Made by a program: the position numbers and the translations under genes. Below are positions 1 to 64,000 of a stretch of 64,000 nucleotides of DNA, piece by piece. Each line of letters starts with the position of its first letter. Positions within the stretch are counted from its first letter, which is position 1. The notes under the pieces were generated by a model, which made no database searches, was not told where the DNA came from, and worked only from the letters and a program-made list of their open reading frames with translations. The DNA comes from Herbidospora daliensis (GTDB lineage Bacteria; Actinomycetota; Actinomycetes; Streptosporangiales; Streptosporangiaceae), in the NCBI RefSeq assembly GCF_001570585.1, contig NZ_BBXF01000005.1, positions 372,001-436,000 of the forward strand, written 5' to 3'.

Positions 1-133
1 CGGGCCCATCGCGAGGATCGCCGCGGTGGCGAAGGCGGGCCTGGCGAAGCGGTCGGCGCCCGGCGCGCCTCTGTCGGGGCCGCGCACCTGCACGTGCGCG
101 ATCCGCTCGGCGGCGCGCCGGACGGCCGCAGGG

Positions 134-790
<657 letters not shown>

Positions 791-823
791 GCCGTGCGGA
801 GAACCCAGGTTGGCTGAAGTCGA

Positions 824-2500
824 TCAGCCGTTGACGACGAACTTCAGCTCCGCCACGGGATTGGCGAACTGGGTGACGCGCAGGGACACCTGCATCCGCC
901 ACGTTCCCGGTACCGGGAGCATGACCTGCGCGGTGTAGAAGCCCGCTGACACCTGCGTCAGCGGGACGGCGCCCAGCGTCGTCGTGTCAGAGGTCAGGCG
1001 TATCACCGGCGGAGCCACGCCCTCGGCGGGTTGACCGCTGGCGGAGCGCAGCCGAAGGGTGAGGGTGCTGGGACCGCGGGCGAGCGGGGTGAGGGAAGCC
1101 TGCACCGTGATGTCGCCCAGTGTCGTGGTGTGGGTGCCGGGGTTGGACTCCGCTTGCGCGCCCACTGGCGCGGGGTCTCCATCGGGACTCGTGTCGACGA
1201 GAACGCCGGTCAAGAGCAGTGCGACGGCAAGGACCGCCCCCTCGACCGCGGTGGCGCGCACGACCCGCCGGGAGAGCCCTTGCCGGCTGGTGGTGTTCGA
1301 TGCCTGCTTGAGCCGCGGCAGGAGCGACCATCTGTTCCACGCCGCGATCGCGAGGGCTGTCAGCACTATGGCGATCTTGGCCAGCACCAGCCGGCCGTAG
1401 TCGCTGCCGGCCGGCGTCGGCCAGGAACCGAGAATTCGCCACACGAGGAGGGATCCGGTGGCCACCAGAGCCACGAGGACGCCGGCGGCCGTGGTGGAGA
1501 ACCGGGTGAGCACCTCGGCCGCGGCGGCGCCACGGCCGGAGAGGGTCGGCAAGGTGAGCACCAGACCGGTGATTCCGCCGAGCCAGATGCTGCCCGCCAG
1601 GAGGTGCAGTGCGTCCGCGCCGATGACGAGGAGTTCGGGGCTCGCCGCGCGTGTGTGCCCCACCAGGGCGGGAGCCGTGGCCGCGATCGAGGCCGCCGCG
1701 ACCGCCGCGAGGCGACGCCGTCGCGACGTCGGCCCGTGCCGGAGCAGTGCCACGGCCAGCGCGAGTCCAGCGGCGACGGTCGTGGCGACGGCGTACTCGG
1801 TCAGCGGCAGCGACGACCACGTCGCACCTTCGAGGAGCAGGCCCGCCCCACCGCCGAGCAGGTAGAGCGCGGTGATCGGCAACGCGGTGAGCCACGCTCC
1901 GGCGGCGACGGCCGCGGCGGCCCGCGCCGAGACGGTGACGCGGCGGCGAGGACGGTCGGCGTAGGACTCCGCAGGTAGGAACATGACGGCGAAGGCGACG
2001 AGTCCGGTGGCGAGAAGAAGGCCGATGTAGCCCACCACACGGGCCAGAGTCAGCGGCCAGGAGACCTCGGGGATGGCGCTCGAGCCGTTCGAAGGCGGGG
2101 TGACGACAGTGGTCGGCGCGCCGACGGAGAACGTGAGGGCGCCGCTGATCGGATGGCCGTCCGTTGAGACGACCCGCCAGGTGATCACGGTCGTGCCGTT
2201 GCCCAGCGGTGCCGGGAAGACGACGTCGAGCTCGGCGCCCTTGACCTCGGGCTTGGCCGCGACCAGCTCACCTTTCGAGCCGAAGACCTGGACCCCGCCC
2301 GGCACACCGCGTACCGCCTCGTCGAAGGTGAACAGGACCCGGCCCGGCGCGGTCTGCAGGACCGCCCCCTGTGCCGGATCTGTGCTGATGAGGTGCGCGT
2401 GCGCGTGCGCCGGCTGAGGGAAGCTGAGCAGCAGCGCGGGGACGAAGGCCAGGATGAGCACCACTGCCGCCTGGATTCGCCCGGCCCGCCGGTGGATCAT
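824..2500 (-). CDS. CopC-CopD fusion copper resistance/uptake membrane protein (YcnJ-like)
   Basis: 558 aa. The first ~33 residues are a signal peptide ending in AHA, so the mature protein starts with a His-rich HAHL segment, as in CopC proteins that bind Cu(II) with the N-terminal His. Residues ~34-130 form a CopC domain (STDPAQGAVL, VSTDGHPISGALTFSVG). About eight membrane helices of the CopD type follow (~150-420), then a C-terminal extracytoplasmic YtkA-like beta domain (~440-558, TLRLRSASGQ to KFVVNG). The start codon overlaps the stop of the upstream YcnI-like gene by four bases (ATGA), so the two are translationally coupled. The family is linked to copper acquisition or resistance. No copper-sensing regulator (YcnK or CsoR) is visible next to it. 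Confidence 0.85.
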   Translation of the reverse strand: MIHRRAGRIQAAVVLILAFVPALLLSFPQPAHAHAHLISTDPAQGAVLQTAPGRVLFTFDEAVRGVPGGVQVFGSKGELVAAKPEVKGAELDVVFPAPLGNGTTVITWRVVSTDGHPISGALTFSVGAPTTVVTPPSNGSSAIPEVSWPLTLARVVGYIGLLLATGLVAFAVMFLPAESYADRPRRRVTVSARAAAAVAAGAWLTALPITALYLLGGGAGLLLEGATWSSLPLTEYAVATTVAAGLALAVALLRHGPTSRRRRLAAVAAASIAATAPALVGHTRAASPELLVIGADALHLLAGSIWLGGITGLVLTLPTLSGRGAAAAEVLTRFSTTAAGVLVALVATGSLLVWRILGSWPTPAGSDYGRLVLAKIAIVLTALAIAAWNRWSLLPRLKQASNTTSRQGLSRRVVRATAVEGAVLAVALLLTGVLVDTSPDGDPAPVGAQAESNPGTHTTTLGDITVQASLTPLARGPSTLTLRLRSASGQPAEGVAPPVIRLTSDTTTLGAVPLTQVSAGFYTAQVMLPVPGTWRMQVSLRVTQFANPVAELKFVVNG

Positions 2501-3150
2501 GTCAGGTGGCGCTGTCGAACGAGCGCCGCGCCGCCGAGGACTGAGCCGAGTACGCCGAGCGTCAGCGCGGCGAACGTCAAGACGCCGCCCCCTCCCGATT
2601 GGGGCTGAGCACTCGCGTGGTGGTGCGGGTCGACGGCGGGTTCGGAGACGACGAAGCTGGGAGCGGGCTGCTCGAGCTCGCCGACGTCCTGCCCGTCTTG
2701 TGGAACCTCTGTCCAGGCGGCTTCGCCGCGCTCGCAGGTTTGAATGGTCGGGAAGACGAGCGTGGTGCCCTTGGCCTCAGGCAGGGTGACGGCGATTTCG
2801 AAGACCTCGCGGTAGCCGTCCGGCAGCGGGATCTCCGCACTGTACGTGACTGACGCGACCTGTTGCACGATCGTCCACCCCGCTGCCCGGGTGGGGGCCA
2901 CCGAGGTGATCTGCGCCGGAAGCTGAATGGCGATCTTGGTGGTGGCCGACTTCGCGCAGCCGTGCCCGACGCTGAACTGGAGCACGGCATGAGCACCGGC
3001 CGCGGTTGTGGAAGGCGTGACGGTCACGTGGGCGCTCGCCGGAGACGGGATGCCGACCAGGACGACGATGAGCGCGGCGACGCCGGCGTACATGAGGCGC
3101 CGCACCCTCGTATGAGCCGTTCGGGCAGATCCGATGTCATTGCGCCGCAT
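2497..3150 (-). CDS. YcnI-like (DUF1775) copper-binding membrane-anchored protein
   Basis: 217 aa from the ATG at 3150, which has GAGGA six bases upstream; a longer open frame to 3246 lacks such a site. A signal peptide (~20-45, VAALIVVLVGIPSPASA) ends just before AHVTVTPS, so processing would expose an N-terminal His, the copper ligand of the YcnI family. The DUF1775 beta-sandwich (~46-165) includes GWTIVQQ, PLPDGYREVFEI and FPTIQTCERGEAAW. A proline- and His-rich linker (PHHHASAQPQSGGGG) leads to one C-terminal helix and a short basic tail. It is the first gene of a two-gene copper operon with the CopC-CopD gene. The copper role is inferred from the family and neighbour. Confidence 0.85.
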   Translation of the reverse strand: MRRNDIGSARTAHTRVRRLMYAGVAALIVVLVGIPSPASAHVTVTPSTTAAGAHAVLQFSVGHGCAKSATTKIAIQLPAQITSVAPTRAAGWTIVQQVASVTYSAEIPLPDGYREVFEIAVTLPEAKGTTLVFPTIQTCERGEAAWTEVPQDGQDVGELEQPAPSFVVSEPAVDPHHHASAQPQSGGGGVLTFAALTLGVLGSVLGGAALVRQRHLT

Positions 3151-3258
3151 GTCGCATCCTCGCGCCAAAGGACGAGTCGGCTCGCCGGTGTTGCTCCGTA
3201 TGCGAGGGGTTCGCCGATCCGGGGGTCGCCCCGATTCGACCAACATGCCGAACCTATG

Positions 3259-3333
3259 TCAAGTATGTGAACTCACGAGGCTCGCATTGCGTCACCATGT
3301 GCTGCGATGTAACGTTCGTTCACATTAGTGAAC
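3259..3333 (+). promoter_or_regulatory. Promoter and two IclR-type operator copies before the tautomerase gene
   Basis: A -35 TTGCGT (3287-3292) and -10 TAACGT (3310-3315) are 17 bases apart. The site TTCACATTAGTGAA (3319-3332) covers the expected start of transcription and lies inside a perfect inverted repeat GTTCAC-N4-GTGAAC (3318-3333). A second copy, in reverse orientation, is at 3259-3272 and ends 14 bases before the -35 box. The same motif and the same 14-base gap occur before kduI. Binding by the adjacent IclR protein is inferred. Confidence 0.6.
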
Positions 3334-3365
3334 TGAAGCCCGCATGCTGGACAGAGGGAGACGTC

Positions 3366-3590
3366 ATGCCCAACATCACCGTCGAACTACTCGCGGGCCG
3401 GTCGCTGGAGCAACGCAAGGCCTTTGCCCGAGCCGTGGCCGACCACGCCGTCGAGATCCTCGGAGCCCGCCGGCAGGATGTCCGCATGGTCTTCACCGAG
3501 ATCACGGCCGACGACGTGGCCAACGGAGGTGTGCTCGCCAGCGAGGACGCGAGCCGGGCCGGCGTGCTGGCGCAGCTGAACCAGGGCTGA
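3366..3590 (+). CDS. 4-oxalocrotonate tautomerase-family protein
   Basis: 74 aa, the usual size of this family. It begins MPNITVELL: removal of Met exposes Pro-1, the catalytic base of the tautomerase superfamily. Basic residues follow (RSLEQRK) and the sequence ends in QLNQG. The ATG at 3366 has GGGAGA upstream; an in-frame ATG at 3267 lies inside the promoter and is unlikely. The gene has its own promoter with IclR-type sites and converges on the IclR gene across a strong hairpin. By context it may tautomerise a keto-enol intermediate of uronate breakdown. Its exact substrate cannot be read from sequence. Confidence 0.85.
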   Translation: MPNITVELLAGRSLEQRKAFARAVADHAVEILGARRQDVRMVFTEITADDVANGGVLASEDASRAGVLAQLNQG

Positions 3591-3628
3591 CGCCGCCGTT
3601 CGGGTGCGTCACGGCTGAGCGTTGGTGT

Positions 3629-3656
3629 GGGGCTGACCTGCGGGAGGGTCAGCCCC
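3629..3656. terminator. Bidirectional terminator hairpin between tautomerase and IclR genes
   Basis: A perfect 10-bp stem (GGGGCTGACC / GGTCAGCCCC) with an 8-base loop lies between two converging genes and is followed by GTTTTA. It could end transcription from both sides. Confidence 0.7.
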
Positions 3657-3688
3657 AGCGTCGTTTTACGGCGACGAGTGCGACCGGG

Positions 3689-4477
3689 TCAACCGACCAG
3701 CTTGTCGCTCATCGCCGACAGGCGGGCCTTCACGCTCAGCAGGGTCTCGATGATGAGGTCCTCCTGGCCGTGCTTGAGGCGGCTGATCGGGACGGCGACG
3801 CTCAGCGCGTCAACCGATCGGCGGGAGAACGGCAGCGCCACGCCGAAGCAGCGCACGCCCAGGCAGGACTCCTCGCTCTCCTCGGCGTACCCGACCCGGG
3901 CGGCCTTGTCGATGATCGCCAGCAGGGCGTCCCGGTCCGTGACCGTCTGCGTGGTTATGGCCTTGATCTGTTGCGGGACCAGCGAATCGCGGACGTCTTC
4001 GGGCATCTCCGCGAGCATCGCCCGGCCAAGGGCTGTGCTGTAGGCGGGAAGCCGGCGGCCGACGGCCGAGTACATGCGCAACGGGTGCTTGGACTCGCGC
4101 TTCGCCGTGTAGATGATCTCGGCGCCTTCCAGCCGGCCCAGGTGCACCGTCTCCTCGGTGGCCGCGGCGATCTCGTCCATCACGGCTCCGGCGCGCGTCA
4201 GGACCGGATCGCTGTCGATGTAGGCCGAGCTGACGGTCAGGGTGTGCACCCCGAGCCGGTAGATGCTGCCCGTCTGATCGGTGTCCAGCCAGCCGCGAGC
4301 GCACATGGTGCGCAGGAGCGCGTGCAGGCTGCTCTTGGGGATGCCGAGGCGCGTGCCCAGCTGCAGCTGGGTGCCCTCTCCGTGGGTGGCGATGTCGTCC
4401 AGGATGTCGAGGACGCGTGCAGCGGACTTGACCTGCGAGGTGGCAGAGCTGCCGTTGACCGTCTTGTCCGCGCCCAC
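3689..4477 (-). CDS. IclR-family transcriptional regulator (KdgR-like)
   Basis: 262 aa from the GTG at 4477, which has GGAGG five bases upstream; the in-frame TTG at 4480 is too close to that site. The N-terminal winged helix (~12-75) contains SAARVLDILDDIA and GIPKSSLHALLRTM. The ligand-binding IclR domain (~90-255) contains LGRLEGAEIIY, RRLPAYSTALGRAMLA and ESCLGVRCFGVALPF. IclR proteins often repress sugar-acid catabolism, and KdgR controls the kdu genes in enterobacteria. The gene is divergent from kduI, and the shared intergenic region holds three copies of the motif TTCACATA. I infer it is the local regulator of kduI, the transporter and the tautomerase, probably relieved by a uronate intermediate. 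Confidence 0.85.
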   Translation of the reverse strand: MGADKTVNGSSATSQVKSAARVLDILDDIATHGEGTQLQLGTRLGIPKSSLHALLRTMCARGWLDTDQTGSIYRLGVHTLTVSSAYIDSDPVLTRAGAVMDEIAAATEETVHLGRLEGAEIIYTAKRESKHPLRMYSAVGRRLPAYSTALGRAMLAEMPEDVRDSLVPQQIKAITTQTVTDRDALLAIIDKAARVGYAEESEESCLGVRCFGVALPFSRRSVDALSVAVPISRLKHGQEDLIIETLLSVKARLSAMSDKLVG

Positions 4478-4546
4478 CAAGGCCTCCTTCTCAAGTGATC
4501 AATCAAATCATGGTGCATGCACCCGGCAGATACCAATAAACCACAG

Positions 4547-4645
4547 TTCACATATAAGGACTGACTTCGATCCCTTGACTCGTGATCAGGGCCACAGATA
4601 CCGTCGCGCTCAGTTCACATAGCGGAACTTGGTTCACATAAGGAG
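4547..4645 (+). promoter_or_regulatory. kduI: kduI promoter with three IclR-type operator copies and Shine-Dalgarno site
   Basis: The -35 TTGACT (4575-4580) and -10 TACCGT (4599-4604) are 18 bases apart. One operator copy starts at 4547 and ends 14 bases before the -35. A second, TTCACATAGCGGAA (4614-4627), covers the expected transcription start, and a third begins at 4633 and runs into the ribosome binding site AGGAG (4641-4645). This layout fits repression by roadblock or promoter occlusion. Confidence 0.6.
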
Positions 4646-4651
4646 AAGGAC

Positions 4652-5467
4652 TTGATCGAGGTTAGGTACTCCGCCTCGCCGTCCGGCGTGGAGACGGCCA
4701 CGAACGCGGACCTGCGAAAGAACTTCCTCGTGGACCGCCTGTTCCGCCCCGGCGAGGTGCACGCGGTGTACACCCACGACGACCGGCTGGTCGTCGGCGG
4801 AGCGGTTCCCGCCGACGGTCAGCTCGAACTCCCGGCCTGGGACGTCCTCGGCACGCCGTCGCACCTGGCCGGCCGCGAACTTGGCGTCGTGAACGTCGGT
4901 CAGCCCGGTCATGTGCTGGTCAACGGGGAGAAGTTCGAACTCCGCCATCTCGACGGGCTGTTCGTCGGCCGTGGCAACAAGGTCGTCTTCGCCGGTCCTG
5001 ACGCCGCGTTCTACTTCGTGTCCGCTCCGGCGCATGCGGCGTACCCCACGACGTTGCTGAGCCACTCGGCGGTCGACCCGGTGCAGCTGGGCACGCCGCA
5101 AGGCGCGAGCGAACGCAGCCTCTACCGGTACGCCTGGGGCCAGGAGCTGCAGACGTCGGTCCTCCAGTTCGGTGTGACCGTCATCGCCGAAGGGTCGGTC
5201 TGGAACACCTTCCCGCCGCACCTTCACGACCGGCGCACCGAGGTCTACATGTACGTCGATCTCGACGAAGAGGACCTGGTCTTCCACTTGATGGGGCCGC
5301 CCGGCGCCTCTCGTCACCTCATCGTGCGCAACCGCGAGGCCGTCATCTCGCCGCCGTGGTCGATCCACTCCGGGGCCGGCACCGGCTCATACGCCTTCAT
5401 CTGGGCCATGGGCGGCGAGAACAACCAGTACACCGATCTCACGCCGGTGCCGCTGGAGGACCTGTGA
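4652..5467 (+). CDS. kduI: 5-dehydro-4-deoxy-D-glucuronate isomerase (KduI)
   Basis: 271 aa with a TTG start six bases after AGGAG. KduI converts 4-deoxy-L-threo-5-hexosulose uronate, the product of pectin or other uronide lyases, to 3-deoxy-D-glycero-2,5-hexodiulosonate. The cupin metal site is intact: His190, His192 (PPHLHD), Glu197 and His239 (SIHSGAG), each exactly six residues lower than the zinc ligands I recall for E. coli KduI (196, 198, 203, 245). The conserved RRTEVYMY and WAMGGENNQYTD segments are present. The stop overlaps the kduD start (GTGA). It is the first gene of a seven-gene operon with its importer. No polysaccharide lyase lies in the window. Confidence 0.92.
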   Translation: MIEVRYSASPSGVETATNADLRKNFLVDRLFRPGEVHAVYTHDDRLVVGGAVPADGQLELPAWDVLGTPSHLAGRELGVVNVGQPGHVLVNGEKFELRHLDGLFVGRGNKVVFAGPDAAFYFVSAPAHAAYPTTLLSHSAVDPVQLGTPQGASERSLYRYAWGQELQTSVLQFGVTVIAEGSVWNTFPPHLHDRRTEVYMYVDLDEEDLVFHLMGPPGASRHLIVRNREAVISPPWSIHSGAGTGSYAFIWAMGGENNQYTDLTPVPLEDL

Positions 5468-6219
5468 GATCGCCGTTCGATCTGACCGGCCGCCGCGCCG
5501 TGGTGACCGGCGCTGGCCGGGGGCTGGGAAGCGCCATCGCCGTGGGGCTCGCCCAGGCCGGGGCCGACCTGGTCCTCCTGGGCCGAAGGGAAAGCCAGGC
5601 GGCCACGCGGGACCAGATCGCCGACCTCGGCCGTGGGGTGGAGGTGGTGGACCTCGACGTCGGCGACCACGACGCCATCGGGCGCGTGGCCGCGGAGGTG
5701 AACCGCGATCGTCAGGTCGACATCCTGATCAACAACGCCGGCGTCATCGACCGCGAGAACTCGGTGGACGTCAGCCAGGAGTCGTGGAATCGCGTCCTGG
5801 ACGTGAACTTGACCGGCCTGTTCTTCCTGTGTCAGGCGTTCGGGCGCCCGATGACCGAGCGCGGGCAGGGAAAGATCGTCAACATCGCCAGCCTGCTGTC
5901 CTTCCAGGGCGGGATTCGCGTGGCGTCGTACGCCGCCGGCAAGCACGGCGTCGCCGGCGTCACCAAGGCTCTGGCCAACGAGTGGGCAGGGCTCGGTGTG
6001 CAGGTCAACGCCATCGCGCCCGGCTACATGGTCACTGACAACACGACCGCGCTGCGCGCGGACGCGGATCGATCCCGGTCCATCGTCGAGCGCATCCCCG
6101 CTGGTCGCTGGGGAGACGCATCCGACATCTCCGGAGCGGCGGTCTTCCTCAGCTCCGCCGCCGCCGACTACGTCAACGGCCATGTCCTGGTCGTCGACGG
6201 AGGCTGGATGGCCCGCTGA
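5464..6219 (+). CDS. kduD: 2-deoxy-D-gluconate 3-dehydrogenase / DKII reductase (KduD), SDR family
   Basis: 251 aa from the GTG overlapping the kduI stop. KduD reduces 3-deoxy-D-glycero-2,5-hexodiulosonate to 2-keto-3-deoxygluconate. It is a classical short-chain dehydrogenase: nucleotide motif TGAGRGLG (~15-22), NNAG, catalytic Ser in NIASLLS, and Tyr/Lys in YAAGKHG, then NAIAPGYMVTDNT typical of KduD. The C-terminus ends VVDGGWMAR. Its position after kduI supports the assignment over a generic SDR. The next step (KDG kinase and aldolase) is not encoded here. Confidence 0.88.
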   Translation: MRSPFDLTGRRAVVTGAGRGLGSAIAVGLAQAGADLVLLGRRESQAATRDQIADLGRGVEVVDLDVGDHDAIGRVAAEVNRDRQVDILINNAGVIDRENSVDVSQESWNRVLDVNLTGLFFLCQAFGRPMTERGQGKIVNIASLLSFQGGIRVASYAAGKHGVAGVTKALANEWAGLGVQVNAIAPGYMVTDNTTALRADADRSRSIVERIPAGRWGDASDISGAAVFLSSAAADYVNGHVLVVDGGWMAR

Positions 6220-6310
6220 CGCCGGCTTCCAGCCTGCCCCACCCGCACAACACGACAACACCTGTCGCATCGGTCCCCCATCGGCAGGTTTCTCTTCCCG
6301 TCGCGCCCCC

Positions 6311-6328
6311 CGCCGGCTCCCCCCGGCG
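6311..6328 (+). other. Small GC-rich hairpin in the leader of the binding-protein gene
   Basis: CGCCGG and CCGGCG form a 6-bp stem around CTCCCC, 22 bases before the GTG start of the sugar-binding lipoprotein. It lies in the 131-base gap after kduD, the only real gap in the operon. It may modulate expression or mRNA ends. Weak evidence. Confidence 0.3.
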
Positions 6329-6350
6329 CCGAAGAGATCAAGGATCAACC

Positions 6351-7433
6351 GTGAAGATCACTACTCGTCCCACCGTGGTTTTACTGAGTCTCTCGCTCGC
6401 GGCCGCCCTGACCGGCTGCAGCGAACAGGCGGCCGGAGGCGGCGGCTCCGCCGACGCGGGCGGCTGCCAGCCGGCTGACGTCAAACTCGTCGGTCAGGTT
6501 CGCAACGAGTCCAACCCGTACGAGGCCTCATGGCTCACCGGCGGCGACGAGTTCGCCAAGACGGTCGGCCTCACCCAGCAGCGCCTCACCTACGGCGGCG
6601 ACTCCACCAAGCAGCAGGAGCAGATCAGCCAGCTCCTCGCCGGCGACACCAAGTGCCTGGTCATGAACGTGCTGCCCAACGGCGACTCCGACACCGCGCC
6701 GATCGTCAAGGGCGCCGACACGGCCGGCGCCTTCCTCGTCACCCAGTGGAACAAGCCGGCCGACCTGAAGCCGGCCGACTACAAGACGTGGATCAGCCAC
6801 ATCACCTACAACGGCGTCGAGTCGGGCCGGCAGATCGGTGACGCGCTCGCCACGGCGATCGGCGGACAGGGCGGCATCATCGCGCTGCAGGGCGTGCTCG
6901 ACACCGCGGCCGCGAAGGACCGGTTCGCCGGTCTTCAGGAGTCGCTCACGAAGAATCCGGGCGTGGAACTGCTCGATCAGCAGACCGCCAACTTCTCGCG
7001 GGCCGAGGCGCGGACGGTGACCCAGACACTGCTCACCAAACACGGCGACAAGGTCAAGGGCATCTGGACCGCCAACGACGACATGGCACTCGGCGCGCTG
7101 GAAGCACTCCAGCAGGCAGGCAGGGCCGGACAGGTGGCGGTCGTCGGCATCGACGCCGTTCCGGACGCGGTCAAAGCCGTACAGGACGGATCGATGACCG
7201 CCACCGTCTCCAGTGACGGCACCTGGCAGGGCGGGATCGGCCTGGCGATCGGCTTCTGCGTGGCCACCGGCAAGCTCGCGGTGAAGGACCTGCCCGCCGC
7301 CAATCGCGCCTTCTTCGCCGAGCAGTTCCTCGTGACCAAGGAGAACGCCGCCGACTTCGCGCAGCCGAAGACGAACCCGTCCGACTTCGAGTGCGGCAAC
7401 GTCTTCAAGCGGGTGGCGGGGGCCTTGACGTGA
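6351..7433 (+). CDS. ABC transporter sugar(-acid)-binding lipoprotein
   Basis: 360 aa from a GTG with AAGGA upstream. The signal sequence ends in the lipobox LTGC (Cys at ~23), so it is a lipoprotein anchored outside the membrane. The mature part is a periplasmic-binding-protein type I fold (RbsB/XylF class): QVRNESNPYEASWLTG, QEQISQLLAGDTKCLVMN, ALQGVLDTAAAKDRFAGLQ, WTANDDMALGALEALQQAG, VVGIDAVPDAVKAVQDG. Its stop overlaps the start of the first permease (GTGA). By operon context it binds a uronate or oligouronide. The exact ligand is not deducible. Confidence 0.85.
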   Translation: MKITTRPTVVLLSLSLAAALTGCSEQAAGGGGSADAGGCQPADVKLVGQVRNESNPYEASWLTGGDEFAKTVGLTQQRLTYGGDSTKQQEQISQLLAGDTKCLVMNVLPNGDSDTAPIVKGADTAGAFLVTQWNKPADLKPADYKTWISHITYNGVESGRQIGDALATAIGGQGGIIALQGVLDTAAAKDRFAGLQESLTKNPGVELLDQQTANFSRAEARTVTQTLLTKHGDKVKGIWTANDDMALGALEALQQAGRAGQVAVVGIDAVPDAVKAVQDGSMTATVSSDGTWQGGIGLAIGFCVATGKLAVKDLPAANRAFFAEQFLVTKENAADFAQPKTNPSDFECGNVFKRVAGALT

Positions 7434-8431
7434 CCTCGGCGTCCGAGGTCGTTTCTGCGCCTCGCCGCATCTTCCGGCGAGGCGCGTCGTTACGAGACGC
7501 CGGTCCACCGGTCGCCCTGGCCGTCACCTTCTTGATGTTCGCGGTCCTGAGCCCGCGGTTCCGCAGCATCGAGAACGTGCAGAACATGGTGGACGCCGCC
7601 GCGGTACTCGCTGTCGTCACCTGTGGCATCACGTTCGTGCTGCTGATGGGGTCCATCGACCTCTCGGCCGCCGGCGTGATGGGCGCCTCCGCTCTGACGG
7701 TGTCGCTCCTGGTAGCCAACAATCGCAACGACAACGACCTCGGACTTCTCGGGATCGGGGTCGCCGTCTTGCTGGGCTGCGCGTTCGGCTGCCTGAGCGG
7801 GCTCGCCCTGGTCCTGCTGAAGGTGCCTTCGTTCATGGCGACCCTGGGGGTGTCGGCCGCGGGGCTCGGCGTGGCCACCCTCATGTTCGCCGGCGTCCAG
7901 CCCAACGTCTCCGACGCCATGCTCAAGGGCTGGGCGATCGAGCGCTTCCTGGGACTGTCCTATCTCACCTGGATCGCCGCCACGTGCATCCTGGTGGGCT
8001 GGCTGCTCCAGCGCTACACCCGGCTCGGCCGGTACGCCTTCGCGATCGGCGGCGCCGAGGAAGTGCTCGCGCTTTCTGGCGTCCGGGTGAAGCCCTACAA
8101 AGTCGCGGTCTTCGCCGTGGCCGGCGCCTTCTACGGGCTCGCCGGAGTCATGGTGACCAGCCAGCTCGGGGCCGGTCTCGTCCAGGCCGGCAGTGGATAC
8201 GACTTCTCCGCCATCACCGCCGCCGTCGTCGGCGGGACGCTGCTCACCGGGGGCCGGGGCGGCGTCCTGCACTCCGCGGTGGGCGTCCTGCTCGTCGTGG
8301 TGCTCACGAACGGTCTGGTGCAGATCGGGGTCAGCCCGTATTGGCAGGGTGGTGTCGAGGGGCTCATCGTCGTGGCCGCGGTGGCGGCCGCAGTCATCCC
8401 TCAGCGTCGAAGAAACCAGGTGGTCAAGTGA
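7430..8431 (+). CDS. ABC sugar(-acid) transporter permease 1 (RbsC-like)
   Basis: 333 aa, GTG start overlapping the lipoprotein stop. About nine hydrophobic segments of the BPD_transp_2 (RbsC) family. Landmarks are LLMGSIDLSAAGVMGASAL, near the conserved GxIDLS motif, SFMATLGVSAAGLGVATL, and the cytoplasmic loop with GRYAFAIGGAEEVLALSGVRV that contacts the ATPase. It also carries AAVVGGTLLTGGRGGV. It forms a heterodimer with the second permease encoded after the ATPase. Its stop overlaps the ATPase start. Confidence 0.88.
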   Translation: MTSASEVVSAPRRIFRRGASLRDAGPPVALAVTFLMFAVLSPRFRSIENVQNMVDAAAVLAVVTCGITFVLLMGSIDLSAAGVMGASALTVSLLVANNRNDNDLGLLGIGVAVLLGCAFGCLSGLALVLLKVPSFMATLGVSAAGLGVATLMFAGVQPNVSDAMLKGWAIERFLGLSYLTWIAATCILVGWLLQRYTRLGRYAFAIGGAEEVLALSGVRVKPYKVAVFAVAGAFYGLAGVMVTSQLGAGLVQAGSGYDFSAITAAVVGGTLLTGGRGGVLHSAVGVLLVVVLTNGLVQIGVSPYWQGGVEGLIVVAAVAAAVIPQRRRNQVVK

Positions 8432-9957
8432 GCGTCCCAGCCTCGACACCAGCGTTGGAGGTCCGCGGCCTCGTCAAGCACTATCCGGGGGTGACGGCTC
8501 TTGACGGCGTCGACCTGGTCGTCCGCCAGCACGAAGTCCTCGGTCTGGTCGGTGAGAACGGGGCCGGCAAGTCCACTTTGCTCAAAGCGCTGGTCGGTCT
8601 CGTCGTCCCCGACGCCGGTGAGATCCGGGTCCGCGGCGAAGCGGTCAAGCTGCGCAGCGTCGTCGATGCCGCCGATCACGGCATCGGGATGGTGTTCCAG
8701 GAGCAGTCGCTGGTGCCGAACCTGACCGCGGCGGAGAACATCCTCCTTGGCGGGGAGGGGCCGGGAGTGCGCCGGGGCGTCTATCGCTGGGATGCCATGC
8801 GCCGCCTGGCCCAGGAGCAGCTCGACAAGATCGGCTCGAACATCGACCCTCTGGTCCGCACTGACGCGCTCTCCTTCGCCGACCGGCAGATGGTCGAGAT
8901 CGCGAAGGTGCTGCGCATCGAGCAGCGGAGTCAGCACCCACCGGTGATCGTCCTGGACGAGCCGACGTCGGTGTTGGAGGCCAAGGAGATCGAGACCCTG
9001 TTCGCGCAGATCCGCCGCCTGCGCGAATTCGCCTCGGTCGTCTTCGTCTCCCATCGCCTCGACGAGGTGCTGGAGGTGTGCGACCGCGTGGCGGTGCTGC
9101 GCAACGGCCAGTCGGTCGGCGAGCTCGCCGCGGCCGGAGCCGTCCCCCGCGAGCTGCACCGGATGATGATCGGGTCCACCGGGTCGGACGATCATTACCA
9201 CGAGAACGCCGCGGCCGTCGTCGAGTCCGAGCGACCTCGGCTGACCGTACGCGGGCTGTCGGGCACGTCGTTCCAGGACGTCGACCTGGACGTCGCGGCA
9301 GGAGAGATCGTGGCGATCGTCGGTGTCCACGGATCCGGCCGGGAGGACGTCTGCCGCGCGCTGTTCGGCGCCGAGCCGGTCACCGCCGGCGAGATCCGGA
9401 TGGACGGCAAGAAGATCAATATTTCCGGTACGCGCGCCGCGTGCGCCGCCGGCATCGGCTACGTTCCGGCCGAACGCAAGACGGAAGGCATGGTCGGTCC
9501 GATGTCGGTGGCCGAGAACATGACCCTGGCCAAGCAGCGGTCCCGGTGCGCGGGCCCCTTCGTGGCACCCGGGAAACAGGCCGCCGTGGTGGACCGCTGG
9601 ATCGACCGGCTGTGCATTCGCACACCAGGTCGTGACACCCCCATTCAGCGGCTGTCCGGCGGCAACCAGCAGAAGGTCGTCCTGGCCCGCTGGCTGGTGG
9701 ACGGCGACATCCGCCTGCTTCTGCTGGACCATCCGACGCGCGGCCTGGACATCGGCGCCCGCTCGGAGGTGTACCGGCTGATGCGTGAGCTCGCGGCGAG
9801 CGGGGTCGCCACCGTGCTGCTGGCCGACAGCCTCGAGGAGGCCATCGGCATGGCCGACCGAATCCTCGTCATGAACGACGGACGGGTCGTTTCCGAGGTC
9901 GCCTGCCCGGCCGGCGGCAAGCCGAGCCCTCTGGACCTTGTGAAAGAGATGGTATGA
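8428..9957 (+). CDS. ABC sugar(-acid) transporter ATP-binding protein, two fused ATPase domains (RbsA-like)
   Basis: 509 aa, GTG start overlapping the permease stop. Two nucleotide-binding domains in tandem. Domain 1 has Walker A GENGAGKST, a degenerate signature LSFADRQMVEIAK and Walker B VIVLDEPTS. Domain 2 has a relaxed Walker A (GVHGSGREDV, as usual in the RbsA family), signature LSGGNQQKVVLARW, and Walker B LLLLDHPTRGLD with His in place of the usual catalytic Glu. It should energise import through the two permeases. The His substitution may leave only one fully active site. Confidence 0.88.
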   Translation: MSVPASTPALEVRGLVKHYPGVTALDGVDLVVRQHEVLGLVGENGAGKSTLLKALVGLVVPDAGEIRVRGEAVKLRSVVDAADHGIGMVFQEQSLVPNLTAAENILLGGEGPGVRRGVYRWDAMRRLAQEQLDKIGSNIDPLVRTDALSFADRQMVEIAKVLRIEQRSQHPPVIVLDEPTSVLEAKEIETLFAQIRRLREFASVVFVSHRLDEVLEVCDRVAVLRNGQSVGELAAAGAVPRELHRMMIGSTGSDDHYHENAAAVVESERPRLTVRGLSGTSFQDVDLDVAAGEIVAIVGVHGSGREDVCRALFGAEPVTAGEIRMDGKKINISGTRAACAAGIGYVPAERKTEGMVGPMSVAENMTLAKQRSRCAGPFVAPGKQAAVVDRWIDRLCIRTPGRDTPIQRLSGGNQQKVVLARWLVDGDIRLLLLDHPTRGLDIGARSEVYRLMRELAASGVATVLLADSLEEAIGMADRILVMNDGRVVSEVACPAGGKPSPLDLVKEMV

Positions 9958-10949
9958 GCACTCCCGTCGCCTTGAAGCCGGCCGCCGAGGCCGCAACCGG
10001 TGATGGCGGCCCTCGCCTGGGCCGGCGGCTCACCGGATTCATGCCGCTCATCGCCCTGCTGGCGCTCGTGGTCGCCCTGGCCATCGCCGATCCGGGCTTC
10101 CTGACGCAGCGGAGCCTGACCGCGGTGGCGCGTACGGCCGCGCCCCTCATCGTGCTCGCCGCGGCGGCGACGCTGATCGTCCTCTGCGGAGGGATCGATC
10201 TGTCGATCGCGGCGGTGGCCTCGCTTTCGACCGTCCTGCTGGCCCTCTGGCTGCCGCATCTCGGTGGCCTGGCCACACCCGCGGTCATCCTCGCCGCGGC
10301 GTCCATCGGCGCGGTGCAGGGGGTGGCGCATGTTCTGCTCCGGATACCGTCTTTCATCGTCACCCTGGGCGGGATGAGCATCCTGTCCGCCGTCGCCCTC
10401 GTCGTTTCCGGCGCCGGCACCGTGCGGGTGGTGGACGACTCGACGGTCAAGTGGCTCGAGCTGTACGTCGGCGGCTACGTGCCGATGTCCTTCGTGATGG
10501 CCCTCGTCGTGGTCGCTCTGATCGCCTTGGCGCTGAGGCTCACCCCGCTGCGCAGCTGGATCTCGGCTACGGGGTACTCCGAATCAGCCGCGCGGCTGGC
10601 CGGCACACCGGTTGACCTGGTCAAGATCGGCGCGTTCGTCGTCTCCGGCGCCGGCGCCGGGTTCGCCGCGATCATGCTGGTCTCGCGCCAGTTCAGCGGC
10701 GGTCCCACGATGGCCGACAACCTTCTGCTGCCGGCGGTCGCGGCGATCGTCGTCGGCGGCACCGCCATCACCGGCGGCCACGGCAGCGTGTGGCGGAGCC
10801 TGGCCGGCGCGTTGGTCGTGACGCTGCTCCGGGTCGGGCTGCCGATCGTCGGGGTGCCGTCCGCCTACGAACAGATCCTCTACGGCGTCATCATCGTCAT
10901 CGCCGTCACCCTCACCCTCGACTGGTCGAAAGTGTCGATCATCAAGTAG
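9954..10949 (+). CDS. ABC sugar(-acid) transporter permease 2 (RbsC-like)
   Basis: 331 aa, ATG overlapping the ATPase stop (ATGA). Same RbsC family as permease 1: a cytoplasmic N-terminus of ~30 residues, then ~9 helices, with LIVLCGGIDLSIAAVASLS, SFIVTLGGMSILSAVALVVSG, the cytoplasmic coupling loop SWISATGYSESAARLAGTPV and VGGTAITGGHGSVWRSLAGA. It ends in the typical DWSKVSIIK. Two different permeases flanking the ATPase gene is a known arrangement for this subfamily. Confidence 0.88.
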   Translation: MSTPVALKPAAEAATGDGGPRLGRRLTGFMPLIALLALVVALAIADPGFLTQRSLTAVARTAAPLIVLAAAATLIVLCGGIDLSIAAVASLSTVLLALWLPHLGGLATPAVILAAASIGAVQGVAHVLLRIPSFIVTLGGMSILSAVALVVSGAGTVRVVDDSTVKWLELYVGGYVPMSFVMALVVVALIALALRLTPLRSWISATGYSESAARLAGTPVDLVKIGAFVVSGAGAGFAAIMLVSRQFSGGPTMADNLLLPAVAAIVVGGTAITGGHGSVWRSLAGALVVTLLRVGLPIVGVPSAYEQILYGVIIVIAVTLTLDWSKVSIIK

Positions 10950-10974
10950 TCCCGCCTGTCTATGGAAGGCCGTC

Positions 10975-12471
10975 ATGTCCCACGAGAACTCCCTGCTCCT
11001 GCCAGCCGTCCGATCGTTCCTCTCCTCGCCCAAGCGGTTGCTCATCGGCGGCGAATGGGTGGACGCGAAGGACGGGAGAACGTTTGCCGCCGTCAACCCG
11101 TCGACCGAGGAGTTGCTCGTCGAGGTCGCGCAGGCGTCCGCCGCGGACGTGGATCGCGCGGTCGTGGCCGCTCGCACGGCGTTCGAGTCCCCGTCCCCGT
11201 GGTCGAGAATGACCCCGCGTGACCGCTCCCATCTGCTGTGGCGCATCGGCGACCTCATCGATGCCCATCGCGACGAGTTCGCCCAGCTGGAAGCGCTCGA
11301 CAACGGGAAGCGCGTCGAAGCGGCCCGGGACGGTGACGTGGCCGTCTCCGCTGAGCTCTTCCGTTACTTCGCGGGCTGGGCGACCAAGATGGAGGGCACG
11401 ACCATCCCGATGTCCGTGCCGGGGCGCGAGTTCCACGCGTACACCCGCCGCGAGGCGGTCGGCGTCGTCGCGGGCATCGTGCCGTGGAACTTCCCCCTGC
11501 TGATGGCCTGCTTCAAGATCGTCCCGGCCATCACCGCGGGCAACACCGTCATCCTCAAGCCGGCCGAGCAGACGCCGCTGACGGCGCTGCGCCTCGGTGA
11601 GCTCCTGCTGGAGGCAGGCGTGCCTGCCGGTGTCGTGAACATCCTGCCCGGCTTCGGTGACACCGGGGCCGCGCTGGTCGACCACCCTGGTGTCGACAAG
11701 GTCGCGTTCACCGGCAGCACCGAAGTCGGCAAGAAGATCGCGGCCGCGGCTTCGGGCAACCTCAAGAAGGTCTCCCTCGAGCTCGGCGGCAAGGCTCCCA
11801 ACATCGTCTTCGACGACGCGGACCTCGACGCCGCCATCGCCGGCGCCGTGCTCGGCGGTTACTTCAACGAGGGGCAGTGCTGCGTCAACGGGTCGCGCCT
11901 CTACGTCCAGCGTGGTGTCTTCAACCAGGTCGTCGAAGGAGTGGCCGCGGCCGCGCGCGCGATCAGAGTGGGCGACGGCTTCGACCCGGCCTCGCAGATG
12001 GGGCCGCTCGTCTCCCGGGAGCAGCACGAGAAGGTGCTGGGCTACATCCGTGGCGCGCTGAAGGAAGGCGCCGTGCTGAACGCGGGAAGCGCCGACGCCG
12101 TCGGCGATCGCGGCTTCTTCGTGTCGCCGACGCTCATCACCTCGGTGAACGAGCAGATGGCGGTGCAGACCGACGAGATCTTCGGCCCGGTCGTGACGGC
12201 GCTTCCCTTCGACACCGAGGACGAGGTGGTCGCGGCGGCGAACAACACGGTCTACGGGCTCGCCGCGGGTGTCTGGTCGAGGGACATCGGCACGGCGCAC
12301 CGCGTCGGCGCCCGCCTGCGGGCCGGCACCGTGTGGCTCAACACGTGGCACGCGGACGATGTCACGCTCCCTCGCGGCGGCTTCAAGCAGTCGGGCTGGG
12401 GACGCGAGCTCGGGTCCTTCGGCCTGGACGACTACACCGAGCTGAAGACCGTCATCGCCGAGCTGCGATGA
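10975..12471 (+). CDS. NAD(P)-dependent aldehyde dehydrogenase
   Basis: 498 aa, normal ALDH length, ATG with GGAAGG upstream, 25 bases after the permease. Motifs: [16 protein letters not shown] and [13 protein letters not shown] (cofactor binding), [11 protein letters not shown], the Glu of [11 protein letters not shown], and the catalytic Cys in [11 protein letters not shown], then [12 protein letters not shown] and [13 protein letters not shown]. It oxidises an aldehyde to an acid. As the last gene of the kdu operon it may act on a semialdehyde from uronate catabolism, for example alpha-ketoglutaric semialdehyde in an oxidative branch, but the substrate is inferred only from context. Confidence 0.88.
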
Positions 12472-13021
12472 GAACCCGGCCGCCGGCGAGGTAGGCCCCC
12501 GGAATCGATCCGGCGGGCCGACGTCCAGCTAAACGACCACCAGTGCCGACCTCGGCCGAGGCGGTGGTCGTGGCAGTGGCGCACGTGCTGCTGCGATGCG
12601 ACCAGGAGCGCTACCGGTTACGGACGGCGGCGGCGCGGAACGGTCACCTGTTCCCGTGGCTTTCCGCGATCGCCGTCCCAGCCGGTCTGCAACCGGCAGC
12701 CGCGGCACCTCGGCCCGCCAGGCGCCGACCTGGCACGAACCACTCCGGCCGTCGGCCGATCCGGCCCTCCCGCATGGCTTCGCCGGCGCATCAGGCAATG
12801 ACGGGCCTGGCTACCCGCCGGCTATTTGGCAGGCCCGAACTCCATACAGGGCCGAGGCTGAGCATTTTCATAGATGCGTTTCACATATGCGAATCGATCG
12901 ACAGATCGATTCATGTGGGTGGACGTAGTTCTTGACGCTGCATTCCGTGCGACATACCGTCAGGGCGCCGTGGTTGGTTCGTACTCCTCCCCCACCCCCC
13001 AGCCAGCCCCAAGGGATCCCT
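12472..13021. other. 550-base intergenic region, no convincing gene
   Basis: Short open frames here on both strands show no recognisable motif and no ribosome binding site, so I call none. The left two thirds is featureless GC-rich sequence. The right third is AT-richer and holds the promoter and operator elements of the downstream oxidase gene (listed separately). Confidence 0.5.
12880..12960 (+). promoter_or_regulatory. Promoter, IclR-like site and perfect inverted repeat before the oxidase gene
   Basis: The -35 TTGACG (12932-12937) and -10 TACCGT (12955-12960) are 17 bases apart; the -10 is identical to that of kduI. TTCACATATGCGAA (12880-12893) matches the operators at the tautomerase and kduI. 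It overlaps by three bases a perfect 9-bp inverted repeat, GAATCGATC-N4-GATCGATTC (12891-12912). AAGGGA precedes the ATG at 13022. Confidence 0.55.
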
Positions 13022-16000
13022 ATGAAAGCGCCCCTCAGGTCTGCCCGTTCCCACCTCTCCCCTCGTTTCGGCCGACTGTCCAGAGGCTTATCCGGCCGGG
13101 CCACCGCGGCGTTCGTCGCAGTGCTGGTGGCCGTCGCCGGGTTGGTGGCCCCCGCCACCCCAGCCCTCGCCGCCCCCGACGACGACGGGCGGCTCAGCAT
13201 CCTGCTGTTCTACAAGCCCAATTTCCACGCCTCGAATGTGCAGGCGCGGCAGGCCGTGCGCGACCTGGCCGCCCAGCTCGGCACCCAATACGGCCAGCCG
13301 GTCGACATCCAGGAGACCGACGACCCGGCGGCTTTCACCACCGCCAACCTCGCCGTTCGCGACACCGTGGTCTTCGCCCAAACCGGTGGCGTGCTGTTCA
13401 ACGCGGCCCAGCGCGCCGCGCTCGAGAGCTACATCCGCGGTGGCGGCGGCTTCATGGGCCTGCACTACACCGGATGGTCGGTCGGTGAGAGCGAGCACGA
13501 CGTCAACCCGTTCTACGCCCGCCTCGTCGGCGCCGTTTCCGAAGGGCACCCGGAGAATCCCGGGGTCCGGCCGGGCCGCGTGTTCGTGAAGGACACCGGC
13601 CACCCGCTCACGCAGGGCGTGACGACCAGCGTCACCCGCAGCGACGAGTGGTACGACTGGGTCGTCAACCCGGCTCCCTGGGTGCGCACCCTGATCGAGG
13701 CTGACGAAACCTCGTACGGCATGGGCCGGCAGGGCACCATGCACCCGGTCACCTGGTGCCAGCAGATCGACTCCGGCCGGTCCTGGTATACGTCCATGGG
13801 GCACGAGGGCACCGCCTATTCCGAGGCGTACATGCGCGCTCAGATGAAGAACGGTCTGGCCTACGCCGCCAAACTGCTGGCCGCGGACTGTTCGCCGCCG
13901 GTCAAGGACCAGGCCGGCGCCTGGAGCGGCGTGACGCCCTGGCCGCTGGTTCCGATCAACATGGCGCTGACCTCCGACGGCAGGGTGCAGTCGTTCGGGA
14001 GCGTCGGCGGCTGGGGGAACGACACCACGCCTTACGACTGGACCGGCAACGACGCGGTCACCCAGGGCGGCCAGATGGAGGTCGACATCTGGGATCCGGC
14101 CACCCCGCGCACGCTGGCGAACCTGCGCAGCGGCATCCTCCCGAACACCACGTACACCGATCTGTTCTGCGCCATGCAGGTGCAGAGCCCGCACGACCAC
14201 TCCACCATGACGGTCGGCGGCGATGACGGCATGGGCGGCAACGCGCCCAACGACGGCGCGATCGGCGTCACGAGCTACTCCACCAACAACGGGCTGCAGA
14301 ACGAGGCGCCCATGAACTTCCCCCGGTGGTACCCGACGGGCACCACGATGCCCAACGGAGACGTCGTCGTTCAGGGTGGCAGCCTCACCGGCGGGCCCGG
14401 CGGGCGCGGGGTCCTCACTCCGGAGATCTACACCCCGGAGCAGGGCTCGGGCTGGAAGAAGCTCGACGGCGCCAGAAGCCCGGCCGCCTACGGCGACGGC
14501 GGCAACGACCACGCGGGCGCGGACGAGAACCGCTGGTGGTACCCGCGTGCGTTCGTCGCCCCGACGACCGGGACGCTGTTCAACATCAGCGGCACGCAGA
14601 TGTTCGAGCTGAACCCCGCCGGCAACGGCGGCACCGGCCAACTGACCCTCCGCGGCACCCTGCCGTCAGGCATCGCCAACCAGGGCGCCAACGGCAACCC
14701 GGTCGGCGCCACCTCCACCGCCACGATGTTCCGCCCCGGCAAGATCCTCCAGGTCGGCGGCGGCTGGTGGGCCAATGGCGGCGGCCCGGATGGCGCTCGC
14801 GCCGGCTTCGTCGTCGACATCACCGGCGGCACCGCCAACCCGGTCGTCACCGCGACCCAGCCGATGAAGTACCAGCGCCACTGGGCGACCTCGACGCTCC
14901 TGCCCGACGGCAGGGTGCTGGTCACCGGGGGCGGCCGGGAGAACAACGGCAACGGCGGGTACGTCACCAACCCCGAAATCTGGGACCCGGTCACCGGCAA
15001 CTGGACCGAGGTCATCATCCCCCAGGAGCGGGCCCGGCTCTACCACTCCACGGCCCTGCTCCTGCCCGACGGCCGCGTGATGGTCGGCGGCGGCGGTACT
15101 CCCGGTCCGCGCAACTACACCGACGTGGAGTACTACTCGCCGGGATACCTGTTCAACGGCAACCAGGCCGCCCCGCGACCGGTGATCAGCGCCGCACCAC
15201 AGAAGATCGGCTACAACGGCGCCTTCCCGATCACGGCGACCGGCACCGTCTCCCGGGTCACGCTGGTCCGCAACGGTTCCGTGACGCACGGGTTCAACAA
15301 CGACCAGAATTTCCAGGACCTCGCCTTCAGCCAGTCCGGTGGCACGGTGAACATCACCGCGCCGCTCAACGGCAACTACGCACCGCCCGGTTCGTACATG
15401 CTGTTCATCTGGGACAACACCGGCACCCCATCGGTCGCGAAGATCGTGAAGATCGACCCCTCGGTGGTCATGACCCAGCTGAACCCGCGGGTGGTCGACC
15501 AGTTCGAGTACCCGCGGCTGCCCGCGGAGTGGCGTACCAACAACCCCCCGGCCACCGTCGACGTCGCCCCCGGCAACTCCCGGATGGTGCCCTGGGCAGT
15601 GGCGAGCCAGGTCCAGCTGGTGCGCGGCAACGCCACCGGTCAGGGTGGCCTCGGCTACACGGGATACCAGCTGGCTCTGGGCGGCTCCGGCACTGTCAGC
15701 CGCACGGTCAGCGATCTCACCCCTGGAAGCACCTACCGGATCTCGCTGCGTTACGCACGCGACGCCCGAACGTCCGGGAGCGCCGCGGCGACGGGAACAC
15801 TGTCGATCGGCAGCCTGAACGCGACACTCACCGCCACGACGGCCCTGCCGTCGACCGCCGCCTACGGCACGTACGCCGCCACCTTCACCGCCGCGACGGC
15901 TTCCCAGGTGCTCACCCTGAGAGGCACCGCCGGCGGCCTGATGATCGACGACCTGGTGATCGTGGGCGACAACCCGCCACCGCCGGCCACCGGTGTCCCG

Positions 16001-17323
16001 ATCCGGTACGAGTTCGAAGAGGGGACGGGCACGACCGTCGCCAACACCGGCACGGCGGGCTCGGCCGGGGCCGCCGTCCTGACGGGAACCACCGGCTGGT
16101 CTGCCAACGGCGTGCTCGGCAAGGCGGTCAACCTGCCCGGCGGCAGCACCGCCAACGCCGTCGATCTGCCCGACAACCTGCTCCAGGGCGCGGCGAACTT
16201 CTCCACGGCGCTCTGGGTGCGCCCCGATGTGAAGAACAACTGGACCGGCTTGTTCCACATCGGTGACGGGCTCGGCTCGGCCGGAAGCTACTACCAGATC
16301 CAGATGCAGACCCAGGCGAGCGGGAGCACCGGGCTCGCCGTCACCTTCAAGGGCAAGACCGGCCCCGAGGAGAGGGTCTACGCCAGCCCGGCACAGGACG
16401 TGGCCGCCAACCAGTGGAACCACGTCGCCTTCACCCGCCAGGGCCCGATCGGCACGCTGTACCTCAACGGACAGGTCGTCGCGACGCGTACCGACCTGAC
16501 CGTCGGAATGACCGAAGTCGGCCCGACGGCCGACAACTGGCTGGGCCGCAACGGATATCCCGACGCGGCGTTCGACGGTCTGATCGACGATGTCCGGTTG
16601 TACACCTCCGCATTGACCGCGGCGGACGTCGCGGGGATGTACAACGAAGGCGTCTCGGTCCGGTACACCTTCGACGAGGGCGCGGGCACCACCGCCGGGA
16701 ACACCGGCGCGAAGTCGTCGATCGGGGCGGCGACGTTGCTGGGCACGACGTCGTGGAACACGGCCGGCCGTTACGGTGCCGCGGTGAACCTGCCCGGCGG
16801 TGCGGCGACCTCGGGCAACGAGGTCCGGCTGCCCGACAACATCGAGGCAGGGCTGACCAATCAGTTCACCGTGTCCTTCTGGGCACGCCCGGACACGCTG
16901 CCGAGCTGGGTGCCGCTGGTCCAGATCGGCAGCAGCACGGACACGTTCTTCCTGCTCCAGTCGGCCACGAGCGGCGGAACCACCGGGTTCGGGGCCACCT
17001 TCAAGGCGCCTGGGGTGGCCACACAGGAACGGCTCCTGCTGGGAGCGGGCAAGGATCTGCCGCTCAACGCGTGGACGCACGTGACGTTCACGCAGAACGG
17101 CTCGACCGGGAAGATCTACTTCAACGGTGTCCTTCAGGCCACCCGTACCGATTTCACCATCAGCATCGGTGACGTGGGCGTGGGCGGCAACACCACGGCC
17201 AACTTCATCGGCGGGACGAGCTGGGGCGACTCACGGTTCGACGGCCTGATCGACGACTTCCGTCTGTACGGTTACGAGCTCAGCGCGGAGCAGGTGACGC
17301 AGCTGCACGCGGGTCGCCGATGA
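13022..17323 (+). CDS. Secreted multidomain protein: ThuA + copper-radical oxidase (galactose/glyoxal oxidase-like) + two LamG domains
   Basis: 1433 aa. A signal peptide (~1-50) ends in ALA before APDDDGR. Residues ~55-275 are a ThuA/trehalose-utilisation-type domain (SILLFYKPNFHASN, GGFMGLHYTGW). Residues ~295-840 are a kelch-type galactose-oxidase-like propeller with C-terminal early-set domain (DUF1929: YYSPGYLFNG, PPGSYMLFIWDN). The copper-radical site looks complete: Cys383 (LFCAMQ), Tyr437 (RWYPTG), Tyr674-His675 (LYHSTA) and His756 (VTHGFNND). A carbohydrate-binding-like beta domain (~850-990) and two LamG/concanavalin-like domains (~1000-1210 and ~1215-1430; YEFEEGTG, YTFDEGAG) follow. 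It probably oxidises a sugar or aldehyde on polysaccharide outside the cell, making peroxide. Promoter elements link it to the kdu locus. Confidence 0.85.
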   Translation: MKAPLRSARSHLSPRFGRLSRGLSGRATAAFVAVLVAVAGLVAPATPALAAPDDDGRLSILLFYKPNFHASNVQARQAVRDLAAQLGTQYGQPVDIQETDDPAAFTTANLAVRDTVVFAQTGGVLFNAAQRAALESYIRGGGGFMGLHYTGWSVGESEHDVNPFYARLVGAVSEGHPENPGVRPGRVFVKDTGHPLTQGVTTSVTRSDEWYDWVVNPAPWVRTLIEADETSYGMGRQGTMHPVTWCQQIDSGRSWYTSMGHEGTAYSEAYMRAQMKNGLAYAAKLLAADCSPPVKDQAGAWSGVTPWPLVPINMALTSDGRVQSFGSVGGWGNDTTPYDWTGNDAVTQGGQMEVDIWDPATPRTLANLRSGILPNTTYTDLFCAMQVQSPHDHSTMTVGGDDGMGGNAPNDGAIGVTSYSTNNGLQNEAPMNFPRWYPTGTTMPNGDVVVQGGSLTGGPGGRGVLTPEIYTPEQGSGWKKLDGARSPAAYGDGGNDHAGADENRWWYPRAFVAPTTGTLFNISGTQMFELNPAGNGGTGQLTLRGTLPSGIANQGANGNPVGATSTATMFRPGKILQVGGGWWANGGGPDGARAGFVVDITGGTANPVVTATQPMKYQRHWATSTLLPDGRVLVTGGGRENNGNGGYVTNPEIWDPVTGNWTEVIIPQERARLYHSTALLLPDGRVMVGGGGTPGPRNYTDVEYYSPGYLFNGNQAAPRPVISAAPQKIGYNGAFPITATGTVSRVTLVRNGSVTHGFNNDQNFQDLAFSQSGGTVNITAPLNGNYAPPGSYMLFIWDNTGTPSVAKIVKIDPSVVMTQLNPRVVDQFEYPRLPAEWRTNNPPATVDVAPGNSRMVPWAVASQVQLVRGNATGQGGLGYTGYQLALGGSGTVSRTVSDLTPGSTYRISLRYARDARTSGSAAATGTLSIGSLNATLTATTALPSTAAYGTYAATFTAATASQVLTLRGTAGGLMIDDLVIVGDNPPPPATGVPIRYEFEEGTGTTVANTGTAGSAGAAVLTGTTGWSANGVLGKAVNLPGGSTANAVDLPDNLLQGAANFSTALWVRPDVKNNWTGLFHIGDGLGSAGSYYQIQMQTQASGSTGLAVTFKGKTGPEERVYASPAQDVAANQWNHVAFTRQGPIGTLYLNGQVVATRTDLTVGMTEVGPTADNWLGRNGYPDAAFDGLIDDVRLYTSALTAADVAGMYNEGVSVRYTFDEGAGTTAGNTGAKSSIGAATLLGTTSWNTAGRYGAAVNLPGGAATSGNEVRLPDNIEAGLTNQFTVSFWARPDTLPSWVPLVQIGSSTDTFFLLQSATSGGTTGFGATFKAPGVATQERLLLGAGKDLPLNAWTHVTFTQNGSTGKIYFNGVLQATRTDFTISIGDVGVGGNTTANFIGGTSWGDSRFDGLIDDFRLYGYELSAEQVTQLHAGRR

Positions 17324-17348
17324 GCGCGCCGTCCTGGTAGGACACACA

Positions 17349-17379
17349 CTTGGGCTCCGGGAAATTCCCGGGGCCCAAG
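17349..17379. terminator. Terminator hairpin after the oxidase gene
   Basis: Arms of 15 bases (CTTGGGCTCCGGGAA / TTCCCGGGGCCCAAG) are separated by one base and pair fully apart from one G-U wobble. It lies 26 bases past the oxidase stop and before the converging MarR gene. There is no T-run, as is common in actinomycetes. Confidence 0.7.
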
Positions 17380-17427
17380 TCGTGGGCGGTCATCAGCCGT
17401 GCTGGTGGACCCCCGTTCGAGAGCGGG

Positions 17428-17946
17428 TCACCTCTGCTCGGCGCGGGACGGGAGATCTTCAGCGGAAAGGCTCCACAGCCGGGTGAGAAGCTCACGAAGC
17501 TGACCGAATTCGCCGGGATCGAGACGCTGGGCGAGCTCCTCCTCAAGGCTTGCCAAGTGAACCAGTGCGCGACGGCGGCGCTGTTCTCCGGCGGGGGTGG
17601 GGACGAGCAGGCGGTCGCGCCTGGAGTCGGGATCGGGCAGAACGGCCAGGATTCCGGCGTCGGTGAGTTCACGAGAAATGGTGTGGATGTGCTGGCGGCT
17701 GACGCCCATGGCGCGGGCGATCTCAGCGGGTCGGCTGCCTTCGGGGCGCAGGTAGGAGACGACCATTGCGGCGGCGGCGCTGATGGGAGGTTCACCGTCC
17801 TCGACGGCCGTGGCGTTGAGTCGGTCGGTGAACCACCGGAAGCCGTCGCGCAACAGCACTGCCAGCGGCGGCCGCGCCGCTGTCGCCGGCCAGACGTCGT
17901 CGTTCGAAAGCGGGCCGTCCGGGTGAGGGCGGGGTTCGGGTTGCAT
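17428..17946 (-). CDS. MarR-family transcriptional regulator
   Basis: 172 aa from the ATG at 17946, which has GGAGG five bases upstream. The winged helix-turn-helix (~50-125) contains PPISAAAAMVVSYL, SRPAEIARAMGVSRQHIHTISREL and the basic wing DPDSRRDRLLVPT, followed by a C-terminal dimerisation helix (LVHLASLEEELAQRL). It is divergent from the FAD monooxygenase gene, and a 10-bp inverted repeat lies between them. MarR proteins usually repress such a neighbour until an aromatic ligand binds, and I infer that here. Confidence 0.85.
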   Translation of the reverse strand: MQPEPRPHPDGPLSNDDVWPATAARPPLAVLLRDGFRWFTDRLNATAVEDGEPPISAAAAMVVSYLRPEGSRPAEIARAMGVSRQHIHTISRELTDAGILAVLPDPDSRRDRLLVPTPAGEQRRRRALVHLASLEEELAQRLDPGEFGQLRELLTRLWSLSAEDLPSRAEQR

Positions 17947-17969
17947 GGCGCCTCCTTCGACACCTACTC

Positions 17970-17994
17970 TAACCGTCAATTGAGTTGACGGTTA
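17970..17994. promoter_or_regulatory. MarR operator (inverted repeat)
   Basis: Perfect 10-bp arms TAACCGTCAA and TTGACGGTTA separated by five bases, in the 67-base gap between the divergent MarR and monooxygenase starts. Size and symmetry fit a MarR dimer site controlling both genes. Confidence 0.7.
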
Positions 17995-18013
17995 CCGCTG
18001 GAGGGGGCAACGG

Positions 18014-19615
18014 ATGACGGATGGCGTCTTGGTGGCGGGAGCCGGTCCGACGGGACTGATGACCGCCTACGAGCTGGTCCGCCGGGGGGTTCCGGTGCGG
18101 CTGATCGACGCCGCTGACGGCCCTGCGACCACGAGCAGGGCGGCGGCGATCCACGCCCGCACCATCGAGGTGCTTGATCAGGTCGGGCTCTATGAGGCTT
18201 TCGAAGCGCGTGCGGTGTCGGGCCGAGGAATCGCCTTCTACGCCGACGGTGCCGAGCTGGCCAGCATGGACGCGACGTTCACGACCCAGGCGACCCGCTT
18301 CGACCAGGTGTGGTTCCTGGACCAGGTGATCACGGAGGAGCTGCTTCGCGAGGCGCTCGCGGCACACGGGGTGAGCGTCGAGTGGGGGGCGCGGCTGATC
18401 GAACTCGCCGAGAACCCGGAAGCGGTCACGGTGCGGCTGCGGCATGCCGACGGCACGCTCGAAGAAGGTCAGGTGGCGTGGCTGGTCGGCGCCGACGGCG
18501 GGCACAGCGTGGTACGCGACCAGCTCGGTGTGCGCCTGACCGGCGAATCGAGCGAGACCTGGCTGATCGCCGACGCCGAACTCGACTTCGCCGAGCCGCT
18601 TGAGCACGACCGGATCCGATGGATCCGCGCCGACGGCAAGACCGTCATGATCTTCCCGCTCGTCGGGGACAGACGGTGGCGGCTGCTCGACACCGTCGAC
18701 GTCGCCTACGACGGCGATCTCGGCGCCGTGGCCGAACGGTTCGCCGGAAAACTCAGCCGCGGGCTGGGCCGCGAAGTCACCGTCGCCACCCCGTCGTGGG
18801 TATCGGTGTTCACCATCCAGCAGCGCGCGGTGCCCGTCATGCAGTCCCGCGCCGGTGTCGGACGGCCCTCTCGATGCTTCCTGGTGGGGGACGCCGCCCA
18901 CGTGCACTCGCCGGCCTCCGGGCAGGGCCTGAACACCGGTCTGCAGGACGCGGTCAACCTCGCGTGGAAACTCGCCGCCGCGACGCGCGGCGAACTGTCC
19001 GTCGAACGAGCAGCGGCGCTGCTCGACAGCTACAGCGCCGAGCGGGTGCCGGTCGGGCAGGCGCTGCTGTCCACCACACAGATGGCCACCGCACTCGTCA
19101 ACCTTCGCAACTCCACCGTGGATCAGCACCTGCCGGCGGTCTTCGCGACCCTGCGCGCCCTGCCGCCGCTGTTCCACGCTGTCAACCAGGGTTTTCTGGG
19201 CGGCATGTCCGGGCTCGCGATCGCCTATCCGACCAGCCCGCTGACCGTGCACGACGGCGACACCACCCGCACCGGGCCCCGGCCCGGGCAGCGCCTCGCC
19301 CAGGTGCGGCGGGCCGATGCCCGGGATCCCAGCTGGCAGCCCGTGCTGGCCGCACTGCGCGAGCCCGGCTGGACCCTGCTGGTCGCCATGACCGAAACGG
19401 CGGCTGGGTCACTGGACGTCTGGCGGAGTAAGGCCTGGCCGACCCCCGCGGTCCACCCCGTCGACGGGCTGGCCGCCGAACAACTCGGGCTGCGCTGTGC
19501 GCAGCCCGCTGCCGAAACGACCGGATGGCTGCTGGTGCGTCCCGACGGACACGTCGCCGCCCGCGGCCGGGGCTCTGCCGAACTCGATCGGGCACTCGCG
19601 CGGATCGCTCGATGA
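18014..19615 (+). CDS. FAD-dependent aromatic monooxygenase (PheA/TfdB family)
   Basis: 533 aa. N-terminal FAD-binding GxGxxG (VAGAGPTGLMTAYEL, ~6-20), the DG motif WLVGADGGHSVVRDQLG (~155-170), and GDAAHVHSPASGQGLNTGLQDAVNLAWKL (~293-322), the second FAD motif. The C-terminal third is a thioredoxin-like dimer domain. Such enzymes hydroxylate phenols or polyketide aromatics with NADPH and O2, and many also act in antibiotic resistance (rifampicin or tetracycline hydroxylases). A MarR regulator next to it suggests response to a phenolic compound or drug. The substrate is unknown. Confidence 0.85.
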   Translation: MTDGVLVAGAGPTGLMTAYELVRRGVPVRLIDAADGPATTSRAAAIHARTIEVLDQVGLYEAFEARAVSGRGIAFYADGAELASMDATFTTQATRFDQVWFLDQVITEELLREALAAHGVSVEWGARLIELAENPEAVTVRLRHADGTLEEGQVAWLVGADGGHSVVRDQLGVRLTGESSETWLIADAELDFAEPLEHDRIRWIRADGKTVMIFPLVGDRRWRLLDTVDVAYDGDLGAVAERFAGKLSRGLGREVTVATPSWVSVFTIQQRAVPVMQSRAGVGRPSRCFLVGDAAHVHSPASGQGLNTGLQDAVNLAWKLAAATRGELSVERAAALLDSYSAERVPVGQALLSTTQMATALVNLRNSTVDQHLPAVFATLRALPPLFHAVNQGFLGGMSGLAIAYPTSPLTVHDGDTTRTGPRPGQRLAQVRRADARDPSWQPVLAALREPGWTLLVAMTETAAGSLDVWRSKAWPTPAVHPVDGLAAEQLGLRCAQPAAETTGWLLVRPDGHVAARGRGSAELDRALARIAR

Positions 19616-19660
19616 CACGGCACATCCCCGTCGGCCAGGGCGTCTCTACGGCCGCAAGTT

Positions 19661-20230
19661 CTAACGGAGGAGGTGGGGCCGGGCGGCGACGAGGACGCCC
19701 AGCACCCCGAAGGTGCCGATCAGCCAGATGCCGCTGACGATCGTGCTGACGGTGTCGCCGCCGAGGATCGAGGCGGCCATCGTGACCGGGAACCACATGC
19801 CGGCCAGCAGCGGCAGCCAGCGCAGCGCCCCGTCGAGCCGCTTCCCGGCGGCCATCACGACGCCGAGCACCAGCAGGAGCAGCTGGCTGAGCGGCCAGCT
19901 CGCGTCGAGGATCGCCAGCCAGAGCGGGAAGTCCTCGTGCCTGGCGTAGCCGAAGGAGAGGGCGTTCAGCAGGAACGCGCAGGGCAGGGTGACCATCAGC
20001 GTGTACGGGATGAAGCGCGCCACCCCGTCGCCCGCGAGGCGTTGCTTCGACACCGTCAGGATCCAGGCGAAGACGCCGACGACGAAGAGCATGCCGGTGA
20101 CCGTGTCGAGGGTCTGGATGCCCTGGTAGATGTCGTCGCCGACGATGAACGTGCCGATCGCCCAGGCGGTGGCGCCGAAGGCGAGCAGCAGGCCCGACGT
20201 GCGGACCGGTGTGGTGAGGGTGGTTTCCAT
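19661..20230 (-). CDS. Unrecognised integral membrane protein
   Basis: 189 aa from the ATG at 20230 (METTLTTPVRTSG). About six hydrophobic helices: LLLAFGATAWAIGTFIVG, TGMLFVVGVFAWIL, FIPYTLMVTLPCAFLLNAL, LLLLVLGVVMA, LLAGMWFPVTMAASIL and IWLIGTFGVLGVLVAA. The charged loops are short and hold no catalytic motif that I can see. It converges on the monooxygenase gene and is divergent from the histidine kinase gene. It may be sensed or controlled by that two-component system, but this rests on adjacency alone. Confidence 0.75.
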   Translation of the reverse strand: METTLTTPVRTSGLLLAFGATAWAIGTFIVGDDIYQGIQTLDTVTGMLFVVGVFAWILTVSKQRLAGDGVARFIPYTLMVTLPCAFLLNALSFGYARHEDFPLWLAILDASWPLSQLLLLVLGVVMAAGKRLDGALRWLPLLAGMWFPVTMAASILGGDTVSTIVSGIWLIGTFGVLGVLVAARPHLLR

Positions 20231-20352
20231 GCAGGCCACCGTTCCGGCCGGGCGTCCCGGGCGCCCAGGGAGCGGAGACCGGAGAAATGTCCCGACCTGG
20301 TCGGGGCGCCGGTCCCTGCCGGGCGGATCCGGAGCTGTGCCACGCTGTCCGG

Positions 20353-22377
20353 ATGTTGTCCTCCGTCTCGCGTTCCACCCTCGCCGCGCTCGCGATCGCG
20401 GCGTTCTGCCTGATCGCGGCCGTGCCGACGACGTGGGCCGAGATCGCGACGGGGGCGGTGACCCGGCCGGGGCCGATCTCGTTTTCGCCGTGGTCGTCGA
20501 CCGTGCCGGCGGTGGCGCTGGCGCTCGCGGGGGCGGTGCTGGCGCTGCGGCTGCCGCGCCACGCGATGACGTGGGTCCTGCTCGGGGGCGGGCTGGTCAG
20601 CGCGCTCAACGGGCTGGGGGCGGCGTGGGCGGCCTATTCGCTGACCCGCCACGGCGGGGCGCTGCCGCTCACCGCGCCGGCTTTCTACGCGGGGGCGCGG
20701 CTGGGGCCGTTGATGAATCTGGTGCCGCCGCTGGTCCTGCTGTTCTTTCCCGACGGCAGGCTGCCGTCGGCCCGCTGGCGGCGTCCGGCCTGGCTGAGCT
20801 TGGGCGGGACCGGGTTCGCGGTGCTGGTCTTCCTGACCGTCCCGTGGCATGTCATCGAGCCGGGCGGCCCGTGGCCCGGTCTCGACCCGCCGCTGGTCGA
20901 CCTGCCCGACGACGTGTGGCGGTCGCTGGTCGGCCTCGCGCCGGTGCTGATCGTGGTGACGCTGGTGGTGGCCGTGGCGGCGTTCGCCGTCCGGTTCGGC
21001 GGGGCGGGCCGTGAGCGGCGGGCGCAGTTGCGGTGGATGCTGCTGGCCGGGCTGCTCAACGTGGTGCTGCTGGCCGCTCCCCTGGTGGCCGGCTGGCTGC
21101 CCGCCGACGTGGTGTTCGTGGCGGGGACCGTCGCGCTGGCGGCGGCGGTGCTGATCGCGGTCGGCCGCTACCGGCTCTACGACATCGACCCGGTCCTCGG
21201 CTGGACGCTGGTCTACGGCGCGCTGGCCGCCGCCGTCGTCGGCGTCGACGTGGCGATCTTCGCGGGCATGAGCGCCCTGGTCGAGGAGCCGATGGCGGCC
21301 GTCCTGGCGGCGGGCGTGGTGGCCGTGCTCTACGCGCCGCTGCGGTCGTGGATCCAGAAGCGCGTCGGCGGGCTGCTGCGCGGCGAGCCCTACGACGTGG
21401 TGTCGGCGCTGGCCCGCCGCCTGGAGGAGAGCGCGGGCCCCGAGGAACTGCTGCTCGCGGTCGCCTCGGCGGTCGCGTCGGCGTTCCGGTCTCCTTATGT
21501 ACGTGTCGAGCTCGACCGCTCCGGCGGCGGAGTGGTGGCCGTCGAACACGGCGCCAGGCGCGACGACGGGGTGGTCGTGCTGCCGTTCGCCTACCGCGAC
21601 GTGGAGATCGGCCGGCTGACCCTCGTCCCCCGGGCCGGGGCCCGGCTGGCCGAGGCCGACCAGCGTCTGCTCGCCGACGTGGTGAGACAGGCGGCGGCGG
21701 CCGTGCGGGCCACCGCGCTCACCGAGGAGTTGCAGCAGAGTCGTGAACGCCTGGTCGGCGGGGTCGAGGAGGAACGCAGGCGGCTGCGCCGCGACCTCCA
21801 CGACGGTCTGGGCCCGACGCTGGCGGCGGCGGCGCTGAAGGTCGAGGCGGCCGGGAACCTGATGGAGCGCGACCCGGCGCTGGCCCGCGAAGCGCTGGGC
21901 CAGGTGCGCGGCGACCTGTCGACGGTCCTGGCCGACGTGCGCAGGCTCGTCCACGACCTGCGCCCGCCGGCGCTCGACCAGTTCGGCCTCGCGGGAGCCC
22001 TCCGCCACGCGGCCGAACGGTTCGGCGAGGGGTCGTTGTCGATCGTGGTCACGACGGCGGGAGACCTGACCAGGCTCCCGGCGGCGGCCGAGGTGGCGGC
22101 TTACCGGATCGGCTGCGAGGCGATGGTGAACGTGACCCGCCACGCGCGGGCGGGCCGCTGCGACGTGCGGCTGATCGCGACCGGCGGGACACTTGAGGTG
22201 GAGATCGTCGACGACGGGCGCGGACTGGGCCGTGCGGGACAGACGGGGGGCGTGCCGGGAGTGGGCCTGCTGACCATGCGCGAACGCGCCGAGGAACTGG
22301 GCGGCCGGTGCACCGTCACCGCCGGCGCCACCGGGACGCGGGTCCACGCGGTCCTGCCGCTGGCGGTGCCCGCGTGA
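20353..22377 (+). CDS. NarL-type membrane sensor histidine kinase
   Basis: 674 aa from the ATG at 20353. The N-terminal half holds about eight to ten hydrophobic helices (to ~330). A GAF-like segment (~365-455; VRVELDRSGGG, VEIGRLTLVPR) follows. The HisKA_3 dimerisation helix carries the phosphorylated His483 in RRLRRDLHDGLGP, and the HATPase domain has CEAMVNVTRHA (N box), VDDGRGL (G1) and GVGLLTMRERAEELGG (G2). The stop overlaps the start of the response regulator gene (GTGA). The signal is unknown. The pair lies directly upstream of the six-gene cluster in the same direction and might control it. Confidence 0.9.
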   Translation: MLSSVSRSTLAALAIAAFCLIAAVPTTWAEIATGAVTRPGPISFSPWSSTVPAVALALAGAVLALRLPRHAMTWVLLGGGLVSALNGLGAAWAAYSLTRHGGALPLTAPAFYAGARLGPLMNLVPPLVLLFFPDGRLPSARWRRPAWLSLGGTGFAVLVFLTVPWHVIEPGGPWPGLDPPLVDLPDDVWRSLVGLAPVLIVVTLVVAVAAFAVRFGGAGRERRAQLRWMLLAGLLNVVLLAAPLVAGWLPADVVFVAGTVALAAAVLIAVGRYRLYDIDPVLGWTLVYGALAAAVVGVDVAIFAGMSALVEEPMAAVLAAGVVAVLYAPLRSWIQKRVGGLLRGEPYDVVSALARRLEESAGPEELLLAVASAVASAFRSPYVRVELDRSGGGVVAVEHGARRDDGVVVLPFAYRDVEIGRLTLVPRAGARLAEADQRLLADVVRQAAAAVRATALTEELQQSRERLVGGVEEERRRLRRDLHDGLGPTLAAAALKVEAAGNLMERDPALAREALGQVRGDLSTVLADVRRLVHDLRPPALDQFGLAGALRHAAERFGEGSLSIVVTTAGDLTRLPAAAEVAAYRIGCEAMVNVTRHARAGRCDVRLIATGGTLEVEIVDDGRGLGRAGQTGGVPGVGLLTMRERAEELGGRCTVTAGATGTRVHAVLPLAVPA

Positions 22378-23021
22378 CCCGGGTGCTGATCGCCGACGAC
22401 CATCCCGTCTACCGCGACGGGCTGCGCATGCTGCTCGCCTCGACCGGCGAGGTCGACGTGGTCGCCACCGCCGCCGACGGCAGGGAGGCGGTCGAGAAGG
22501 CCCTCGGCCTGCGCCCGGAGGTGGTCGTGATGGACCTCGGCATGCCCGTCATGGACGGTGTGACGGCGACGCAGAGAATCGTCGCGGAGACCTCGGAGAT
22601 CGGCGTGCTGGTGCTGACGATGCACGACGACGACGAGACCGTGTTCGCCGCGATGCGCGCGGGCGCCCGGGGCTACCTGGTCAAGGGCGCCGACCAGACC
22701 GAGATCCTGCGGGCCATCAAGGCGGTCGCGAGCGGCGAGGTCATCTTCGGCCCCGCGCTGGCCTCACGGGTGACCCGGTTCTTCGCCCGTCTGCCCGTCG
22801 TCCCCGAGGCGGAGCCGTTCCCGCAGCTCACCGCCCGCGAGCGGGAGGTGCTCGAACTGATCGCGGCCGGACTGTCGAACCGGCAGATCGCCGAGCGCCT
22901 GTTCCTGGCCCCCAAGACGGTCCGCAACAACGTGTCGAACGTGTTCGCCAAACTCCGGGTCGCCGACCGGGCGCAGGCCATCGTCCAGGCCAGGGAAGCG
23001 GGTCTGGGCCGTCAGCCGTAG
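22374..23021 (+). CDS. NarL/LuxR-family response regulator
   Basis: 215 aa from a GTG overlapping the kinase stop. The receiver domain (~1-120) begins RVLIADDHPVYRDGL, with the phospho-acceptor Asp in VVVMDLGMPVMDG, Thr in LVLTMHD and Lys in GYLVKGA. The C-terminal LuxR helix-turn-helix (~145-210) reads LTAREREVLELIAAGLSNRQIAERL, then TVRNNVSNVFAKL. It is the partner of the preceding kinase. Targets may include the neighbouring membrane protein or the downstream operon. Confidence 0.92.
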   Translation: MTRVLIADDHPVYRDGLRMLLASTGEVDVVATAADGREAVEKALGLRPEVVVMDLGMPVMDGVTATQRIVAETSEIGVLVLTMHDDDETVFAAMRAGARGYLVKGADQTEILRAIKAVASGEVIFGPALASRVTRFFARLPVVPEAEPFPQLTAREREVLELIAAGLSNRQIAERLFLAPKTVRNNVSNVFAKLRVADRAQAIVQAREAGLGRQP

Positions 23022-23234
23022 GCGCCGAGATTTCGGACAATGATCGGAGCAATCATCCTTTTCGGCCATGCATTCAGGTAGTTGCAGAAACAATTACACG
23101 CCGCCTTTTATCCCCTTAATTTTACATATGTGGCTCTCGAAAACGTTCCAAACGACTCTAGGCGAATCTTGATATCCCGATATAACCTCCCTACGAATGA
23201 CTCGATGATCACGACATGATGGGATCTCTCCCGC
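23022..23234 (+). promoter_or_regulatory. AT-rich leader with candidate promoter of the six-gene cluster
   Basis: This 213-base stretch is much richer in A and T than its surroundings. A possible promoter is TTGATA (23169-23174), 17 bases, TACGAA (23192-23197), about 38 bases before the ATG at 23235. No clear operator or terminator after the response regulator was found. Confidence 0.4.
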
Positions 23235-26200
23235 ATGGCAATCGCTCTCGTGGTGCCCATCCACCTGGACGCCATCTGCCTGCCCACCGACCAGGACGCC
23301 GTCGGCCCGGAAGCCGACTTCACGCTTCTTCCCTACGTCGGGCCCGACGGCCGTGACCACCACGGCGACCGCCCCTACCTCGGCGGCGCGATCCTGTCGT
23401 CGCCCTTCGACGACCGGCACTTCCGCCTGAAGGCCGGCCTCCACCTCCACTGGGCGCTGCCCGACGCGCTGACCCGGCTGACCCAGGACGACGACGGCGA
23501 GACCCAGGTCCCGGTGGTCCCCAACCGCTGGCTGGTGACCCGGGCGACCAACGGGACCGTCGACGGCCAGTGGGTGGTCGAGAGCGACCACCTCTCCGAC
23601 GAGGACGGCGGCGGCACCGTCTATCCGGACGCCGGAGGCGACCGGCCCTACCGCCGCCTCGGCCGCCAGGTGAGGTTCGACCAGTGGCCCGTGACCGGCG
23701 GCGAACACCTTCCGGAGCTGACCGCGGTCGGCCACGGCGACCCGGTCTTCGCCGCGTTCTACCCGAACTGCCACAGCGTCTTCGGCTTCTACGACCCCGA
23801 CCACACCGAACCGCCGAACGGCGTGAGTTACGACGTCATCGGCTGGTACGCGAACACGGCCCAGGACCCGGTGGCCCTCCGCAGGACGCCCACCGATTGG
23901 AGCGTTCCATCGGGCACACCGACCCGCCTGTTCTGCTACGCCAAACTGACCTTCGACCCCGGCGACGACACCGCGAACCCCCTGCTGGCGAACGCGGACA
24001 CCGGCGTCTACATCGGCAACAGCCCCACCGAGGCGCTGGCCGCCTCGCTCGGCCCGATCATCGGCGGCGACGACCCCGACGGGATCGAGAACCTCCTGGA
24101 GGCCATCGCCTTCGCGAGCGACCTGGAGTCGCGGAGCACCGACCTGGAGACCCGGCTCGCCGAAGTCCGGCACACCGCCGGTTTCGATCCGGCCCCCGCC
24201 GGGCTGCGCTGGACGGTCCGCCGCCAGGACGACAACGACGGCGCCACCCCCGCCCAGAAGCAGGCCCGCGAGGCCCTCTCGCTCACCGGTCAGGTCGCCG
24301 ACCTGCTCGACGCGCTGAACCAGGCGCAGCAGGACTACGACGAGGCGTGCGACACCCTGGCCAGCCTCCGCGACCGCCTGTTCGCCGACTGGCACAAGTA
24401 CCTGATCTGCGCCTATCCCGACGACGCCACCCGCGACGACTACCCCGACCCGGACGAGGCGGCGTTCTACCTCCAGCGCCAGATCACCGCGATCACGATC
24501 CAGTCCGACCGGACCGGCGTCTTCCCGCCCACCGGGACCGGCGCCACCCGGGCCCACGTGCTGGCCGCCGCGATCAAGAACCTGACCTCCGCGCTCATCC
24601 CGCTCAACACCCAGGCCGCGACGGCGAAGACCGCGTTCGTGGTCGACCGGGCCCCGGCCCCCGTCTGGTGGCGGCCCCGCGAGCCGGTCGTGCTGTTCAC
24701 CGGCCCGGCCGCGACCCCGACCGACCGCCACGGCGCCGACGGCACGCTGGAGTGCGCCGTCGTGGACGTGCCCGATCCGGCGACGCCCGCCGCGCTGACG
24801 ACCGTGCGGACCGGACTGGACGACACGTTTCCCGCGCAGCGGTGGACGACCGACCCGTGGCATCCGGTGCTCCTCCAGTGGGAGGCCGAGTTCTTCCCGA
24901 TCGCCGCCGGCGACAACCTGGCCGCCGACCAGCGCGACTACGACGTGTCCTTCATCCTCAACGGCTACGACCTGCCGCCGGGCGAGGCCGACCTGGTGTC
25001 GAGGAACGGGCTGCTCGACAAGGGCGCCAACGTCTACGCCGGCACGACGGTCCTGTCGTCGGGAGCGCGGCCGGTGTTGTCGGAGCGGGTGCTCGGATAT
25101 CTGGCGGGGGCGGTGCTGACGTCGTACAACGACGGTCACCCGCCGCTCGGCCCCGACGCGTTCGCCGAGGCGCCGGAACCGGTCCTGTCCTGGTACGCCG
25201 GTCTCGACGACGCCGAACCCCGGCTGCTGACCCTGATCCAGGTCTACCGGCACCTGGCCGCCACCGAGGGCTCCAACCTGGCGCAGTCGCTCGGCGGGTT
25301 CAACGACGCGCTGATCATGCGGCGGCTGGTACGCCAGCTCCCGATCGCCGACCCGCTCGGCTACCCCGCCTACCAGCGGTTCGCCGCGCAGGTCGCCGCG
25401 GCGGTGGGCGAGGAGACCCGGTCGTCGCCACGGCCGCTGACCGACTTCAACCCGATCAGGGCCGGCGCGTTGCGGCTGCTCCGGCTGCGGCTGGTCGACA
25501 ACTTCGGGCTGACCCACGAGGTCGCGACCGACCCGACGGGCACGACCGAGCGGCTCCGGGTGCCGGACCACCCGGCGTGGGTGGCCATGGCGCCCCGGCT
25601 GGCGCAGGCCGCCCGGCTGCGGTTCCACCTGCTCAACGCCACACGTGACGACGAGGCGGGCGACCTGCCCGGCATGTCGCCGGTCTGCGGCTGGATCGTC
25701 CCGGCCGACCTCGACGACGCGCTGGCGATCCACGCCGCCGACGGCGCCGGGCTCGGCGAGCTGAGCGCGGTCGGCGGCGGCTGGACCCCCCTTCCCGGCA
25801 GCCCGGCCGACGACCCGGCCGACATCGCCGATCCGACGCTGCGGGCGATCGTGCTGAAGCTGCGGGCGGGCGGACCGGCCGCGATCGCGGCCGCCCTGAC
25901 CGGGCTGACCGCGTCGCTGGCCTCGATCGACCCCGAGAACGACACCCCGGCGGGCGCCCTGCTGACCGTGCGGCCGCTGGCTCTCGTACGGGCGGAACTC
26001 GACCTCCAGATCCGGGGGCTGCCGGCCGTCCACCAGGACTGGAACGTCTTCCGCGAGGACATGCGGCGGTTCGGCCGGGAGACCAACGCGGTCACCGACG
26101 TGCTCTTCCCGGTGCGGCTCGGCCATCCCGGCCGATGGGGCGACGGCCTGGCCGGGCTCTGGTTCCTCGACGAGGAGGGGCAGCCCACCGGCGACTTCCA

Positions 26201-26570
26201 GGCGACTGCGACCATCCCGCAGTCGATCGACATGCCGGCCACCCGGATGGCGTTGCTGGTCGACCCGCGCGGCGGCGTGCACGCGGTCAGTGGGGTGCTG
26301 CCGGTGGCGGCGGCCACGCTGACCCCGGCGCAGTATTCGGCGGCGCTCGACGCGATGGAGCTCGACGTCTTCACCGCGCCCGTGCTGAGCGACGCCGACC
26401 GCATCGGGCTGCCGGTGCCGGACGTGCCCGGCCGCCTCTGGTCGTGGCGGGAGAAGGACCTCACCCTCCCGCTGGACGCCTCGGCGATCGACGCCCACTT
26501 CCCGGCCGCCCTGACCGCGCGCGAGGGCTGGCTGACGCTGCGCCCCGACCCCAGGAACGAGGCCCTGTGA
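23235..26570 (+). CDS. Large protein of unknown function, first gene of the six-gene cluster
   Basis: 1111 aa; ATG at 23235 with only a weak ribosome binding site. I do not recognise a named domain. The N-terminal region (~1-270) contains LHLHWALPDALTRL, VPVVPNRWLVTR and FAAFYPNCHSVFGFYDP, motifs I believe recur in uncharacterised proteins of other phyla. Residues ~285-400 are predicted helical, coiled-coil-like (LESRSTDLETRLAEV, VADLLDALNQAQQDYDEACDTL). A mixed region (~450-560) follows, then a long alpha/beta C-terminal part. There is no signal peptide or membrane helix, so it is probably made in the cytoplasm. Its stop overlaps the next gene (GTGA). Confidence 0.8.
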   Translation: MAIALVVPIHLDAICLPTDQDAVGPEADFTLLPYVGPDGRDHHGDRPYLGGAILSSPFDDRHFRLKAGLHLHWALPDALTRLTQDDDGETQVPVVPNRWLVTRATNGTVDGQWVVESDHLSDEDGGGTVYPDAGGDRPYRRLGRQVRFDQWPVTGGEHLPELTAVGHGDPVFAAFYPNCHSVFGFYDPDHTEPPNGVSYDVIGWYANTAQDPVALRRTPTDWSVPSGTPTRLFCYAKLTFDPGDDTANPLLANADTGVYIGNSPTEALAASLGPIIGGDDPDGIENLLEAIAFASDLESRSTDLETRLAEVRHTAGFDPAPAGLRWTVRRQDDNDGATPAQKQAREALSLTGQVADLLDALNQAQQDYDEACDTLASLRDRLFADWHKYLICAYPDDATRDDYPDPDEAAFYLQRQITAITIQSDRTGVFPPTGTGATRAHVLAAAIKNLTSALIPLNTQAATAKTAFVVDRAPAPVWWRPREPVVLFTGPAATPTDRHGADGTLECAVVDVPDPATPAALTTVRTGLDDTFPAQRWTTDPWHPVLLQWEAEFFPIAAGDNLAADQRDYDVSFILNGYDLPPGEADLVSRNGLLDKGANVYAGTTVLSSGARPVLSERVLGYLAGAVLTSYNDGHPPLGPDAFAEAPEPVLSWYAGLDDAEPRLLTLIQVYRHLAATEGSNLAQSLGGFNDALIMRRLVRQLPIADPLGYPAYQRFAAQVAAAVGEETRSSPRPLTDFNPIRAGALRLLRLRLVDNFGLTHEVATDPTGTTERLRVPDHPAWVAMAPRLAQAARLRFHLLNATRDDEAGDLPGMSPVCGWIVPADLDDALAIHAADGAGLGELSAVGGGWTPLPGSPADDPADIADPTLRAIVLKLRAGGPAAIAAALTGLTASLASIDPENDTPAGALLTVRPLALVRAELDLQIRGLPAVHQDWNVFREDMRRFGRETNAVTDVLFPVRLGHPGRWGDGLAGLWFLDEEGQPTGDFQATATIPQSIDMPATRMALLVDPRGGVHAVSGVLPVAAATLTPAQYSAALDAMELDVFTAPVLSDADRIGLPVPDVPGRLWSWREKDLTLPLDASAIDAHFPAALTAREGWLTLRPDPRNEAL

Positions 26571-26752
26571 ACCCGCCTGTGAACCCGCTGGTGAAGCACG
26601 AGGAGAAGGAGATCCCGCTGAGCCTGACGCTCGGGGAGCTCAACGTCGTCCTCGAAGCTCTCGGCAACCTCCCCTACGTCCGCGTCTACGAACTGATCGG
26701 CAAGCTGCACGAGCAGGCCAGCAGCGTGTTGTCCCCCAAGGAGCCGGAGTGA
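26567..26752 (+). CDS. Small conserved-looking helical protein in the six-gene cluster
   Basis: 61 aa. The GTG at 26567 overlaps the stop of the 1111-aa gene; two further in-frame GTG codons follow at once, so the start may be up to 8 codons later (GAGGAGAAGG lies inside). The body IPLSLTLGELNVVLEALGN, then LPYVRVYELIGKLHEQAS, is two amphipathic helices. Its stop overlaps the LamG gene start (GTGA), so it is translationally coupled on both sides. It could be an adaptor or assembly chaperone for a large neighbour; the size and helix pattern recall small phage structural accessory proteins, but this is only a resemblance. Confidence 0.7.
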   Translation: MNPPVNPLVKHEEKEIPLSLTLGELNVVLEALGNLPYVRVYELIGKLHEQASSVLSPKEPE

Positions 26753-29103
26753 CCGCCAATCCGCTGATGCACTGGCCGATGGACGAGGTGGTCGGCCAGT
26801 CGCTCTACGACGCCTCGGGCAACGGCAGAACCGGCACGGCTTCCGGGACGGCCAAGGCCGTCCCCGACGAGCAGTTCGGCAGCGCCCTGAATTTCACCAC
26901 GGCCAACCAGTACGTGGTCGGCCCCGGCATGAACGTCAGGACGTACACCTTCGAGGTGTGGGTCAGGACGGCCAAGCCCGCGGGCGCGAGCACGCCGCTC
27001 CTCAACCGGCGCAACAGCGTGGACGTCGTCGTCAACCTCAACGCCGACGGTTCGGTCGAGCACCGGTTCGTCACCCAGCAGAGCGCCGGCAACGCCCACA
27101 CCACCCCGGCCGGGCTGGTCCAGTGGGACACCTGGCAGCACATCGCCGTCACCAACGACGGCGGCACGGCCCAGATCTACGTCGACGGCGAACTGGCCGA
27201 CGAGTGGGACTACCCGGGGACCCGCGACGCGAACGACCCCAACCCGCTCGTGCTCGGCGGCGACATCGACACCCGCGTCTACACCGCCGGCCGCTATGCC
27301 CACCTGCGTGGTTACGACGGCGCGCTGACGCCCGCCGAGATCGCCCGCGACCTGGCCGAGGACTCCTCGACGCTGGCCGCGTTCGTCCGGGCCCACCCGA
27401 TGGACCTGGAGCTGCTCAACCTCGACGAGCAGCCGGTGCTGTTCATCGACAACGACCCGTCGGGCCAGCCGATGACGCTCCGGCTGACCAACAGCTCCCG
27501 GCAGAACATCGAGTTCCAGAACGTCGGCGGCGTGCCGAGCTCGGGCAACAACCACGTGGCCATCCGGTTCCGGCCCGACGTGCTCAGCACGCCGCCGAAG
27601 GTCGGGTCGGGCTCGCCCAACTGGGCGGCGACGGCCGCCGCCGACGGCACGGCCGTCTACGTCGTGGCCAAGACCGCCGTCGCGCCGCTCGCGCCGGGCA
27701 ACTGGATCGACATCCCGCTGACCGGCCTGAGCGCCGACCCGGCCGGGGGCAGCCGGGGCACCCGCATCGAGTTCGACTACCAGCGGATGCGCTATGCGAA
27801 CCAGACCGACGGCCTGGTGGGCAGCCGCCTGCAGTTCCTCGACGTCGTCAACCACCGAGGCCGCCCCGACATCCCGCTCGCCGCCGGCTTCGCCAACGGC
27901 AACACGGTCCTGAACGACGGCGCGACCCCGAGCACTCTGATCCTGTACGTCGCCAACACCTCCACCACCAACACGATCACCCTGCCCGGCGGCGGCCCCG
28001 ACAAGGCCGGCGCCCTGTTCACCGTGACCTTCGACATCGGCGCGAACGGCAACGACTGGGCCCTGGCCGGCAGCGCCGACGGCGTCGCGGTCGCCGTGGC
28101 CACCCCCGGCGCCTCCTCGTCGTGGGGCCAGGAGAGCCACGACCTCGACACCCGCGCGTCGTGGACGCTCTATCCGGCCGCCGACCTGAACCTGGCGCCG
28201 GGCAAGGCCATCACCTTCACCGTGTCGGGCATCGTCGGCCTGGGCGACCCGGGCCGGGCCGGGATCGTGGTCGGCTGGGAGAACATCCCCGGCTACCGCG
28301 ACGGCTCGCGGACCCTGGAGGCCGAGCGCCGGCCGCTCGCCTTCAGCGGGTCCAACGCGGGCGTCGGCACCCTGGCCCCGGCCGCCCGCCTGCACGTCGT
28401 CGACCAGACCCGCCTCCCCACCACGAACGGCTCGCTGGTCATCGGCCCGCCGGCGGCCGGATCCCTGAAGATCGGCTACGGCGCCGACCACGGGTGGCTC
28501 CAGTCGGGCGGCACCTCGGTGCTGGCCCTGAACCCCTCGGGCAATCGGGTGATCGTCGGCGCGACGGGCACGAACGACGTGTCCCCGACCGCCAAGCTGG
28601 TCTCGGTCGCCGACGAACTCCAGGTCCAGCTCCGGCGCACGGCGGCCAGTGGAGGCAGCGGCCGGAAGATCTTCCTGGAGCTGCTCCAGGAGGACATGGA
28701 CGCCGAGATCTACCCGACGATCCGGTTCCACCAGTCGAGGAAGTTCTGGCAGCAGCTCCAGGGCCGCGCCGACGGTTTCCACTTCGTCTCGGGCAACGAC
28801 TCGACCACCCCGGTCGACGTCTACGCCGCGACGTTCAACGGCACCGCGCTGAAGCTGGGCGACGCCTCGCTCACCGCCGACCAGCTCCGGCTGCTGTCGC
28901 AGGTGACCGCCGCGCAGCTCCAGGTGCTGGCGCGACTGGCCGCCGGGCAGCTCAAGGTCGGCCTCTACAACGACACGACCAGGCTGACGGCCGCACCGTC
29001 CAGCATCCCGACCGTGGGCAACTCCTACACCGTGATCGGCTTGGAGCTGCCCAACGTGAACCAGACGAGACAGCAGTTCCGGCTCACGCCGGTGACGAGC
29101 TGA
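26749..29103 (+). CDS. LamG-domain protein with tail-fibre-like C-terminus
   Basis: 784 aa from a GTG overlapping the small gene. Residues ~5-205 form a LamG/concanavalin-like jellyroll (MHWPMDEVVGQSLYDASGNG, YTFEVWVRT, WQHIAVTNDGGTAQIYVDGEL). The middle (~220-530) is beta-rich with Asn- and Thr-rich strands. The C-terminal part (~540-784) reads like phage tail fibres upstream of their tips: VGTLAPAARLHV, LKIGYG, VIVGATGTNDVSPTAKL, DVYAATFNGTALKLGDASLTADQL. No signal peptide or membrane helix. It may be the sugar-binding or fibre component of an assembly encoded by the cluster; this is inference. Confidence 0.75.
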   Translation: MTANPLMHWPMDEVVGQSLYDASGNGRTGTASGTAKAVPDEQFGSALNFTTANQYVVGPGMNVRTYTFEVWVRTAKPAGASTPLLNRRNSVDVVVNLNADGSVEHRFVTQQSAGNAHTTPAGLVQWDTWQHIAVTNDGGTAQIYVDGELADEWDYPGTRDANDPNPLVLGGDIDTRVYTAGRYAHLRGYDGALTPAEIARDLAEDSSTLAAFVRAHPMDLELLNLDEQPVLFIDNDPSGQPMTLRLTNSSRQNIEFQNVGGVPSSGNNHVAIRFRPDVLSTPPKVGSGSPNWAATAAADGTAVYVVAKTAVAPLAPGNWIDIPLTGLSADPAGGSRGTRIEFDYQRMRYANQTDGLVGSRLQFLDVVNHRGRPDIPLAAGFANGNTVLNDGATPSTLILYVANTSTTNTITLPGGGPDKAGALFTVTFDIGANGNDWALAGSADGVAVAVATPGASSSWGQESHDLDTRASWTLYPAADLNLAPGKAITFTVSGIVGLGDPGRAGIVVGWENIPGYRDGSRTLEAERRPLAFSGSNAGVGTLAPAARLHVVDQTRLPTTNGSLVIGPPAAGSLKIGYGADHGWLQSGGTSVLALNPSGNRVIVGATGTNDVSPTAKLVSVADELQVQLRRTAASGGSGRKIFLELLQEDMDAEIYPTIRFHQSRKFWQQLQGRADGFHFVSGNDSTTPVDVYAATFNGTALKLGDASLTADQLRLLSQVTAAQLQVLARLAAGQLKVGLYNDTTRLTAAPSSIPTVGNSYTVIGLELPNVNQTRQQFRLTPVTS

Positions 29104-29117
29104 CGGGGGGAGCCGCG

Positions 29118-30614
29118 ATGCCAGACCCGAACAGGAAACGCAAGTCCGAAGGCGACCGGCTGAGGGAGGAGACCGAGGCCAGGGCCTCTCACGAAGCCGC
29201 GGTGAAGAAGGCCAAGACGAAGCGCGCAGCCGACGACGCCGAGGAGGAGACGAAGCGGCTGGCGCGGATGATGGAGGGCCGCAGCCTCTCGGTCCCGGGC
29301 GAGTGCGGAGACGGCAACTTCTACATCTCCTTCATCCAGATGGGCCAGGGCGACTGCGCGATCGTCAGCACCCCCGGAGGGGCCACCCTCATGATCGACT
29401 GTGGCTCCGACGCCACCGAGTCGAGCCGGGAGCCCTACGACCCCGACAAGGATCCGGACAAGAACAAGGACAAGGCCCAGACCAAGTCGTATCTGGATCG
29501 CATCAGAGGCGTGATCCACCACCCGCGCCACCTGGCCAAGGCCAAGCAGCTCGACTACCTCGTCTTCACGCACCCCAACACCGACCACTACAACCAGATC
29601 GACCAGGGCCTCCTCACGGGCACGCTCGTCGACCCCGAGACCCGTGTGAAGACCAACACCTACCTCGACATCGGCGTCCTGTACCACAGCGACGATTCCA
29701 CGGCCTACAACCTCCAGATCGACAAGAACAACCTGTCGGCCTGGCTGCTGGCGCGCATGGGGCACAACCCGTCGCTGACCCGCCGGGTCCGGCTCCTGCA
29801 CGTCGTGACCCGGCCCGCCCCGGGCAAGGGCGAGGCGGTCAAGAAATCGACGGCGGGCGCGACGGCCAAGGGCGACATCGACACGGACAACTTCGAGATC
29901 GACACGGTCGAGAGCCCCACCGAGGAGGCCAATCTGAAGGGCATCACCGAGACGATCATGTCCAAGGTGAACGACACCGACGTGACGAGCACGCTGACGC
30001 CCACCGTCAACAAGCTCGACGCGGAGGGCGGATACGTCATCCACACGGAGCCGAACTGCACCATCACGCTCCTGGCGGCCGGGGTCCTCTACAACTACCG
30101 GAACGACCCCAGCGACTACACCAACCGCGGCAGCGTGGTCACCCTCATCGAGGTCTTCGACAAGAGGATCCTGGTCTGCGGCGACGCCACGACCAGCACC
30201 GAGCAGTACATCCGCTTCAAGCGCACCAACCGGACGGTGGAAAGCGAGCGCATCAAGAACCTGGCGATCCTCCAGGTGGGCCACCACGGCAGCGTCACCT
30301 CCTCCCACCACAAGTTCGTCACGGCGACGAACGCCCAGTACGTGGTCGTCAGCACGGGCTACAAGGTCGAGAAGGACTCGCTGCCCAAGGCGAAGATCAT
30401 CTCCCGGTACCGGAACGCGCAGAAGACGGCCGGGCGCACGGCCACGGCCCACGACGTCGCCATGTGGTACACCGGCGCGGGCAACTTCTACTTCCGCACC
30501 CCCCTGGCCTCGGCCGCGGTCCCGATCTACACCACGGGCACGAACCTGACCCAGTGTTTCAAGATCGACAAAGACACCAAGCAGGTCGTGTATCTCAACG
30601 AGGCGGGCAGATAG
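29118..30614 (+). CDS. ComEC/Rec2-type metallo-beta-lactamase-fold protein
   Basis: 498 aa, ATG after GGGGGGAG. A lysine/glutamate-rich N-terminus (~1-55) precedes the MBL fold. YISFIQMGQGDCAIVSTPGG and LMIDCGSD are the usual ComEC-type entry strands. The metal motif is HPNTDH (His152 to His157), with Asn where the second metal-ligand His often stands, as in ComEC proteins. ILVCGDAT is the Asp-bearing motif, and VGHHGS (His389-His390) is the ComEC signature. A long insert (~230-330) is rich in Thr and Asp. There is no membrane part, unlike true ComEC. Possible roles are nuclease, phosphodiesterase or esterase. It is the only obvious enzyme of the cluster. Confidence 0.82.
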   Translation: MPDPNRKRKSEGDRLREETEARASHEAAVKKAKTKRAADDAEEETKRLARMMEGRSLSVPGECGDGNFYISFIQMGQGDCAIVSTPGGATLMIDCGSDATESSREPYDPDKDPDKNKDKAQTKSYLDRIRGVIHHPRHLAKAKQLDYLVFTHPNTDHYNQIDQGLLTGTLVDPETRVKTNTYLDIGVLYHSDDSTAYNLQIDKNNLSAWLLARMGHNPSLTRRVRLLHVVTRPAPGKGEAVKKSTAGATAKGDIDTDNFEIDTVESPTEEANLKGITETIMSKVNDTDVTSTLTPTVNKLDAEGGYVIHTEPNCTITLLAAGVLYNYRNDPSDYTNRGSVVTLIEVFDKRILVCGDATTSTEQYIRFKRTNRTVESERIKNLAILQVGHHGSVTSSHHKFVTATNAQYVVVSTGYKVEKDSLPKAKIISRYRNAQKTAGRTATAHDVAMWYTGAGNFYFRTPLASAAVPIYTTGTNLTQCFKIDKDTKQVVYLNEAGR

Positions 30615-30616
30615 CC

Positions 30617-33600
30617 ATGACTCCCGAGGAACTCGACTCGCTGATCCCCTACGGCGGGCGCCTGGACCTGGCGGTGTCGGCGCTCGGCTCCCCCGACCTG
30701 ACGGCTCTGTTCGGCCGGTTCCTGCCCGACGGCCGCCTCGTCGTCGACATCGACCGCAGACGCGGCGACGGCGACGGCGTGACGGTGACGGGCACCGGCG
30801 TCACCGGCCCGTTCACCGGAATGGAGGTCACCGCGGAGTTCGGCGTCTCCGGCCAGGTCGCGACCCTGCGGCTGGAGGGCGTCGGTGACCGGTCCTGGCG
30901 GTTCGGCACCGCCTTCCCCTCTTTGGCCCGCACCTACTTCGACGACCTGGTGATCGACCGGCCCGCCTTCGTGCTCGACTGGGGCCCCGACGTCGTCGCG
31001 TCGGCCCCCGACCCCGGCGACGTGCTGATGTCGTTCACCGGCACGCTGGAGACCGGCACCGCGACGGCGCTGCTCGACCTGCTGATGCCCAACGTCGGCG
31101 CGCACACGCTGGAGGGCTCGATCGACACGACGTCGCTGCCCGCCCTGCGGAGCTCACCCGCCCAGACCGTCCCCATCATCGTGATCTCCGGCCCCGACGA
31201 CGGGGAGATCCAGCTCGGCTCCATGTTCTCGGTGTCGTCGCTGCGCTACCAGCTCACGGCGATGCCGACGTTCAACTACGAGATGGCCGCCCTGGTCGTC
31301 ATCTGCGAGATCGTCTTCGAGGGCCTGGTCAGCCCGGCGAACGGCGACGCGTTCGGAGACGTGCTCATCACCGCGCGCACCCGCGACCTCGGCTCCGGCC
31401 TGACCCTGAGCGCGCAGTTCAAGGGCCCCGACGACGACGACCGGCCGCCCGGCGACGGAGACCGGGGCCTGCCGCTGTCCCTGAACACCATCAGGTCCAT
31501 CATGCAGCGGCCGTCGCTGACGGTGCCCGTCGACCTCGGCAAGGATCTGACGGTCCGGCTGACCGGCCTCACCACCCGGGTGACGACCAGCCCGTCGCTG
31601 GGGCTCGACTTCGTCTCCTTCGCCCTCCAGTCGGACGTCGACTGGCCCATCGTGCCCGACCTGCTCACGCTCCAGGCGATCGACCTGAACGTCGGGCTCG
31701 CCGGCATCATGACCGGGCCCACGGTCTCGGGCGCGGTGTCGGGGCTGCTCGGCATCGGTGACTCCGGCACCCTGGAGCTCACCGCCGACCTGTCCGGTGC
31801 GCTTCTGTCCGGCGGCCTGCGCGACGGCGACCCGCCACTGAAGATCGCCGAAGTCTACGAGCACTTCACCGGCGACTCCGGCGACCTGCCCGACCTGACG
31901 GTGCCGAAGTTCAACCTCCAGGTGGTCACGCCGGGCAGCGGGCGCGCCCTCGCCTACCACGGCGTGGTCGAGTTACGGGACCTCTGGCAGATCGGGCCGG
32001 TGGCGCTCACCGACGTCTGGTTCACCATCGACCGCGACGCCTCCGGCACCGCGTTCGTCGCCAAGGCCACGTTCGTGGTCCACACCATCGCGATCCTGGT
32101 CTCGGCCTCCTACGACTCCGCCACCGGCTGGGTGTTCAGCGGCGAGTCCGGCTACGGTCAGCGGGTCGCCGTCGGCGAGCTCGTCGAGAGCGTCGCCCGC
32201 GATCTCGGCGGGCCGCCGACCCTGCCGAAACCCGTCGAGGACCTCGTCGTCCAGAACCTCGCGGCCTCCTTCTCCACCGGGTCCGACCAGCTGATCGTCA
32301 CCGCGGAGGCCAGCTTCCCCGTCGACACGATCGAGGTCGACATCGCGGTCGCGATCGACACCGGCGCGCACAGCTACGGCGGCAGCCTGACCGCCATCGC
32401 CGGTGACGACGCCTACGAGTTCGACGTGCACTTCCTGGAGGACCACGGCGTCGACCTGCTGACCGCCAGCTACGTCCACACCTCCGGCCCGCTGCCCGAC
32501 CTGCGCACCCTGATCTCCGGCCTGTCGCCCTCGGCGGCGCGGTTCATCCCCGCCGGGATCTCGGTCGACGTCGCGGACGTCGTGTTCGCCATGGGGAGCG
32601 CGTACGTCTTCAGCGTCGATCTGAAGGCCACGATCGACCTGTCGGGCCTGCCCCTGGTCGGCCCCCACCTGACCGGCGACCGCAAGATGGGGTTCGACCC
32701 GCTGCGGATCGTCGCCGCCACCGGCGCGATGCCCTCCGCCGACATCGCGAGTCTCAACGGCATCCTGCCGCAGGGCGTCCACCCCTTCCCGCCTCGCGAC
32801 ATGGCCGCCGGCTTCGCGCTCGACGGCACCCTCCTGCTGGGCCCGCTGGAGAACCCCGTCGCCCTGCCGGTCAGCGACGGCGAACCCGCCCCCGTCCTGC
32901 CGAACCCGCCGCCGGCCCAGAGCCCGGGAGGCCAGAACGCCGTCTGGTACGCCGTCCAGCGCGGCCTGGGCCCCGTCCACGTCGAGCGGGTCGGCCTCGC
33001 CTACGCCCACGACGCCGGCAAGCCGCCGGTCGTGGGCGTGCTGGTGGACGGGTCGATCAGCGTCGGCGGGCTGTCGCTGTCGCTCGACGGGCTCCAAGCC
33101 TCGGTGCCGCTGACCCTGCCGGTCCAGGCGCCGTCGTTCGACCTGAAGGGCCTCGGGGTCGCGTACACGGAAGGGCCGGTCAGCGTCAGCGGGGCGTTCC
33201 TGAAGGGGACCCTTGTCTACGACGACGTCACCTATCCGGCCTACAGCGGCCGGGCCGTCATCGCCACCGAGGACCTGACGCTCGGCGCGATCGGCTCCTA
33301 CGCCCAGCTGCCGTCAGGCCCTTCTCTGTTCGTGTACGCCGTGCTCGACCACGCGTTCGGCGGGCCGCCCTTCTTCTTCGTCACCGGGCTGGCCGCCGGG
33401 TTCGGCTACAACCGGCGGCTGACCCTGCCCGACGTGACCGGGATCGCGACCTTCCCGCTGGTGCAGGAGGCGCTGGGCACCCGGCCGCCGGGCACGCTGG
33501 CGGCGGAGATGAAGGCGCTGGAGCCCTACATCACCCCGTCGGAAGGCGACGGGTTCGTGGTGGCCGGGATCCGGTTCTCCACGTTCAAGATGATCGACTC

Positions 33601-35002
33601 GTTCCTGCTGGCCGCTGTCTCGTTCGGCGGGAGGTTCGAGGTCGACGTGCTCGGGCTGTCGACGCTGGTGCTGCCCGTGGCCGACACGACGCGGGCGGAC
33701 ACCACGCCGATCGCGGAGCTGCAACTGGCGTTGAAGGCCACCTTCGCGCCCAGCGACGGCTACTTCTCCCTGATCGCGCAGCTCACACCGAACTCGTTCC
33801 TGCTGTCACGGGCCTGCCATCTGACCGGTGGGCTGGCCTTCACCAGCTGGTTCGGCGGGCCGCACGACGGCGACTTCGTACTGACCGTGGGCGGCTATCA
33901 CCCGGCGTACGGCAGACCCGCGCACTATCCGCTGGTGCCCAGGGTCGGGTTCACCTGGCAGGTCGACGACCATCTGTCGATCCGCGGCGGCGCCTACTAC
34001 GCGCTGACGCCGTCGGCGCTGATGGCGGGCGGGGCCATCTCGATCGACTACCACGACGGGAACCTGCGGGCCTGGTTCGACGCCTCGATGGACTTCCTGA
34101 TCGCCTGGCAGCCCTACCACTACGACGCCCGGTTCCGGATCAACGTCGGCGCGAGCTACACCTACAAGTTCTTCGGCACCCACACCGTCAACGCCCACGT
34201 GGACGCCGACGTGCACCTGTGGGGGCCGGAGTTCGCCGGCACCGCCAAGGTCGACATCAAGGTCATCTCGTTCACGATCCCCTTCGGCGCTAGCAACCCG
34301 AAGACCGACACCACGATCCCGTGGGCCCAGTTCAAGACGACGCTGCTCCCGGCCGACAAGTTGTCGATCGCGGTCAGGGCCGGCGCCACCGGCCCGGGCA
34401 GCGGCGCCGACCTGGGCGTCGTCGACCCGGCGACGCTCGAACTCACCACCGACTGCGTGGTCCCCTCGACCGTCGCGAAAGCCAACGCGACCGTGGTGCC
34501 GACCACGGGCGGCGCGTTCGGCGTGGCGCCCTCGGGCATCAGAACGGGCATCACGTCGACGCACCGCGTCCGCATCTCGCGCGACGGGTTCAGCGCGGAG
34601 AGCGACTTCGTCTTCACGCCGATCACCAAGGCGCTGCCGTCGGCCTTGTGGGGCACCGACCCGGCGGTCTCGGTGCACCGCCCCGAACTGACGGCCCCGC
34701 TGGTGACGGGGTTCCACATCGCCCCCAAGCCCCACCAGAACGGGGCGTCGGTCACGCTGGCGGGCTCCGTTCTGGCGGCCGGCGAGGCGACGTACACGGA
34801 AAGCACCCTGACCTGGCAGGACGCCGACACCGCCCTCGTCATGAGCCGAGCCGGCAAGCTCGGCCAGGCCATCGTCGACCCGGCCGTCGCGGCCACCCGG
34901 CGGTCCGTCGCCGCCGCCGTGCTCACCGACCCCGAAATCGACTTCACCGGCTTCGACTTCGCCTCATACGCCGAGATCCCCTTCCTGGACTACCATGAGT
35001 GA
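30617..35002 (+). CDS. Giant beta-rich protein resembling DUF6603 family
   Basis: 1461 aa; ATG two bases after the previous stop. I recognise DUF6603-like landmarks: FFFVTGLAAGFGYNRRL, HLTGGLAFTSWFGGPHDG, DFVLTVGGYHPAYG, VGFTWQVDDHLSIRGGAYYALTPSALMAGG (about residues 910-1150). The first ~900 residues consist of repeated beta-sheet units with alternating hydrophobic strands (for example VDVADVVFAMGSAYVFSVDLKATIDL). There is no signal peptide and no membrane helix. The length and alternating beta pattern suggest a large beta structure such as a lipid- or ligand-holding groove or a fibre, but the family has no known function that I am aware of. The last bases overlap the next gene. Confidence 0.78.
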   Translation: MTPEELDSLIPYGGRLDLAVSALGSPDLTALFGRFLPDGRLVVDIDRRRGDGDGVTVTGTGVTGPFTGMEVTAEFGVSGQVATLRLEGVGDRSWRFGTAFPSLARTYFDDLVIDRPAFVLDWGPDVVASAPDPGDVLMSFTGTLETGTATALLDLLMPNVGAHTLEGSIDTTSLPALRSSPAQTVPIIVISGPDDGEIQLGSMFSVSSLRYQLTAMPTFNYEMAALVVICEIVFEGLVSPANGDAFGDVLITARTRDLGSGLTLSAQFKGPDDDDRPPGDGDRGLPLSLNTIRSIMQRPSLTVPVDLGKDLTVRLTGLTTRVTTSPSLGLDFVSFALQSDVDWPIVPDLLTLQAIDLNVGLAGIMTGPTVSGAVSGLLGIGDSGTLELTADLSGALLSGGLRDGDPPLKIAEVYEHFTGDSGDLPDLTVPKFNLQVVTPGSGRALAYHGVVELRDLWQIGPVALTDVWFTIDRDASGTAFVAKATFVVHTIAILVSASYDSATGWVFSGESGYGQRVAVGELVESVARDLGGPPTLPKPVEDLVVQNLAASFSTGSDQLIVTAEASFPVDTIEVDIAVAIDTGAHSYGGSLTAIAGDDAYEFDVHFLEDHGVDLLTASYVHTSGPLPDLRTLISGLSPSAARFIPAGISVDVADVVFAMGSAYVFSVDLKATIDLSGLPLVGPHLTGDRKMGFDPLRIVAATGAMPSADIASLNGILPQGVHPFPPRDMAAGFALDGTLLLGPLENPVALPVSDGEPAPVLPNPPPAQSPGGQNAVWYAVQRGLGPVHVERVGLAYAHDAGKPPVVGVLVDGSISVGGLSLSLDGLQASVPLTLPVQAPSFDLKGLGVAYTEGPVSVSGAFLKGTLVYDDVTYPAYSGRAVIATEDLTLGAIGSYAQLPSGPSLFVYAVLDHAFGGPPFFFVTGLAAGFGYNRRLTLPDVTGIATFPLVQEALGTRPPGTLAAEMKALEPYITPSEGDGFVVAGIRFSTFKMIDSFLLAAVSFGGRFEVDVLGLSTLVLPVADTTRADTTPIAELQLALKATFAPSDGYFSLIAQLTPNSFLLSRACHLTGGLAFTSWFGGPHDGDFVLTVGGYHPAYGRPAHYPLVPRVGFTWQVDDHLSIRGGAYYALTPSALMAGGAISIDYHDGNLRAWFDASMDFLIAWQPYHYDARFRINVGASYTYKFFGTHTVNAHVDADVHLWGPEFAGTAKVDIKVISFTIPFGASNPKTDTTIPWAQFKTTLLPADKLSIAVRAGATGPGSGADLGVVDPATLELTTDCVVPSTVAKANATVVPTTGGAFGVAPSGIRTGITSTHRVRISRDGFSAESDFVFTPITKALPSALWGTDPAVSVHRPELTAPLVTGFHIAPKPHQNGASVTLAGSVLAAGEATYTESTLTWQDADTALVMSRAGKLGQAIVDPAVAATRRSVAAAVLTDPEIDFTGFDFASYAEIPFLDYHE

Positions 35003-36728
35003 CGACATCGTCCTGTACGACAACCAGACCCCCGCCCTGGAGTCAGGCGACTACAGCATCACCGTCGACCAGAGCCTCTCCCTCGACACCAACCTCGCCC
35101 CCGCTCTCGTCCGCAGCTTCAGCGTGGCCGGAGAACGGCTCGCCTTCCCGCCCTCGGCGGTCCGGGCGGTCTACCCGCCCGACGGCGCGACCGGCGACTA
35201 TTCGCAGACCCTCCCCCATGTCGTGCTCGACGGCGCGACCGTGCCCTGGCAGCGCACCCTCGGCCCGGGCACCCCCGGCCCCTGGCTGATGGTGCTGCTG
35301 TTCGCCGGGTCCGACCGCCCGACCCCCCAGGTCGTGGCGGCGAGCACGCTCGGCGTCACCCTGGAGGGCGCCGAGAAGCCGGCCGACCAGGTGACCGTGA
35401 TCGACGTGCCGCGCACGCTGCTGACCTCGATCCTCCCGGCCGCCGCCGACCTGCCGTTCACCGCCCACGTGCGGTCGGGCGACGGCCCCGACGCGGCCGT
35501 GGTGATCGGCAGCCGGCTGCCGCCGGCCGGGGAGCCCTGCGTGGCCCACCTGGTCTCGATGGAGAACAGGTTCTCCTACGGCACCCTGGCCTCGACCTCG
35601 GGCGCAAAGCCGGTCCGGCTGGTGTCGCTGGCGAGCTGGAAGTTCACCGTCCTCGACACCGACCACTCGTTCGCGGCCCGCGTCCACGACCTGGCCGGGA
35701 ACAGCGGCGGGTTCCGGCTGCCGCCGACGGGCGGCACCGCCGCCGACGCCTTTCTGTCCCGGGGGCTCGTTCCGGTACGGCATCGCCTGCGCGGCGGCGG
35801 GAAGACGGTCTCCTGGTATCGCGGCCCCTTCGCCGACGGCCCGGTGGTCGGCGGCCCGATGGCGTCGAGCCCGCCGGTCCGCTCGGCCGACGGCCTGCTG
35901 CGCTACGCCAAGGCTGAGGGCATGTTCGACCTGACCTACGCGGCGGCCTGGCAGCTCGGCCGCCTGCTGGCGCTGCGCGACGACGGCCTGGCGACCACGC
36001 TGCTGACCTGGAAACGCCGCCGCGACCGTCCGGTGGGGGCCGGCGCCGGCTATCCGCTGAAGGTTCCGTCCGTCGACGACGCCCCGCCGCAGGAAATCGC
36101 CGAATGGATGGCCGATCTGACGACCCTGGCGACGGTGCCGTTCACCTATCTGATCCCCGACGAACGGCTGCTGCCGCTGGAGTCGCTGCGCTTCGTCGAC
36201 GTGGACCAGGAGTGGGTGCGGTGCCTGGTCGACGGGGCGTACAGCATCGGCCGGGTCACCGCCGCCGACGCCGAACGCGACGCCGCGACGGGGCCGCCGG
36301 TGACGCCCGCGCGGCTGACCGGGGCGCTGATCCGGTCGTCGATCGTCAGCGGCTATCCGGGCCTGCTGATCGACGGCTACGACGCCGGCGGGAAACGGCT
36401 GGAGCCGGTCCGCCGTGACACGCTGTCGCCGAACGTGCTGCTGGTGCTGTTCGACGGCGTGCTGACCCGGCTCGACCTGCACCAGAAACCCGAACAGCAG
36501 CACTTCGCCGTCGAGTCGGGCGGGACCGGCAAGGTCGTCCGGGCCCTGCGTGGCGCCGCGGGCTCCACCGACCCGGTGCCTCTCGGCACGACCGGAACCG
36601 TGCCGCTGGCCGCGCTGGCCGCCAAGATGGCCGCGAAACTCAACGTGAAAAGCGGATTCGGACCGGCGGCGTTCGCCCGCCAGATGCTGGAGACAGCCGA
36701 ACGGGTGACCTTCACGACCCCTGCCTGA
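34995..36728 (+). CDS. Protein of unknown function, last gene of the six-gene cluster
   Basis: 577 aa; the ATG overlaps the end of the giant gene by eight bases. No named domain recognised. The N-terminus (VLYDNQTPALESGDYSI, FSVAGERLAFPPSAVRAVYPP, TLPHVVLDGATVPWQRTL, GPWLMVLLFAG) has a pattern that I believe recurs in uncharacterised proteins near DUF6603 genes, and is mostly beta. The C-terminal half is helical (LTYAAAWQLGRLLALRDDGLATTLLTWKRRRDR). No signal peptide or membrane helix. It ends 15 bases before a converging histidine kinase gene. Strong coupling to the giant protein suggests a shared complex. Confidence 0.78.
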   Translation: MSDDIVLYDNQTPALESGDYSITVDQSLSLDTNLAPALVRSFSVAGERLAFPPSAVRAVYPPDGATGDYSQTLPHVVLDGATVPWQRTLGPGTPGPWLMVLLFAGSDRPTPQVVAASTLGVTLEGAEKPADQVTVIDVPRTLLTSILPAAADLPFTAHVRSGDGPDAAVVIGSRLPPAGEPCVAHLVSMENRFSYGTLASTSGAKPVRLVSLASWKFTVLDTDHSFAARVHDLAGNSGGFRLPPTGGTAADAFLSRGLVPVRHRLRGGGKTVSWYRGPFADGPVVGGPMASSPPVRSADGLLRYAKAEGMFDLTYAAAWQLGRLLALRDDGLATTLLTWKRRRDRPVGAGAGYPLKVPSVDDAPPQEIAEWMADLTTLATVPFTYLIPDERLLPLESLRFVDVDQEWVRCLVDGAYSIGRVTAADAERDAATGPPVTPARLTGALIRSSIVSGYPGLLIDGYDAGGKRLEPVRRDTLSPNVLLVLFDGVLTRLDLHQKPEQQHFAVESGGTGKVVRALRGAAGSTDPVPLGTTGTVPLAALAAKMAAKLNVKSGFGPAAFARQMLETAERVTFTTPA

Positions 36729-36743
36729 GAGTGACGCGGTCCG

Positions 36744-38135
36744 TCAGGACTCCCGCGTGCAGAGGGCGGGGAGACGGAGGACGAGGCGAGCGCCCGTGCC
36801 GGCGTCCTCGACGTGCAGGGTGCCGCCGTGGACGGCGGCGATCTGCCGGGCGATCGCCAGGCCGAGCCCGGTGCCGCCGGCGCCCCGGTCGCGTGCGGTG
36901 TCCAGCCGGGCGAACCGCTGGAAGACCAGTTCCCGTTTCTCCACCGCGATGCCCGGCCCGTCGTCGAGCACCTCCAGCATCGCGACACCCTGCGGGAACC
37001 GGTGGAGGTCATGCCTGCCGACGGGCAGGCGCCGAACTTGGAGGGCCACGGTGGTGGCGGCGTACCGCTCGGCGTTGTCGACCAGATTGGCCAGCAGACG
37101 CGAGAGCGCGGCACGGTCGCCCATCACCATCACGCCGGGTTCGAGCCGGGACTCGACGGTCTTGGCGCTGGTGCGATCCCGCCGTTCACGCTCGGCGGCC
37201 ACCAGACAGGAAAGGTCCGTCGGTTCGCGCGCGACGGCGTGTTCGGACTCCAGCCGCGCGATGATCAGCAGGTCGTCGATGATCACCCGCAGCCGGCAGA
37301 GACTGCGCAGGATCGTGGCGCCCAGGGTCGGGACGTCGGTCTCCCCCGGCGCGTAGAGGGCGTCCTCGACCTCCGCCTGGATCGCGGCGATGGGCGTGCG
37401 CAGCTCGTGGGAGGCGTCGCAGGTGAAGTGGCGCTGCTGCGCCATGGCGGCCTGCAGGCGGGCGAGCGTGCGGTTGACGGTCTCCGCCAAGTCGTGGATC
37501 TCGTCCCTGCTCTGGGGTACGGGGACCCTGCGGTCGAGGGTGAGGTCGCTCATCCGGTCGAGCTCACCCTGGATGCGGCTGACGGGACGCAGGGAGTTGG
37601 CGACGACCCGGTAGGCCAGGAACGTGACGGCCGCGGCCAGCACCGCCGCGGCGCCCACCACGGTGGCCGCCAGCGATGGGACCACATACAGCGGGATCGC
37701 CGGGGACGCGACGTAGACGATCCAGTCCCGGCTTCCCTGCTGCACCTTTTGGGCGACCACCAGATTGCACTCTCCCGGCTTGAAGGCTCCGCCGCAGACG
37801 ACGGAGGAGAACATCGTCCTGCCGTCCATCGGGAAGGAGGTGATGACCGGCCGGCCGCTCAGTTGCGGGGTCGACGCCACCACCGCGCCTCCGGAGTCGA
37901 CGATCTGCACCTCGCGGTCCGAGCTGGCGACGACCGACGTGACCGCCTCCCCGCGCTCGACCAGCGTGATCAGGTGCCCGCCGGCGGCGGAGAGCTCGTT
38001 CTTCAGCGAGTCGGTGGCGTACCGGTGGAACGCGGCCATGACCGTCACGACCAGCAGCGTCGAGAGCAGCACTGCGAGCACGCCGGCGAGCAGCGTGATC
38101 CGCTTCGTGATCGAAAGATGCCGCCACGTGTCCAT
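36744..38135 (-). CDS. Orphan membrane sensor histidine kinase (HisKA/HATPase)
   Basis: 463 aa from the ATG at 38135; an upstream extension to 38228 looks non-coding. An N-terminal helix (~13-35), an extracytoplasmic sensor of ~110 residues containing a Cys pair (VVCGGAFKPGECNL), and a second helix (~155-180) lead to a HAMP domain (SLRPVSRIQGELDRM). The phosphorylated His243 is in CDASHELRTP. The ATPase domain has LANLVDNAERYA, LEVLDDGPGIA and GGTGLGLAIARQI. No response regulator gene adjoins it, unusual for this class. It converges on the six-gene cluster with only 15 bases between stops. Confidence 0.88.
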   Translation of the reverse strand: MDTWRHLSITKRITLLAGVLAVLLSTLLVVTVMAAFHRYATDSLKNELSAAGGHLITLVERGEAVTSVVASSDREVQIVDSGGAVVASTPQLSGRPVITSFPMDGRTMFSSVVCGGAFKPGECNLVVAQKVQQGSRDWIVYVASPAIPLYVVPSLAATVVGAAAVLAAAVTFLAYRVVANSLRPVSRIQGELDRMSDLTLDRRVPVPQSRDEIHDLAETVNRTLARLQAAMAQQRHFTCDASHELRTPIAAIQAEVEDALYAPGETDVPTLGATILRSLCRLRVIIDDLLIIARLESEHAVAREPTDLSCLVAAERERRDRTSAKTVESRLEPGVMVMGDRAALSRLLANLVDNAERYAATTVALQVRRLPVGRHDLHRFPQGVAMLEVLDDGPGIAVEKRELVFQRFARLDTARDRGAGGTGLGLAIARQIAAVHGGTLHVEDAGTGARLVLRLPALCTRES

Positions 38136-38258
38136 ATACCAGCCCCCTGGCCAGTCGACCACACGGCACGCAGCCGGGTGTTCACGCACCGGCGGGGCCC
38201 TGGCATAGGCGGGGGAAAATCGCGTCAAAACTGACAGGGCAACCTCTTGGACACCCGG

Positions 38259-38981
38259 CTAATCGCCTTTCATGAGGTCGGCCAGCCGGTTCCAGGCGGG
38301 AGAGGTGGCTCCCGGCTGAGATCGTGCGGCCAGTCGTGCGATGGCCGGGTTGTGGACGGGCCGCGTCTCGGATCGGCCGTGGTGCCCGGTGAACCACTTC
38401 CGGGTGCGGTCGGCGAGGGCGGGCAGGCGGGGATCGTCCGGTGACCAGTCGTAGGCGAGGTCGTGTTCGAGGTAGAGGGCGCGGAACTCGGGATCGGTCA
38501 GGAGCTCGCGTCTTTCGGTGATCCACACGAAGGCGTCCTCGGGCGAAGCGGTCCGCATGATGATCCAGCCGTCCCGCTCCAGGCGCAGCTGGCGTTCGCT
38601 GACACCGAGTTCGCGCAGGTGGTCGAGGTGGTCGGCGACCTCCGGCGAAACGAAGAGCCGGTCGCCGCCGCGCAACTGGGCGAGCTGGTCGCAGGTCCGC
38701 CGCAGTCGCGCGATGCGGTCTTGGAGAGTGCGGTCGATCTCGGCGATGGCCGCCGTGAGCGCGTCCGGATCGGCGTCGAGGAGGTCTTTGACGCGGGACA
38801 GCGGCACGCCCGCCGAGGCCAGGGTTCTGATCTTGACGAGGTCGACGGCGTCCTGGGCGCCGTAGCGCCGGTAACCGGAGGTGTCGCGCTCCGGTTCGGC
38901 GAGCAGACCGCGCTCGTGATAGTGGCGAATGGCTTTGACGGTCACTCCGGCGTAGTCCGCGAGCTGGCCAATCGTGAGCAT
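38259..38981 (-). CDS. MerR-family transcriptional regulator
   Basis: 240 aa. I choose the ATG at 38981 (MLTIGQLADY) because GGAAGG lies eight bases upstream; the ATG at 38990 abuts that site. The N-terminal MerR winged helix (~1-70) reads MLTIGQLADYAGVTVKAIRHYHERGLL, then GYRRYGAQDAVDLVKIR. A helical linker and a ~110-residue C-terminal effector domain with WITERRELLTDPEFRALY follow, different from metal-sensing MerR proteins, which have Cys near the end. It is downstream of, and co-directional with, the serine hydrolase gene (24 bases apart), so probably in one autoregulated operon controlled from a perfect operator at 40449-40469. Confidence 0.85.
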   Translation of the reverse strand: MLTIGQLADYAGVTVKAIRHYHERGLLAEPERDTSGYRRYGAQDAVDLVKIRTLASAGVPLSRVKDLLDADPDALTAAIAEIDRTLQDRIARLRRTCDQLAQLRGGDRLFVSPEVADHLDHLRELGVSERQLRLERDGWIIMRTASPEDAFVWITERRELLTDPEFRALYLEHDLAYDWSPDDPRLPALADRTRKWFTGHHGRSETRPVHNPAIARLAARSQPGATSPAWNRLADLMKGD

Positions 38982-39005
38982 GCCGAACATCCTTCCACCT
39001 GGTGG

Positions 39006-40430
39006 TCAGGCCCGCCGGGTCAGGCGGCCACCGCCGTTGCGGAAGCGCGCGTGACCGTCGTGGACGTCGTGATAGGAGACGAGCAGCAGCCGCAGGTATC
39101 CGTCGAAGGCCTCCAGCGGATATCCGGCGGGCGCGAACAGACCGGGCCTGATCGGCACGTAGCGCTGCGGCGGGGCGGAGGTCACGCCGCCGGCGAAGGC
39201 GGTGAAGATCTGCTTCTGCGTCTCGTCCGCCGGTTCGTAGGTCGTCCGTTCCTCAAGCCGGCCCTCGACGATGGCGACGTCGACGCGGAGCTGGTCGGAG
39301 CGGTAGGTGCCCACGTAGGGGGTGAGGTCGACGTCCTGCTCGACCTCGGTGACCAGCGCCGGGATCTCGACACCCAGTTGCTCGCTCAGGAGCCACTGGA
39401 GCAGCTGGTCGTGCAGCATGATCGCCCCCGGGGTGTTGCCGAAGGCGGTGAAGACCAGGTCGTGTTCGGGTACGACGCACAGGATGGACACGCCGCCGGG
39501 CGACGCGCCCGACATGGCGAGCACGGTCGTGTCGCCGAAGGGGTACCGCACCCAGCCCAGGCCCATCGGCGGAACGTTCGGGGTCGCCATGTCGTGCCAG
39601 ACCTGCTGCATCAGCGCGGTCGACCCGGCCGACAGGACGCGGGCGCCCGAGGGAGACACCCCGCCGGCGAGGTGGGTGCGTCCGAAGGCGAGCAGGTCGG
39701 CGATCGTGCCGATCGGCGTGCCGCCCGCCGGCCCCCACGTGTCGGGCAGCGTGAACATGGTGGTGGGCGTGGCCGCCATGGTCTGGGGGTCCGGGAAGTG
39801 GCCGACGGCCGTGCTGCGCAGGATGGCCTGCTCGGCTGACGTGCCGGAGTCGGTCATGCCGACGGCCGCGTAGACGTCGCGTTCGAGCAGGTCGTTGAAG
39901 GACCTGCCGGTCACCACTTCCAGCAGGCGGCCCGCGACGATCATCCCGCCGTTGGAGTAGCTGAGCTGCTCGCCGGGTGCGAACAGGGTGCCGCAGCTGC
40001 TCGCCAGGCCGTCGACGTAGGTCTCCAGGGCGTGGCGGCCCCGGGCGTCGGGGAAGTACAGGTCCGCGTCGATGCCGTTGGTGTGCGAGATCAGGTGCCG
40101 GACCAGGATCTTGTCGGCCGCGCCCGGCTCGGTCAGGGCGAAGCCGGGAAGGTACGTCACCACCGGCGCGTCGAGGTCCAGCAGTCCGCGGTCGACCTGC
40201 TGGAGGACCAGCGTGGTGGTCATGACCTTGGTGACGGAGCCGAACAGGAAGCCGGTGTCTTCGCGCATCGGCGCGCCGGTGGCGACGTTCGCGGTGCCGT
40301 GGGCGACGACGATCTGCTCGCCGCGGTGGAAGACGCCGGCCACGAATCCGGGCACGTCGGCGGACTCGCAGAAGGCGATGATCTGCTCGCGGATCCAGGC
40401 TTCGAGGGTGTGCGGTGCGTTGGTGTCCAT
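39006..40430 (-). CDS. Serine hydrolase, beta-lactamase class C / esterase family
   Basis: 474 aa from the ATG at 40430 (MDTNAPH). No ribosome binding site is visible, and the predicted transcript start falls at this ATG, suggesting a leaderless mRNA. The active site SxxK is GSVTKVMTTTLVLQ, where Ser is the nucleophile, and the YxN motif is SYSNGGMIVAGRLLE. Other family landmarks are LLDLDAPVVTYLPGF, ILVRHLISHTNGI and MSGASPGG near the third motif. A C-terminal lipocalin-like extension (~375-474; YVGTYRSDQLRV) is common in the family. There is no signal peptide, so it probably acts in the cytoplasm on an ester or amide. It forms an operon with the MerR gene. Confidence 0.85.
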   Translation of the reverse strand: MDTNAPHTLEAWIREQIIAFCESADVPGFVAGVFHRGEQIVVAHGTANVATGAPMREDTGFLFGSVTKVMTTTLVLQQVDRGLLDLDAPVVTYLPGFALTEPGAADKILVRHLISHTNGIDADLYFPDARGRHALETYVDGLASSCGTLFAPGEQLSYSNGGMIVAGRLLEVVTGRSFNDLLERDVYAAVGMTDSGTSAEQAILRSTAVGHFPDPQTMAATPTTMFTLPDTWGPAGGTPIGTIADLLAFGRTHLAGGVSPSGARVLSAGSTALMQQVWHDMATPNVPPMGLGWVRYPFGDTTVLAMSGASPGGVSILCVVPEHDLVFTAFGNTPGAIMLHDQLLQWLLSEQLGVEIPALVTEVEQDVDLTPYVGTYRSDQLRVDVAIVEGRLEERTTYEPADETQKQIFTAFAGGVTSAPPQRYVPIRPGLFAPAGYPLEAFDGYLRLLLVSYHDVHDGHARFRNGGGRLTRRA

Positions 40431-40448
40431 GCGGAGCATCGTCGGACG

Positions 40449-40469
40449 TTGACCCTGGGGCAGGGTCAA
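40449..40469. promoter_or_regulatory. MerR operator overlapping the serine hydrolase promoter
   Basis: Perfect 9-bp arms TTGACCCTG and CAGGGTCAA with three bases between. On the minus strand the first arm begins with the -35 TTGACC, and a weak -10 (GACGAT) follows 20 bases later. The over-long spacer containing the palindrome is the hallmark of MerR-activated promoters. Transcription would begin at or near the ATG at 40430. Confidence 0.7.
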
Positions 40470-40496
40470 GCCCGCGCACCAGCCGACCACTGAATT

Positions 40497-40548
40497 GCAA
40501 CCGAGGCCCAAGACGCGCGGAACGAGGCGCAACCGAGACCCAAGGCGC
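40497..40548. repeat. Pair of 20-bp direct repeats in the hydrolase/secreted-protein divergent region
   Basis: GCAACCGAGGCCCAAGACGC (40497-40516) and GCAACCGAGACCCAAGGCGC (40529-40548) differ at two positions and are 32 bases apart, about three helical turns. They lie between the divergent serine hydrolase and FN3 protein genes and may bind a regulator. Confidence 0.4.
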
Positions 40549-40618
40549 ATCAGAAACGATCTTCGAGTCAGGGGCGGGGTCCTGCTCCGCCCCGCACCCG
40601 ACCCGAGGAGGAGCTTCT

Positions 40619-42865
40619 GTGCGGCGATTGACCAGGACGGTCCTATCCCTTGCCCTGATACTCACGCACCTGGTGGTGACCGGCGGCACGCCCGCCGCCG
40701 CGGATCCGGGCTGCAGGGAAGGCGACACCCGCCCGATCTGCACCGGCGACCCGGAGGAGCCGGGATCCCACGACCCTGTCGGCGGCCTCACCGCGGTGAT
40801 CCGCCAGATCAACGGGATCCAGGTCATCGGTACGGCCTACGACCCCAGCGACCCGACCGCGGTGGTCACCGTCGACATCTCCGTCGACGGCGTCAAGGTC
40901 GGCAGCGTGACGGCCAACCAGAGCCGGTCGCGGAAGTTCGACGGGCTCGTCCCGCCTCGGGCCGGCGGTCAGGTGTGCGCGACGGTGCGCAACATCGGCG
41001 CCGGGGTGCACAAGAAGGTCGGCTGCGTCAACAAGACGATCAAGGTCGACCCGTTCGGGGCCTGGGAGTCGGTGACCCGTGAGGGTGACAAGCTGCGGGT
41101 GAAGGGCTGGGTCATCGATCCCGACTCCACCGCACCGGTGCAGATCGACGTGTACGACACGACCAAGTTCCTGGGCTCGATCACGGCCGGCACGCTGCGC
41201 ACCGACGTCGGGGACGACAATTCCGGCTACGGGAACCACCACGGGTTCGACGCCCTGCTGCCGGCGGATCCGGCCGACGGAGACCATCGTGTCTGCCTGG
41301 TCTTCATCAACAAGGGTCCGGGCGCCCACGTCGACAGCGGGTGCAGGCCCTACTCGGTGCGGCACCTGCCGTGGGGCTCGCTCGATGAGTCGATCCGTAC
41401 CGGTGTGGATCTGCGGCTCGTCGGATGGGTCGTCGACGACGACGCCAAGACCAGCCCGGTGACGGTCGACGTCGTGGCCGACGGAAAGGTCGTGCACACC
41501 GCCGTGGCGAACCAGTATCGCGAGGAGGTCGGCCGTGACCTGCCCGAATACGGCTACCACCACGGCTTCGACTTCGTCGTGCCCCGGGGCGGCGTCTTCG
41601 ACACGGGCCGGCGGACCGTGTGTGTCAGAGCCCGGAACCTGGCCGCCGGGACGGTCGCCGACAAGGAACTCGGCTGCCGGGATTACCTGATCGCGGCCCC
41701 GGTGACCGCCGAACCGCAGTGGGTCAAGCAGGACGTCACCACGACCACCGCGACGTTCTGGTGGAAGCCGGTCGGGAACGCCGAGGGGTACAGGTACGCC
41801 GTGCGGGAAGCCGCCTCCGAGCAGTGGGTGGAGGCCGGTTCGGAGATGGCGGTCGAGTCGCCGTCCAAGCAGTTCACGGGCCTGAAGCAGGCGACGGCCT
41901 ACTGCTTTCGCGTCACCGCTTACAACCATCGCCCCAGTCAGACCGAGACCACATGGTGCCTGAGGACCAAGGACGTCAACCTGCCCCACCCGACCGACAT
42001 GAAGATCGTCGCCCAGACCGACACGTCGATCACGTGGCAGTGGACGGACAACACCGACCGCGAAGAGATCTACAAGCTCTACCGCATCCGGGTCGGCGGC
42101 CATGGCGACGTGCCCGAGCACACCGAGATCCCCGCGAGCCAAGGGCGCGGCGGCACCATGACCCACACCTTCTCCGGCCTCAAGCCCGGCATCAAGTATC
42201 TGTTCCGCGTGACGCCCTACCACCCCGACTACCAGGAGTCCGGGACCTACGCCGAGGCCACGGCGGGCAACGTCGAACCCGAGATCGAGTCGTTCACCAC
42301 CAACTATCGAGTGATCGACATCTGCGACCCGAAGGACGTCGAGGTCACCTGGAAGGTCACCGGCGCCACGAAACTCGAGATCAAGCGGAACGGCGTCGTG
42401 CTGAAGACCCTCACCCAGCAGAACACCGACCTGTGGGAGGACACACTCGCCGTCGGCGCCAACGACGGCAACGTCACCTACACCCTTGTCGCCCACGGCC
42501 CCACCGGCTCTCCCGACACCGAAACGAGGCAGATCCTCCAGAACGCGCCCTTCAAGGCGGCGAGCAAGGTCATCGTGACCAACACCGGCGACCGGATGCT
42601 TCTCGCCCGGCTCTTCGACCGGTTCAGCAACCCGGTGAAGGACCTCGGCACCATCGCGCCTGGCCAGGTCTGGTCACATGACCCCGCACGCTGCGAGATC
42701 GGCGACATCAGGATCTTCCGCGTGTACCCCGTCCCCGGCCCCAACCCGAGTCCCAGCCCGAGCCCGACGGCGCCGCCGGCCCCACCGAGGGTGGAACTGG
42801 CCTGGTCCACGGGCTTCATCATCGGCCATGACGACGCCGAGGCCATCGGCGGTCAGGCGAACTGA
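40619..42865 (+). CDS. Secreted protein with three Cys-paired beta repeats and fibronectin type III domains
   Basis: 748 aa from the GTG at 40619, with GAGGAGG seven bases upstream. A signal peptide (~1-26) ends ...TPAAA. Three repeats of ~100 residues follow (to ~360): each has a (G)W/TxxDPD-like start (VIGTAYDPSD, VKGWVIDPDS, LVGWVVDDDA) and ends with a Cys pair (VCATV...VGC, VCLVF...SGC, VCVRA...LGC), and repeats 2 and 3 contain HHGFD. Two FN3 domains (~365-455 and ~458-555) and a further Ig-like segment come next, then a Pro-rich stretch (NPSPSPSPTAPPAPP). It lacks a catalytic motif and a sorting signal. It is probably a cell-surface or secreted binding protein. Confidence 0.75.
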   Translation: MRRLTRTVLSLALILTHLVVTGGTPAAADPGCREGDTRPICTGDPEEPGSHDPVGGLTAVIRQINGIQVIGTAYDPSDPTAVVTVDISVDGVKVGSVTANQSRSRKFDGLVPPRAGGQVCATVRNIGAGVHKKVGCVNKTIKVDPFGAWESVTREGDKLRVKGWVIDPDSTAPVQIDVYDTTKFLGSITAGTLRTDVGDDNSGYGNHHGFDALLPADPADGDHRVCLVFINKGPGAHVDSGCRPYSVRHLPWGSLDESIRTGVDLRLVGWVVDDDAKTSPVTVDVVADGKVVHTAVANQYREEVGRDLPEYGYHHGFDFVVPRGGVFDTGRRTVCVRARNLAAGTVADKELGCRDYLIAAPVTAEPQWVKQDVTTTTATFWWKPVGNAEGYRYAVREAASEQWVEAGSEMAVESPSKQFTGLKQATAYCFRVTAYNHRPSQTETTWCLRTKDVNLPHPTDMKIVAQTDTSITWQWTDNTDREEIYKLYRIRVGGHGDVPEHTEIPASQGRGGTMTHTFSGLKPGIKYLFRVTPYHPDYQESGTYAEATAGNVEPEIESFTTNYRVIDICDPKDVEVTWKVTGATKLEIKRNGVVLKTLTQQNTDLWEDTLAVGANDGNVTYTLVAHGPTGSPDTETRQILQNAPFKAASKVIVTNTGDRMLLARLFDRFSNPVKDLGTIAPGQVWSHDPARCEIGDIRIFRVYPVPGPNPSPSPSPTAPPAPPRVELAWSTGFIIGHDDAEAIGGQAN

Positions 42866-42882
42866 TCTGCCGGCACAGCGCG

Positions 42883-42912
42883 GGCCCCCGGCGCCGAACC
42901 GGTCCGGGGGCC
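42883..42912. terminator. Terminator-like hairpin after the FN3 protein gene
   Basis: A perfect 9-bp GC stem (GGCCCCCGG / CCGGGGGCC) with a 12-base loop, 17 bases after the stop codon. No T-run. Confidence 0.6.
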
Positions 42913-43067
42913 TACCGGATGTCCGAACTCCCCCGCAGGGAACCGGTGGGCTGCTGAATTTCTCGAGCGCTTTCGGCATTTCGAGCTGTCACGGCAAATT
43001 GAAAGTGCGTCCGGAGCGGCTCACACTCGGGGTCGAAGAGGCCTGACCCCTCGATTCTGGAGCCGCA

Positions 43068-43946
43068 ATGGACCGTAGGAAGTCGGTGCTGCGGCGGATC
43101 ACCTCCGCCGGAGCCGCCGTCCTCGCCCTGGCATTCCTCGGCGTGCCGCCCGCCACCGCCGCGGTCGCGCTGCCGAGCCCGAAGATGCTGACGGCGTACC
43201 TCGACCTGGAATGCTTCAAGACCAACTCCTACCAGCCGCCGCCCACCACGCTCATGCTGCGGCACATCAACCCGGTGCTCGCCAACCTGCCCGCCGAGAT
43301 CGTCACGCTCGGCCCGCGTGACCAGTTGTGCGTCCCGGTCGCCAAGAACGACCAGCAGCCGCCGCCGCCCGCGCTCGACTTCATCAGGTTCATCGACCTG
43401 GCCTGTTACCGGATCTCCGGCAGCAACGTGGGCATCGGACTGGTGCTCGGCCACCTCAACCCGCTGTTCCAGAACTTCCCGCCCACCCAGGTCTCGATGG
43501 GCGGCCCGCAGCAACTCTGCGTGCCGGTGATCAAGAACAACGTGGTCCCGCCGGCCGACGTGCTGGCACTCGTCCGGCACATCGACCTGAAGTGCTACGG
43601 CGTCTTCCCCAACACCCCGATGGGTGCGCAGATCAGCCTGCGCCAGCTCAACCCCGTGCTGGTCCCGCAGATCCCGGACCACCCGGTCAGAATCGGCCCC
43701 GCCCGGCAACTCTGCGTTCCCGTACAGAAGGCCGGCGACGTCATCCCCAACCAGATCCTCGGCATCATCCGCTGGATCGACCTGGAGAAGTTCGACCTCG
43801 ACGTCGCCGCCACACTTCAGGTCTCGCTGACCCTGCGGCACATCAACCCCGTCCTGGCCGGGCTCCCGCAGGAGCAGGCCGTTCTGACCGGCTCCGGCCA
43901 GCTGGCCCTGCCAGTCGCCAAGAACGGTGCCCTACCGCCGGGCTGA
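43068..43946 (+). CDS. Secreted protein with four internal repeats
   Basis: 292 aa; ATG with GGAG eight bases upstream. A signal peptide (~1-35) ends PPATAAVA. Four repeats of ~60 residues follow, each of the form h-DLxCY...LxLxHLNPVL...hxhGPxxQLCVPVxKN...PP. Repeats 1-3 each have two Cys (LECF or similar, and LCVP); repeat 4 has lost both (LEKF, LALP), which suggests a disulfide within each unit. The pattern recalls secreted Cys-repeat domains of the DUF7450 kind, but I cannot confirm this. No enzyme motif. Its function is unknown. Confidence 0.75.
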   Translation: MDRRKSVLRRITSAGAAVLALAFLGVPPATAAVALPSPKMLTAYLDLECFKTNSYQPPPTTLMLRHINPVLANLPAEIVTLGPRDQLCVPVAKNDQQPPPPALDFIRFIDLACYRISGSNVGIGLVLGHLNPLFQNFPPTQVSMGGPQQLCVPVIKNNVVPPADVLALVRHIDLKCYGVFPNTPMGAQISLRQLNPVLVPQIPDHPVRIGPARQLCVPVQKAGDVIPNQILGIIRWIDLEKFDLDVAATLQVSLTLRHINPVLAGLPQEQAVLTGSGQLALPVAKNGALPPG

Positions 43947-43961
43947 CCCCATGCGGAAACG

Positions 43962-43991
43962 CGGAGCACTTCTTTTCACGGAAGGGCTCCG
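43962..43991. terminator. Terminator-like hairpin after the four-repeat gene
   Basis: 11-base arms (CGGAGCACTTC / GAAGGGCTCCG) with one mismatch and an 8-base loop TTTTCACG, 15 bases after the stop. Confidence 0.6.
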
Positions 43992-44281
43992 TCGTTTCGC
44001 GAATCTTCGCCTTCGGCGGCGGAGAGCATCTGCTTCCCCGCGACCGTGAGGTGATCCTCGAAGGGCCGCGCTACGGTGTTCGACATCCGCCGCCAGCTCG
44101 CTCCCCCGCGCCTGCGGCAGCGTCGCGACCCCGCCGATCCCGCGTGACGTCAACTCTGAACTGCGGCGGCGAACACTTTCGCCTTCCCGCGACGAGGGTC
44201 GAGAGGCCGCGAAACGGTCGACGACGACACCTGCTCACATCCGACGAGCCGGACTCCTCGGAACCCGGCCCGCCGTGGCGG
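43992..44281. other. Intergenic sequence without a recognisable gene
   Basis: I find no gene with start site and codon pattern here. Two stretches (near 44012-44045 and 44161-44195) resemble each other loosely, both with CGGCGGCG followed by CTTCCC(C)GCGAC, perhaps decayed copies of a short element. Confidence 0.35.
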
Positions 44282-44584
44282 TCAGTGCTCGTCCCAGTGA
44301 CCCTCGTGGCTGGCGTGGCGGTGGCCGTCGTGTACGTAGTCGGTGTGGCCGTCATGCGGAACGGCGACGTGGCCGCAGTCGGAGCCGTGCTGGTGATCGT
44401 GGTTCTCGTGGACCGTGTGGCCGGCCACGGTGCATTCGTCGAAGTGGTCGCCGTGCGGGCGATGCATGTGAGTGTCGTGGACGTAGTCGACGTGGCCGTC
44501 GTGCGGGAGCGCGACGTGACCGCAGCCGTCTCCGTGCGTGTGCGGGTGGTCGGTGTGCGTCGGATGCTCTGCCGTGGTGGACAT
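44282..44584 (-). CDS. Histidine-rich metal-binding protein
   Basis: 100 aa from the ATG at 44584, with AGGGGAAG upstream; a GTG three codons earlier is too close to that site. About a quarter of the residues are His. Two similar halves are visible: CGHVALPHDGHVDYVHD and CGHVAVPHDGHTDYVHDGH, each with Cys-Gly-His and His-Asp-Gly-His groups. No signal peptide, so it probably acts in the cytoplasm as a zinc, nickel or cobalt store or chaperone. It follows the ArsR gene in the same direction, with a 16-bp palindrome between them, and lies beside a metal-type ABC importer. Metal binding is clear from composition; which metal is inference. Confidence 0.75.
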   Translation of the reverse strand: MSTTAEHPTHTDHPHTHGDGCGHVALPHDGHVDYVHDTHMHRPHGDHFDECTVAGHTVHENHDHQHGSDCGHVAVPHDGHTDYVHDGHRHASHEGHWDEH

Positions 44585-44642
44585 GTCAGCCACTTCCCCT
44601 ATGCCATGACGAGTTGATCTATCCCTTCGACGGTATTACAGC

Positions 44643-44658
44643 GTTGCCATATGGCAAC
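44643..44658. promoter_or_regulatory. Perfect 16-bp palindrome before the His-rich protein gene
   Basis: GTTGCCATATGGCAAC is a perfect palindrome, 58 bases upstream of the His-rich gene start and downstream of the ArsR gene. It is a likely operator for the neighbouring ArsR-type metal sensor or another repressor. Confidence 0.5.
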
Positions 44659-44707
44659 TTATGCATGTTGGCGTGTTCGAAGATTTGTGCCGACCGGCCG
44701 GCGCCGA

Positions 44708-45022
44708 TCACGCTTCGGCGACGTGCCGGATCGCGTCCAGAACGATGTGGGCCACGTGCTCGTCGACCAGGGAGTATTCGACCTCGCGGGCCATCCGGTG
44801 GGCGGCGACGATGCGGGCGCCGCGCAACACCCGCAGATGCTGGGAGACCAGCGGCTGGCTGACTCCCAACGCGTCGACGAGTTCGTGGACGCGCCGGTCT
44901 CCCGCCGACAGTTCGCGGACGATTCCCAGACGGATGGGCGAAGCGAGGGATCGCAGTAGTTCACTGGCCTTGCCGAGCGCCTGGGCGGATCCGTCGTCAT
45001 CCGGAACCTGATTCACATGCAT
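44708..45022 (-). CDS. ArsR/SmtB-family metal-sensing repressor
   Basis: 104 aa. The winged helix spans ~18-95: LLRSLASPIRLGIVRELSAGDRRVHELVDALGVSQPLVSQHLRVLRGARIVAAHRMAREVEYSL. The C-terminal helix contains DEHVAHIVLDAIRH, an Asp/His-x2/His-rich alpha-5 pattern (D..H..H...D) seen in zinc- or nickel/cobalt-sensing SmtB/NmtR proteins. It lacks the alpha-3 Cys pair of arsenic sensors. It precedes the His-rich gene and follows the metal-type ABC genes. It should repress when metal is absent and release on metal binding; the metal is not certain. Confidence 0.85.
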   Translation of the reverse strand: MHVNQVPDDDGSAQALGKASELLRSLASPIRLGIVRELSAGDRRVHELVDALGVSQPLVSQHLRVLRGARIVAAHRMAREVEYSLVDEHVAHIVLDAIRHVAEA

Positions 45023-45033
45023 AAATTAGCATA

Positions 45034-45049
45034 TGAGAATGAGCTGGGC
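45034..45049. promoter_or_regulatory. Possible weak Zur-like half-site before the ArsR gene
   Basis: TGAGAATGAG resembles the half TGAAAATGAT found in the stronger box at 50024-50044. It lies just upstream of the ArsR start. Low confidence. Confidence 0.25.
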
Positions 45050-45125
45050 TCATCCCCGCCATTTCGAGAGATGAACCAGTTCGCGGTAGATCAGAGTCAC
45101 TGCGCGGCTCCGTTCGCCCTGGGGG

Positions 45126-45731
45126 TCACCGCAAGGTCTCCACCGCGACCTGCTCGTCGCAGACCCGGTCGAGCAGGGCCGGCTCGTGGCTGATGACCAC
45201 CATGCCCAGGCCCCGTTCCCGGACGATCGCCAGCAGCCGATGCCAGATCGTCGCCTGGGTGATCGCGTCGAACATGGCCGTCATCTCGTCGGCGACGAGG
45301 TACCGGGTGGCGGGGTGGAGCGCTCGCGCGATGCAGAAGCGCTGGAGTTCGCCGCCCGACAGTTCGCCGGGTCGGCGGTCTAGCCATCCGGGTTCGATCC
45401 CGAGCTGGTCGAGGGTCTCCTGCGGCACCGCGTGCGACTCGCGGAGCACCGCGCGCATCCGCCACGTGCGGTTGACCGCGTGTTCCGGGTGCTGGTGGAT
45501 GAGCTGCACCGGACGGAACCCGCGCAGGGGCAGCGGCGCACCGTCGACCGTGATCACGCCTGACCTTGGCCGGAGGTCACCGGCCAGCAGCGCGCCGAAC
45601 GTCGACTTGCCGGCGCCGCTCGGGCCGGTGACGCCGACCACGGAGCCGGCGTCCACCCGGAACTCGGCGTCGCGGAACAGCGGCGCTCCACCGGGGTAGC
45701 CGAAGCCGAGGGCGTCCACTACGAGTGTCAT
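45126..45731 (-). CDS. Nickel/peptide-type ABC transporter ATPase 2 (NikE/OppF position)
   Basis: 201 aa from the ATG at 45731, overlapping the stop of the preceding ATPase gene (ATGA). Walker A is TGPSGAGKST, the Q-loop is LIHQHPEHAVNR (typical of OppF/NikE), the signature LSGGELQRFCIARAL, and Walker B YLVADEMTAMFD with Met where Pro is usual. The switch His is in VVISHEPALL. It is short, ending soon after the ATPase core without the C-terminal oligopeptide domain. It is the last gene of the five-gene importer operon and pairs with ATPase 1. Confidence 0.85.
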   Translation of the reverse strand: MTLVVDALGFGYPGGAPLFRDAEFRVDAGSVVGVTGPSGAGKSTFGALLAGDLRPRSGVITVDGAPLPLRGFRPVQLIHQHPEHAVNRTWRMRAVLRESHAVPQETLDQLGIEPGWLDRRPGELSGGELQRFCIARALHPATRYLVADEMTAMFDAITQATIWHRLLAIVRERGLGMVVISHEPALLDRVCDEQVAVETLR

Positions 45732-46522
45732 TCGGTGCCTCCTGGCGAGAACCGGTTCTGGGGCAACGCGCGCCACAGGTCGCGGGCGAAGGGGTGGCGC
45801 AGCCGTTCCCCGTCGCCGGTGAAGGCGTCGGCGGCCTCCACGGTCACCAGGTGGCCCTGGTTCATGACCGCCACCCGCCGGGCCACCGAGACGGCCGCGT
45901 TGATGTCGTGGGTGATGAGCAGCACGGCCACTCCCTCGGCCGCGAGTTCGCGCAGATGGCCGAGCACCTCGGCCACGGCTTCGGCGTGCAGGCCCGGCGT
46001 GGGCTCGTCGGCGATGAGCAGCCGGACGGTGTCCCGGACGCCGGTCGCGAACAGCACCCGTCTGAGCATCCCGCCGGAGAGCTGGTGCGGATGAAGTCCG
46101 GCCACCTGGTCCGGGAGGTCGTAGCGGGCGAACAGGCGGCGGCGCTCGTGCTCCGCGACCGCCGGATCGAGGCCGATCCGCACCTGGGCGCCGACCGGCA
46201 TCAGCGGATCGAGGCTGGTCACCGACTGCGGGATGTAGGAGATCTCCCGGCCGAGCAGGCGCTCGCGCCGGGCCGGGCTCAGGCGCGAGCCCCGGAACAC
46301 GATGTCGCCGCCGGTCCGCGCGTTGTGCGGCAGGATGCCCAGGATGGCCTGGGCGAGCAGGGTCTTGCCCGACCCGCTCGCGCCGAGGACCGCCAGGATC
46401 TCCCCTTCGGCGACCTCCAGGTCCAGGCCCGTGATGCCGGTGACCGTCCGGGTGCGCAGCCCTCTGGCGTACTGGACGAAACTGACGTCGAGGCCGGAGA
46501 TGCTCAGGATCGGTTCGCTCAT
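45728..46522 (-). CDS. Nickel/peptide-type ABC transporter ATPase 1 (NikD/OppD position)
   Basis: 264 aa, ATG at 46522, seven bases after the second permease. Walker A GASGSGKTL, Q-loop YIPQSVTSLDPLMPVG, signature LSGGMLRRVLFATG, Walker B LLIADEPTPGLH, switch His in LITHDI. The C-terminal tail with HPFARDLWRALPQNRF is typical of OppD/NikD proteins. It drives uptake with ATPase 2 through the two permeases. Confidence 0.88.
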   Translation of the reverse strand: MSEPILSISGLDVSFVQYARGLRTRTVTGITGLDLEVAEGEILAVLGASGSGKTLLAQAILGILPHNARTGGDIVFRGSRLSPARRERLLGREISYIPQSVTSLDPLMPVGAQVRIGLDPAVAEHERRRLFARYDLPDQVAGLHPHQLSGGMLRRVLFATGVRDTVRLLIADEPTPGLHAEAVAEVLGHLRELAAEGVAVLLITHDINAAVSVARRVAVMNQGHLVTVEAADAFTGDGERLRHPFARDLWRALPQNRFSPGGTE

Positions 46523-46529
46523 GTGGGCC

Positions 46530-47369
46530 TCATGCGTGTGCCGTGGCGGGATCGAGGACGGTCCGGATGCGGTCGCCCAGGCGGGCGACGGCGAGCACGA
46601 CCAGCAGGAGCGTGACGCCGGGGAAGACCGCGAGCCACCACATCCCGCTGGAGATGTGCGGCATGCCCTCCGACAGCAGGATGCCGATCGCCGGGGTCTG
46701 CGGGGAGAACCCGAATCCGAGGAACGTGAGCGCCGCCTCGTGCAGGATCACGTGCGGGAACATCAGGACGAACCCCACCAGGAGCTGCGGCAGGATCAGC
46801 GGCGTCACCTGCCGCCAGGCGATGAACAGCGGAGATCTCCCGAGCCCGCGCGACACGAGCAGGAACTCCGCGCCCCTGATCTGCCGTACGTCGGCTCTGA
46901 CCAGCAGCGCCAGCGACATCCAGTGGGTGAGGGCGATGCCCAGGACGATGCCGGGGACGCCGCCGCCGACCACGAAGGCCAGCAGGATCATGAAGATGAG
47001 GTGCGGGATGCCGATGGCCAGGTCGATGATCCAGGAGATCAGGCCGTCCACCCATCTGCCGAAGAGCGCGGCGCAGACGCCCAGCACCGCCGAGATCACC
47101 GTGCCGACGGCGGCGGTGAGCACGCCGATGGCCAGCGAGAGCCCGAGCCCGTGCACCGTTCTGGTGAACATGTCCCGGCCGAGGTGATCGGTCCCGAACA
47201 GGTGCCGGAGGCCGGGCGGCGACGACGGAGGACCGGCGTTCGGCCGGATCTGGGCCGGGTCCAGGAGAAGCCCGCCCGCGACGACGCAGGCGACCACGAC
47301 GACCACCACGGCGAGCGAGACCAGCAGGTCCCGTCGTCCGCGCGGCCGGCGAGCGGCGGACACGGTCAT
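46530..47369 (-). CDS. Nickel/peptide-type ABC transporter permease 2 (NikC position)
   Basis: 279 aa, ATG overlapping the end of permease 1. One N-terminal helix, then the DppC/NikC landmark HLFGTDHLGRDMFTRTVHGLGLSL, a five-helix core, and the EAA loop near EFLLVSRGLGRSPLFIAWRQVTPLILPQ. It ends DRIRTVLDPATAHA. It forms the transmembrane channel with permease 1. Confidence 0.88.
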   Translation of the reverse strand: MTVSAARRPRGRRDLLVSLAVVVVVVACVVAGGLLLDPAQIRPNAGPPSSPPGLRHLFGTDHLGRDMFTRTVHGLGLSLAIGVLTAAVGTVISAVLGVCAALFGRWVDGLISWIIDLAIGIPHLIFMILLAFVVGGGVPGIVLGIALTHWMSLALLVRADVRQIRGAEFLLVSRGLGRSPLFIAWRQVTPLILPQLLVGFVLMFPHVILHEAALTFLGFGFSPQTPAIGILLSEGMPHISSGMWWLAVFPGVTLLLVVLAVARLGDRIRTVLDPATAHA

Positions 47370-48319
47370 GTCCGGCTCCTGACCCGCGGGTCGAGCGCGG
47401 CGTTGACGACGTCGGCGATCGTGTTCCCGGCGAAGACGAACACCGCGCTGATCAGCACGATGCCGAGAAGCAGCGGAACGTCGCCGCCGAGCGCGGCCTC
47501 GGTCAGGGTCGAGCCGAGACCCGGATAGGAGAACACCGTCTCGGCCAGCACCGAACCTCCGAAGAGCTCTGAGAAGTACGCGAACTGAAGGGTCACCGCC
47601 GGCGCCGCGGAGTTGCGGAAGCCGTGGTTGCGCAGGATCTGGCCGGGACTCTCGCCCCTGGCGCGGGCGAAGGCGACGTAGTCGCTGTTCAGGACGTCGG
47701 TCATCTTCTCCCGCGTGTGCATCGCGATGTTCGCGACCCCGACCGCCGACAACGTCAGCGCCGGCAGCACGAAGTGGTGGACACGCGCGGTGAAGCCGAC
47801 CTCGTCCGACGGGACTCCGTACGGCCCGGCCAGCCCCACCGGGAACCAGCCGAGCCAGACGGAGAACACGACCAGGAAGACGATGCCGAGCCAGAACGTG
47901 GGGGTCGCCGAGAGCGTGTAGCTGTACCACGAGACCACCCGGTCCACGAACCGCCCGCGACGGGTGGCGGCGACCACTCCCAGCGCGTAGCCGAGCACCC
48001 CCGACGACAACCAGGCCACGCCCATGAGCGCCAGCGAGGCGCCGAAGCGGGTGGCGATGACGTCGCTCACGGGCACCTTGTAGAGCGTCGAGACGCCGAG
48101 GTCCCCCTGGAGGATCGAACCGGCCCAGGCCAGATACTGCTCGACGGGCGAGCGGTCGAGGCCCCAGTGTTCCCGGAGCCTCGTGTACTGCTCGTCGGTG
48201 AGACCTACGTCCGCGCCGACGTAGGCCTGGATCGGGTCGATCGGCGAGGCGTGGACGAGGGTGAAGGCCAGCGCCGAGACCCCCGCCAGCAGGGTCGCCA
48301 GCCGGAGCAGGCGGAGCAC
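47366..48319 (-). CDS. Nickel/peptide-type ABC transporter permease 1 (NikB position)
   Basis: 317 aa from a GTG two bases after the binding-protein stop. The DppB/NikB pattern is clear: an N-terminal helix, an external region with YVGADVGLTDEQYTRLREHWGLDRSPVEQYLAWAGSILQGDLGVS, five further helices and the EAA loop DYVAFARARGESPGQILRNHGFRN. It ends ALDPRVRSRT. Confidence 0.85.
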   Translation of the reverse strand: MLRLLRLATLLAGVSALAFTLVHASPIDPIQAYVGADVGLTDEQYTRLREHWGLDRSPVEQYLAWAGSILQGDLGVSTLYKVPVSDVIATRFGASLALMGVAWLSSGVLGYALGVVAATRRGRFVDRVVSWYSYTLSATPTFWLGIVFLVVFSVWLGWFPVGLAGPYGVPSDEVGFTARVHHFVLPALTLSAVGVANIAMHTREKMTDVLNSDYVAFARARGESPGQILRNHGFRNSAAPAVTLQFAYFSELFGGSVLAETVFSYPGLGSTLTEAALGGDVPLLLGIVLISAVFVFAGNTIADVVNAALDPRVRSRT

Positions 48320-48321
48320 GG

Positions 48322-49974
48322 TCAGTTCGCCCAGTGCCACTGGACGAGGGTGTTGAACAGCGCCCACTCGTGTCCGTGGCCCTGGATCGGCTGGTCGCCG
48401 AGGTCCAGCCCGGCACGCACGAAGTAGAGGTGGTCGAGCCGGACCAGCCAGATGATCGGGGCGTCGCCGTCCTCCCCCGCGAACCCGGTCTGGCCGTCCC
48501 ACTGGGCCCGCTTCCAGAACGTGTTCGCCTCGTCCTGGGTGGTCGCCGACAGCGCCTGGTCGAGGTAGCCGTCGACCGTGGTGTTGGTGTACTGCGGCAT
48601 GTTGTTGTAGCCGGTGTCGATGACCTTCGAGGAGTACATCTCGTAGAGCTGGTGCGGGTGGTGGCGCCCGCCGCCCCAGGTCACGGCGTTGGCCTTGCCG
48701 TCGAGGTAGATGCCGTCCCAGGTGCTGCCCTTGGTGGTGATCGCGATGCCGAGCGCCCGCGCCTGTTCGGCCACCGTCAGCGCGAGGTCGCTGCGGAGCC
48801 GGTCGTCCGACGGGTAGAGCAGGGTGAACGCGGCGGCGCGCCCGTCCTTCTCGACGGTGCCGTCGCCGTCGGCGTCGCTCCATCCGGCGTCGGCGAGCAC
48901 ACGCTTGGCGTCCTCGGTCCGGCCGTCCGCGAACGCGACCTGGTCGTTGAACCAGGGAAGGCCGTCGACGAGGCTGTAGGCGGGCCGGCCGTGGCCCTGG
49001 AGCACGATCTGGACGATCTCCTCACGGTCGAGGCCGATGTTCAGCGCCTTCCTGATCGCCGGGTCGGCCGTCACGTCGTCGCCGACCGAGACCTCGTTGG
49101 TCCGGATCTTGCCCTTGCCGCCGGACGGCAGCGTGGGCAGCGTCAACGCCCGGGAGTCGACGGTCTCGAAACTTCGCAGGTCCATGCCGTCGATGTGCTG
49201 CCCGGCGGACGCGGGCGGGGCGTACACGATGTCGACGGTCCCGGCGCGGGCGGCGGCCAGGGCCGCGTCCTCGCCCAGGAAGAGGAAGGTGAGCTTGGTG
49301 AACTCCGGCTTCTGGCCGTACCAGTACGGGTTGGCCTCCAGGATGAGCTGCTGGCCCGTCTGGTAGTCGGCGACGACGTAGGGGCCGGAGCCGATCGGGT
49401 CGGCGGAGTACTCAGTGCCGTAGTGCTTCGCGGGCAGGATCGGGATGTCCGAGAGCTGGCTGACGAAGGTCGACCGGGGCTCCTTCAGGTGGAAGTCGAC
49501 GCGGGAGTCGTCGCGGGCCTCCATCCGGTCGAGGAAGCTCAGGTCGAAGCGGGTGCCGTCCTTCTTCAGCGTGTCGTAGGTGAAGATCACGTCCTGCGTG
49601 GTGACCGGCTCGCCGTTGGACCAGCGGGCGTCGTCGCGAAGGGTGAAGCTCCAGGTCAAGGCGTCGTCGCTGACGGAGTACGCCGCGGCGAGGTCGCCCA
49701 CGAAGTCGACGTTCGCGTCGACGGCCAGCAGGGAGCTGTGGATCAGCCGGATCTGCGCGGGCCGGGAACCCCAGCCCTTCAGCGGATCGAATTCGCCGCC
49801 GGACACGTCGCCGACCGCGACGACGAGTTCGGCGCTCCGGCTTCGAGCCTGATCCCCGGACTGACCCCGCCAGGTCACCACACCGGCGACGACCGCGACG
49901 ACCGCGACGACGGCCACGGCGACCGGCCAGGCACGGCGGGGCTTCTTGGGGGAGGTTTCGTCATCGTGAGGCAA
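48322..49974 (-). CDS. Nickel/peptide-type ABC transporter substrate-binding protein (SBP_bac_5)
   Basis: 550 aa from a probable TTG (49974), with AGAGG upstream; the longer frame to 50106 runs through the regulatory box and is unlikely. The N-terminus is basic (KKPRRAW), then a hydrophobic helix, with no lipobox Cys, so it is probably membrane-anchored by an uncleaved or Sec/Tat-type signal. The SBP_bac_5 fold has EFDPLKGWG, SFTLRDDARWSNGEPVTTQDVIFTYD, GSGPYVVADYQTGQQLILEANPYWYG and RKALNIGLDREEI. His-rich patches (GGGRHHPHQLY, GHGHEW) may coordinate a metal complex. A Zur-like box lies just upstream. The ligand is likely a metal chelate, but peptide cannot be excluded. Confidence 0.8.
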   Translation of the reverse strand: MPHDDETSPKKPRRAWPVAVAVVAVVAVVAGVVTWRGQSGDQARSRSAELVVAVGDVSGGEFDPLKGWGSRPAQIRLIHSSLLAVDANVDFVGDLAAAYSVSDDALTWSFTLRDDARWSNGEPVTTQDVIFTYDTLKKDGTRFDLSFLDRMEARDDSRVDFHLKEPRSTFVSQLSDIPILPAKHYGTEYSADPIGSGPYVVADYQTGQQLILEANPYWYGQKPEFTKLTFLFLGEDAALAAARAGTVDIVYAPPASAGQHIDGMDLRSFETVDSRALTLPTLPSGGKGKIRTNEVSVGDDVTADPAIRKALNIGLDREEIVQIVLQGHGRPAYSLVDGLPWFNDQVAFADGRTEDAKRVLADAGWSDADGDGTVEKDGRAAAFTLLYPSDDRLRSDLALTVAEQARALGIAITTKGSTWDGIYLDGKANAVTWGGGRHHPHQLYEMYSSKVIDTGYNNMPQYTNTTVDGYLDQALSATTQDEANTFWKRAQWDGQTGFAGEDGDAPIIWLVRLDHLYFVRAGLDLGDQPIQGHGHEWALFNTLVQWHWAN

Positions 49975-50023
49975 GGGGGGACCTCTGTTCCTGAACGTTC
50001 TGGAAGGGGTGTACGCGAGAATA

Positions 50024-50044
50024 GTAACGGTAATCATTTTCAAT
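50024..50044. promoter_or_regulatory. Zur-like box upstream of the nickel/peptide-type importer
   Basis: The plus-strand sequence GGTAATCATTTTCA (50029-50042) is the core; on the other strand it reads TGAAAATGATTACC. The right half matches the remembered actinobacterial Zur consensus TGAAAATCATTTTCA fully and the left half partly. It lies ~50 bases upstream of the binding-protein start, in a short AT-rich island. Zinc-dependent repression of the importer is the suggested role. Confidence 0.5.
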
Positions 50045-50056
50045 TCTCGCGTGACC

Positions 50057-51748
50057 CTACGGCTGAGCCGCCTCCCAGGCCGTCCACAACCCGGCGTACA
50101 CCCCACCGGCGTCGACCAGTTCCTCGTGGGTGCCGGCCTCGATGATCCGGCCGTGCTCCATCACCAAGATCCGGTCGCAGGCCGCCGCCTGGGAAAGACG
50201 GTGCGCGACCACGACCGCGGTGCGCCCCGCGAGGACGGCGTCGGCGGCGCGGTCGAGTTGTCCGGCGTAGGCGGAGCCGGCCTCGGCGGTCGCTTCGTCG
50301 AGGATCACCAGGTCGGCGTCGGTGAGCAGCAGGCGGGCGAGGGCGAGCTGCTGCGCCTGCGCGTCGGTGAGCGGCTGTCCCCCGGCGCCTACCTGGGTGT
50401 CCAGCCGGTCGAGGATCGACGCGGCGCCGGCGGCTTCCAGCGCCGCGAGGAGATCGTGGTCGGTGGCGGCGGGGGCGGCGAGGGTGAGGTTGTCGCGCAG
50501 GCTGCCCGCGAAGACGTGCACCTCCTGGGTGATCATCGCGGTACGGCCGGGGCGGGTCACCGTGCCGGCCTCGGGCAGGTGGGTGCCGGCGACCACGCCG
50601 GCGAGCGTGGTCTTGCCCGCCCCGGACACGCCGACGACGGCCACGTGCTGACCAGATGGGATGTCGAGGGTGACGTCGTCGAGCACCCGCGGCCCCTCGC
50701 CGTACCGGAACGAGATCCCGTCGAGCCGTACTGCCGTGCTCGCGGTCTGCGCGCCCGGCGCGTCGAAGGGGATGGTGATGACGACCCCGATCATGCGGCT
50801 CAGCGACGCGAGGGCCGACTGGAGGGTGTCGACGACCAGCAGCAGCTGGTTGACCGGTCCGAGCAGGCGCAGCACGAGCAGCATCGCGGTGGTGGCGCCG
50901 CCGACGGTCGACGCGCCGTGGTCGACGAGGACGAAGCCGACGACGAGCACGGCGGCCAGGCTCAGGCACTCCCCCAGGTTGAGCCGGCCGTTGAGCATGC
51001 TCAGCACGGTGCGCGCGCGGAGCGACTGCCGCGCGACGCGCCACGAGTCCGTCATCACCGCCCGGTGCCGTCGCTCGGCGAGCCCGAAGCCGAGCACGGT
51101 GGCGTGGCCGCGCTGGGACTCCAGGATCTGCTGGGCACGCGCGCTCATCGCCGTGCGCTCGGCGCGGTAGACCCCCGGTCCGGTGCGCAGGTACCACCGC
51201 ACCGCCAGCACGTACACCGGCAGCACGACGGCGAAGGCGGCCGCGTAGGGCCATTCGAGTGCCGCGAGCCCGCCCAGCGACACGACGATGGTGAAGGCGG
51301 TGACGGTGAGCACCGGGATCACGGCGGGGGCGGCGTCGGCGACCGCGGTGACGTCGTCGCTCGACCGCGAGATCAGGTCGCCGGTGCCGGCGCGTTCGAC
51401 GAGGTGCTGGGGCAGCGTCATCGCGTGGCCCACGAGCCGTTCGCGCAGCGCGGCGAGGACGGCGTGGTAGACGCGGGTGGCCAGCACGATCGTCAGCGCG
51501 GTGCCCGCGCTGCCGAGGACCGCCGCGAGCGCCATGACGACCGTGACCGTCAGCACCGTGGCGAGGTCGGCGGTGCCGGCCTGCACGCGGTCGACGAGGA
51601 ACCCGATCGCCCAGGGCACGACCAGGTCGACGCCGGTGCTGAGAATCCCCAGCACCCCGGTCGCGGCGAGCCGCAGCCGGTACCCGCGGCTGAGCCGCCA
51701 CACCTCCCCGACCGTCTCACGGCCGTTCGCGACCGGCAGCCCGCTCAC
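50057..51748 (-). CDS. ABC transporter, exporter fold, half 2 (intact Walker motifs, degenerate signature)
   Basis: 563 aa, GTG start overlapping half 1. Six-helix type IV (exporter-fold) membrane domain (~20-310), then the ATPase. Walker A GVSGAGKTT and Walker B LVILDEAT with catalytic Glu are intact, but the signature is degenerate (LTDAQAQQLALARLL instead of LSGGQ). The switch His is in VVAHRLSQAA. It complements half 1, so the pair makes one complete ATP site. It is the last gene of the iron operon. Such pairs either export siderophores or, as IrtAB does, import ferric siderophores despite the exporter fold; direction is unresolved. Confidence 0.87.
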   Translation of the reverse strand: MSGLPVANGRETVGEVWRLSRGYRLRLAATGVLGILSTGVDLVVPWAIGFLVDRVQAGTADLATVLTVTVVMALAAVLGSAGTALTIVLATRVYHAVLAALRERLVGHAMTLPQHLVERAGTGDLISRSSDDVTAVADAAPAVIPVLTVTAFTIVVSLGGLAALEWPYAAAFAVVLPVYVLAVRWYLRTGPGVYRAERTAMSARAQQILESQRGHATVLGFGLAERRHRAVMTDSWRVARQSLRARTVLSMLNGRLNLGECLSLAAVLVVGFVLVDHGASTVGGATTAMLLVLRLLGPVNQLLLVVDTLQSALASLSRMIGVVITIPFDAPGAQTASTAVRLDGISFRYGEGPRVLDDVTLDIPSGQHVAVVGVSGAGKTTLAGVVAGTHLPEAGTVTRPGRTAMITQEVHVFAGSLRDNLTLAAPAATDHDLLAALEAAGAASILDRLDTQVGAGGQPLTDAQAQQLALARLLLTDADLVILDEATAEAGSAYAGQLDRAADAVLAGRTAVVVAHRLSQAAACDRILVMEHGRIIEAGTHEELVDAGGVYAGLWTAWEAAQP

Positions 51749-53478
51749 CGGGCCCCCATCGAGTCGGGCAGCTCGACGACGCGGTCGCAGGCGGCGAGCA
51801 GCGCCGGGGCCGAGGCGATCAGCAGGGTCGAGCGGCCCGCCCGGACACCGCGCAACCGGCCGGCGATCGTGTGCTCGGTGACCGAGTCGACGGCGGTGGT
51901 CGGGTCGTGCAGCACGAGCACCGGCGCGTCGCTCGCCAGGGCGCGGGCGAGGGCGACCCGCTGGCGCTGGCCGCCCGAGAGCCGGTTGCCGCCCTCGCCG
52001 ACCGGGGCGTCGAGGTCGGTCGCGAAGTCGTCGCAGGCGGCGGCCCGCACCGCGGCGTCGATCCGCTCGGTCGCGGCCGCGGTCACGGCGAGGTTGTCGC
52101 GGAGGGTGCCGCTGAACAGCGTGGTGCGGTGCGGCGCGACGGTCACCCGGGAGCGGTAGTCGGCCGGGGACAGCTCCCGCGCCGCGATCCCGTCGAGCCG
52201 CGTCTCTACGCCTCCCCCGGCGTGCGGGTCGAGCAGCGCCTCGACGACGCGGGCGGCGGTCGGGTCGTCGGCGCGCACGCCCACGAACTCGCCGGGCCCG
52301 ACCCGGATCCGCGCGCCGGGTCCGGAGACGGTCGGCACGACCACGTCCAGTTCCGGCAGCGCGGCGACCTCCCGCGGGGTCGCGTCATCGGGCCCGGCCG
52401 TCGGTGTGGCACTGTCCCGCAGCAGGTCGAGGACGCGCGCGGACGCGGCGCGGGCGCCGGCGAGGTTGGGGATGGACGTGCTCGCGATCGCCTGGATCTG
52501 CGGCAGCAGCGCCTGGGTGAGGCCGACGGCGGTGATCAGCCCGCCGATGCTGAGCCGGCCGTCCACGGCGAACCAGCCCGCCAGCCCCAGCACCCCGGCG
52601 ACGAAGGTGCCGCTGACCACGCCCGAGCCCACGAGGAACCTGCCCAGCAGGCCCGCGTTGCGCCTCGCGCTGGCGAGGGTCTCCTGGCTGGCCCGCCGGT
52701 ACCGGTCGCCGGCTTCGGCCTCGGCGCGCATCCCCTTGATCACCCGGTAGCCGGCGACCAGGTCGGTGGCCTGTCCGACCGTGGCGGCCAGCAGCTCCTG
52801 GTATTCGCGGGTGTCCCGGGAGAGCCGCTCGCTGAGCAGGCCCATCGTCCAGACCGCGGCGGGCGCCCCGAGCAGCACCACGAGTCCGAGCAGCCAGTGC
52901 GTCGCCAGCAGCGACGCCGCGATGAACACGATGGCCGTGATCCGCGAGACCGGGATGATCGTCAGGATCACCGCGTTCGACAGGCGCGCGACGTCGTTCG
53001 TCATCACCGAGACCACGCGGCCGTCCGGCGCGCGGGCGGCGCCGCCGACCGGGTGCAGCACGCCCGTCGAGAGGGTGGCGCGGAGCCGGTGCTGCACCAC
53101 CTGCACCGCGTAGGCGGTCAGCCGCAGCGAGATCCTGGCCGCCGACGTCAGCGCGGTGTACAGGGCCACCAGCACGCCGATCCACAGGACCAGCTGTCCC
53201 GCGTCTCCGGTCGCCAGGGCCCGGTCGATCGCGAGTCCCATCACCACGGGAACCGCTGACTCGCCCACCTGCCACACGATCGACAACAGCATCGCGGGCA
53301 CGCTGACCCGGCGTACCGAGAAGATCACGCGCAGCAGGAACCGGCCAGAGGTGATCCCCGGGCCTGACGGGAACGGCCGGGCAGCGGGCGGCTCGGCGGG
53401 GTCGAGCAGGAGCACCGGCAGCCGGCGGGTCAGCGGTCCTCGCCCCAGTCCTGCGGGGTCGCGCGCGGCGTTCCTCAT
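51745..53478 (-). CDS. ABC transporter, exporter fold, half 1 (degenerate Walker motifs, intact signature)
   Basis: 577 aa from the ATG at 53478, overlapping the esterase stop (ATGA). Six-helix membrane domain (~50-330) and a C-terminal ATPase. The Walker A region is lost (GVRADDPTAARVV, no GK[ST]), and Walker B reads LVLHDPTTAVD without the catalytic Glu, but the signature RLSGGQRQRVALAR is perfect. It therefore cannot form its own ATP site and must work with half 2. There is no siderophore-reductase domain at the N-terminus, unlike IrtA; that function is a separate gene at the head of the operon. Confidence 0.87.
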   Translation of the reverse strand: MRNAARDPAGLGRGPLTRRLPVLLLDPAEPPAARPFPSGPGITSGRFLLRVIFSVRRVSVPAMLLSIVWQVGESAVPVVMGLAIDRALATGDAGQLVLWIGVLVALYTALTSAARISLRLTAYAVQVVQHRLRATLSTGVLHPVGGAARAPDGRVVSVMTNDVARLSNAVILTIIPVSRITAIVFIAASLLATHWLLGLVVLLGAPAAVWTMGLLSERLSRDTREYQELLAATVGQATDLVAGYRVIKGMRAEAEAGDRYRRASQETLASARRNAGLLGRFLVGSGVVSGTFVAGVLGLAGWFAVDGRLSIGGLITAVGLTQALLPQIQAIASTSIPNLAGARAASARVLDLLRDSATPTAGPDDATPREVAALPELDVVVPTVSGPGARIRVGPGEFVGVRADDPTAARVVEALLDPHAGGGVETRLDGIAARELSPADYRSRVTVAPHRTTLFSGTLRDNLAVTAAATERIDAAVRAAACDDFATDLDAPVGEGGNRLSGGQRQRVALARALASDAPVLVLHDPTTAVDSVTEHTIAGRLRGVRAGRSTLLIASAPALLAACDRVVELPDSMGAR

Positions 53479-54629
53479 GCCTCGCTCCGGAAGCACCAGA
53501 GGAGGGCGTCGGCGAAGAGTCCTCGCCACCACGCGTAGTCGTGTCCGCCGGCGAACTCCCGGTAGAGGGTGTCGTAGCCCTTGGTGGTGAGCACGTGGTC
53601 GAGCCAGCGGCTGTGGGTGCTGGAACCCTCCAGCTCACCGGCATCGTGGAAGACGCGGATCGGCGCCGTTTCGGCGGCCAGGCAGTCGGCGATCAGCGTC
53701 GGCACGGGGGTGCGGCGCAGCAGCTCACCGGCCCCGGTGCCCCACGTGAGGTCGGGGTGGTAGCCGCACGACGGCGACTGGAGGATGGCGTTGCCGAACG
53801 CCGCAGGGTGGTGGAGCGCGGTCCAGCCGGCGCACAGACCGCCGAAGCTCTCCCCGGCCAGCGCGACGTCACCGGGGTTCCGCGAGAGCGGATACCGGTG
53901 GCGCAACCACGGCAGCAGCTCGTGGACGAGCATCCGGGAGAACGCCGGGTTGCAGAGGAGCTCGTGGTCGCGCCGCGCAGCGGGCTGTTCGACGAGGACG
54001 ACCACGCACGGCCGGATCAGCCCGGCCCGGACCAGGGCGTCACGGACACTCGGCGCGCTGTGGCCGGGTGTGCCGTCCAGGTGGATCACGAAGGGCAGCA
54101 CGCTCTGGTCCGGGAACTTCCCCGGGGGCATCGAGACCCAGATGCGGCGTTCGTCGCCCAGGAGTTCGCTCGCCAGTACGGCGGCCTCCACCGCCGGAGC
54201 CGGCCGCGCCTCTGCCTCGTCGAGCCAGGGCAGCGGCGCCGCGTCGGGCAGCACCGCCACCGAGGCCCCGGAGAACCGTTCGACCGAGCACTCCGAGAAC
54301 CTCGGCGGCGGGTTGAACGGGTCGGGAACCTGCCGCCCAGATCGCCGGAACACGTACGAGAAGCGCAGGTCGGAACGCATGCGCAGGGTGAGGACGTGGA
54401 AGGGCGTGCCCGCCACGGGGGTGAACTCCCGGTCGATCGGGTTGAAGCCGATCCGGGGGCCGATCACCACCGAGAGGGTGACCGTCGTGTCGTCGCCCGG
54501 TTCGTCGACGAACGTCACCTCCACCTCGTCGGCGGAAACCCGCTCGACGAGCGGCGCGCCCCGCTGCTCCAGAAGCCGTCGGAACTCCTCCGGGGTCGAC
54601 GGCTTCTCGGCGAACAGGTCATCAAGCAT
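53475..54629 (-). CDS. Fes-like ferric-siderophore esterase
   Basis: 384 aa. An N-terminal enterochelin-esterase beta domain (~1-150; YVFRRSGRQVPDPFNPP) precedes an alpha/beta hydrolase of the esterase D/Fes family (~165-384). The nucleophile is Ser in ALAGESFGGLCAGW, an Asp or Glu lies in RVFHDAGELEG, and the His is in EFAGGHDYAWWRGLF. It hydrolyses the trilactone backbone of catecholate siderophores such as enterobactin in the cytoplasm to release iron. The start overlaps the ATPase gene by eight bases. No siderophore synthesis genes are near, so use of foreign siderophores is plausible. Confidence 0.87.
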   Translation of the reverse strand: MLDDLFAEKPSTPEEFRRLLEQRGAPLVERVSADEVEVTFVDEPGDDTTVTLSVVIGPRIGFNPIDREFTPVAGTPFHVLTLRMRSDLRFSYVFRRSGRQVPDPFNPPPRFSECSVERFSGASVAVLPDAAPLPWLDEAEARPAPAVEAAVLASELLGDERRIWVSMPPGKFPDQSVLPFVIHLDGTPGHSAPSVRDALVRAGLIRPCVVVLVEQPAARRDHELLCNPAFSRMLVHELLPWLRHRYPLSRNPGDVALAGESFGGLCAGWTALHHPAAFGNAILQSPSCGYHPDLTWGTGAGELLRRTPVPTLIADCLAAETAPIRVFHDAGELEGSSTHSRWLDHVLTTKGYDTLYREFAGGHDYAWWRGLFADALLWCFRSEA

Positions 54630-55449
54630 GTGTCGTGCTCTCCCGTCGGGTCCGATCGCGGCCGAGCGGCACCACCTGGGGGCTGCCGGCCACCGGATCG
54701 GGCACCACCAGGCAGCGCAGCCCGAACACCTCCTCGACCAGTTCGGCCGTGACGACCTGGTCGGGGGCGCCCTCGGCGACCACGGCGCCGTCCTTCATGG
54801 CGATCAGGTGGGTGCCGTAGCGGGCGGCGTGGTTCAGGTCGTGCAGGACGGCGACCAGGGTGTGGCCGACCTGGTGCAGGTCGGTGAACAGCTCCATCAG
54901 CTCGATCTGGTGGGTGATGTCGAGGAAGGTGGTCGGTTCGTCGAGCAGCATGATGCCGGTGTGCTGCGCGAGCGCCATCGCCACCCACACCCGCTGGCGC
55001 TGCCCGCCCGACAGCTCGTCGACCAGGCGCCCGGACAGGTCGGTGACCGAGGTCTGGCGCATCGCCCTGAGCACGGCCCGCTCGTCGTCGTCGGTCCACT
55101 GCCGCAGGAACCCCTGGTGCGGGTACCGCCCCCGGGCCACCAGGTCGGCGACGGTGATCCCGTCGGGCGCGATCGAGCTCTGCGGCAGCAGCCCGACCCG
55201 CCGCGCCACCTCTTTGGTCTTGTACGAGTTGATGTCGGCGCCGTCGAGCACGACCTGCCCTGCCGACGGCTTCAGCAGCCGGGCCAGGCCGCGCAGCAGG
55301 GTGGACTTGCCGCACGCGTTCGGGCCGACGATGACCGTGAACGACTCGTCGGGGATCTCCACCGAGAGGTGCTCGGAGATGGTCCGCTTGTCGTAGCCGA
55401 TCGTCGCCGACTCCACCCGCAGGCGCGCGGCGGACGGGGTCGCGCTCAT
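54622..55449 (-). CDS. Ferric-siderophore ABC transporter ATPase (FepC-like)
   Basis: 275 aa from the ATG at 55449, overlapping the permease stop. Walker A GPNACGKST (typical of FepC/FecE), Q-loop LLPQSSIAPDGITVADLVARGRYPH, signature LSGGQRQRVWVAMAL, Walker B IMLLDEPTTFLD, switch His in VLHDLNHAAR. It energises import by the two FecCD-type permeases. Confidence 0.93.
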   Translation of the reverse strand: MSATPSAARLRVESATIGYDKRTISEHLSVEIPDESFTVIVGPNACGKSTLLRGLARLLKPSAGQVVLDGADINSYKTKEVARRVGLLPQSSIAPDGITVADLVARGRYPHQGFLRQWTDDDERAVLRAMRQTSVTDLSGRLVDELSGGQRQRVWVAMALAQHTGIMLLDEPTTFLDITHQIELMELFTDLHQVGHTLVAVLHDLNHAARYGTHLIAMKDGAVVAEGAPDQVVTAELVEEVFGLRCLVVPDPVAGSPQVVPLGRDRTRRESTTHA

Positions 55450-56495
55450 GGGCGTCTCCTGACTTCGGTGAACAGCAGGTAGGCGAGGTAGCCGCCGCCG
55501 AGCACGACGGTGATGACGCCGACCGGCAGCGGGGTGGGGGCGACGTGCTGGGCGAGGTGGTCCGACGCCAGGCACAGCAGCGCGCCGACGAGGGCGGCGG
55601 GGGCGAGGGTGATCCCGGCGGTGCGGGCGAGCCGGCGGGCGATCTGCGGGGCGACCAGCGAGATGAACGCGATCGGCCCCGACGCGGCCGTGACCGTCGC
55701 CGTCAGCGCCACGCCGACCAGGATCAGGCCGAGGCGGACGGGCGCGACCCGTATCCCGTGCGAGGCGGCCGCGTCGTCACCCAGCTCCATCTGCCGCATC
55801 GGCCGGTTCGCCACCCCGGCGAGCAGGAGGAGCACGGCGATGCAGGCGCCGCCGATGACGACCCGGTCCCAGGACACGCCGTTGAGCGACCCGGCGCCCC
55901 ACGCGGCCGCGGACATGGCCTCGTCGAGGTCGGCCTTGATGATCAGCCAGGTGTTGAGCGACTCGAGCATCGCCGAGACGCCGATGCCGACGACGATCAG
56001 CCGGAACCCCTGCACCCCGCGCCGGTGGGCCAGCACGTACACGGCGACGGCGGTGGCCATCCCGCCCAGCAGCGCCCCGCCGACCAACTGTGTGTAGGTG
56101 CCGTCGACGAGCAGGATCACGATCAGCGCGCCGGTGTAGGAGCCCTGCGAGAACCCGATGACGCCGGGTTCGGCCAGCGGGTTGCGCAACAGCGACTGGA
56201 AGATCGCCCCGCTCACCCCCAGCGCCGCGCCGAACACCAGCGCCGCCGCCACCCGGGGCAACCGCCAGTCGACCACGACGTCGTGGACGATGCCCGTCTC
56301 CCGGCCGGTCAGCGCGGAGAGCACCTGCCCGGGGGTGAGCTGGTACGAGCCGGTCATCAGCGCGAGCACCGCCATGCCGGCGATCGCGACCGCGAGCACC
56401 GCGCAGACGACGAGCGGGCGGAACGGGAGCCGTACCGCGATCCGCCCGCGCCGCAGCACCAGCGCCCGCCGTCCGAAGTCCACGTGCGCGCTCAC
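55446..56495 (-). CDS. Ferric-siderophore ABC transporter permease 2 (FecCD family)
   Basis: 349 aa from a GTG overlapping the permease 1 stop (GTGA). About nine to ten helices, with the family landmarks LTGRETGIVHDVVVDWRLPRVAAALVFGAALGVSGAIFQSLLRNPLAEPGVIGFSQG, ASHGIRVAPVRL, SGPIAFISLVAPQIARRL and PLPVGVITVVLGGGYLAYLL. The short cytoplasmic helix with LGDDAAASHGI contacts the ATPase. Confidence 0.92.
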   Translation of the reverse strand: MSAHVDFGRRALVLRRGRIAVRLPFRPLVVCAVLAVAIAGMAVLALMTGSYQLTPGQVLSALTGRETGIVHDVVVDWRLPRVAAALVFGAALGVSGAIFQSLLRNPLAEPGVIGFSQGSYTGALIVILLVDGTYTQLVGGALLGGMATAVAVYVLAHRRGVQGFRLIVVGIGVSAMLESLNTWLIIKADLDEAMSAAAWGAGSLNGVSWDRVVIGGACIAVLLLLAGVANRPMRQMELGDDAAASHGIRVAPVRLGLILVGVALTATVTAASGPIAFISLVAPQIARRLARTAGITLAPAALVGALLCLASDHLAQHVAPTPLPVGVITVVLGGGYLAYLLFTEVRRRP

Positions 56496-57535
56496 AGTCC
56501 GCTCGCCTTCCTCCGCCGCACCAGCGCGACGAGGACGGGCGCGCCGACGAAGGCGGTGACGACGCCCACGGGGATCTCGCTGGGTCTCATCACGACGCGG
56601 CCGAGGATGTCGGAGACCAGCAGCAGGCTCGGGGCGAGCAGGATGCTGTAGGCGAAGATCCAGCGCTGGTCCGGGCCGACGATCCATCGGGCCACGTGCG
56701 GCACCATGAGCCCGACGAACGCGATGGGCCCGGCGATCGCGGTGGCGCCACCGGCCAGGAGGGTGAGCGCGATCACCGCGAGCACGCGGGTGCGCGCCAG
56801 CCCGACCCCCTGGGCGGCCGCCACCTCGTCGCCCAGCGCCAGCGCGTTGAGCGGCCCCGACACCACGAAGGCCAAAATGACCGCCACCGCGAAGAACGGC
56901 AGGATCGGCCACAGGACCTCGAGCGGGCGGCCCACGATCGACCCGGCGTTCCAGTAGCGCATCATGTCGAAGGCGTCCGGGTCGGTCAGCTGGAGCGCCT
57001 CCCTGGCGCCGCCGAGCACGGCGCCGACGCAGACCCCGGCGAGCACCATGACCACCGGCGAGGAGCCCCGCCGGGTCGACCCGAGGGCGAGCACCAGCAG
57101 CGTGACGACCAGCGCGCCCGCGAACGCGAACCACATGTAACCCTGCGCCTCGCGGACGCCGAGCAGCCCCACGGCGACCGTCACCGCGAAGGACGCACCG
57201 GCGTGGACGCCCAGGACGCCCGGATCGGCCAGGGGGTTGCGGGTGAGCGCCTGGATCAACGCGCCCGACAGGCCGAGCGCGACGCCGACGACCAGGCCCA
57301 CGATCGTGCGCGGCAGCCGGAAGTCGCGGACGGCGAACTGGTCGATGCCGTCCGAGGAGCGGACCAGCGCGTCCCACACCGCCGACGGCGCGATCGACGT
57401 CGACCCGATCATGACGCTCAGCACCAGCAGGGCCGCCAGCGCCGCCAGCGCGACGACCAGTCCGAGCAGGCGACGACGCGGTCCGGGCGCCGTCTTGGCG
57501 CCCGGACCGTCCCGCCGCAGGGTGAGGGTTGTCAC
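56492..57535 (-). CDS. Ferric-siderophore ABC transporter permease 1 (FecCD family)
   Basis: 347 aa, GTG overlapping the stop of the binding protein (GTGA). FecCD landmarks: RDFRLPRTIVGLVVGVALGLSGALIQALTRNPLADPGVLGVHAGASF, GDEVAAAQGVGLARTR, AGPIAFVGLMVPHVARWIVGPDQRW and EIPVGVVTAFVGAPVLVALV. About ten helices. It pairs with permease 2. Confidence 0.92.
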   Translation of the reverse strand: MTTLTLRRDGPGAKTAPGPRRRLLGLVVALAALAALLVLSVMIGSTSIAPSAVWDALVRSSDGIDQFAVRDFRLPRTIVGLVVGVALGLSGALIQALTRNPLADPGVLGVHAGASFAVTVAVGLLGVREAQGYMWFAFAGALVVTLLVLALGSTRRGSSPVVMVLAGVCVGAVLGGAREALQLTDPDAFDMMRYWNAGSIVGRPLEVLWPILPFFAVAVILAFVVSGPLNALALGDEVAAAQGVGLARTRVLAVIALTLLAGGATAIAGPIAFVGLMVPHVARWIVGPDQRWIFAYSILLAPSLLLVSDILGRVVMRPSEIPVGVVTAFVGAPVLVALVRRRKASGL

Positions 57536-58542
57536 TTCGCGGCTGGGAGGGTCGCCAGCGCGCTGTCGAGCGAGTCCAGGTAACGGATGACGGGCCCGTA
57601 GGAGTTGTTGCCGGGGCAGAAGAGTCCCAGCGCACGACCGGAGGTCACGGCGGGCAGCGCCTTCCAGGTGTTGGTCTCGGTCACCGGCACGAAGGACGCC
57701 GTCGGCTTGCCCTCGGCGTCGACCGGGTAGGTGATCACGTCGTACGTGGACAGCTCGCCGATCTGCTCGAACGGCAGCGACTCGTAGGCCAGGGGGTCCT
57801 TGCCCTCGGCCGCCTCGGGGAGGTCCAGGCCGATGTCGTCGCGGGCGATCTCGGAGCAGCCGATGTCCGCGATGTAGAAGGTGCCGGGATCGTTCCAGTC
57901 GCCCCGGGAGACGTCGACGAACGAGGTGCCGCCGATGACCTTGCCGTAGGTCGACTGGATCTTGGCGACCTTCTCCGTGAACTCCGCCTTCTGCCGGCTG
58001 AGCGCGTCGGCGACGTCGCCGGCCTCCGCGATGGCGTCGGCGAACGCCTTCCACTCGGTGTCGAGCCCCCAGAGCACGGTCGGGGCGATCGCCTCGAGCC
58101 GCTCGCCGACCTTGTCCCAGTCGCTGGAGTGGAACTGGACCAGGATCAGGTCCGGCTTGAGGGCGGCGAGTTTCTCGAGGTCCACCTCGCCGCCGTTGCT
58201 GCCGACGACCTCGGCCGCCTCGTACACGGCCTTCTGGTCCTGCGGCAGCGCGGCGAGGTCGGAGTCGGACACCTCGGTGACGCCGACGGGCTTGCCGCCC
58301 AGATCGATGAAGGGGAGGTTGGTGTTGCCGATCGTGACGATCCGCTGGGGGTCGGCGGGCACCTCGATGGTGCCGTTCTCCGCCTTGACGCTGCGCGTCC
58401 CGGCGGGCTCGGCGCTCCGGGTCTCGGCGGCCTGGACGCCGGTGCCGTCACCGTCGCCGCCGCAGGCGGTGAGGACGAGCGACGCGCTCATCAGCGCGGC
58501 GGCGAGGGCCGCGCCGCGCCGCATCACGGGGGTGTTGTTCAT
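57532..58542 (-). CDS. Ferric-siderophore-binding lipoprotein (FepB-like)
   Basis: 336 aa. The signal sequence ends in the lipobox LTAC (Cys at ~27). A low-complexity linker precedes the type III binding-protein fold: IEVPADPQRIVTIGNTNLPFIDLGGKPVGV, LEKLAALKPDLILVQF, ERLEAIAPTVLW, a long connecting helix, and SRGDWNDPGTFYIADIG. It captures a ferric siderophore outside the membrane. The start overlaps the fusion gene stop (ATGA). Confidence 0.92.
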   Translation of the reverse strand: MNNTPVMRRGAALAAALMSASLVLTACGGDGDGTGVQAAETRSAEPAGTRSVKAENGTIEVPADPQRIVTIGNTNLPFIDLGGKPVGVTEVSDSDLAALPQDQKAVYEAAEVVGSNGGEVDLEKLAALKPDLILVQFHSSDWDKVGERLEAIAPTVLWGLDTEWKAFADAIAEAGDVADALSRQKAEFTEKVAKIQSTYGKVIGGTSFVDVSRGDWNDPGTFYIADIGCSEIARDDIGLDLPEAAEGKDPLAYESLPFEQIGELSTYDVITYPVDAEGKPTASFVPVTETNTWKALPAVTSGRALGLFCPGNNSYGPVIRYLDSLDSALATLPAAK

Positions 58543-60395
58543 GGGTGTTCTCTTCTTCTCGGGGTGGAGGGGAGGAGTTCGTGGACGGTGACGCCCAGCC
58601 CGACGGTGTGCGCGGACCCGCGCGTGAGGCCGGCCCGCGCGATGACGGCGTCCAGCTCCGCCGCGGTGCGCAGGCCGGAGCCGTGGCTGGCCAGGGCGAT
58701 CAGGTCTTCCTCGCCGTCGTGCTCGTCGAGGGCGTCGACGTCGAAGACGTCCTCGATCAGCAGCACCCGGCCGCCGGGGACGAGGTTCTCGGCCGCCCGG
58801 CGTAGCGCGTGGGCGGCGTCGGCGTCGGGCAGGGTCTTGAAGGCACGGCTGACGAGCACCGCGTCGGCCGCCGGGCTCGGCTCGAAGACCGACTGCTCCA
58901 GCACGCCGACCCGCGCGCGTTGCCGCTCGTCGGGGATCGTGGCGGGCAGGTCGCGGCGCAGCCAGTCGGCCTGGGCGGGCAGGGCGCAGATCGTCACGCG
59001 CAGGTCTTCGTGGGCCGCGACGTACTCACGGGCGTGGGCGCCCGCGCCACCGGAGTGGATCACCAGGTGCCCGACCCCGGCGAGCAGGCCGGATGCGGCG
59101 ATCGGTCCCGCGAGCGCGGGCTGGAACTTCGCCAGGCGCTCCAGGTGACGGTCTTCGTAGTCCTGCTCGGCCCGTACGTCGGCGAAGGTCTGGCCGGTGA
59201 CCGAGGCGTAGGCGGCCCGGCCGGTGCGGACCGACTCCGTGAGGCCGTGGATCCCGAGCGTCTCGCGGCCGACCACCCCGGCGGAGTGGAGCCGGTCGGC
59301 GATGAAGTCGAGAGTGAGCACGTCGCCGACCGGCGTCAGGGCGTAGTGACCCGGTTCCGGCTCGGTCACCACGTCCAGGGTGCGCAGATAGCGCAGCAGC
59401 TTGCCCAGCGCGCGTTCGTCGGCGCCGGCCTTGGCGGCCAGCTCGGTCACGCCGGTCACGCCGCGCGAGAGCAGATCGGGAACGCCCAGCTCGACGGCGG
59501 TGCGGATCGCGACCGGCGCGACGAGCTCGGTCAGGTCGTGGAGCCGCTGGAACGGGGTGACCGTCTTCTCCGGGTCGGGCACCGCCCCGTCGGCTTCGAG
59601 GGCGACGACCGCGGAGCGACGCCAGTAGCCGGCGAAGTCGACGTCCTCCTTGGGCACGCCGCGGTCTTCGACCAGGTGCCGGCGGATGTCCCGGACGGCC
59701 GTGTGCTCACCGGCCAGCCACGCGAACACCTGGCCCGGCCACCACTCCGCGCCCCGGACGGCCTCGGTGAGCGAGCCGGGGCGGACCCAGGTCACGTCCA
59801 CCCCGGGCAGTTCGCGCAGTTCCTGACGGTATGCGTCTTCGGCGATCTCGATGAACACCTGCGCCCGCGCGTCGGGCGGGAGTTCGTCGAGCAGGCGGCC
59901 GATCGCGGGCAGCGCGGTGTCGTCGCCCGCCACGAGCAGCCAGTCGGCGCCGGCCGGGAAGTCCTTGGACGTGCTCGGGCCGCTGAGGTGGATCAGGTCC
60001 CCCGGCTGGGCGCGATAGGCCCAGGTCGTGCCGGCGCCGACGCCGTGCTTCACGAAGTCGACGTCCAGCTCGCCGGCCTCGGGGTCCCATCGGCGAACCG
60101 TGTAGGCCCTCGACAGCGGTCGCGGATCCTTGGGCACGATCAGCTTGGCCGCGCCCTGGACCGGCAGCACCGGGTCGGGCCGGCCCGGGTAGGGGAAGTA
60201 GACGGCGAGGTCGTCGTCGAAGCCCGAGGACGTGAAGGCCGGCCGCACCAAGCCGTCGGCGGTGGTGAACGCACGCAGCTGTTCGCCGCCCAGCGTGACC
60301 CGCCGCATCCCCGGGGTGACGTCGACCGTCCGGACCACCTCGACCTGGCGCAGGGTCGGCGGATGCACGGTGAGCCGGCGCGAGGTCTTGGGCAT
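58539..60395 (-). CDS. Siderophore-interacting protein (ferric reductase) fused to an O-methyltransferase-like domain
   Basis: 618 aa from the ATG at 60395, first gene of the iron operon. Residues ~1-275 form a SIP/ViuB-type reductase: the FAD domain with DDDLAVYFPYP and RPLSRAYTVRRWDPEAGELDVDFVKHG, then SIP C-terminal motifs WLLVAGDDTALPAIGRLLDELP and WLAGEHTAVRDIRRHLVEDRGVPKEDVDFAGYWR. Residues ~295-618 resemble SAM-dependent O-methyltransferases: a winged-helix dimer domain (AIRTAVELGVPDLLSRGVTGVTELAAKAG) and a Rossmann part with a poor SAM motif (VIHSGGAGAHAREY) and VPGGRVLLIEDVF. The SIP part should reduce iron(III) siderophore in the cytoplasm. The second half may modify or bind the siderophore; this is inference. 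Confidence 0.88.
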   Translation of the reverse strand: MPKTSRRLTVHPPTLRQVEVVRTVDVTPGMRRVTLGGEQLRAFTTADGLVRPAFTSSGFDDDLAVYFPYPGRPDPVLPVQGAAKLIVPKDPRPLSRAYTVRRWDPEAGELDVDFVKHGVGAGTTWAYRAQPGDLIHLSGPSTSKDFPAGADWLLVAGDDTALPAIGRLLDELPPDARAQVFIEIAEDAYRQELRELPGVDVTWVRPGSLTEAVRGAEWWPGQVFAWLAGEHTAVRDIRRHLVEDRGVPKEDVDFAGYWRRSAVVALEADGAVPDPEKTVTPFQRLHDLTELVAPVAIRTAVELGVPDLLSRGVTGVTELAAKAGADERALGKLLRYLRTLDVVTEPEPGHYALTPVGDVLTLDFIADRLHSAGVVGRETLGIHGLTESVRTGRAAYASVTGQTFADVRAEQDYEDRHLERLAKFQPALAGPIAASGLLAGVGHLVIHSGGAGAHAREYVAAHEDLRVTICALPAQADWLRRDLPATIPDERQRARVGVLEQSVFEPSPAADAVLVSRAFKTLPDADAAHALRRAAENLVPGGRVLLIEDVFDVDALDEHDGEEDLIALASHGSGLRTAAELDAVIARAGLTRGSAHTVGLGVTVHELLPSTPRRREHP

Positions 60396-60463
60396 GCGGA
60401 ACCGCACCTTCCGGTCGTTTCGAGGACAGAGGCCGCGCACCGGCGTCAGGAGGGCACGCACTG

Positions 60464-60484
60464 GTAAGGTTAGGCACACCTTAC
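60464..60484. promoter_or_regulatory. IdeR/DmdR-type iron box
   Basis: Perfect 7-bp arms GTAAGGT and ACCTTAC separated by TAGGCAC. This agrees with the remembered consensus TTAGGTTAGGCTCACCTAA except at the outer positions. It lies between the divergent siderophore operon and AraC gene, 69 and 38 bases from their starts. Iron-loaded IdeR/DmdR would repress both. Confidence 0.85.
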
Positions 60485-60521
60485 TAGGTTTGGTGTGCGC
60501 AGACTGCCGTATGGTTAGGAC

Positions 60522-62084
60522 ATGGTGCCTCCGTCGTTCCCCGCAGGCGCCGGTGACCCGCCGCCGATCCCGGCCGCGCGGTGGGGTTCGGTCGATACGC
60601 CCGTTCGACCGCTGCTGCTCTGGGTCCGCACCGGCACGGCCCACGTACGCCTCGACGACGGGCCGGCGCTCCACCTCAACCCCGGCGAAGGCGCCTGGAT
60701 CCCCGCCGACGGCTGGGCGGAGCGGTCGATCACCACCGAGCCGGGCACCGTCGCCTTCCCGCTGTTCCCCGACGTCGGCGCTTGGGGATCGTCGGACCTG
60801 ACGCGGTTCAACGTTCCCGGCGGCTGGCACGACTGGTTGATCCAGCTGTTCAACCTGCAGGTCACCCCGTTCAGCGGCCGAGGCTACTCCCCCGAGGCGA
60901 TCGAGCGGCTCCTCCGGCGTCCCGGCTCGCATGCGAGCTCAGAGGGGTTCGCCCCGGCGGCGATGCCGCGAACCCGCGGCGCCAGAGCGGTCGCCGACGA
61001 ACTTCGTCGCGACCCCGCGCTCGACCTCACGGTCGAGCAATGGGCCTCACGGGTGCTCTCCAGCCCGCGCACCCTGCGCCGTGACTTCGTCGCCGACACC
61101 GGGCTCACGTTCGAGCGGTGGCGGCTGCTCTGCCGGCTCGCCGCCGCCGTGGAGTTCCTCGCCGCCGGTTACGACCTCGACCAGGTGACCACCCGAGTGG
61201 GCTTCGCCAGCCGCAACGGCCTCACCCGGGCCTTCAAGGGACGGTTCGGACTGACCCCCCACGAGTTCGCACGGGAGCTGGCGGCCCGACCCGGCGCCGG
61301 TGGCCCGACGCAACAAGCCGCGGCGGCACGGCAGGCCGACGACCTGATCCGGATGATGCGCAAGACGGACACCCCCGCCGCGCCCGAGATGCTGCCCCCG
61401 GCCAGCACGCCGCCGCACACCAACGACGTCCACGTCCTCAGCTGGATGTACCGCGGCAGCGGCTACCTGGACATCGGCGACCACCGCTACGAGCGGGAGC
61501 GCGGAGTCGCGACCTGGATCCCCGCGGAAACCGACCACGTCACCGGCCTCCGCGAGAACTCCGTCTCCCTGCCCCTGGGCAACGCGAGCACCGGCGACCT
61601 CCAGCTGACAACGCCGCTGCAAGTACGGTTCTCACCGGCGTGGGACGACTACCTGATGTTCTGCTCCATCAGCGCCCGGTCCGCCCTGCGCCCCGACGAC
61701 CACGACCCCCGCCACATCCTCGACCTGTTCGCCGAACAGGTCGCCACGCAGCGAGCACTGTCGGTCCCGATGCCCGTCGACCCGCACGCCCGCGCGGTGG
61801 CGATGGAGTGCCTGCGCCGCATCGGCGAACCCGGCGGGACGCACGACGTCGACGCCGAGATCCACCGCGCCTTCCGCGACGAGACGGGCATGACACTGGG
61901 CCGCTGGCGTTATGCCGCCCGCATGCGCATCGCCCGCGACCTCCTCGCCGGGGGCGCCATGCCCAGCACCGTCGCCCGCCGGATCGGATACGCCCACCTG
62001 CCCACGTTCAGCGCGGCCTTCTCCCGTTTCCACGGGGTGTCGCCGCGCGAATACCAGGAGCGCGAGTCCGAACGGAACCAGTGA
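60522..62084 (+). CDS. AraC-family regulator with two complete AraC units in tandem
   Basis: 520 aa. The protein is internally duplicated. Unit 1 (~1-255) has a cupin-like sensor (VRLDDGPALHLNPGEGAWIPADG) and an AraC helix-turn-helix (LSSPRTLRRDFVADTGLTFERWR; VTTRVGFASRNGLTRAFKGRFGLTPHEF). Unit 2 (~290-520) repeats this (GSGYLDIGDHRYERERGVATWIPAET; FRDETGMTLGRWRYAARMRIA; VARRIGYAHLPTFSAAFSRFHGVSPREY). Ordinary AraC proteins have one sensor and one DNA-binding part (~250-300 aa). An iron box in front and a divergent siderophore operon suggest it senses ferric siderophore and activates uptake, as PchR does. No known ligand. Confidence 0.87.
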   Translation: MVPPSFPAGAGDPPPIPAARWGSVDTPVRPLLLWVRTGTAHVRLDDGPALHLNPGEGAWIPADGWAERSITTEPGTVAFPLFPDVGAWGSSDLTRFNVPGGWHDWLIQLFNLQVTPFSGRGYSPEAIERLLRRPGSHASSEGFAPAAMPRTRGARAVADELRRDPALDLTVEQWASRVLSSPRTLRRDFVADTGLTFERWRLLCRLAAAVEFLAAGYDLDQVTTRVGFASRNGLTRAFKGRFGLTPHEFARELAARPGAGGPTQQAAAARQADDLIRMMRKTDTPAAPEMLPPASTPPHTNDVHVLSWMYRGSGYLDIGDHRYERERGVATWIPAETDHVTGLRENSVSLPLGNASTGDLQLTTPLQVRFSPAWDDYLMFCSISARSALRPDDHDPRHILDLFAEQVATQRALSVPMPVDPHARAVAMECLRRIGEPGGTHDVDAEIHRAFRDETGMTLGRWRYAARMRIARDLLAGGAMPSTVARRIGYAHLPTFSAAFSRFHGVSPREYQERESERNQ

Positions 62085-62498
62085 CACCTCCTGATCGCGC
62101 GGGAGCCGTGCCGCGCCGGTCGTCAGGGTCTTGAGTTCTGCGTTCTCGGCGCCGCGAAAACAATTCGTTCGGGGGGATCCCCAAAGGCGCGAAAGAATTG
62201 TATTTCTGCGGCGCCATTTCATTGAACGCGAAACTGCTGGCGCGACCACACCAGAATCGTGGGCCGCCCGGATCACTCCACTACCTCTGATGATGGGCGC
62301 GAGTGACAGAATTTCGGCGTCCATATTGGCATTGATTCGACATTCCACACGTCAATCGGCCCCGCTGTCGAATGTTCACCCTCACGTGGCCACACGTTTG
62401 CGATAACCGCTGTGCGCATTTGATGACACTTCCGTGAGCCCGCCGTCAGCATGGTCGCGGGCCCGTCCCCGCACCTCGACCCGGAAGGTCTCCTGCCG
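62085..62498. other. 414-base intergenic region holding a long hairpin element
   Basis: No gene is visible. The left part contains the 68-base hairpin listed next. The rest (62216-62498) is mixed sequence, AT-richer than the flanks, presumably the promoter and leader of the nuclease gene; CGGAAGG lies 13 bases before its ATG (62499). I could not place convincing -35 and -10 boxes. Confidence 0.45.
62148..62215. repeat. Long imperfect hairpin (possible MITE-like or structured RNA element)
   Basis: The outer arms GGCGCCGC (62148-62155) and GCGGCGCC (62208-62215) pair perfectly; the stem continues with GAAA/TTTC, CAATTC (62161-62166)/GAATTG (62195-62200) and TTCG/CGAA with single mismatches. 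The loop contains the palindrome GGGGATCCCC (62173-62182). It is too long and AT-mixed for a simple terminator, though it could also end the AraC transcript 64 bases upstream. Confidence 0.55.
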
Positions 62499-64000
62499 AT
62501 GAATCTCAGGCTCCGCGCGCTCACGGGGGCTCTGGCCGCCACCATGTCAATGGCCACGCTCACCACCGCCCCCACGGCGAACGCCGCCACGATTCCGTCG
62601 CAGGGATCGGCGACGCAGCTCGACGTCGGAAACTGGAACATCGAATGGTTCGGCGCGACCGGAAACGGGCCGACCAACGAGGCGCTTCAGCAGCAGAACG
62701 CCCGCGACCTCATGGCGGGCGCCGGCATGGACGTGTGGGGCCTGGGCGAAATCGTCAGCGCCTCGGCGTTCAACACGCTCGTGGCCGGCCTGCCCGGATA
62801 CACCGGAGTGCTCGCCAACGACTCGCGGGTGACGAACGGCGCGCAGTACTACTCGGACTTCAGCAACGCCGAGCAGAAGGTCGCCCTCGTCTGGCGCGCC
62901 GGCATGGCGACTCTGGTGAGCGCGAAGGTCATCCTGACCAGCCAGAACAGCAACTTCGCCGGCCGGCCGCCGGTGGAGTTCACGTTGCGCGGCACGTTCG
63001 ACGGGGTCACGCGTGACCTCGTCTTCATCGTCCTGCACGCCAAGGCCGGGTCCGACCAGTCCGCGTGGAACCTGCGCAGCCCCGCGTCGCAGGCGCTCAA
63101 GTCGTACATCGACTCGACCCATCCCACCCAGAACGTCTTCGTCATCGGCGACTGGAACGACGACGTCGACACCTCCATCACGTCCGGGAAGGCGTCGCCC
63201 TACGCCAACTTCGTGAGCGACACCGCGCGCTACACGTTCCCGACGCGGGCCCTGTCGCTGGCGGGCGTGTCGTCGACGGCGGGCTACCCGGACTTCATCG
63301 ACCACCAGCTCATCACCAACGAGGTGCAGGCGAAGTACGTCGCCGGTTCGGCGAAGGCGTTCCAGCCCCAGGCCTACATCCCGAACTACGCGTCGACGAC
63401 CAGCGACCACTACCCGGTGTTCGCCCGCTACGACTTCGTCATCGGCGGCAGCGGCGGCTCGAACCAGCCGCCCACGGCGTCGTTCACGCACTCCTGCACC
63501 GCTCTCAGCTGCACGTTCACCGATGGCAGCACCGACTCCGACGGCACCGTCGTGAGCCGTGGCTGGACCTTCGGCAACGGCCAGACCTCGACGGCCGCCA
63601 ACCCGGCCGTGACCTACGCGTCGGCCGGAACCTACCCGGTCTCGCTGACCGTGACCGACGACGACGGCGCCACCCACACCACCACCAAGAACGTCACCAC
63701 CGGTGGCGGCGGAGCGGCCAACATCATGATCAACGAGGTGCTGGCCAACGAGCCGGGCAGCAGCACCGCCAGCGAGGCCGTCGAACTCGTGAACACGGGC
63801 GGCACGGCGATCAGCCTCGCCGGTTGGACCCTCCGGGACGGGTCGGCGGCGCGGCACACCTTCGTTTCCGGCACGACGCTCCAGCCCGGCAAGGCGATCA
63901 CCGTGTTCGGCGCGGGCTCCGCGATCCCCAGCGGCGTCGCGGGGGTGGCCGCGAGCACGGGTGACCTCAACCTGTCCAACAGCGGCGACCAGGTGATCCT
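62499..64000 (+). CDS. Secreted endonuclease/exonuclease/phosphatase-family protein with PKD and lamin-tail domains (partial, runs off window)
   Basis: At least 500 codons, open to the window end with no stop. A signal peptide (~1-31) ends NAA. The EEP catalytic domain spans ~45-310: GNWNIEWFG, the Glu in VWGLGEIV, LHAKAG, VIGDWNDD, the Asp of DFIDHQLI and TSDHYPV, which are the usual metal and general base residues, so it is probably active. A PKD domain (~325-405; NQPPTASFTHSC, GTYPVSLTVTDDDG) and a lamin-tail domain (~410 onward; MINEVLANEPGSSTASEAVELVNTGG, SLAGWTLRDGSA) follow. It may be an extracellular nuclease or phosphodiesterase used to recover nucleotides or phosphate. The C-terminus is missing from the window. 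Confidence 0.85.
   Translation, partial: MNLRLRALTGALAATMSMATLTTAPTANAATIPSQGSATQLDVGNWNIEWFGATGNGPTNEALQQQNARDLMAGAGMDVWGLGEIVSASAFNTLVAGLPGYTGVLANDSRVTNGAQYYSDFSNAEQKVALVWRAGMATLVSAKVILTSQNSNFAGRPPVEFTLRGTFDGVTRDLVFIVLHAKAGSDQSAWNLRSPASQALKSYIDSTHPTQNVFVIGDWNDDVDTSITSGKASPYANFVSDTARYTFPTRALSLAGVSSTAGYPDFIDHQLITNEVQAKYVAGSAKAFQPQAYIPNYASTTSDHYPVFARYDFVIGGSGGSNQPPTASFTHSCTALSCTFTDGSTDSDGTVVSRGWTFGNGQTSTAANPAVTYASAGTYPVSLTVTDDDGATHTTTKNVTTGGGGAANIMINEVLANEPGSSTASEAVELVNTGGTAISLAGWTLRDGSAARHTFVSGTTLQPGKAITVFGAGSAIPSGVAGVAASTGDLNLSNSGDQVI

Follow-up and report, generated by a model that had tools for sequence, protein, structure and literature searches.

A predicted modular operon of Herbidospora daliensis with an exchangeable payload gene directly upstream of a DUF6603 gene

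What do six tightly packed genes do together when one product is a lectin-bearing, fibre-like protein, another is a giant DUF6603 protein, and none carries a recognisable export signal? This question is raised by a locus in the window analysed here, a 64,000-nt stretch of the Herbidospora daliensis contig NZ_BBXF01000005.1 (positions 372,001–436,000); the features are listed in Table 1. The ORF coordinates confirmed six packed ORFs, with 4-nt overlaps between g1 and g2 and between g2 and g3, an 8-nt overlap between g5 and g6, and gaps of 14 nt (g3–g4) and 2 nt (g4–g5). No signal peptide or membrane helix was found in any of the six proteins by a simple custom scan of hydropathy and signal peptides. 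On both points, the preliminary description of this DNA held.

Table 1. Features of the operon and their coordinates in the window
Feature	Position	Strand	Details
g1, "LHWALPDAL" protein, chassis	23235..26570	+	ORF, 1111 aa; no known family
g2, small protein, chassis accessory	26567..26752	+	ORF, 61 aa
g3, fibre-like protein with N-terminal LamG lectin	26749..29103	+	784 aa; LamG E 5e-20
LamG/ConA-like lectin domain, g3 residues 61–199	26929..27345	+	PF13385
g4, MBL-fold payload enzyme (slot gene)	29118..30614	+	498 aa; PF00753 above cut-off
Basic NLS-like N-terminal tail, g4 residues 1–45	29118..29252	+	MPDPNRKRKSEG...KKAKTKRAADD
g5, DUF6603 protein	30617..35002	+	1461 aa; PF20248 E 1e-139
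Payload-specific N-terminal region of g5, approximately residues 1–380, proposed docking domain	30617..31756	+	co-variation with payload
DUF6603 domain, g5 residues 780–1253	32954..34375	+	PF20248 match
g6, "VLYDN" protein, chassis	34995..36728	+	577 aa; no known family
Accessory segment of approximately 17.4 kb: operon and three minus-strand ORFs	23028..40476	.	sister-genome comparison

Pfam assigned no family above its cut-off to g1, g2, or g6, and the profiles of g1, g5, and g6 gave no significant PDB sequence match. g1 matched nothing in Pfam or NCBIfam, and its best PDB match (E 0.08) was not significant. The AlphaFold2 model of g6 had a mean pLDDT of 90.2, and a fold search with it gave no clear match. 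g5 scored 466.7 bits against DUF6603 (PF20248; curated cut-off, 27). Its AlphaFold2 model for residues 262–1461 was of medium confidence (mean pLDDT 78.3, pTM 0.53) and contained 44 strands of at least 8 residues. Comparison of this medium-confidence model with porins gave an rmsd of about 13 Å, and TM-scores were only 0.03–0.29 among the Foldseek matches listed.

The genome scan was seeded with DUF6603 and finds g1 and g6 only alongside it; among the 471 DUF6603 relatives obtained, the best 80 loci were read in detail and spanned 11 named phyla. A g6 relative was present in 78 of these 80 loci, some of the matches being partial, and in 73 of the 78 its start lay no more than 300 nt from the end of g5. 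The exceptions were L055, L090, L096, L108, and L116, and g6 and g5 formed a single open frame in L108 and L116. Matches to g1 were found in 69 of the 80 loci (57 upstream and 12 downstream of g5), whereas fibre-like g3 relatives and g2 matches were found in 62 and 23 loci, respectively. The six-gene arrangement is more than chance, since these families are found again, arranged in this way, in many phyla. At the type C loci (L033–L036), the second protein was remotely related to g6 (hhalign E 1e-5, probability 81%), and the third showed no relation to g1. Two of the loci (L072 and L084) belong to Herpetosiphon aurantiacus. DUF6603 may also occur in fungi. In the sister genome G394, approximately 33 bp replaced the 17.4-kb segment, with flanks 96.5% and 92% identical, so that the operon is accessory and missing at the same site there. 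These results bear out part of the earlier interpretation, namely that the LHWALPDAL, VLYDN, and DUF6603 proteins co-occur across phyla; the contrary possibilities, that homologues are not neighbours elsewhere or that each belongs to an unrelated known family, were tested, and the operon withstood them. Among the papers listed by literature searches on toxin delivery, none was recognised as describing the six-gene operon, and this bacterial module is apparently undescribed.

The new finding is that the gene directly upstream of the DUF6603 gene is an exchangeable payload. The MBL protein named in the preliminary description is present in the window, but it proved to be just one of several enzymes sharing this slot, which had not been foreseen. 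The slot proteins of 61 loci were grouped as MBL (34, window included; a single-linkage BLAST cluster whose one locus member scanned with Pfam, L107, fell below the MBL cut-off), HNH-like (7; our reading of an EWCHLxGHGxGG...HCNTEQ stretch, named by no library), EEP (5; two by Pfam, L075 and L104, one by BLAST, L088, and two by motif, L067 and L109), class-3 lipase (3; L071 by Pfam, and L098 and L124 by BLAST), unknown family c4 (3), and, by Pfam, DUF4135 (2), S8 (1), and Gln deamidase (1; L064, where two related genes lie in tandem and the first gave the label). Five were left unclassified, including the L099 protein, which looks GREB1-like. The non-MBL payloads include likenesses to EEP phosphodiesterases, class-3 lipases, subtilisin, a protein deamidase, and LanM-like and HNH-like proteins. 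The GDxN and SDH motifs were found in all five EEP payloads, and GHSLG in both lipase payloads checked (of three; L124 lay outside the motif check). Matches to g2 accompanied MBL (12 loci), HNH-like (3), EEP (1), and S8 (1) payloads, the rest being unclassified, which indicates that g2 is not tied to one payload.

The 80 loci comprised 60 with a classified slot and 20 without, and addition of the window gave 61. The 20 loci were four whose slot reads as N, six cut by a contig end, seven payload-less loci with the core genes in view (L082, L103, L110, L111, L116, L120, and L125), and three with an ambiguous upstream gene (L105, L118, and L128). From 62 initial slot proteins, window included, five were removed (three N reads and the fibre-like proteins of L116 and L125), and the payloads of L065, L094, L112, and L124 were added by hand, which gave the total of 61 with the window. 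Along the g6 tree, which had 57 rows, the payload class switched 23 times versus a shuffled mean of 24.3, with values as low as that observed in 39 of 200 shuffles.

The N-terminus of g5 co-varied with the payload. Across 33 MBL loci, the partial Spearman correlation with the payload was 0.76 for the g5 N-terminus versus −0.05 for the rest of g5 (0 of 500 permutations). The Microcystis loci L069 and L085 were 82%, 76%, and 74% identical in g6, g1 (346 aa in view), and g5 from residue 324, respectively, and neither their payloads nor their g5 N-termini could be aligned. Among pairs with a chassis similarity of at least 0.6, the mean g5 N-terminal similarity was 0.41 with the same payload (7 pairs) and 0.034 with different payloads (9 pairs), and none of 500 label shuffles reached the value observed in the overall same-versus-different test. 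When the six closest different-payload pairs were aligned, g5 homology started at residues 366–387 of the window protein in five. Five of the seven payload-less loci had a g5 approximately 450–550 residues short, i.e., without the N-terminal region; L103, payload-less in view, is a counter-case with a full-length g5, and L116 is intermediate. Fewer than 600 residues preceded the g5 anchor at five of 60 payload loci, two of which (L112 and L124) have a broken frame. L109 (EEP) and L126 (MBL) form another counter-case, in which the payload differs and g5 aligns from residue 47. Because the first approximately 380 residues of g5 change with the enzyme, they would most simply be its docking domain. 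As far as anatomy alone is concerned, these sequence comparisons make it very probable that the operon consists of a chassis (g1, g3, most of g5, g6, and often g2) and one swapped payload.

The payload in the window, g4, met the MBL-fold model (PF00753, E 7e-6, 26.5 bits versus a cut-off of 22.7), and its THxxxDH, GDxT, and HHxS motifs were invariant across 15 aligned relatives. It is a ComEC-type MBL that probably acts as a nuclease or phosphodiesterase. In NCBIfam, the Avs1a and 6A-MBL models matched g4 below the cut-off, and in PADLOC it matched LmuA (E 4.5e-15) and also the RTasMBL, PDC-M48B, and Avs1a models. Three assignments were rejected: a ComEC/Rec2 competence protein (44.6 bits versus an equivalog cut-off of 190, and no membrane-like segment in the simple scan), Lamassu (LmuA matches, but no SMC/ATPase family was found among the six proteins), and AVAST type 1 (Avs1a 31.3 bits versus 420, and no NTPase match among the six proteins). 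g4 shares its broad enzyme type, MBL, with the Lamassu and Avs effectors; unlike those systems, the operon gave no match to a sensor partner such as SMC or STAND.

The main alternative considered in this study is a defence role, against phage or stress, for an exchangeable effector. The large proteins would then sense an invader within the cell and release or activate the effector (MBL, nuclease, lipase, or protease), as in Lamassu, Avs, and CBASS. The PADLOC and NCBIfam matches of g4 are consistent with such a role, as are a palette of slot effectors like that of defence systems, the patchy distribution of the operon, and one plasmid locus near CATRA/CHAT conflict genes. However, no ATPase, STAND, SMC, or cyclase family was found among the six proteins, and 38 flanking ORFs of other loci gave matches to 35 PADLOC models, of which the 25 listed fit one member each, mostly the kinase-like PD-T4-6, and mixed ordinary Pfam families (25 of 67 listed). 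In addition, among 51 members of the g3 family scanned, LamG was found in 26, Peptidase_S74 in 10, phage Collar in 7, Gp10_C in 3, and PLAT and B_lectin in 1 each; these S74, Collar, and varied lectin domains suit cell-surface binding better, and we consider the defence reading unlikely. The g3 of the window itself matched LamG only, with no S74, Collar, or Gp10_C.

The reading that we prefer is a modular payload system that includes delivery into other cells; we infer the delivery and the target, and the chain as a whole has about an even chance of being right. The proteins would assemble in the cytoplasm because they carry no secretion signals, and the payload would be seated on the DUF6603 N-terminus, with the giant beta meander of DUF6603 holding or translocating it. 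The LamG/fibre protein may attach to glycans of the target cell; the particle would exit through lysis, and the payload enzyme would then enter the target cell. The predicted particle is of a non-contractile, cytoplasmically assembled, protein-delivery type. No contractile sheath (PF04984) was matched in the genome of the window (G000), and hence no known injector is there to help delivery. Sheaths occurred in two of the 19 genomes that carry a g6 relative versus two of 20 with no g6 match (one of these 20, G394, does carry a DUF6603 locus); dependence on contractile systems was rejected because these frequencies are alike and show no link.

A complex of exo-enzymes, exported or placed at the surface to degrade environmental polymers, with LamG as the substrate binder and the slot enzyme as the cutter, would account for LamG and other carbohydrate-binding domains among the g3 relatives and for the several slot enzymes that are hydrolases. 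It is improbable because the simple scan detected neither signal peptides nor membrane segments in the six window proteins, the slot includes protein deamidase, LanM-like, and HNH-like proteins, and no carbohydrate-active catalytic family exceeded its cut-off in the scanned slot proteins (a weak Glyco_hydro_48 match had E 0.044). A domesticated phage-tail derivative, i.e., a reduced non-contractile tail or tailocin with DUF6603, g6, and g1 replacing tail parts, is very improbable: phage tail-fibre domains occur in some g3 relatives, but g6, g1, and a 528-aa part of DUF6603 were unmatched in 50,697 phage records, DUF6603 was unmatched in a pattern scan of IMG/VR, PHROGs gave one row for g1 (E 0.31) and none for g6, and the genome of the window has no sheath. 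A phage origin of the operon was rejected, with no match in phage records or viral contigs.

The proposed modular payload system can be compared with known ones. Tc and Rhs beta-cocoon toxins have a large beta-rich carrier and a variable enzyme payload, and Tc toxins also have receptor-binding parts. Extracellular contractile injection systems combine a target-binding fibre with diverse payloads; g1, g5, and g6 are not known to be parts of them. The operon resembles Tc/Rhs toxins in its large beta-rich carrier and variable enzyme payload, but its payload is a separate upstream gene instead of a C-terminal domain, and its proposed docking domain is exchanged along with the payload. Pfam gave no TcA, TcB, TcC, or Rhs family rows for the six window proteins at E values up to 1. 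The lack of a sheath in the window's genome sets it apart from the contractile systems. Tse15 is a beta-cocoon example (PMC11461821), the fibre and payload parallel applies to extracellular contractile injection systems (PMC11297309, PMC12923769), polymorphic toxin systems join a constant carrier to recombining toxin modules (PMC3482391), and VgrG/effector pairing in type VI secretion makes a payload require a specific carrier (PMC4067218). As in polymorphic toxins, the payload/chassis comparison found a toxin-like module exchanged on a constant carrier; unlike in them, the payload is unfused to the carrier, and the short g4–g5 gap leaves no immunity gene between payload and DUF6603. Unlike type VI secretion, the operon gave no type VI family match, and the proposed dock is the DUF6603 N-terminus.

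If delivery is true, the operon would represent a new bacterial route for moving proteins into other cells. A first coherent role would emerge for three large protein families that have no significant PDB sequence match and are spread as widely as actinobacteria, cyanobacteria, and Bacteroidota. The joint change of the payload and the DUF6603 N-terminal region yields a clear, testable prediction for cargo loading, for which the varied loci form a natural series of matched enzyme–dock pairs.

Regarding the target, the basic NLS-like tail of g4 hints at a eukaryotic one; it could alternatively be a DNA-binding or packing tail. Terminal basic clusters were found in seven of 11 type-A MBLs (0.79 expected; 0 of 500 shuffles) and in 13 of all 57 payloads (2.96 expected), with a weaker signal outside the type-A MBLs (6 of 46 versus 2.13 expected; 8 of 500 shuffles), an excess that is post hoc because the test was devised after examples had been seen. 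Our most specific picture is somewhat less likely than not: a non-contractile particle of at least 11 phyla, with the fibre alone related to phage tails and a swappable DUF6603 dock, would carry one exchangeable enzyme, sometimes NLS-tailed, into eukaryotes such as grazers. Over whole slot proteins, NLS-like patterns were in modest excess (19 of 62 versus 11.8 expected), and in this whole-protein test g6 was also above expectation for two other patterns.

The six closely packed ORFs reported in the preliminary description were confirmed on the plus strand by an ORF check. The genes g1 (1111 aa) and g2 (61 aa), and g2 and g3 (784 aa), overlap by 4 nt each, g4 (498 aa) is separated by 14 nt from g3 and by 2 nt from g5 (1461 aa), and g5 and g6 (577 aa) overlap by 8 nt. 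Family models identified a LamG domain in g3, a metallo-beta-lactamase (MBL) fold in g4, and a DUF6603 domain in g5 (466.7 bits; cut-off, 27), and family-library searches with g1, g2, and g6 yielded no match above any family's cut-off. A simple scan likewise bore out the earlier claim that none of the six proteins has a signal peptide or a membrane helix. DUF6603 (PF20248) was not mentioned in the literature searched.

Coordinates of the operon, the accessory segment, and related loci
Feature	Sequence	Coordinates	Strand	Remark
Operon g1–g6	Window	23235-36728	plus
Accessory segment	Window	23028-40476		Flanks about 33 bp apart in sister genome G394
Three ORFs in accessory segment	Window	36744-40550	minus	By eye, histidine kinase, MerR-like regulator, and serine hydrolase
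Two tandem related proteins in the slot	L064	7746-10001		Gln_deamidase_2 matches the first
Proteins upstream (phage baseplate V annotation, GH-E nuclease), then DUF6603 gene, g6 relative, and large hypothetical gene	L130 (Paenibacillus polymyxa plasmid)	1-3334 and 11257-19376
CATRA- and CHAT-annotated genes, then DUF6603 gene, g6 relative, and large hypothetical gene	L131 (Streptomyces plasmid)	933-19690

The six genes form a conserved system. The same gene order was found in other genera of the window's family (L038 and L040–L043, with the sequences of L041 and L043 ending inside g1), and in L039 the slot, directly upstream of the DUF6603 gene, held a protein unmatched by the g4 search. A second arrangement, DUF6603-g6-g1, was found in L030, L032, L037, and L044–L049. 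A DUF6603 profile retrieved 471 relatives from GTDB genomes, and among the best 80 of these 471 loci, g6, g1, g3, and g2 were matched in 78, 69, 62, and 23, respectively, with contig ends accounting for some of the absences. In 73 of the 78 loci with g6, this gene starts no more than 300 nt from where g5 ends, a single open frame spanned both genes in L108 and L116, and g1 was located upstream of g5 in 57 loci and downstream in 12. The named phyla among the 80 loci were Actinomycetota (20), Cyanobacteriota (20), Bacteroidota (13), Chloroflexota (6), Pseudomonadota (5), Acidobacteriota (3), Bacillota (2), Myxococcota (2), Balneolota (1), Chlorobiota (1), and Verrucomicrobiota (1), and the remaining loci were from KSB1 (3), Aminicenantes (1), and bins lacking an assignment (two). 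In the type C loci (L033–L036), the genes downstream of DUF6603 encode a distant relative of g6 and then a protein of the 1,500-aa class that is unrelated to g1.

The operon is accessory. DUF6603 occurred in 9 of 296 sampled genomes of the phylum and 2 of 7 of the genus, the window's genome counted in both. The segment flanks in G394 were 96.5% and 92% identical to those of the window, and in two more sister genomes the similarity stopped at the identical left-hand position. G394, without the window's operon, carries a different DUF6603 locus elsewhere (L136, G394 C24), and the kinase region of the segment has a 90% relative in another sister genome, G324. A g6 relative was present in 8 of 72,556 plasmid records. 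L130 has a protein annotated as phage baseplate V and a GH-E nuclease about 8 kb upstream of its DUF6603 gene, and L131 has CATRA- and CHAT-annotated conflict genes about 5 kb upstream.

The slot is occupied by a gene for an exchangeable payload, which varies from locus to locus. The classes set for 61 loci (60 of the 80 plus the window) were MBL (34), HNH-like (7), EEP phosphodiesterase-like (5), class-3 lipase (3), unknown family c4 (3), DUF4135/LanM-like (2), subtilisin (1), protein-glutamine deamidase (1), and unclassified (5). Metal ligands were intact in all 15 aligned MBL payloads, GDxN and SDH motifs in all five EEP payloads, and GHSLG in both lipases checked of the three. Type C slots encoded an M64 peptidase (L033), a protein with a weak PhoD-like match (L034), and a WD40 protein (L035). 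A quick tree was built from 57 g6 rows, with 20 of its 54 inner branches starred and 25 open. Payload class changed 23 times on this tree, close to the mean of 24.3 under shuffling (39 of 200 shuffles gave a value as low), so payloads are reshuffled almost freely relative to the chassis, namely g1, g3, most of g5, g6, and often g2. The HNH-like family (L062, L065, L078, L079, L085, L092, and L112; about 820–1,070 aa), unnamed in the libraries searched, has a nearly constant EWCHLxGHGxGGxE...NFxSGSxHCNTEQ stretch.

Sequence comparison indicates that the payload travels together with the start of the DUF6603 protein. The Microcystis loci L069 and L085 were 82% identical in g6, 76% in g1 (partial), and 74% in g5 from residue 324 on, yet neither their payloads nor their g5 N-termini aligned. 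At chassis similarity of at least 0.6, mean g5 N-terminal similarity was 0.41 for seven pairs with matching payloads versus 0.034 for nine pairs with differing ones. The observed value of the overall label test, on 1,431 pairs of classified loci, was reached in 0 of 500 shuffles, which ignore shared descent, covered in part by comparison within chassis-similarity bins. L062 and L085, both with HNH-like payloads, had an N-terminal similarity of 0.82 and a chassis similarity of 0.48. Among 33 MBL loci, payload similarity gave partial Spearman values of 0.76 with the g5 N-terminus and −0.05 with the rest of g5 (0 of 500 permutations). Of the six closest pairs aligned that differ in payload, five showed homology from window residues 366–387 on and the sixth from 327 on; in five more distant pairs it began at 457–516. 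As a counter-example, the payloads of L109 and L126 differ, yet their g5 proteins align from residue 47.

In seven loci, the upstream core gene was in view and the payload gene was absent. Five of them (L082, L110, L111, L120, and L125) had 233–334 residues before an internal g5 anchor, whereas the median for the 60 loci with a payload was 791; the exceptions were L116 (586) and L103 (806). Fewer than 600 residues were found in 5 of the 60 payload loci (L070, L091, L106, L112, and L124), of which L112 and L124 have broken frames. We infer that the g5 N-terminal region docks the payload.

Domain scans of 51 g3-family proteins detected LamG (26), Peptidase_S74 (10), phage Collar (7), Gp10_C (3), PLAT (1), and B_lectin (1), and the consensus includes VGIGTxxPxxxLxV stretches, which are known from tail fibres. 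These features suggest that g3 is a fibre with changeable binding domains; it might, as a guess, trimerise. The anatomy of chassis, payload, and dock is well supported, and the most economical reading of the fibre, the enzymes, and the absence of an immunity gene and of secretion signals would be delivery to another cell. The similarity of the g4 MBL to LmuA and Avs1a would suit a defensive role, but no partner of either system was matched, 38 flanking ORFs at other loci looked ordinary (judged with no control set), and each of the 25 PADLOC models shown, of 35, fitted only one member among them. Against a contractile system, no sheath of that kind was found in the window's genome, and no relatives of g6, g1, or the searched DUF6603 part were found in phage collections. 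The core families fit no described system found in the searches made, although exchanging toxins on an unchanging carrier is an established principle.

Basic clusters (four of five residues, within 60 residues of a protein end), assessed post hoc, were found in 13 of 57 payloads versus 2.96 expected (0 of 500 shuffles), including PPKKKRKK in L053. Window-type MBLs had them in 7 of 11 versus 0.79 expected, and the other 46 payloads in 6 versus 2.13 (8 of 500). This post hoc enrichment hints at nuclear targeting of the payloads; a role in DNA binding or packing is possible instead. In the chassis, clusters were found in 2 of 69 g1, 1 of 78 g6, 4 of 62 g3, and 3 of 80 g5 proteins, versus 1.2, 2.0, 1.35, and 0.85 expected, respectively.
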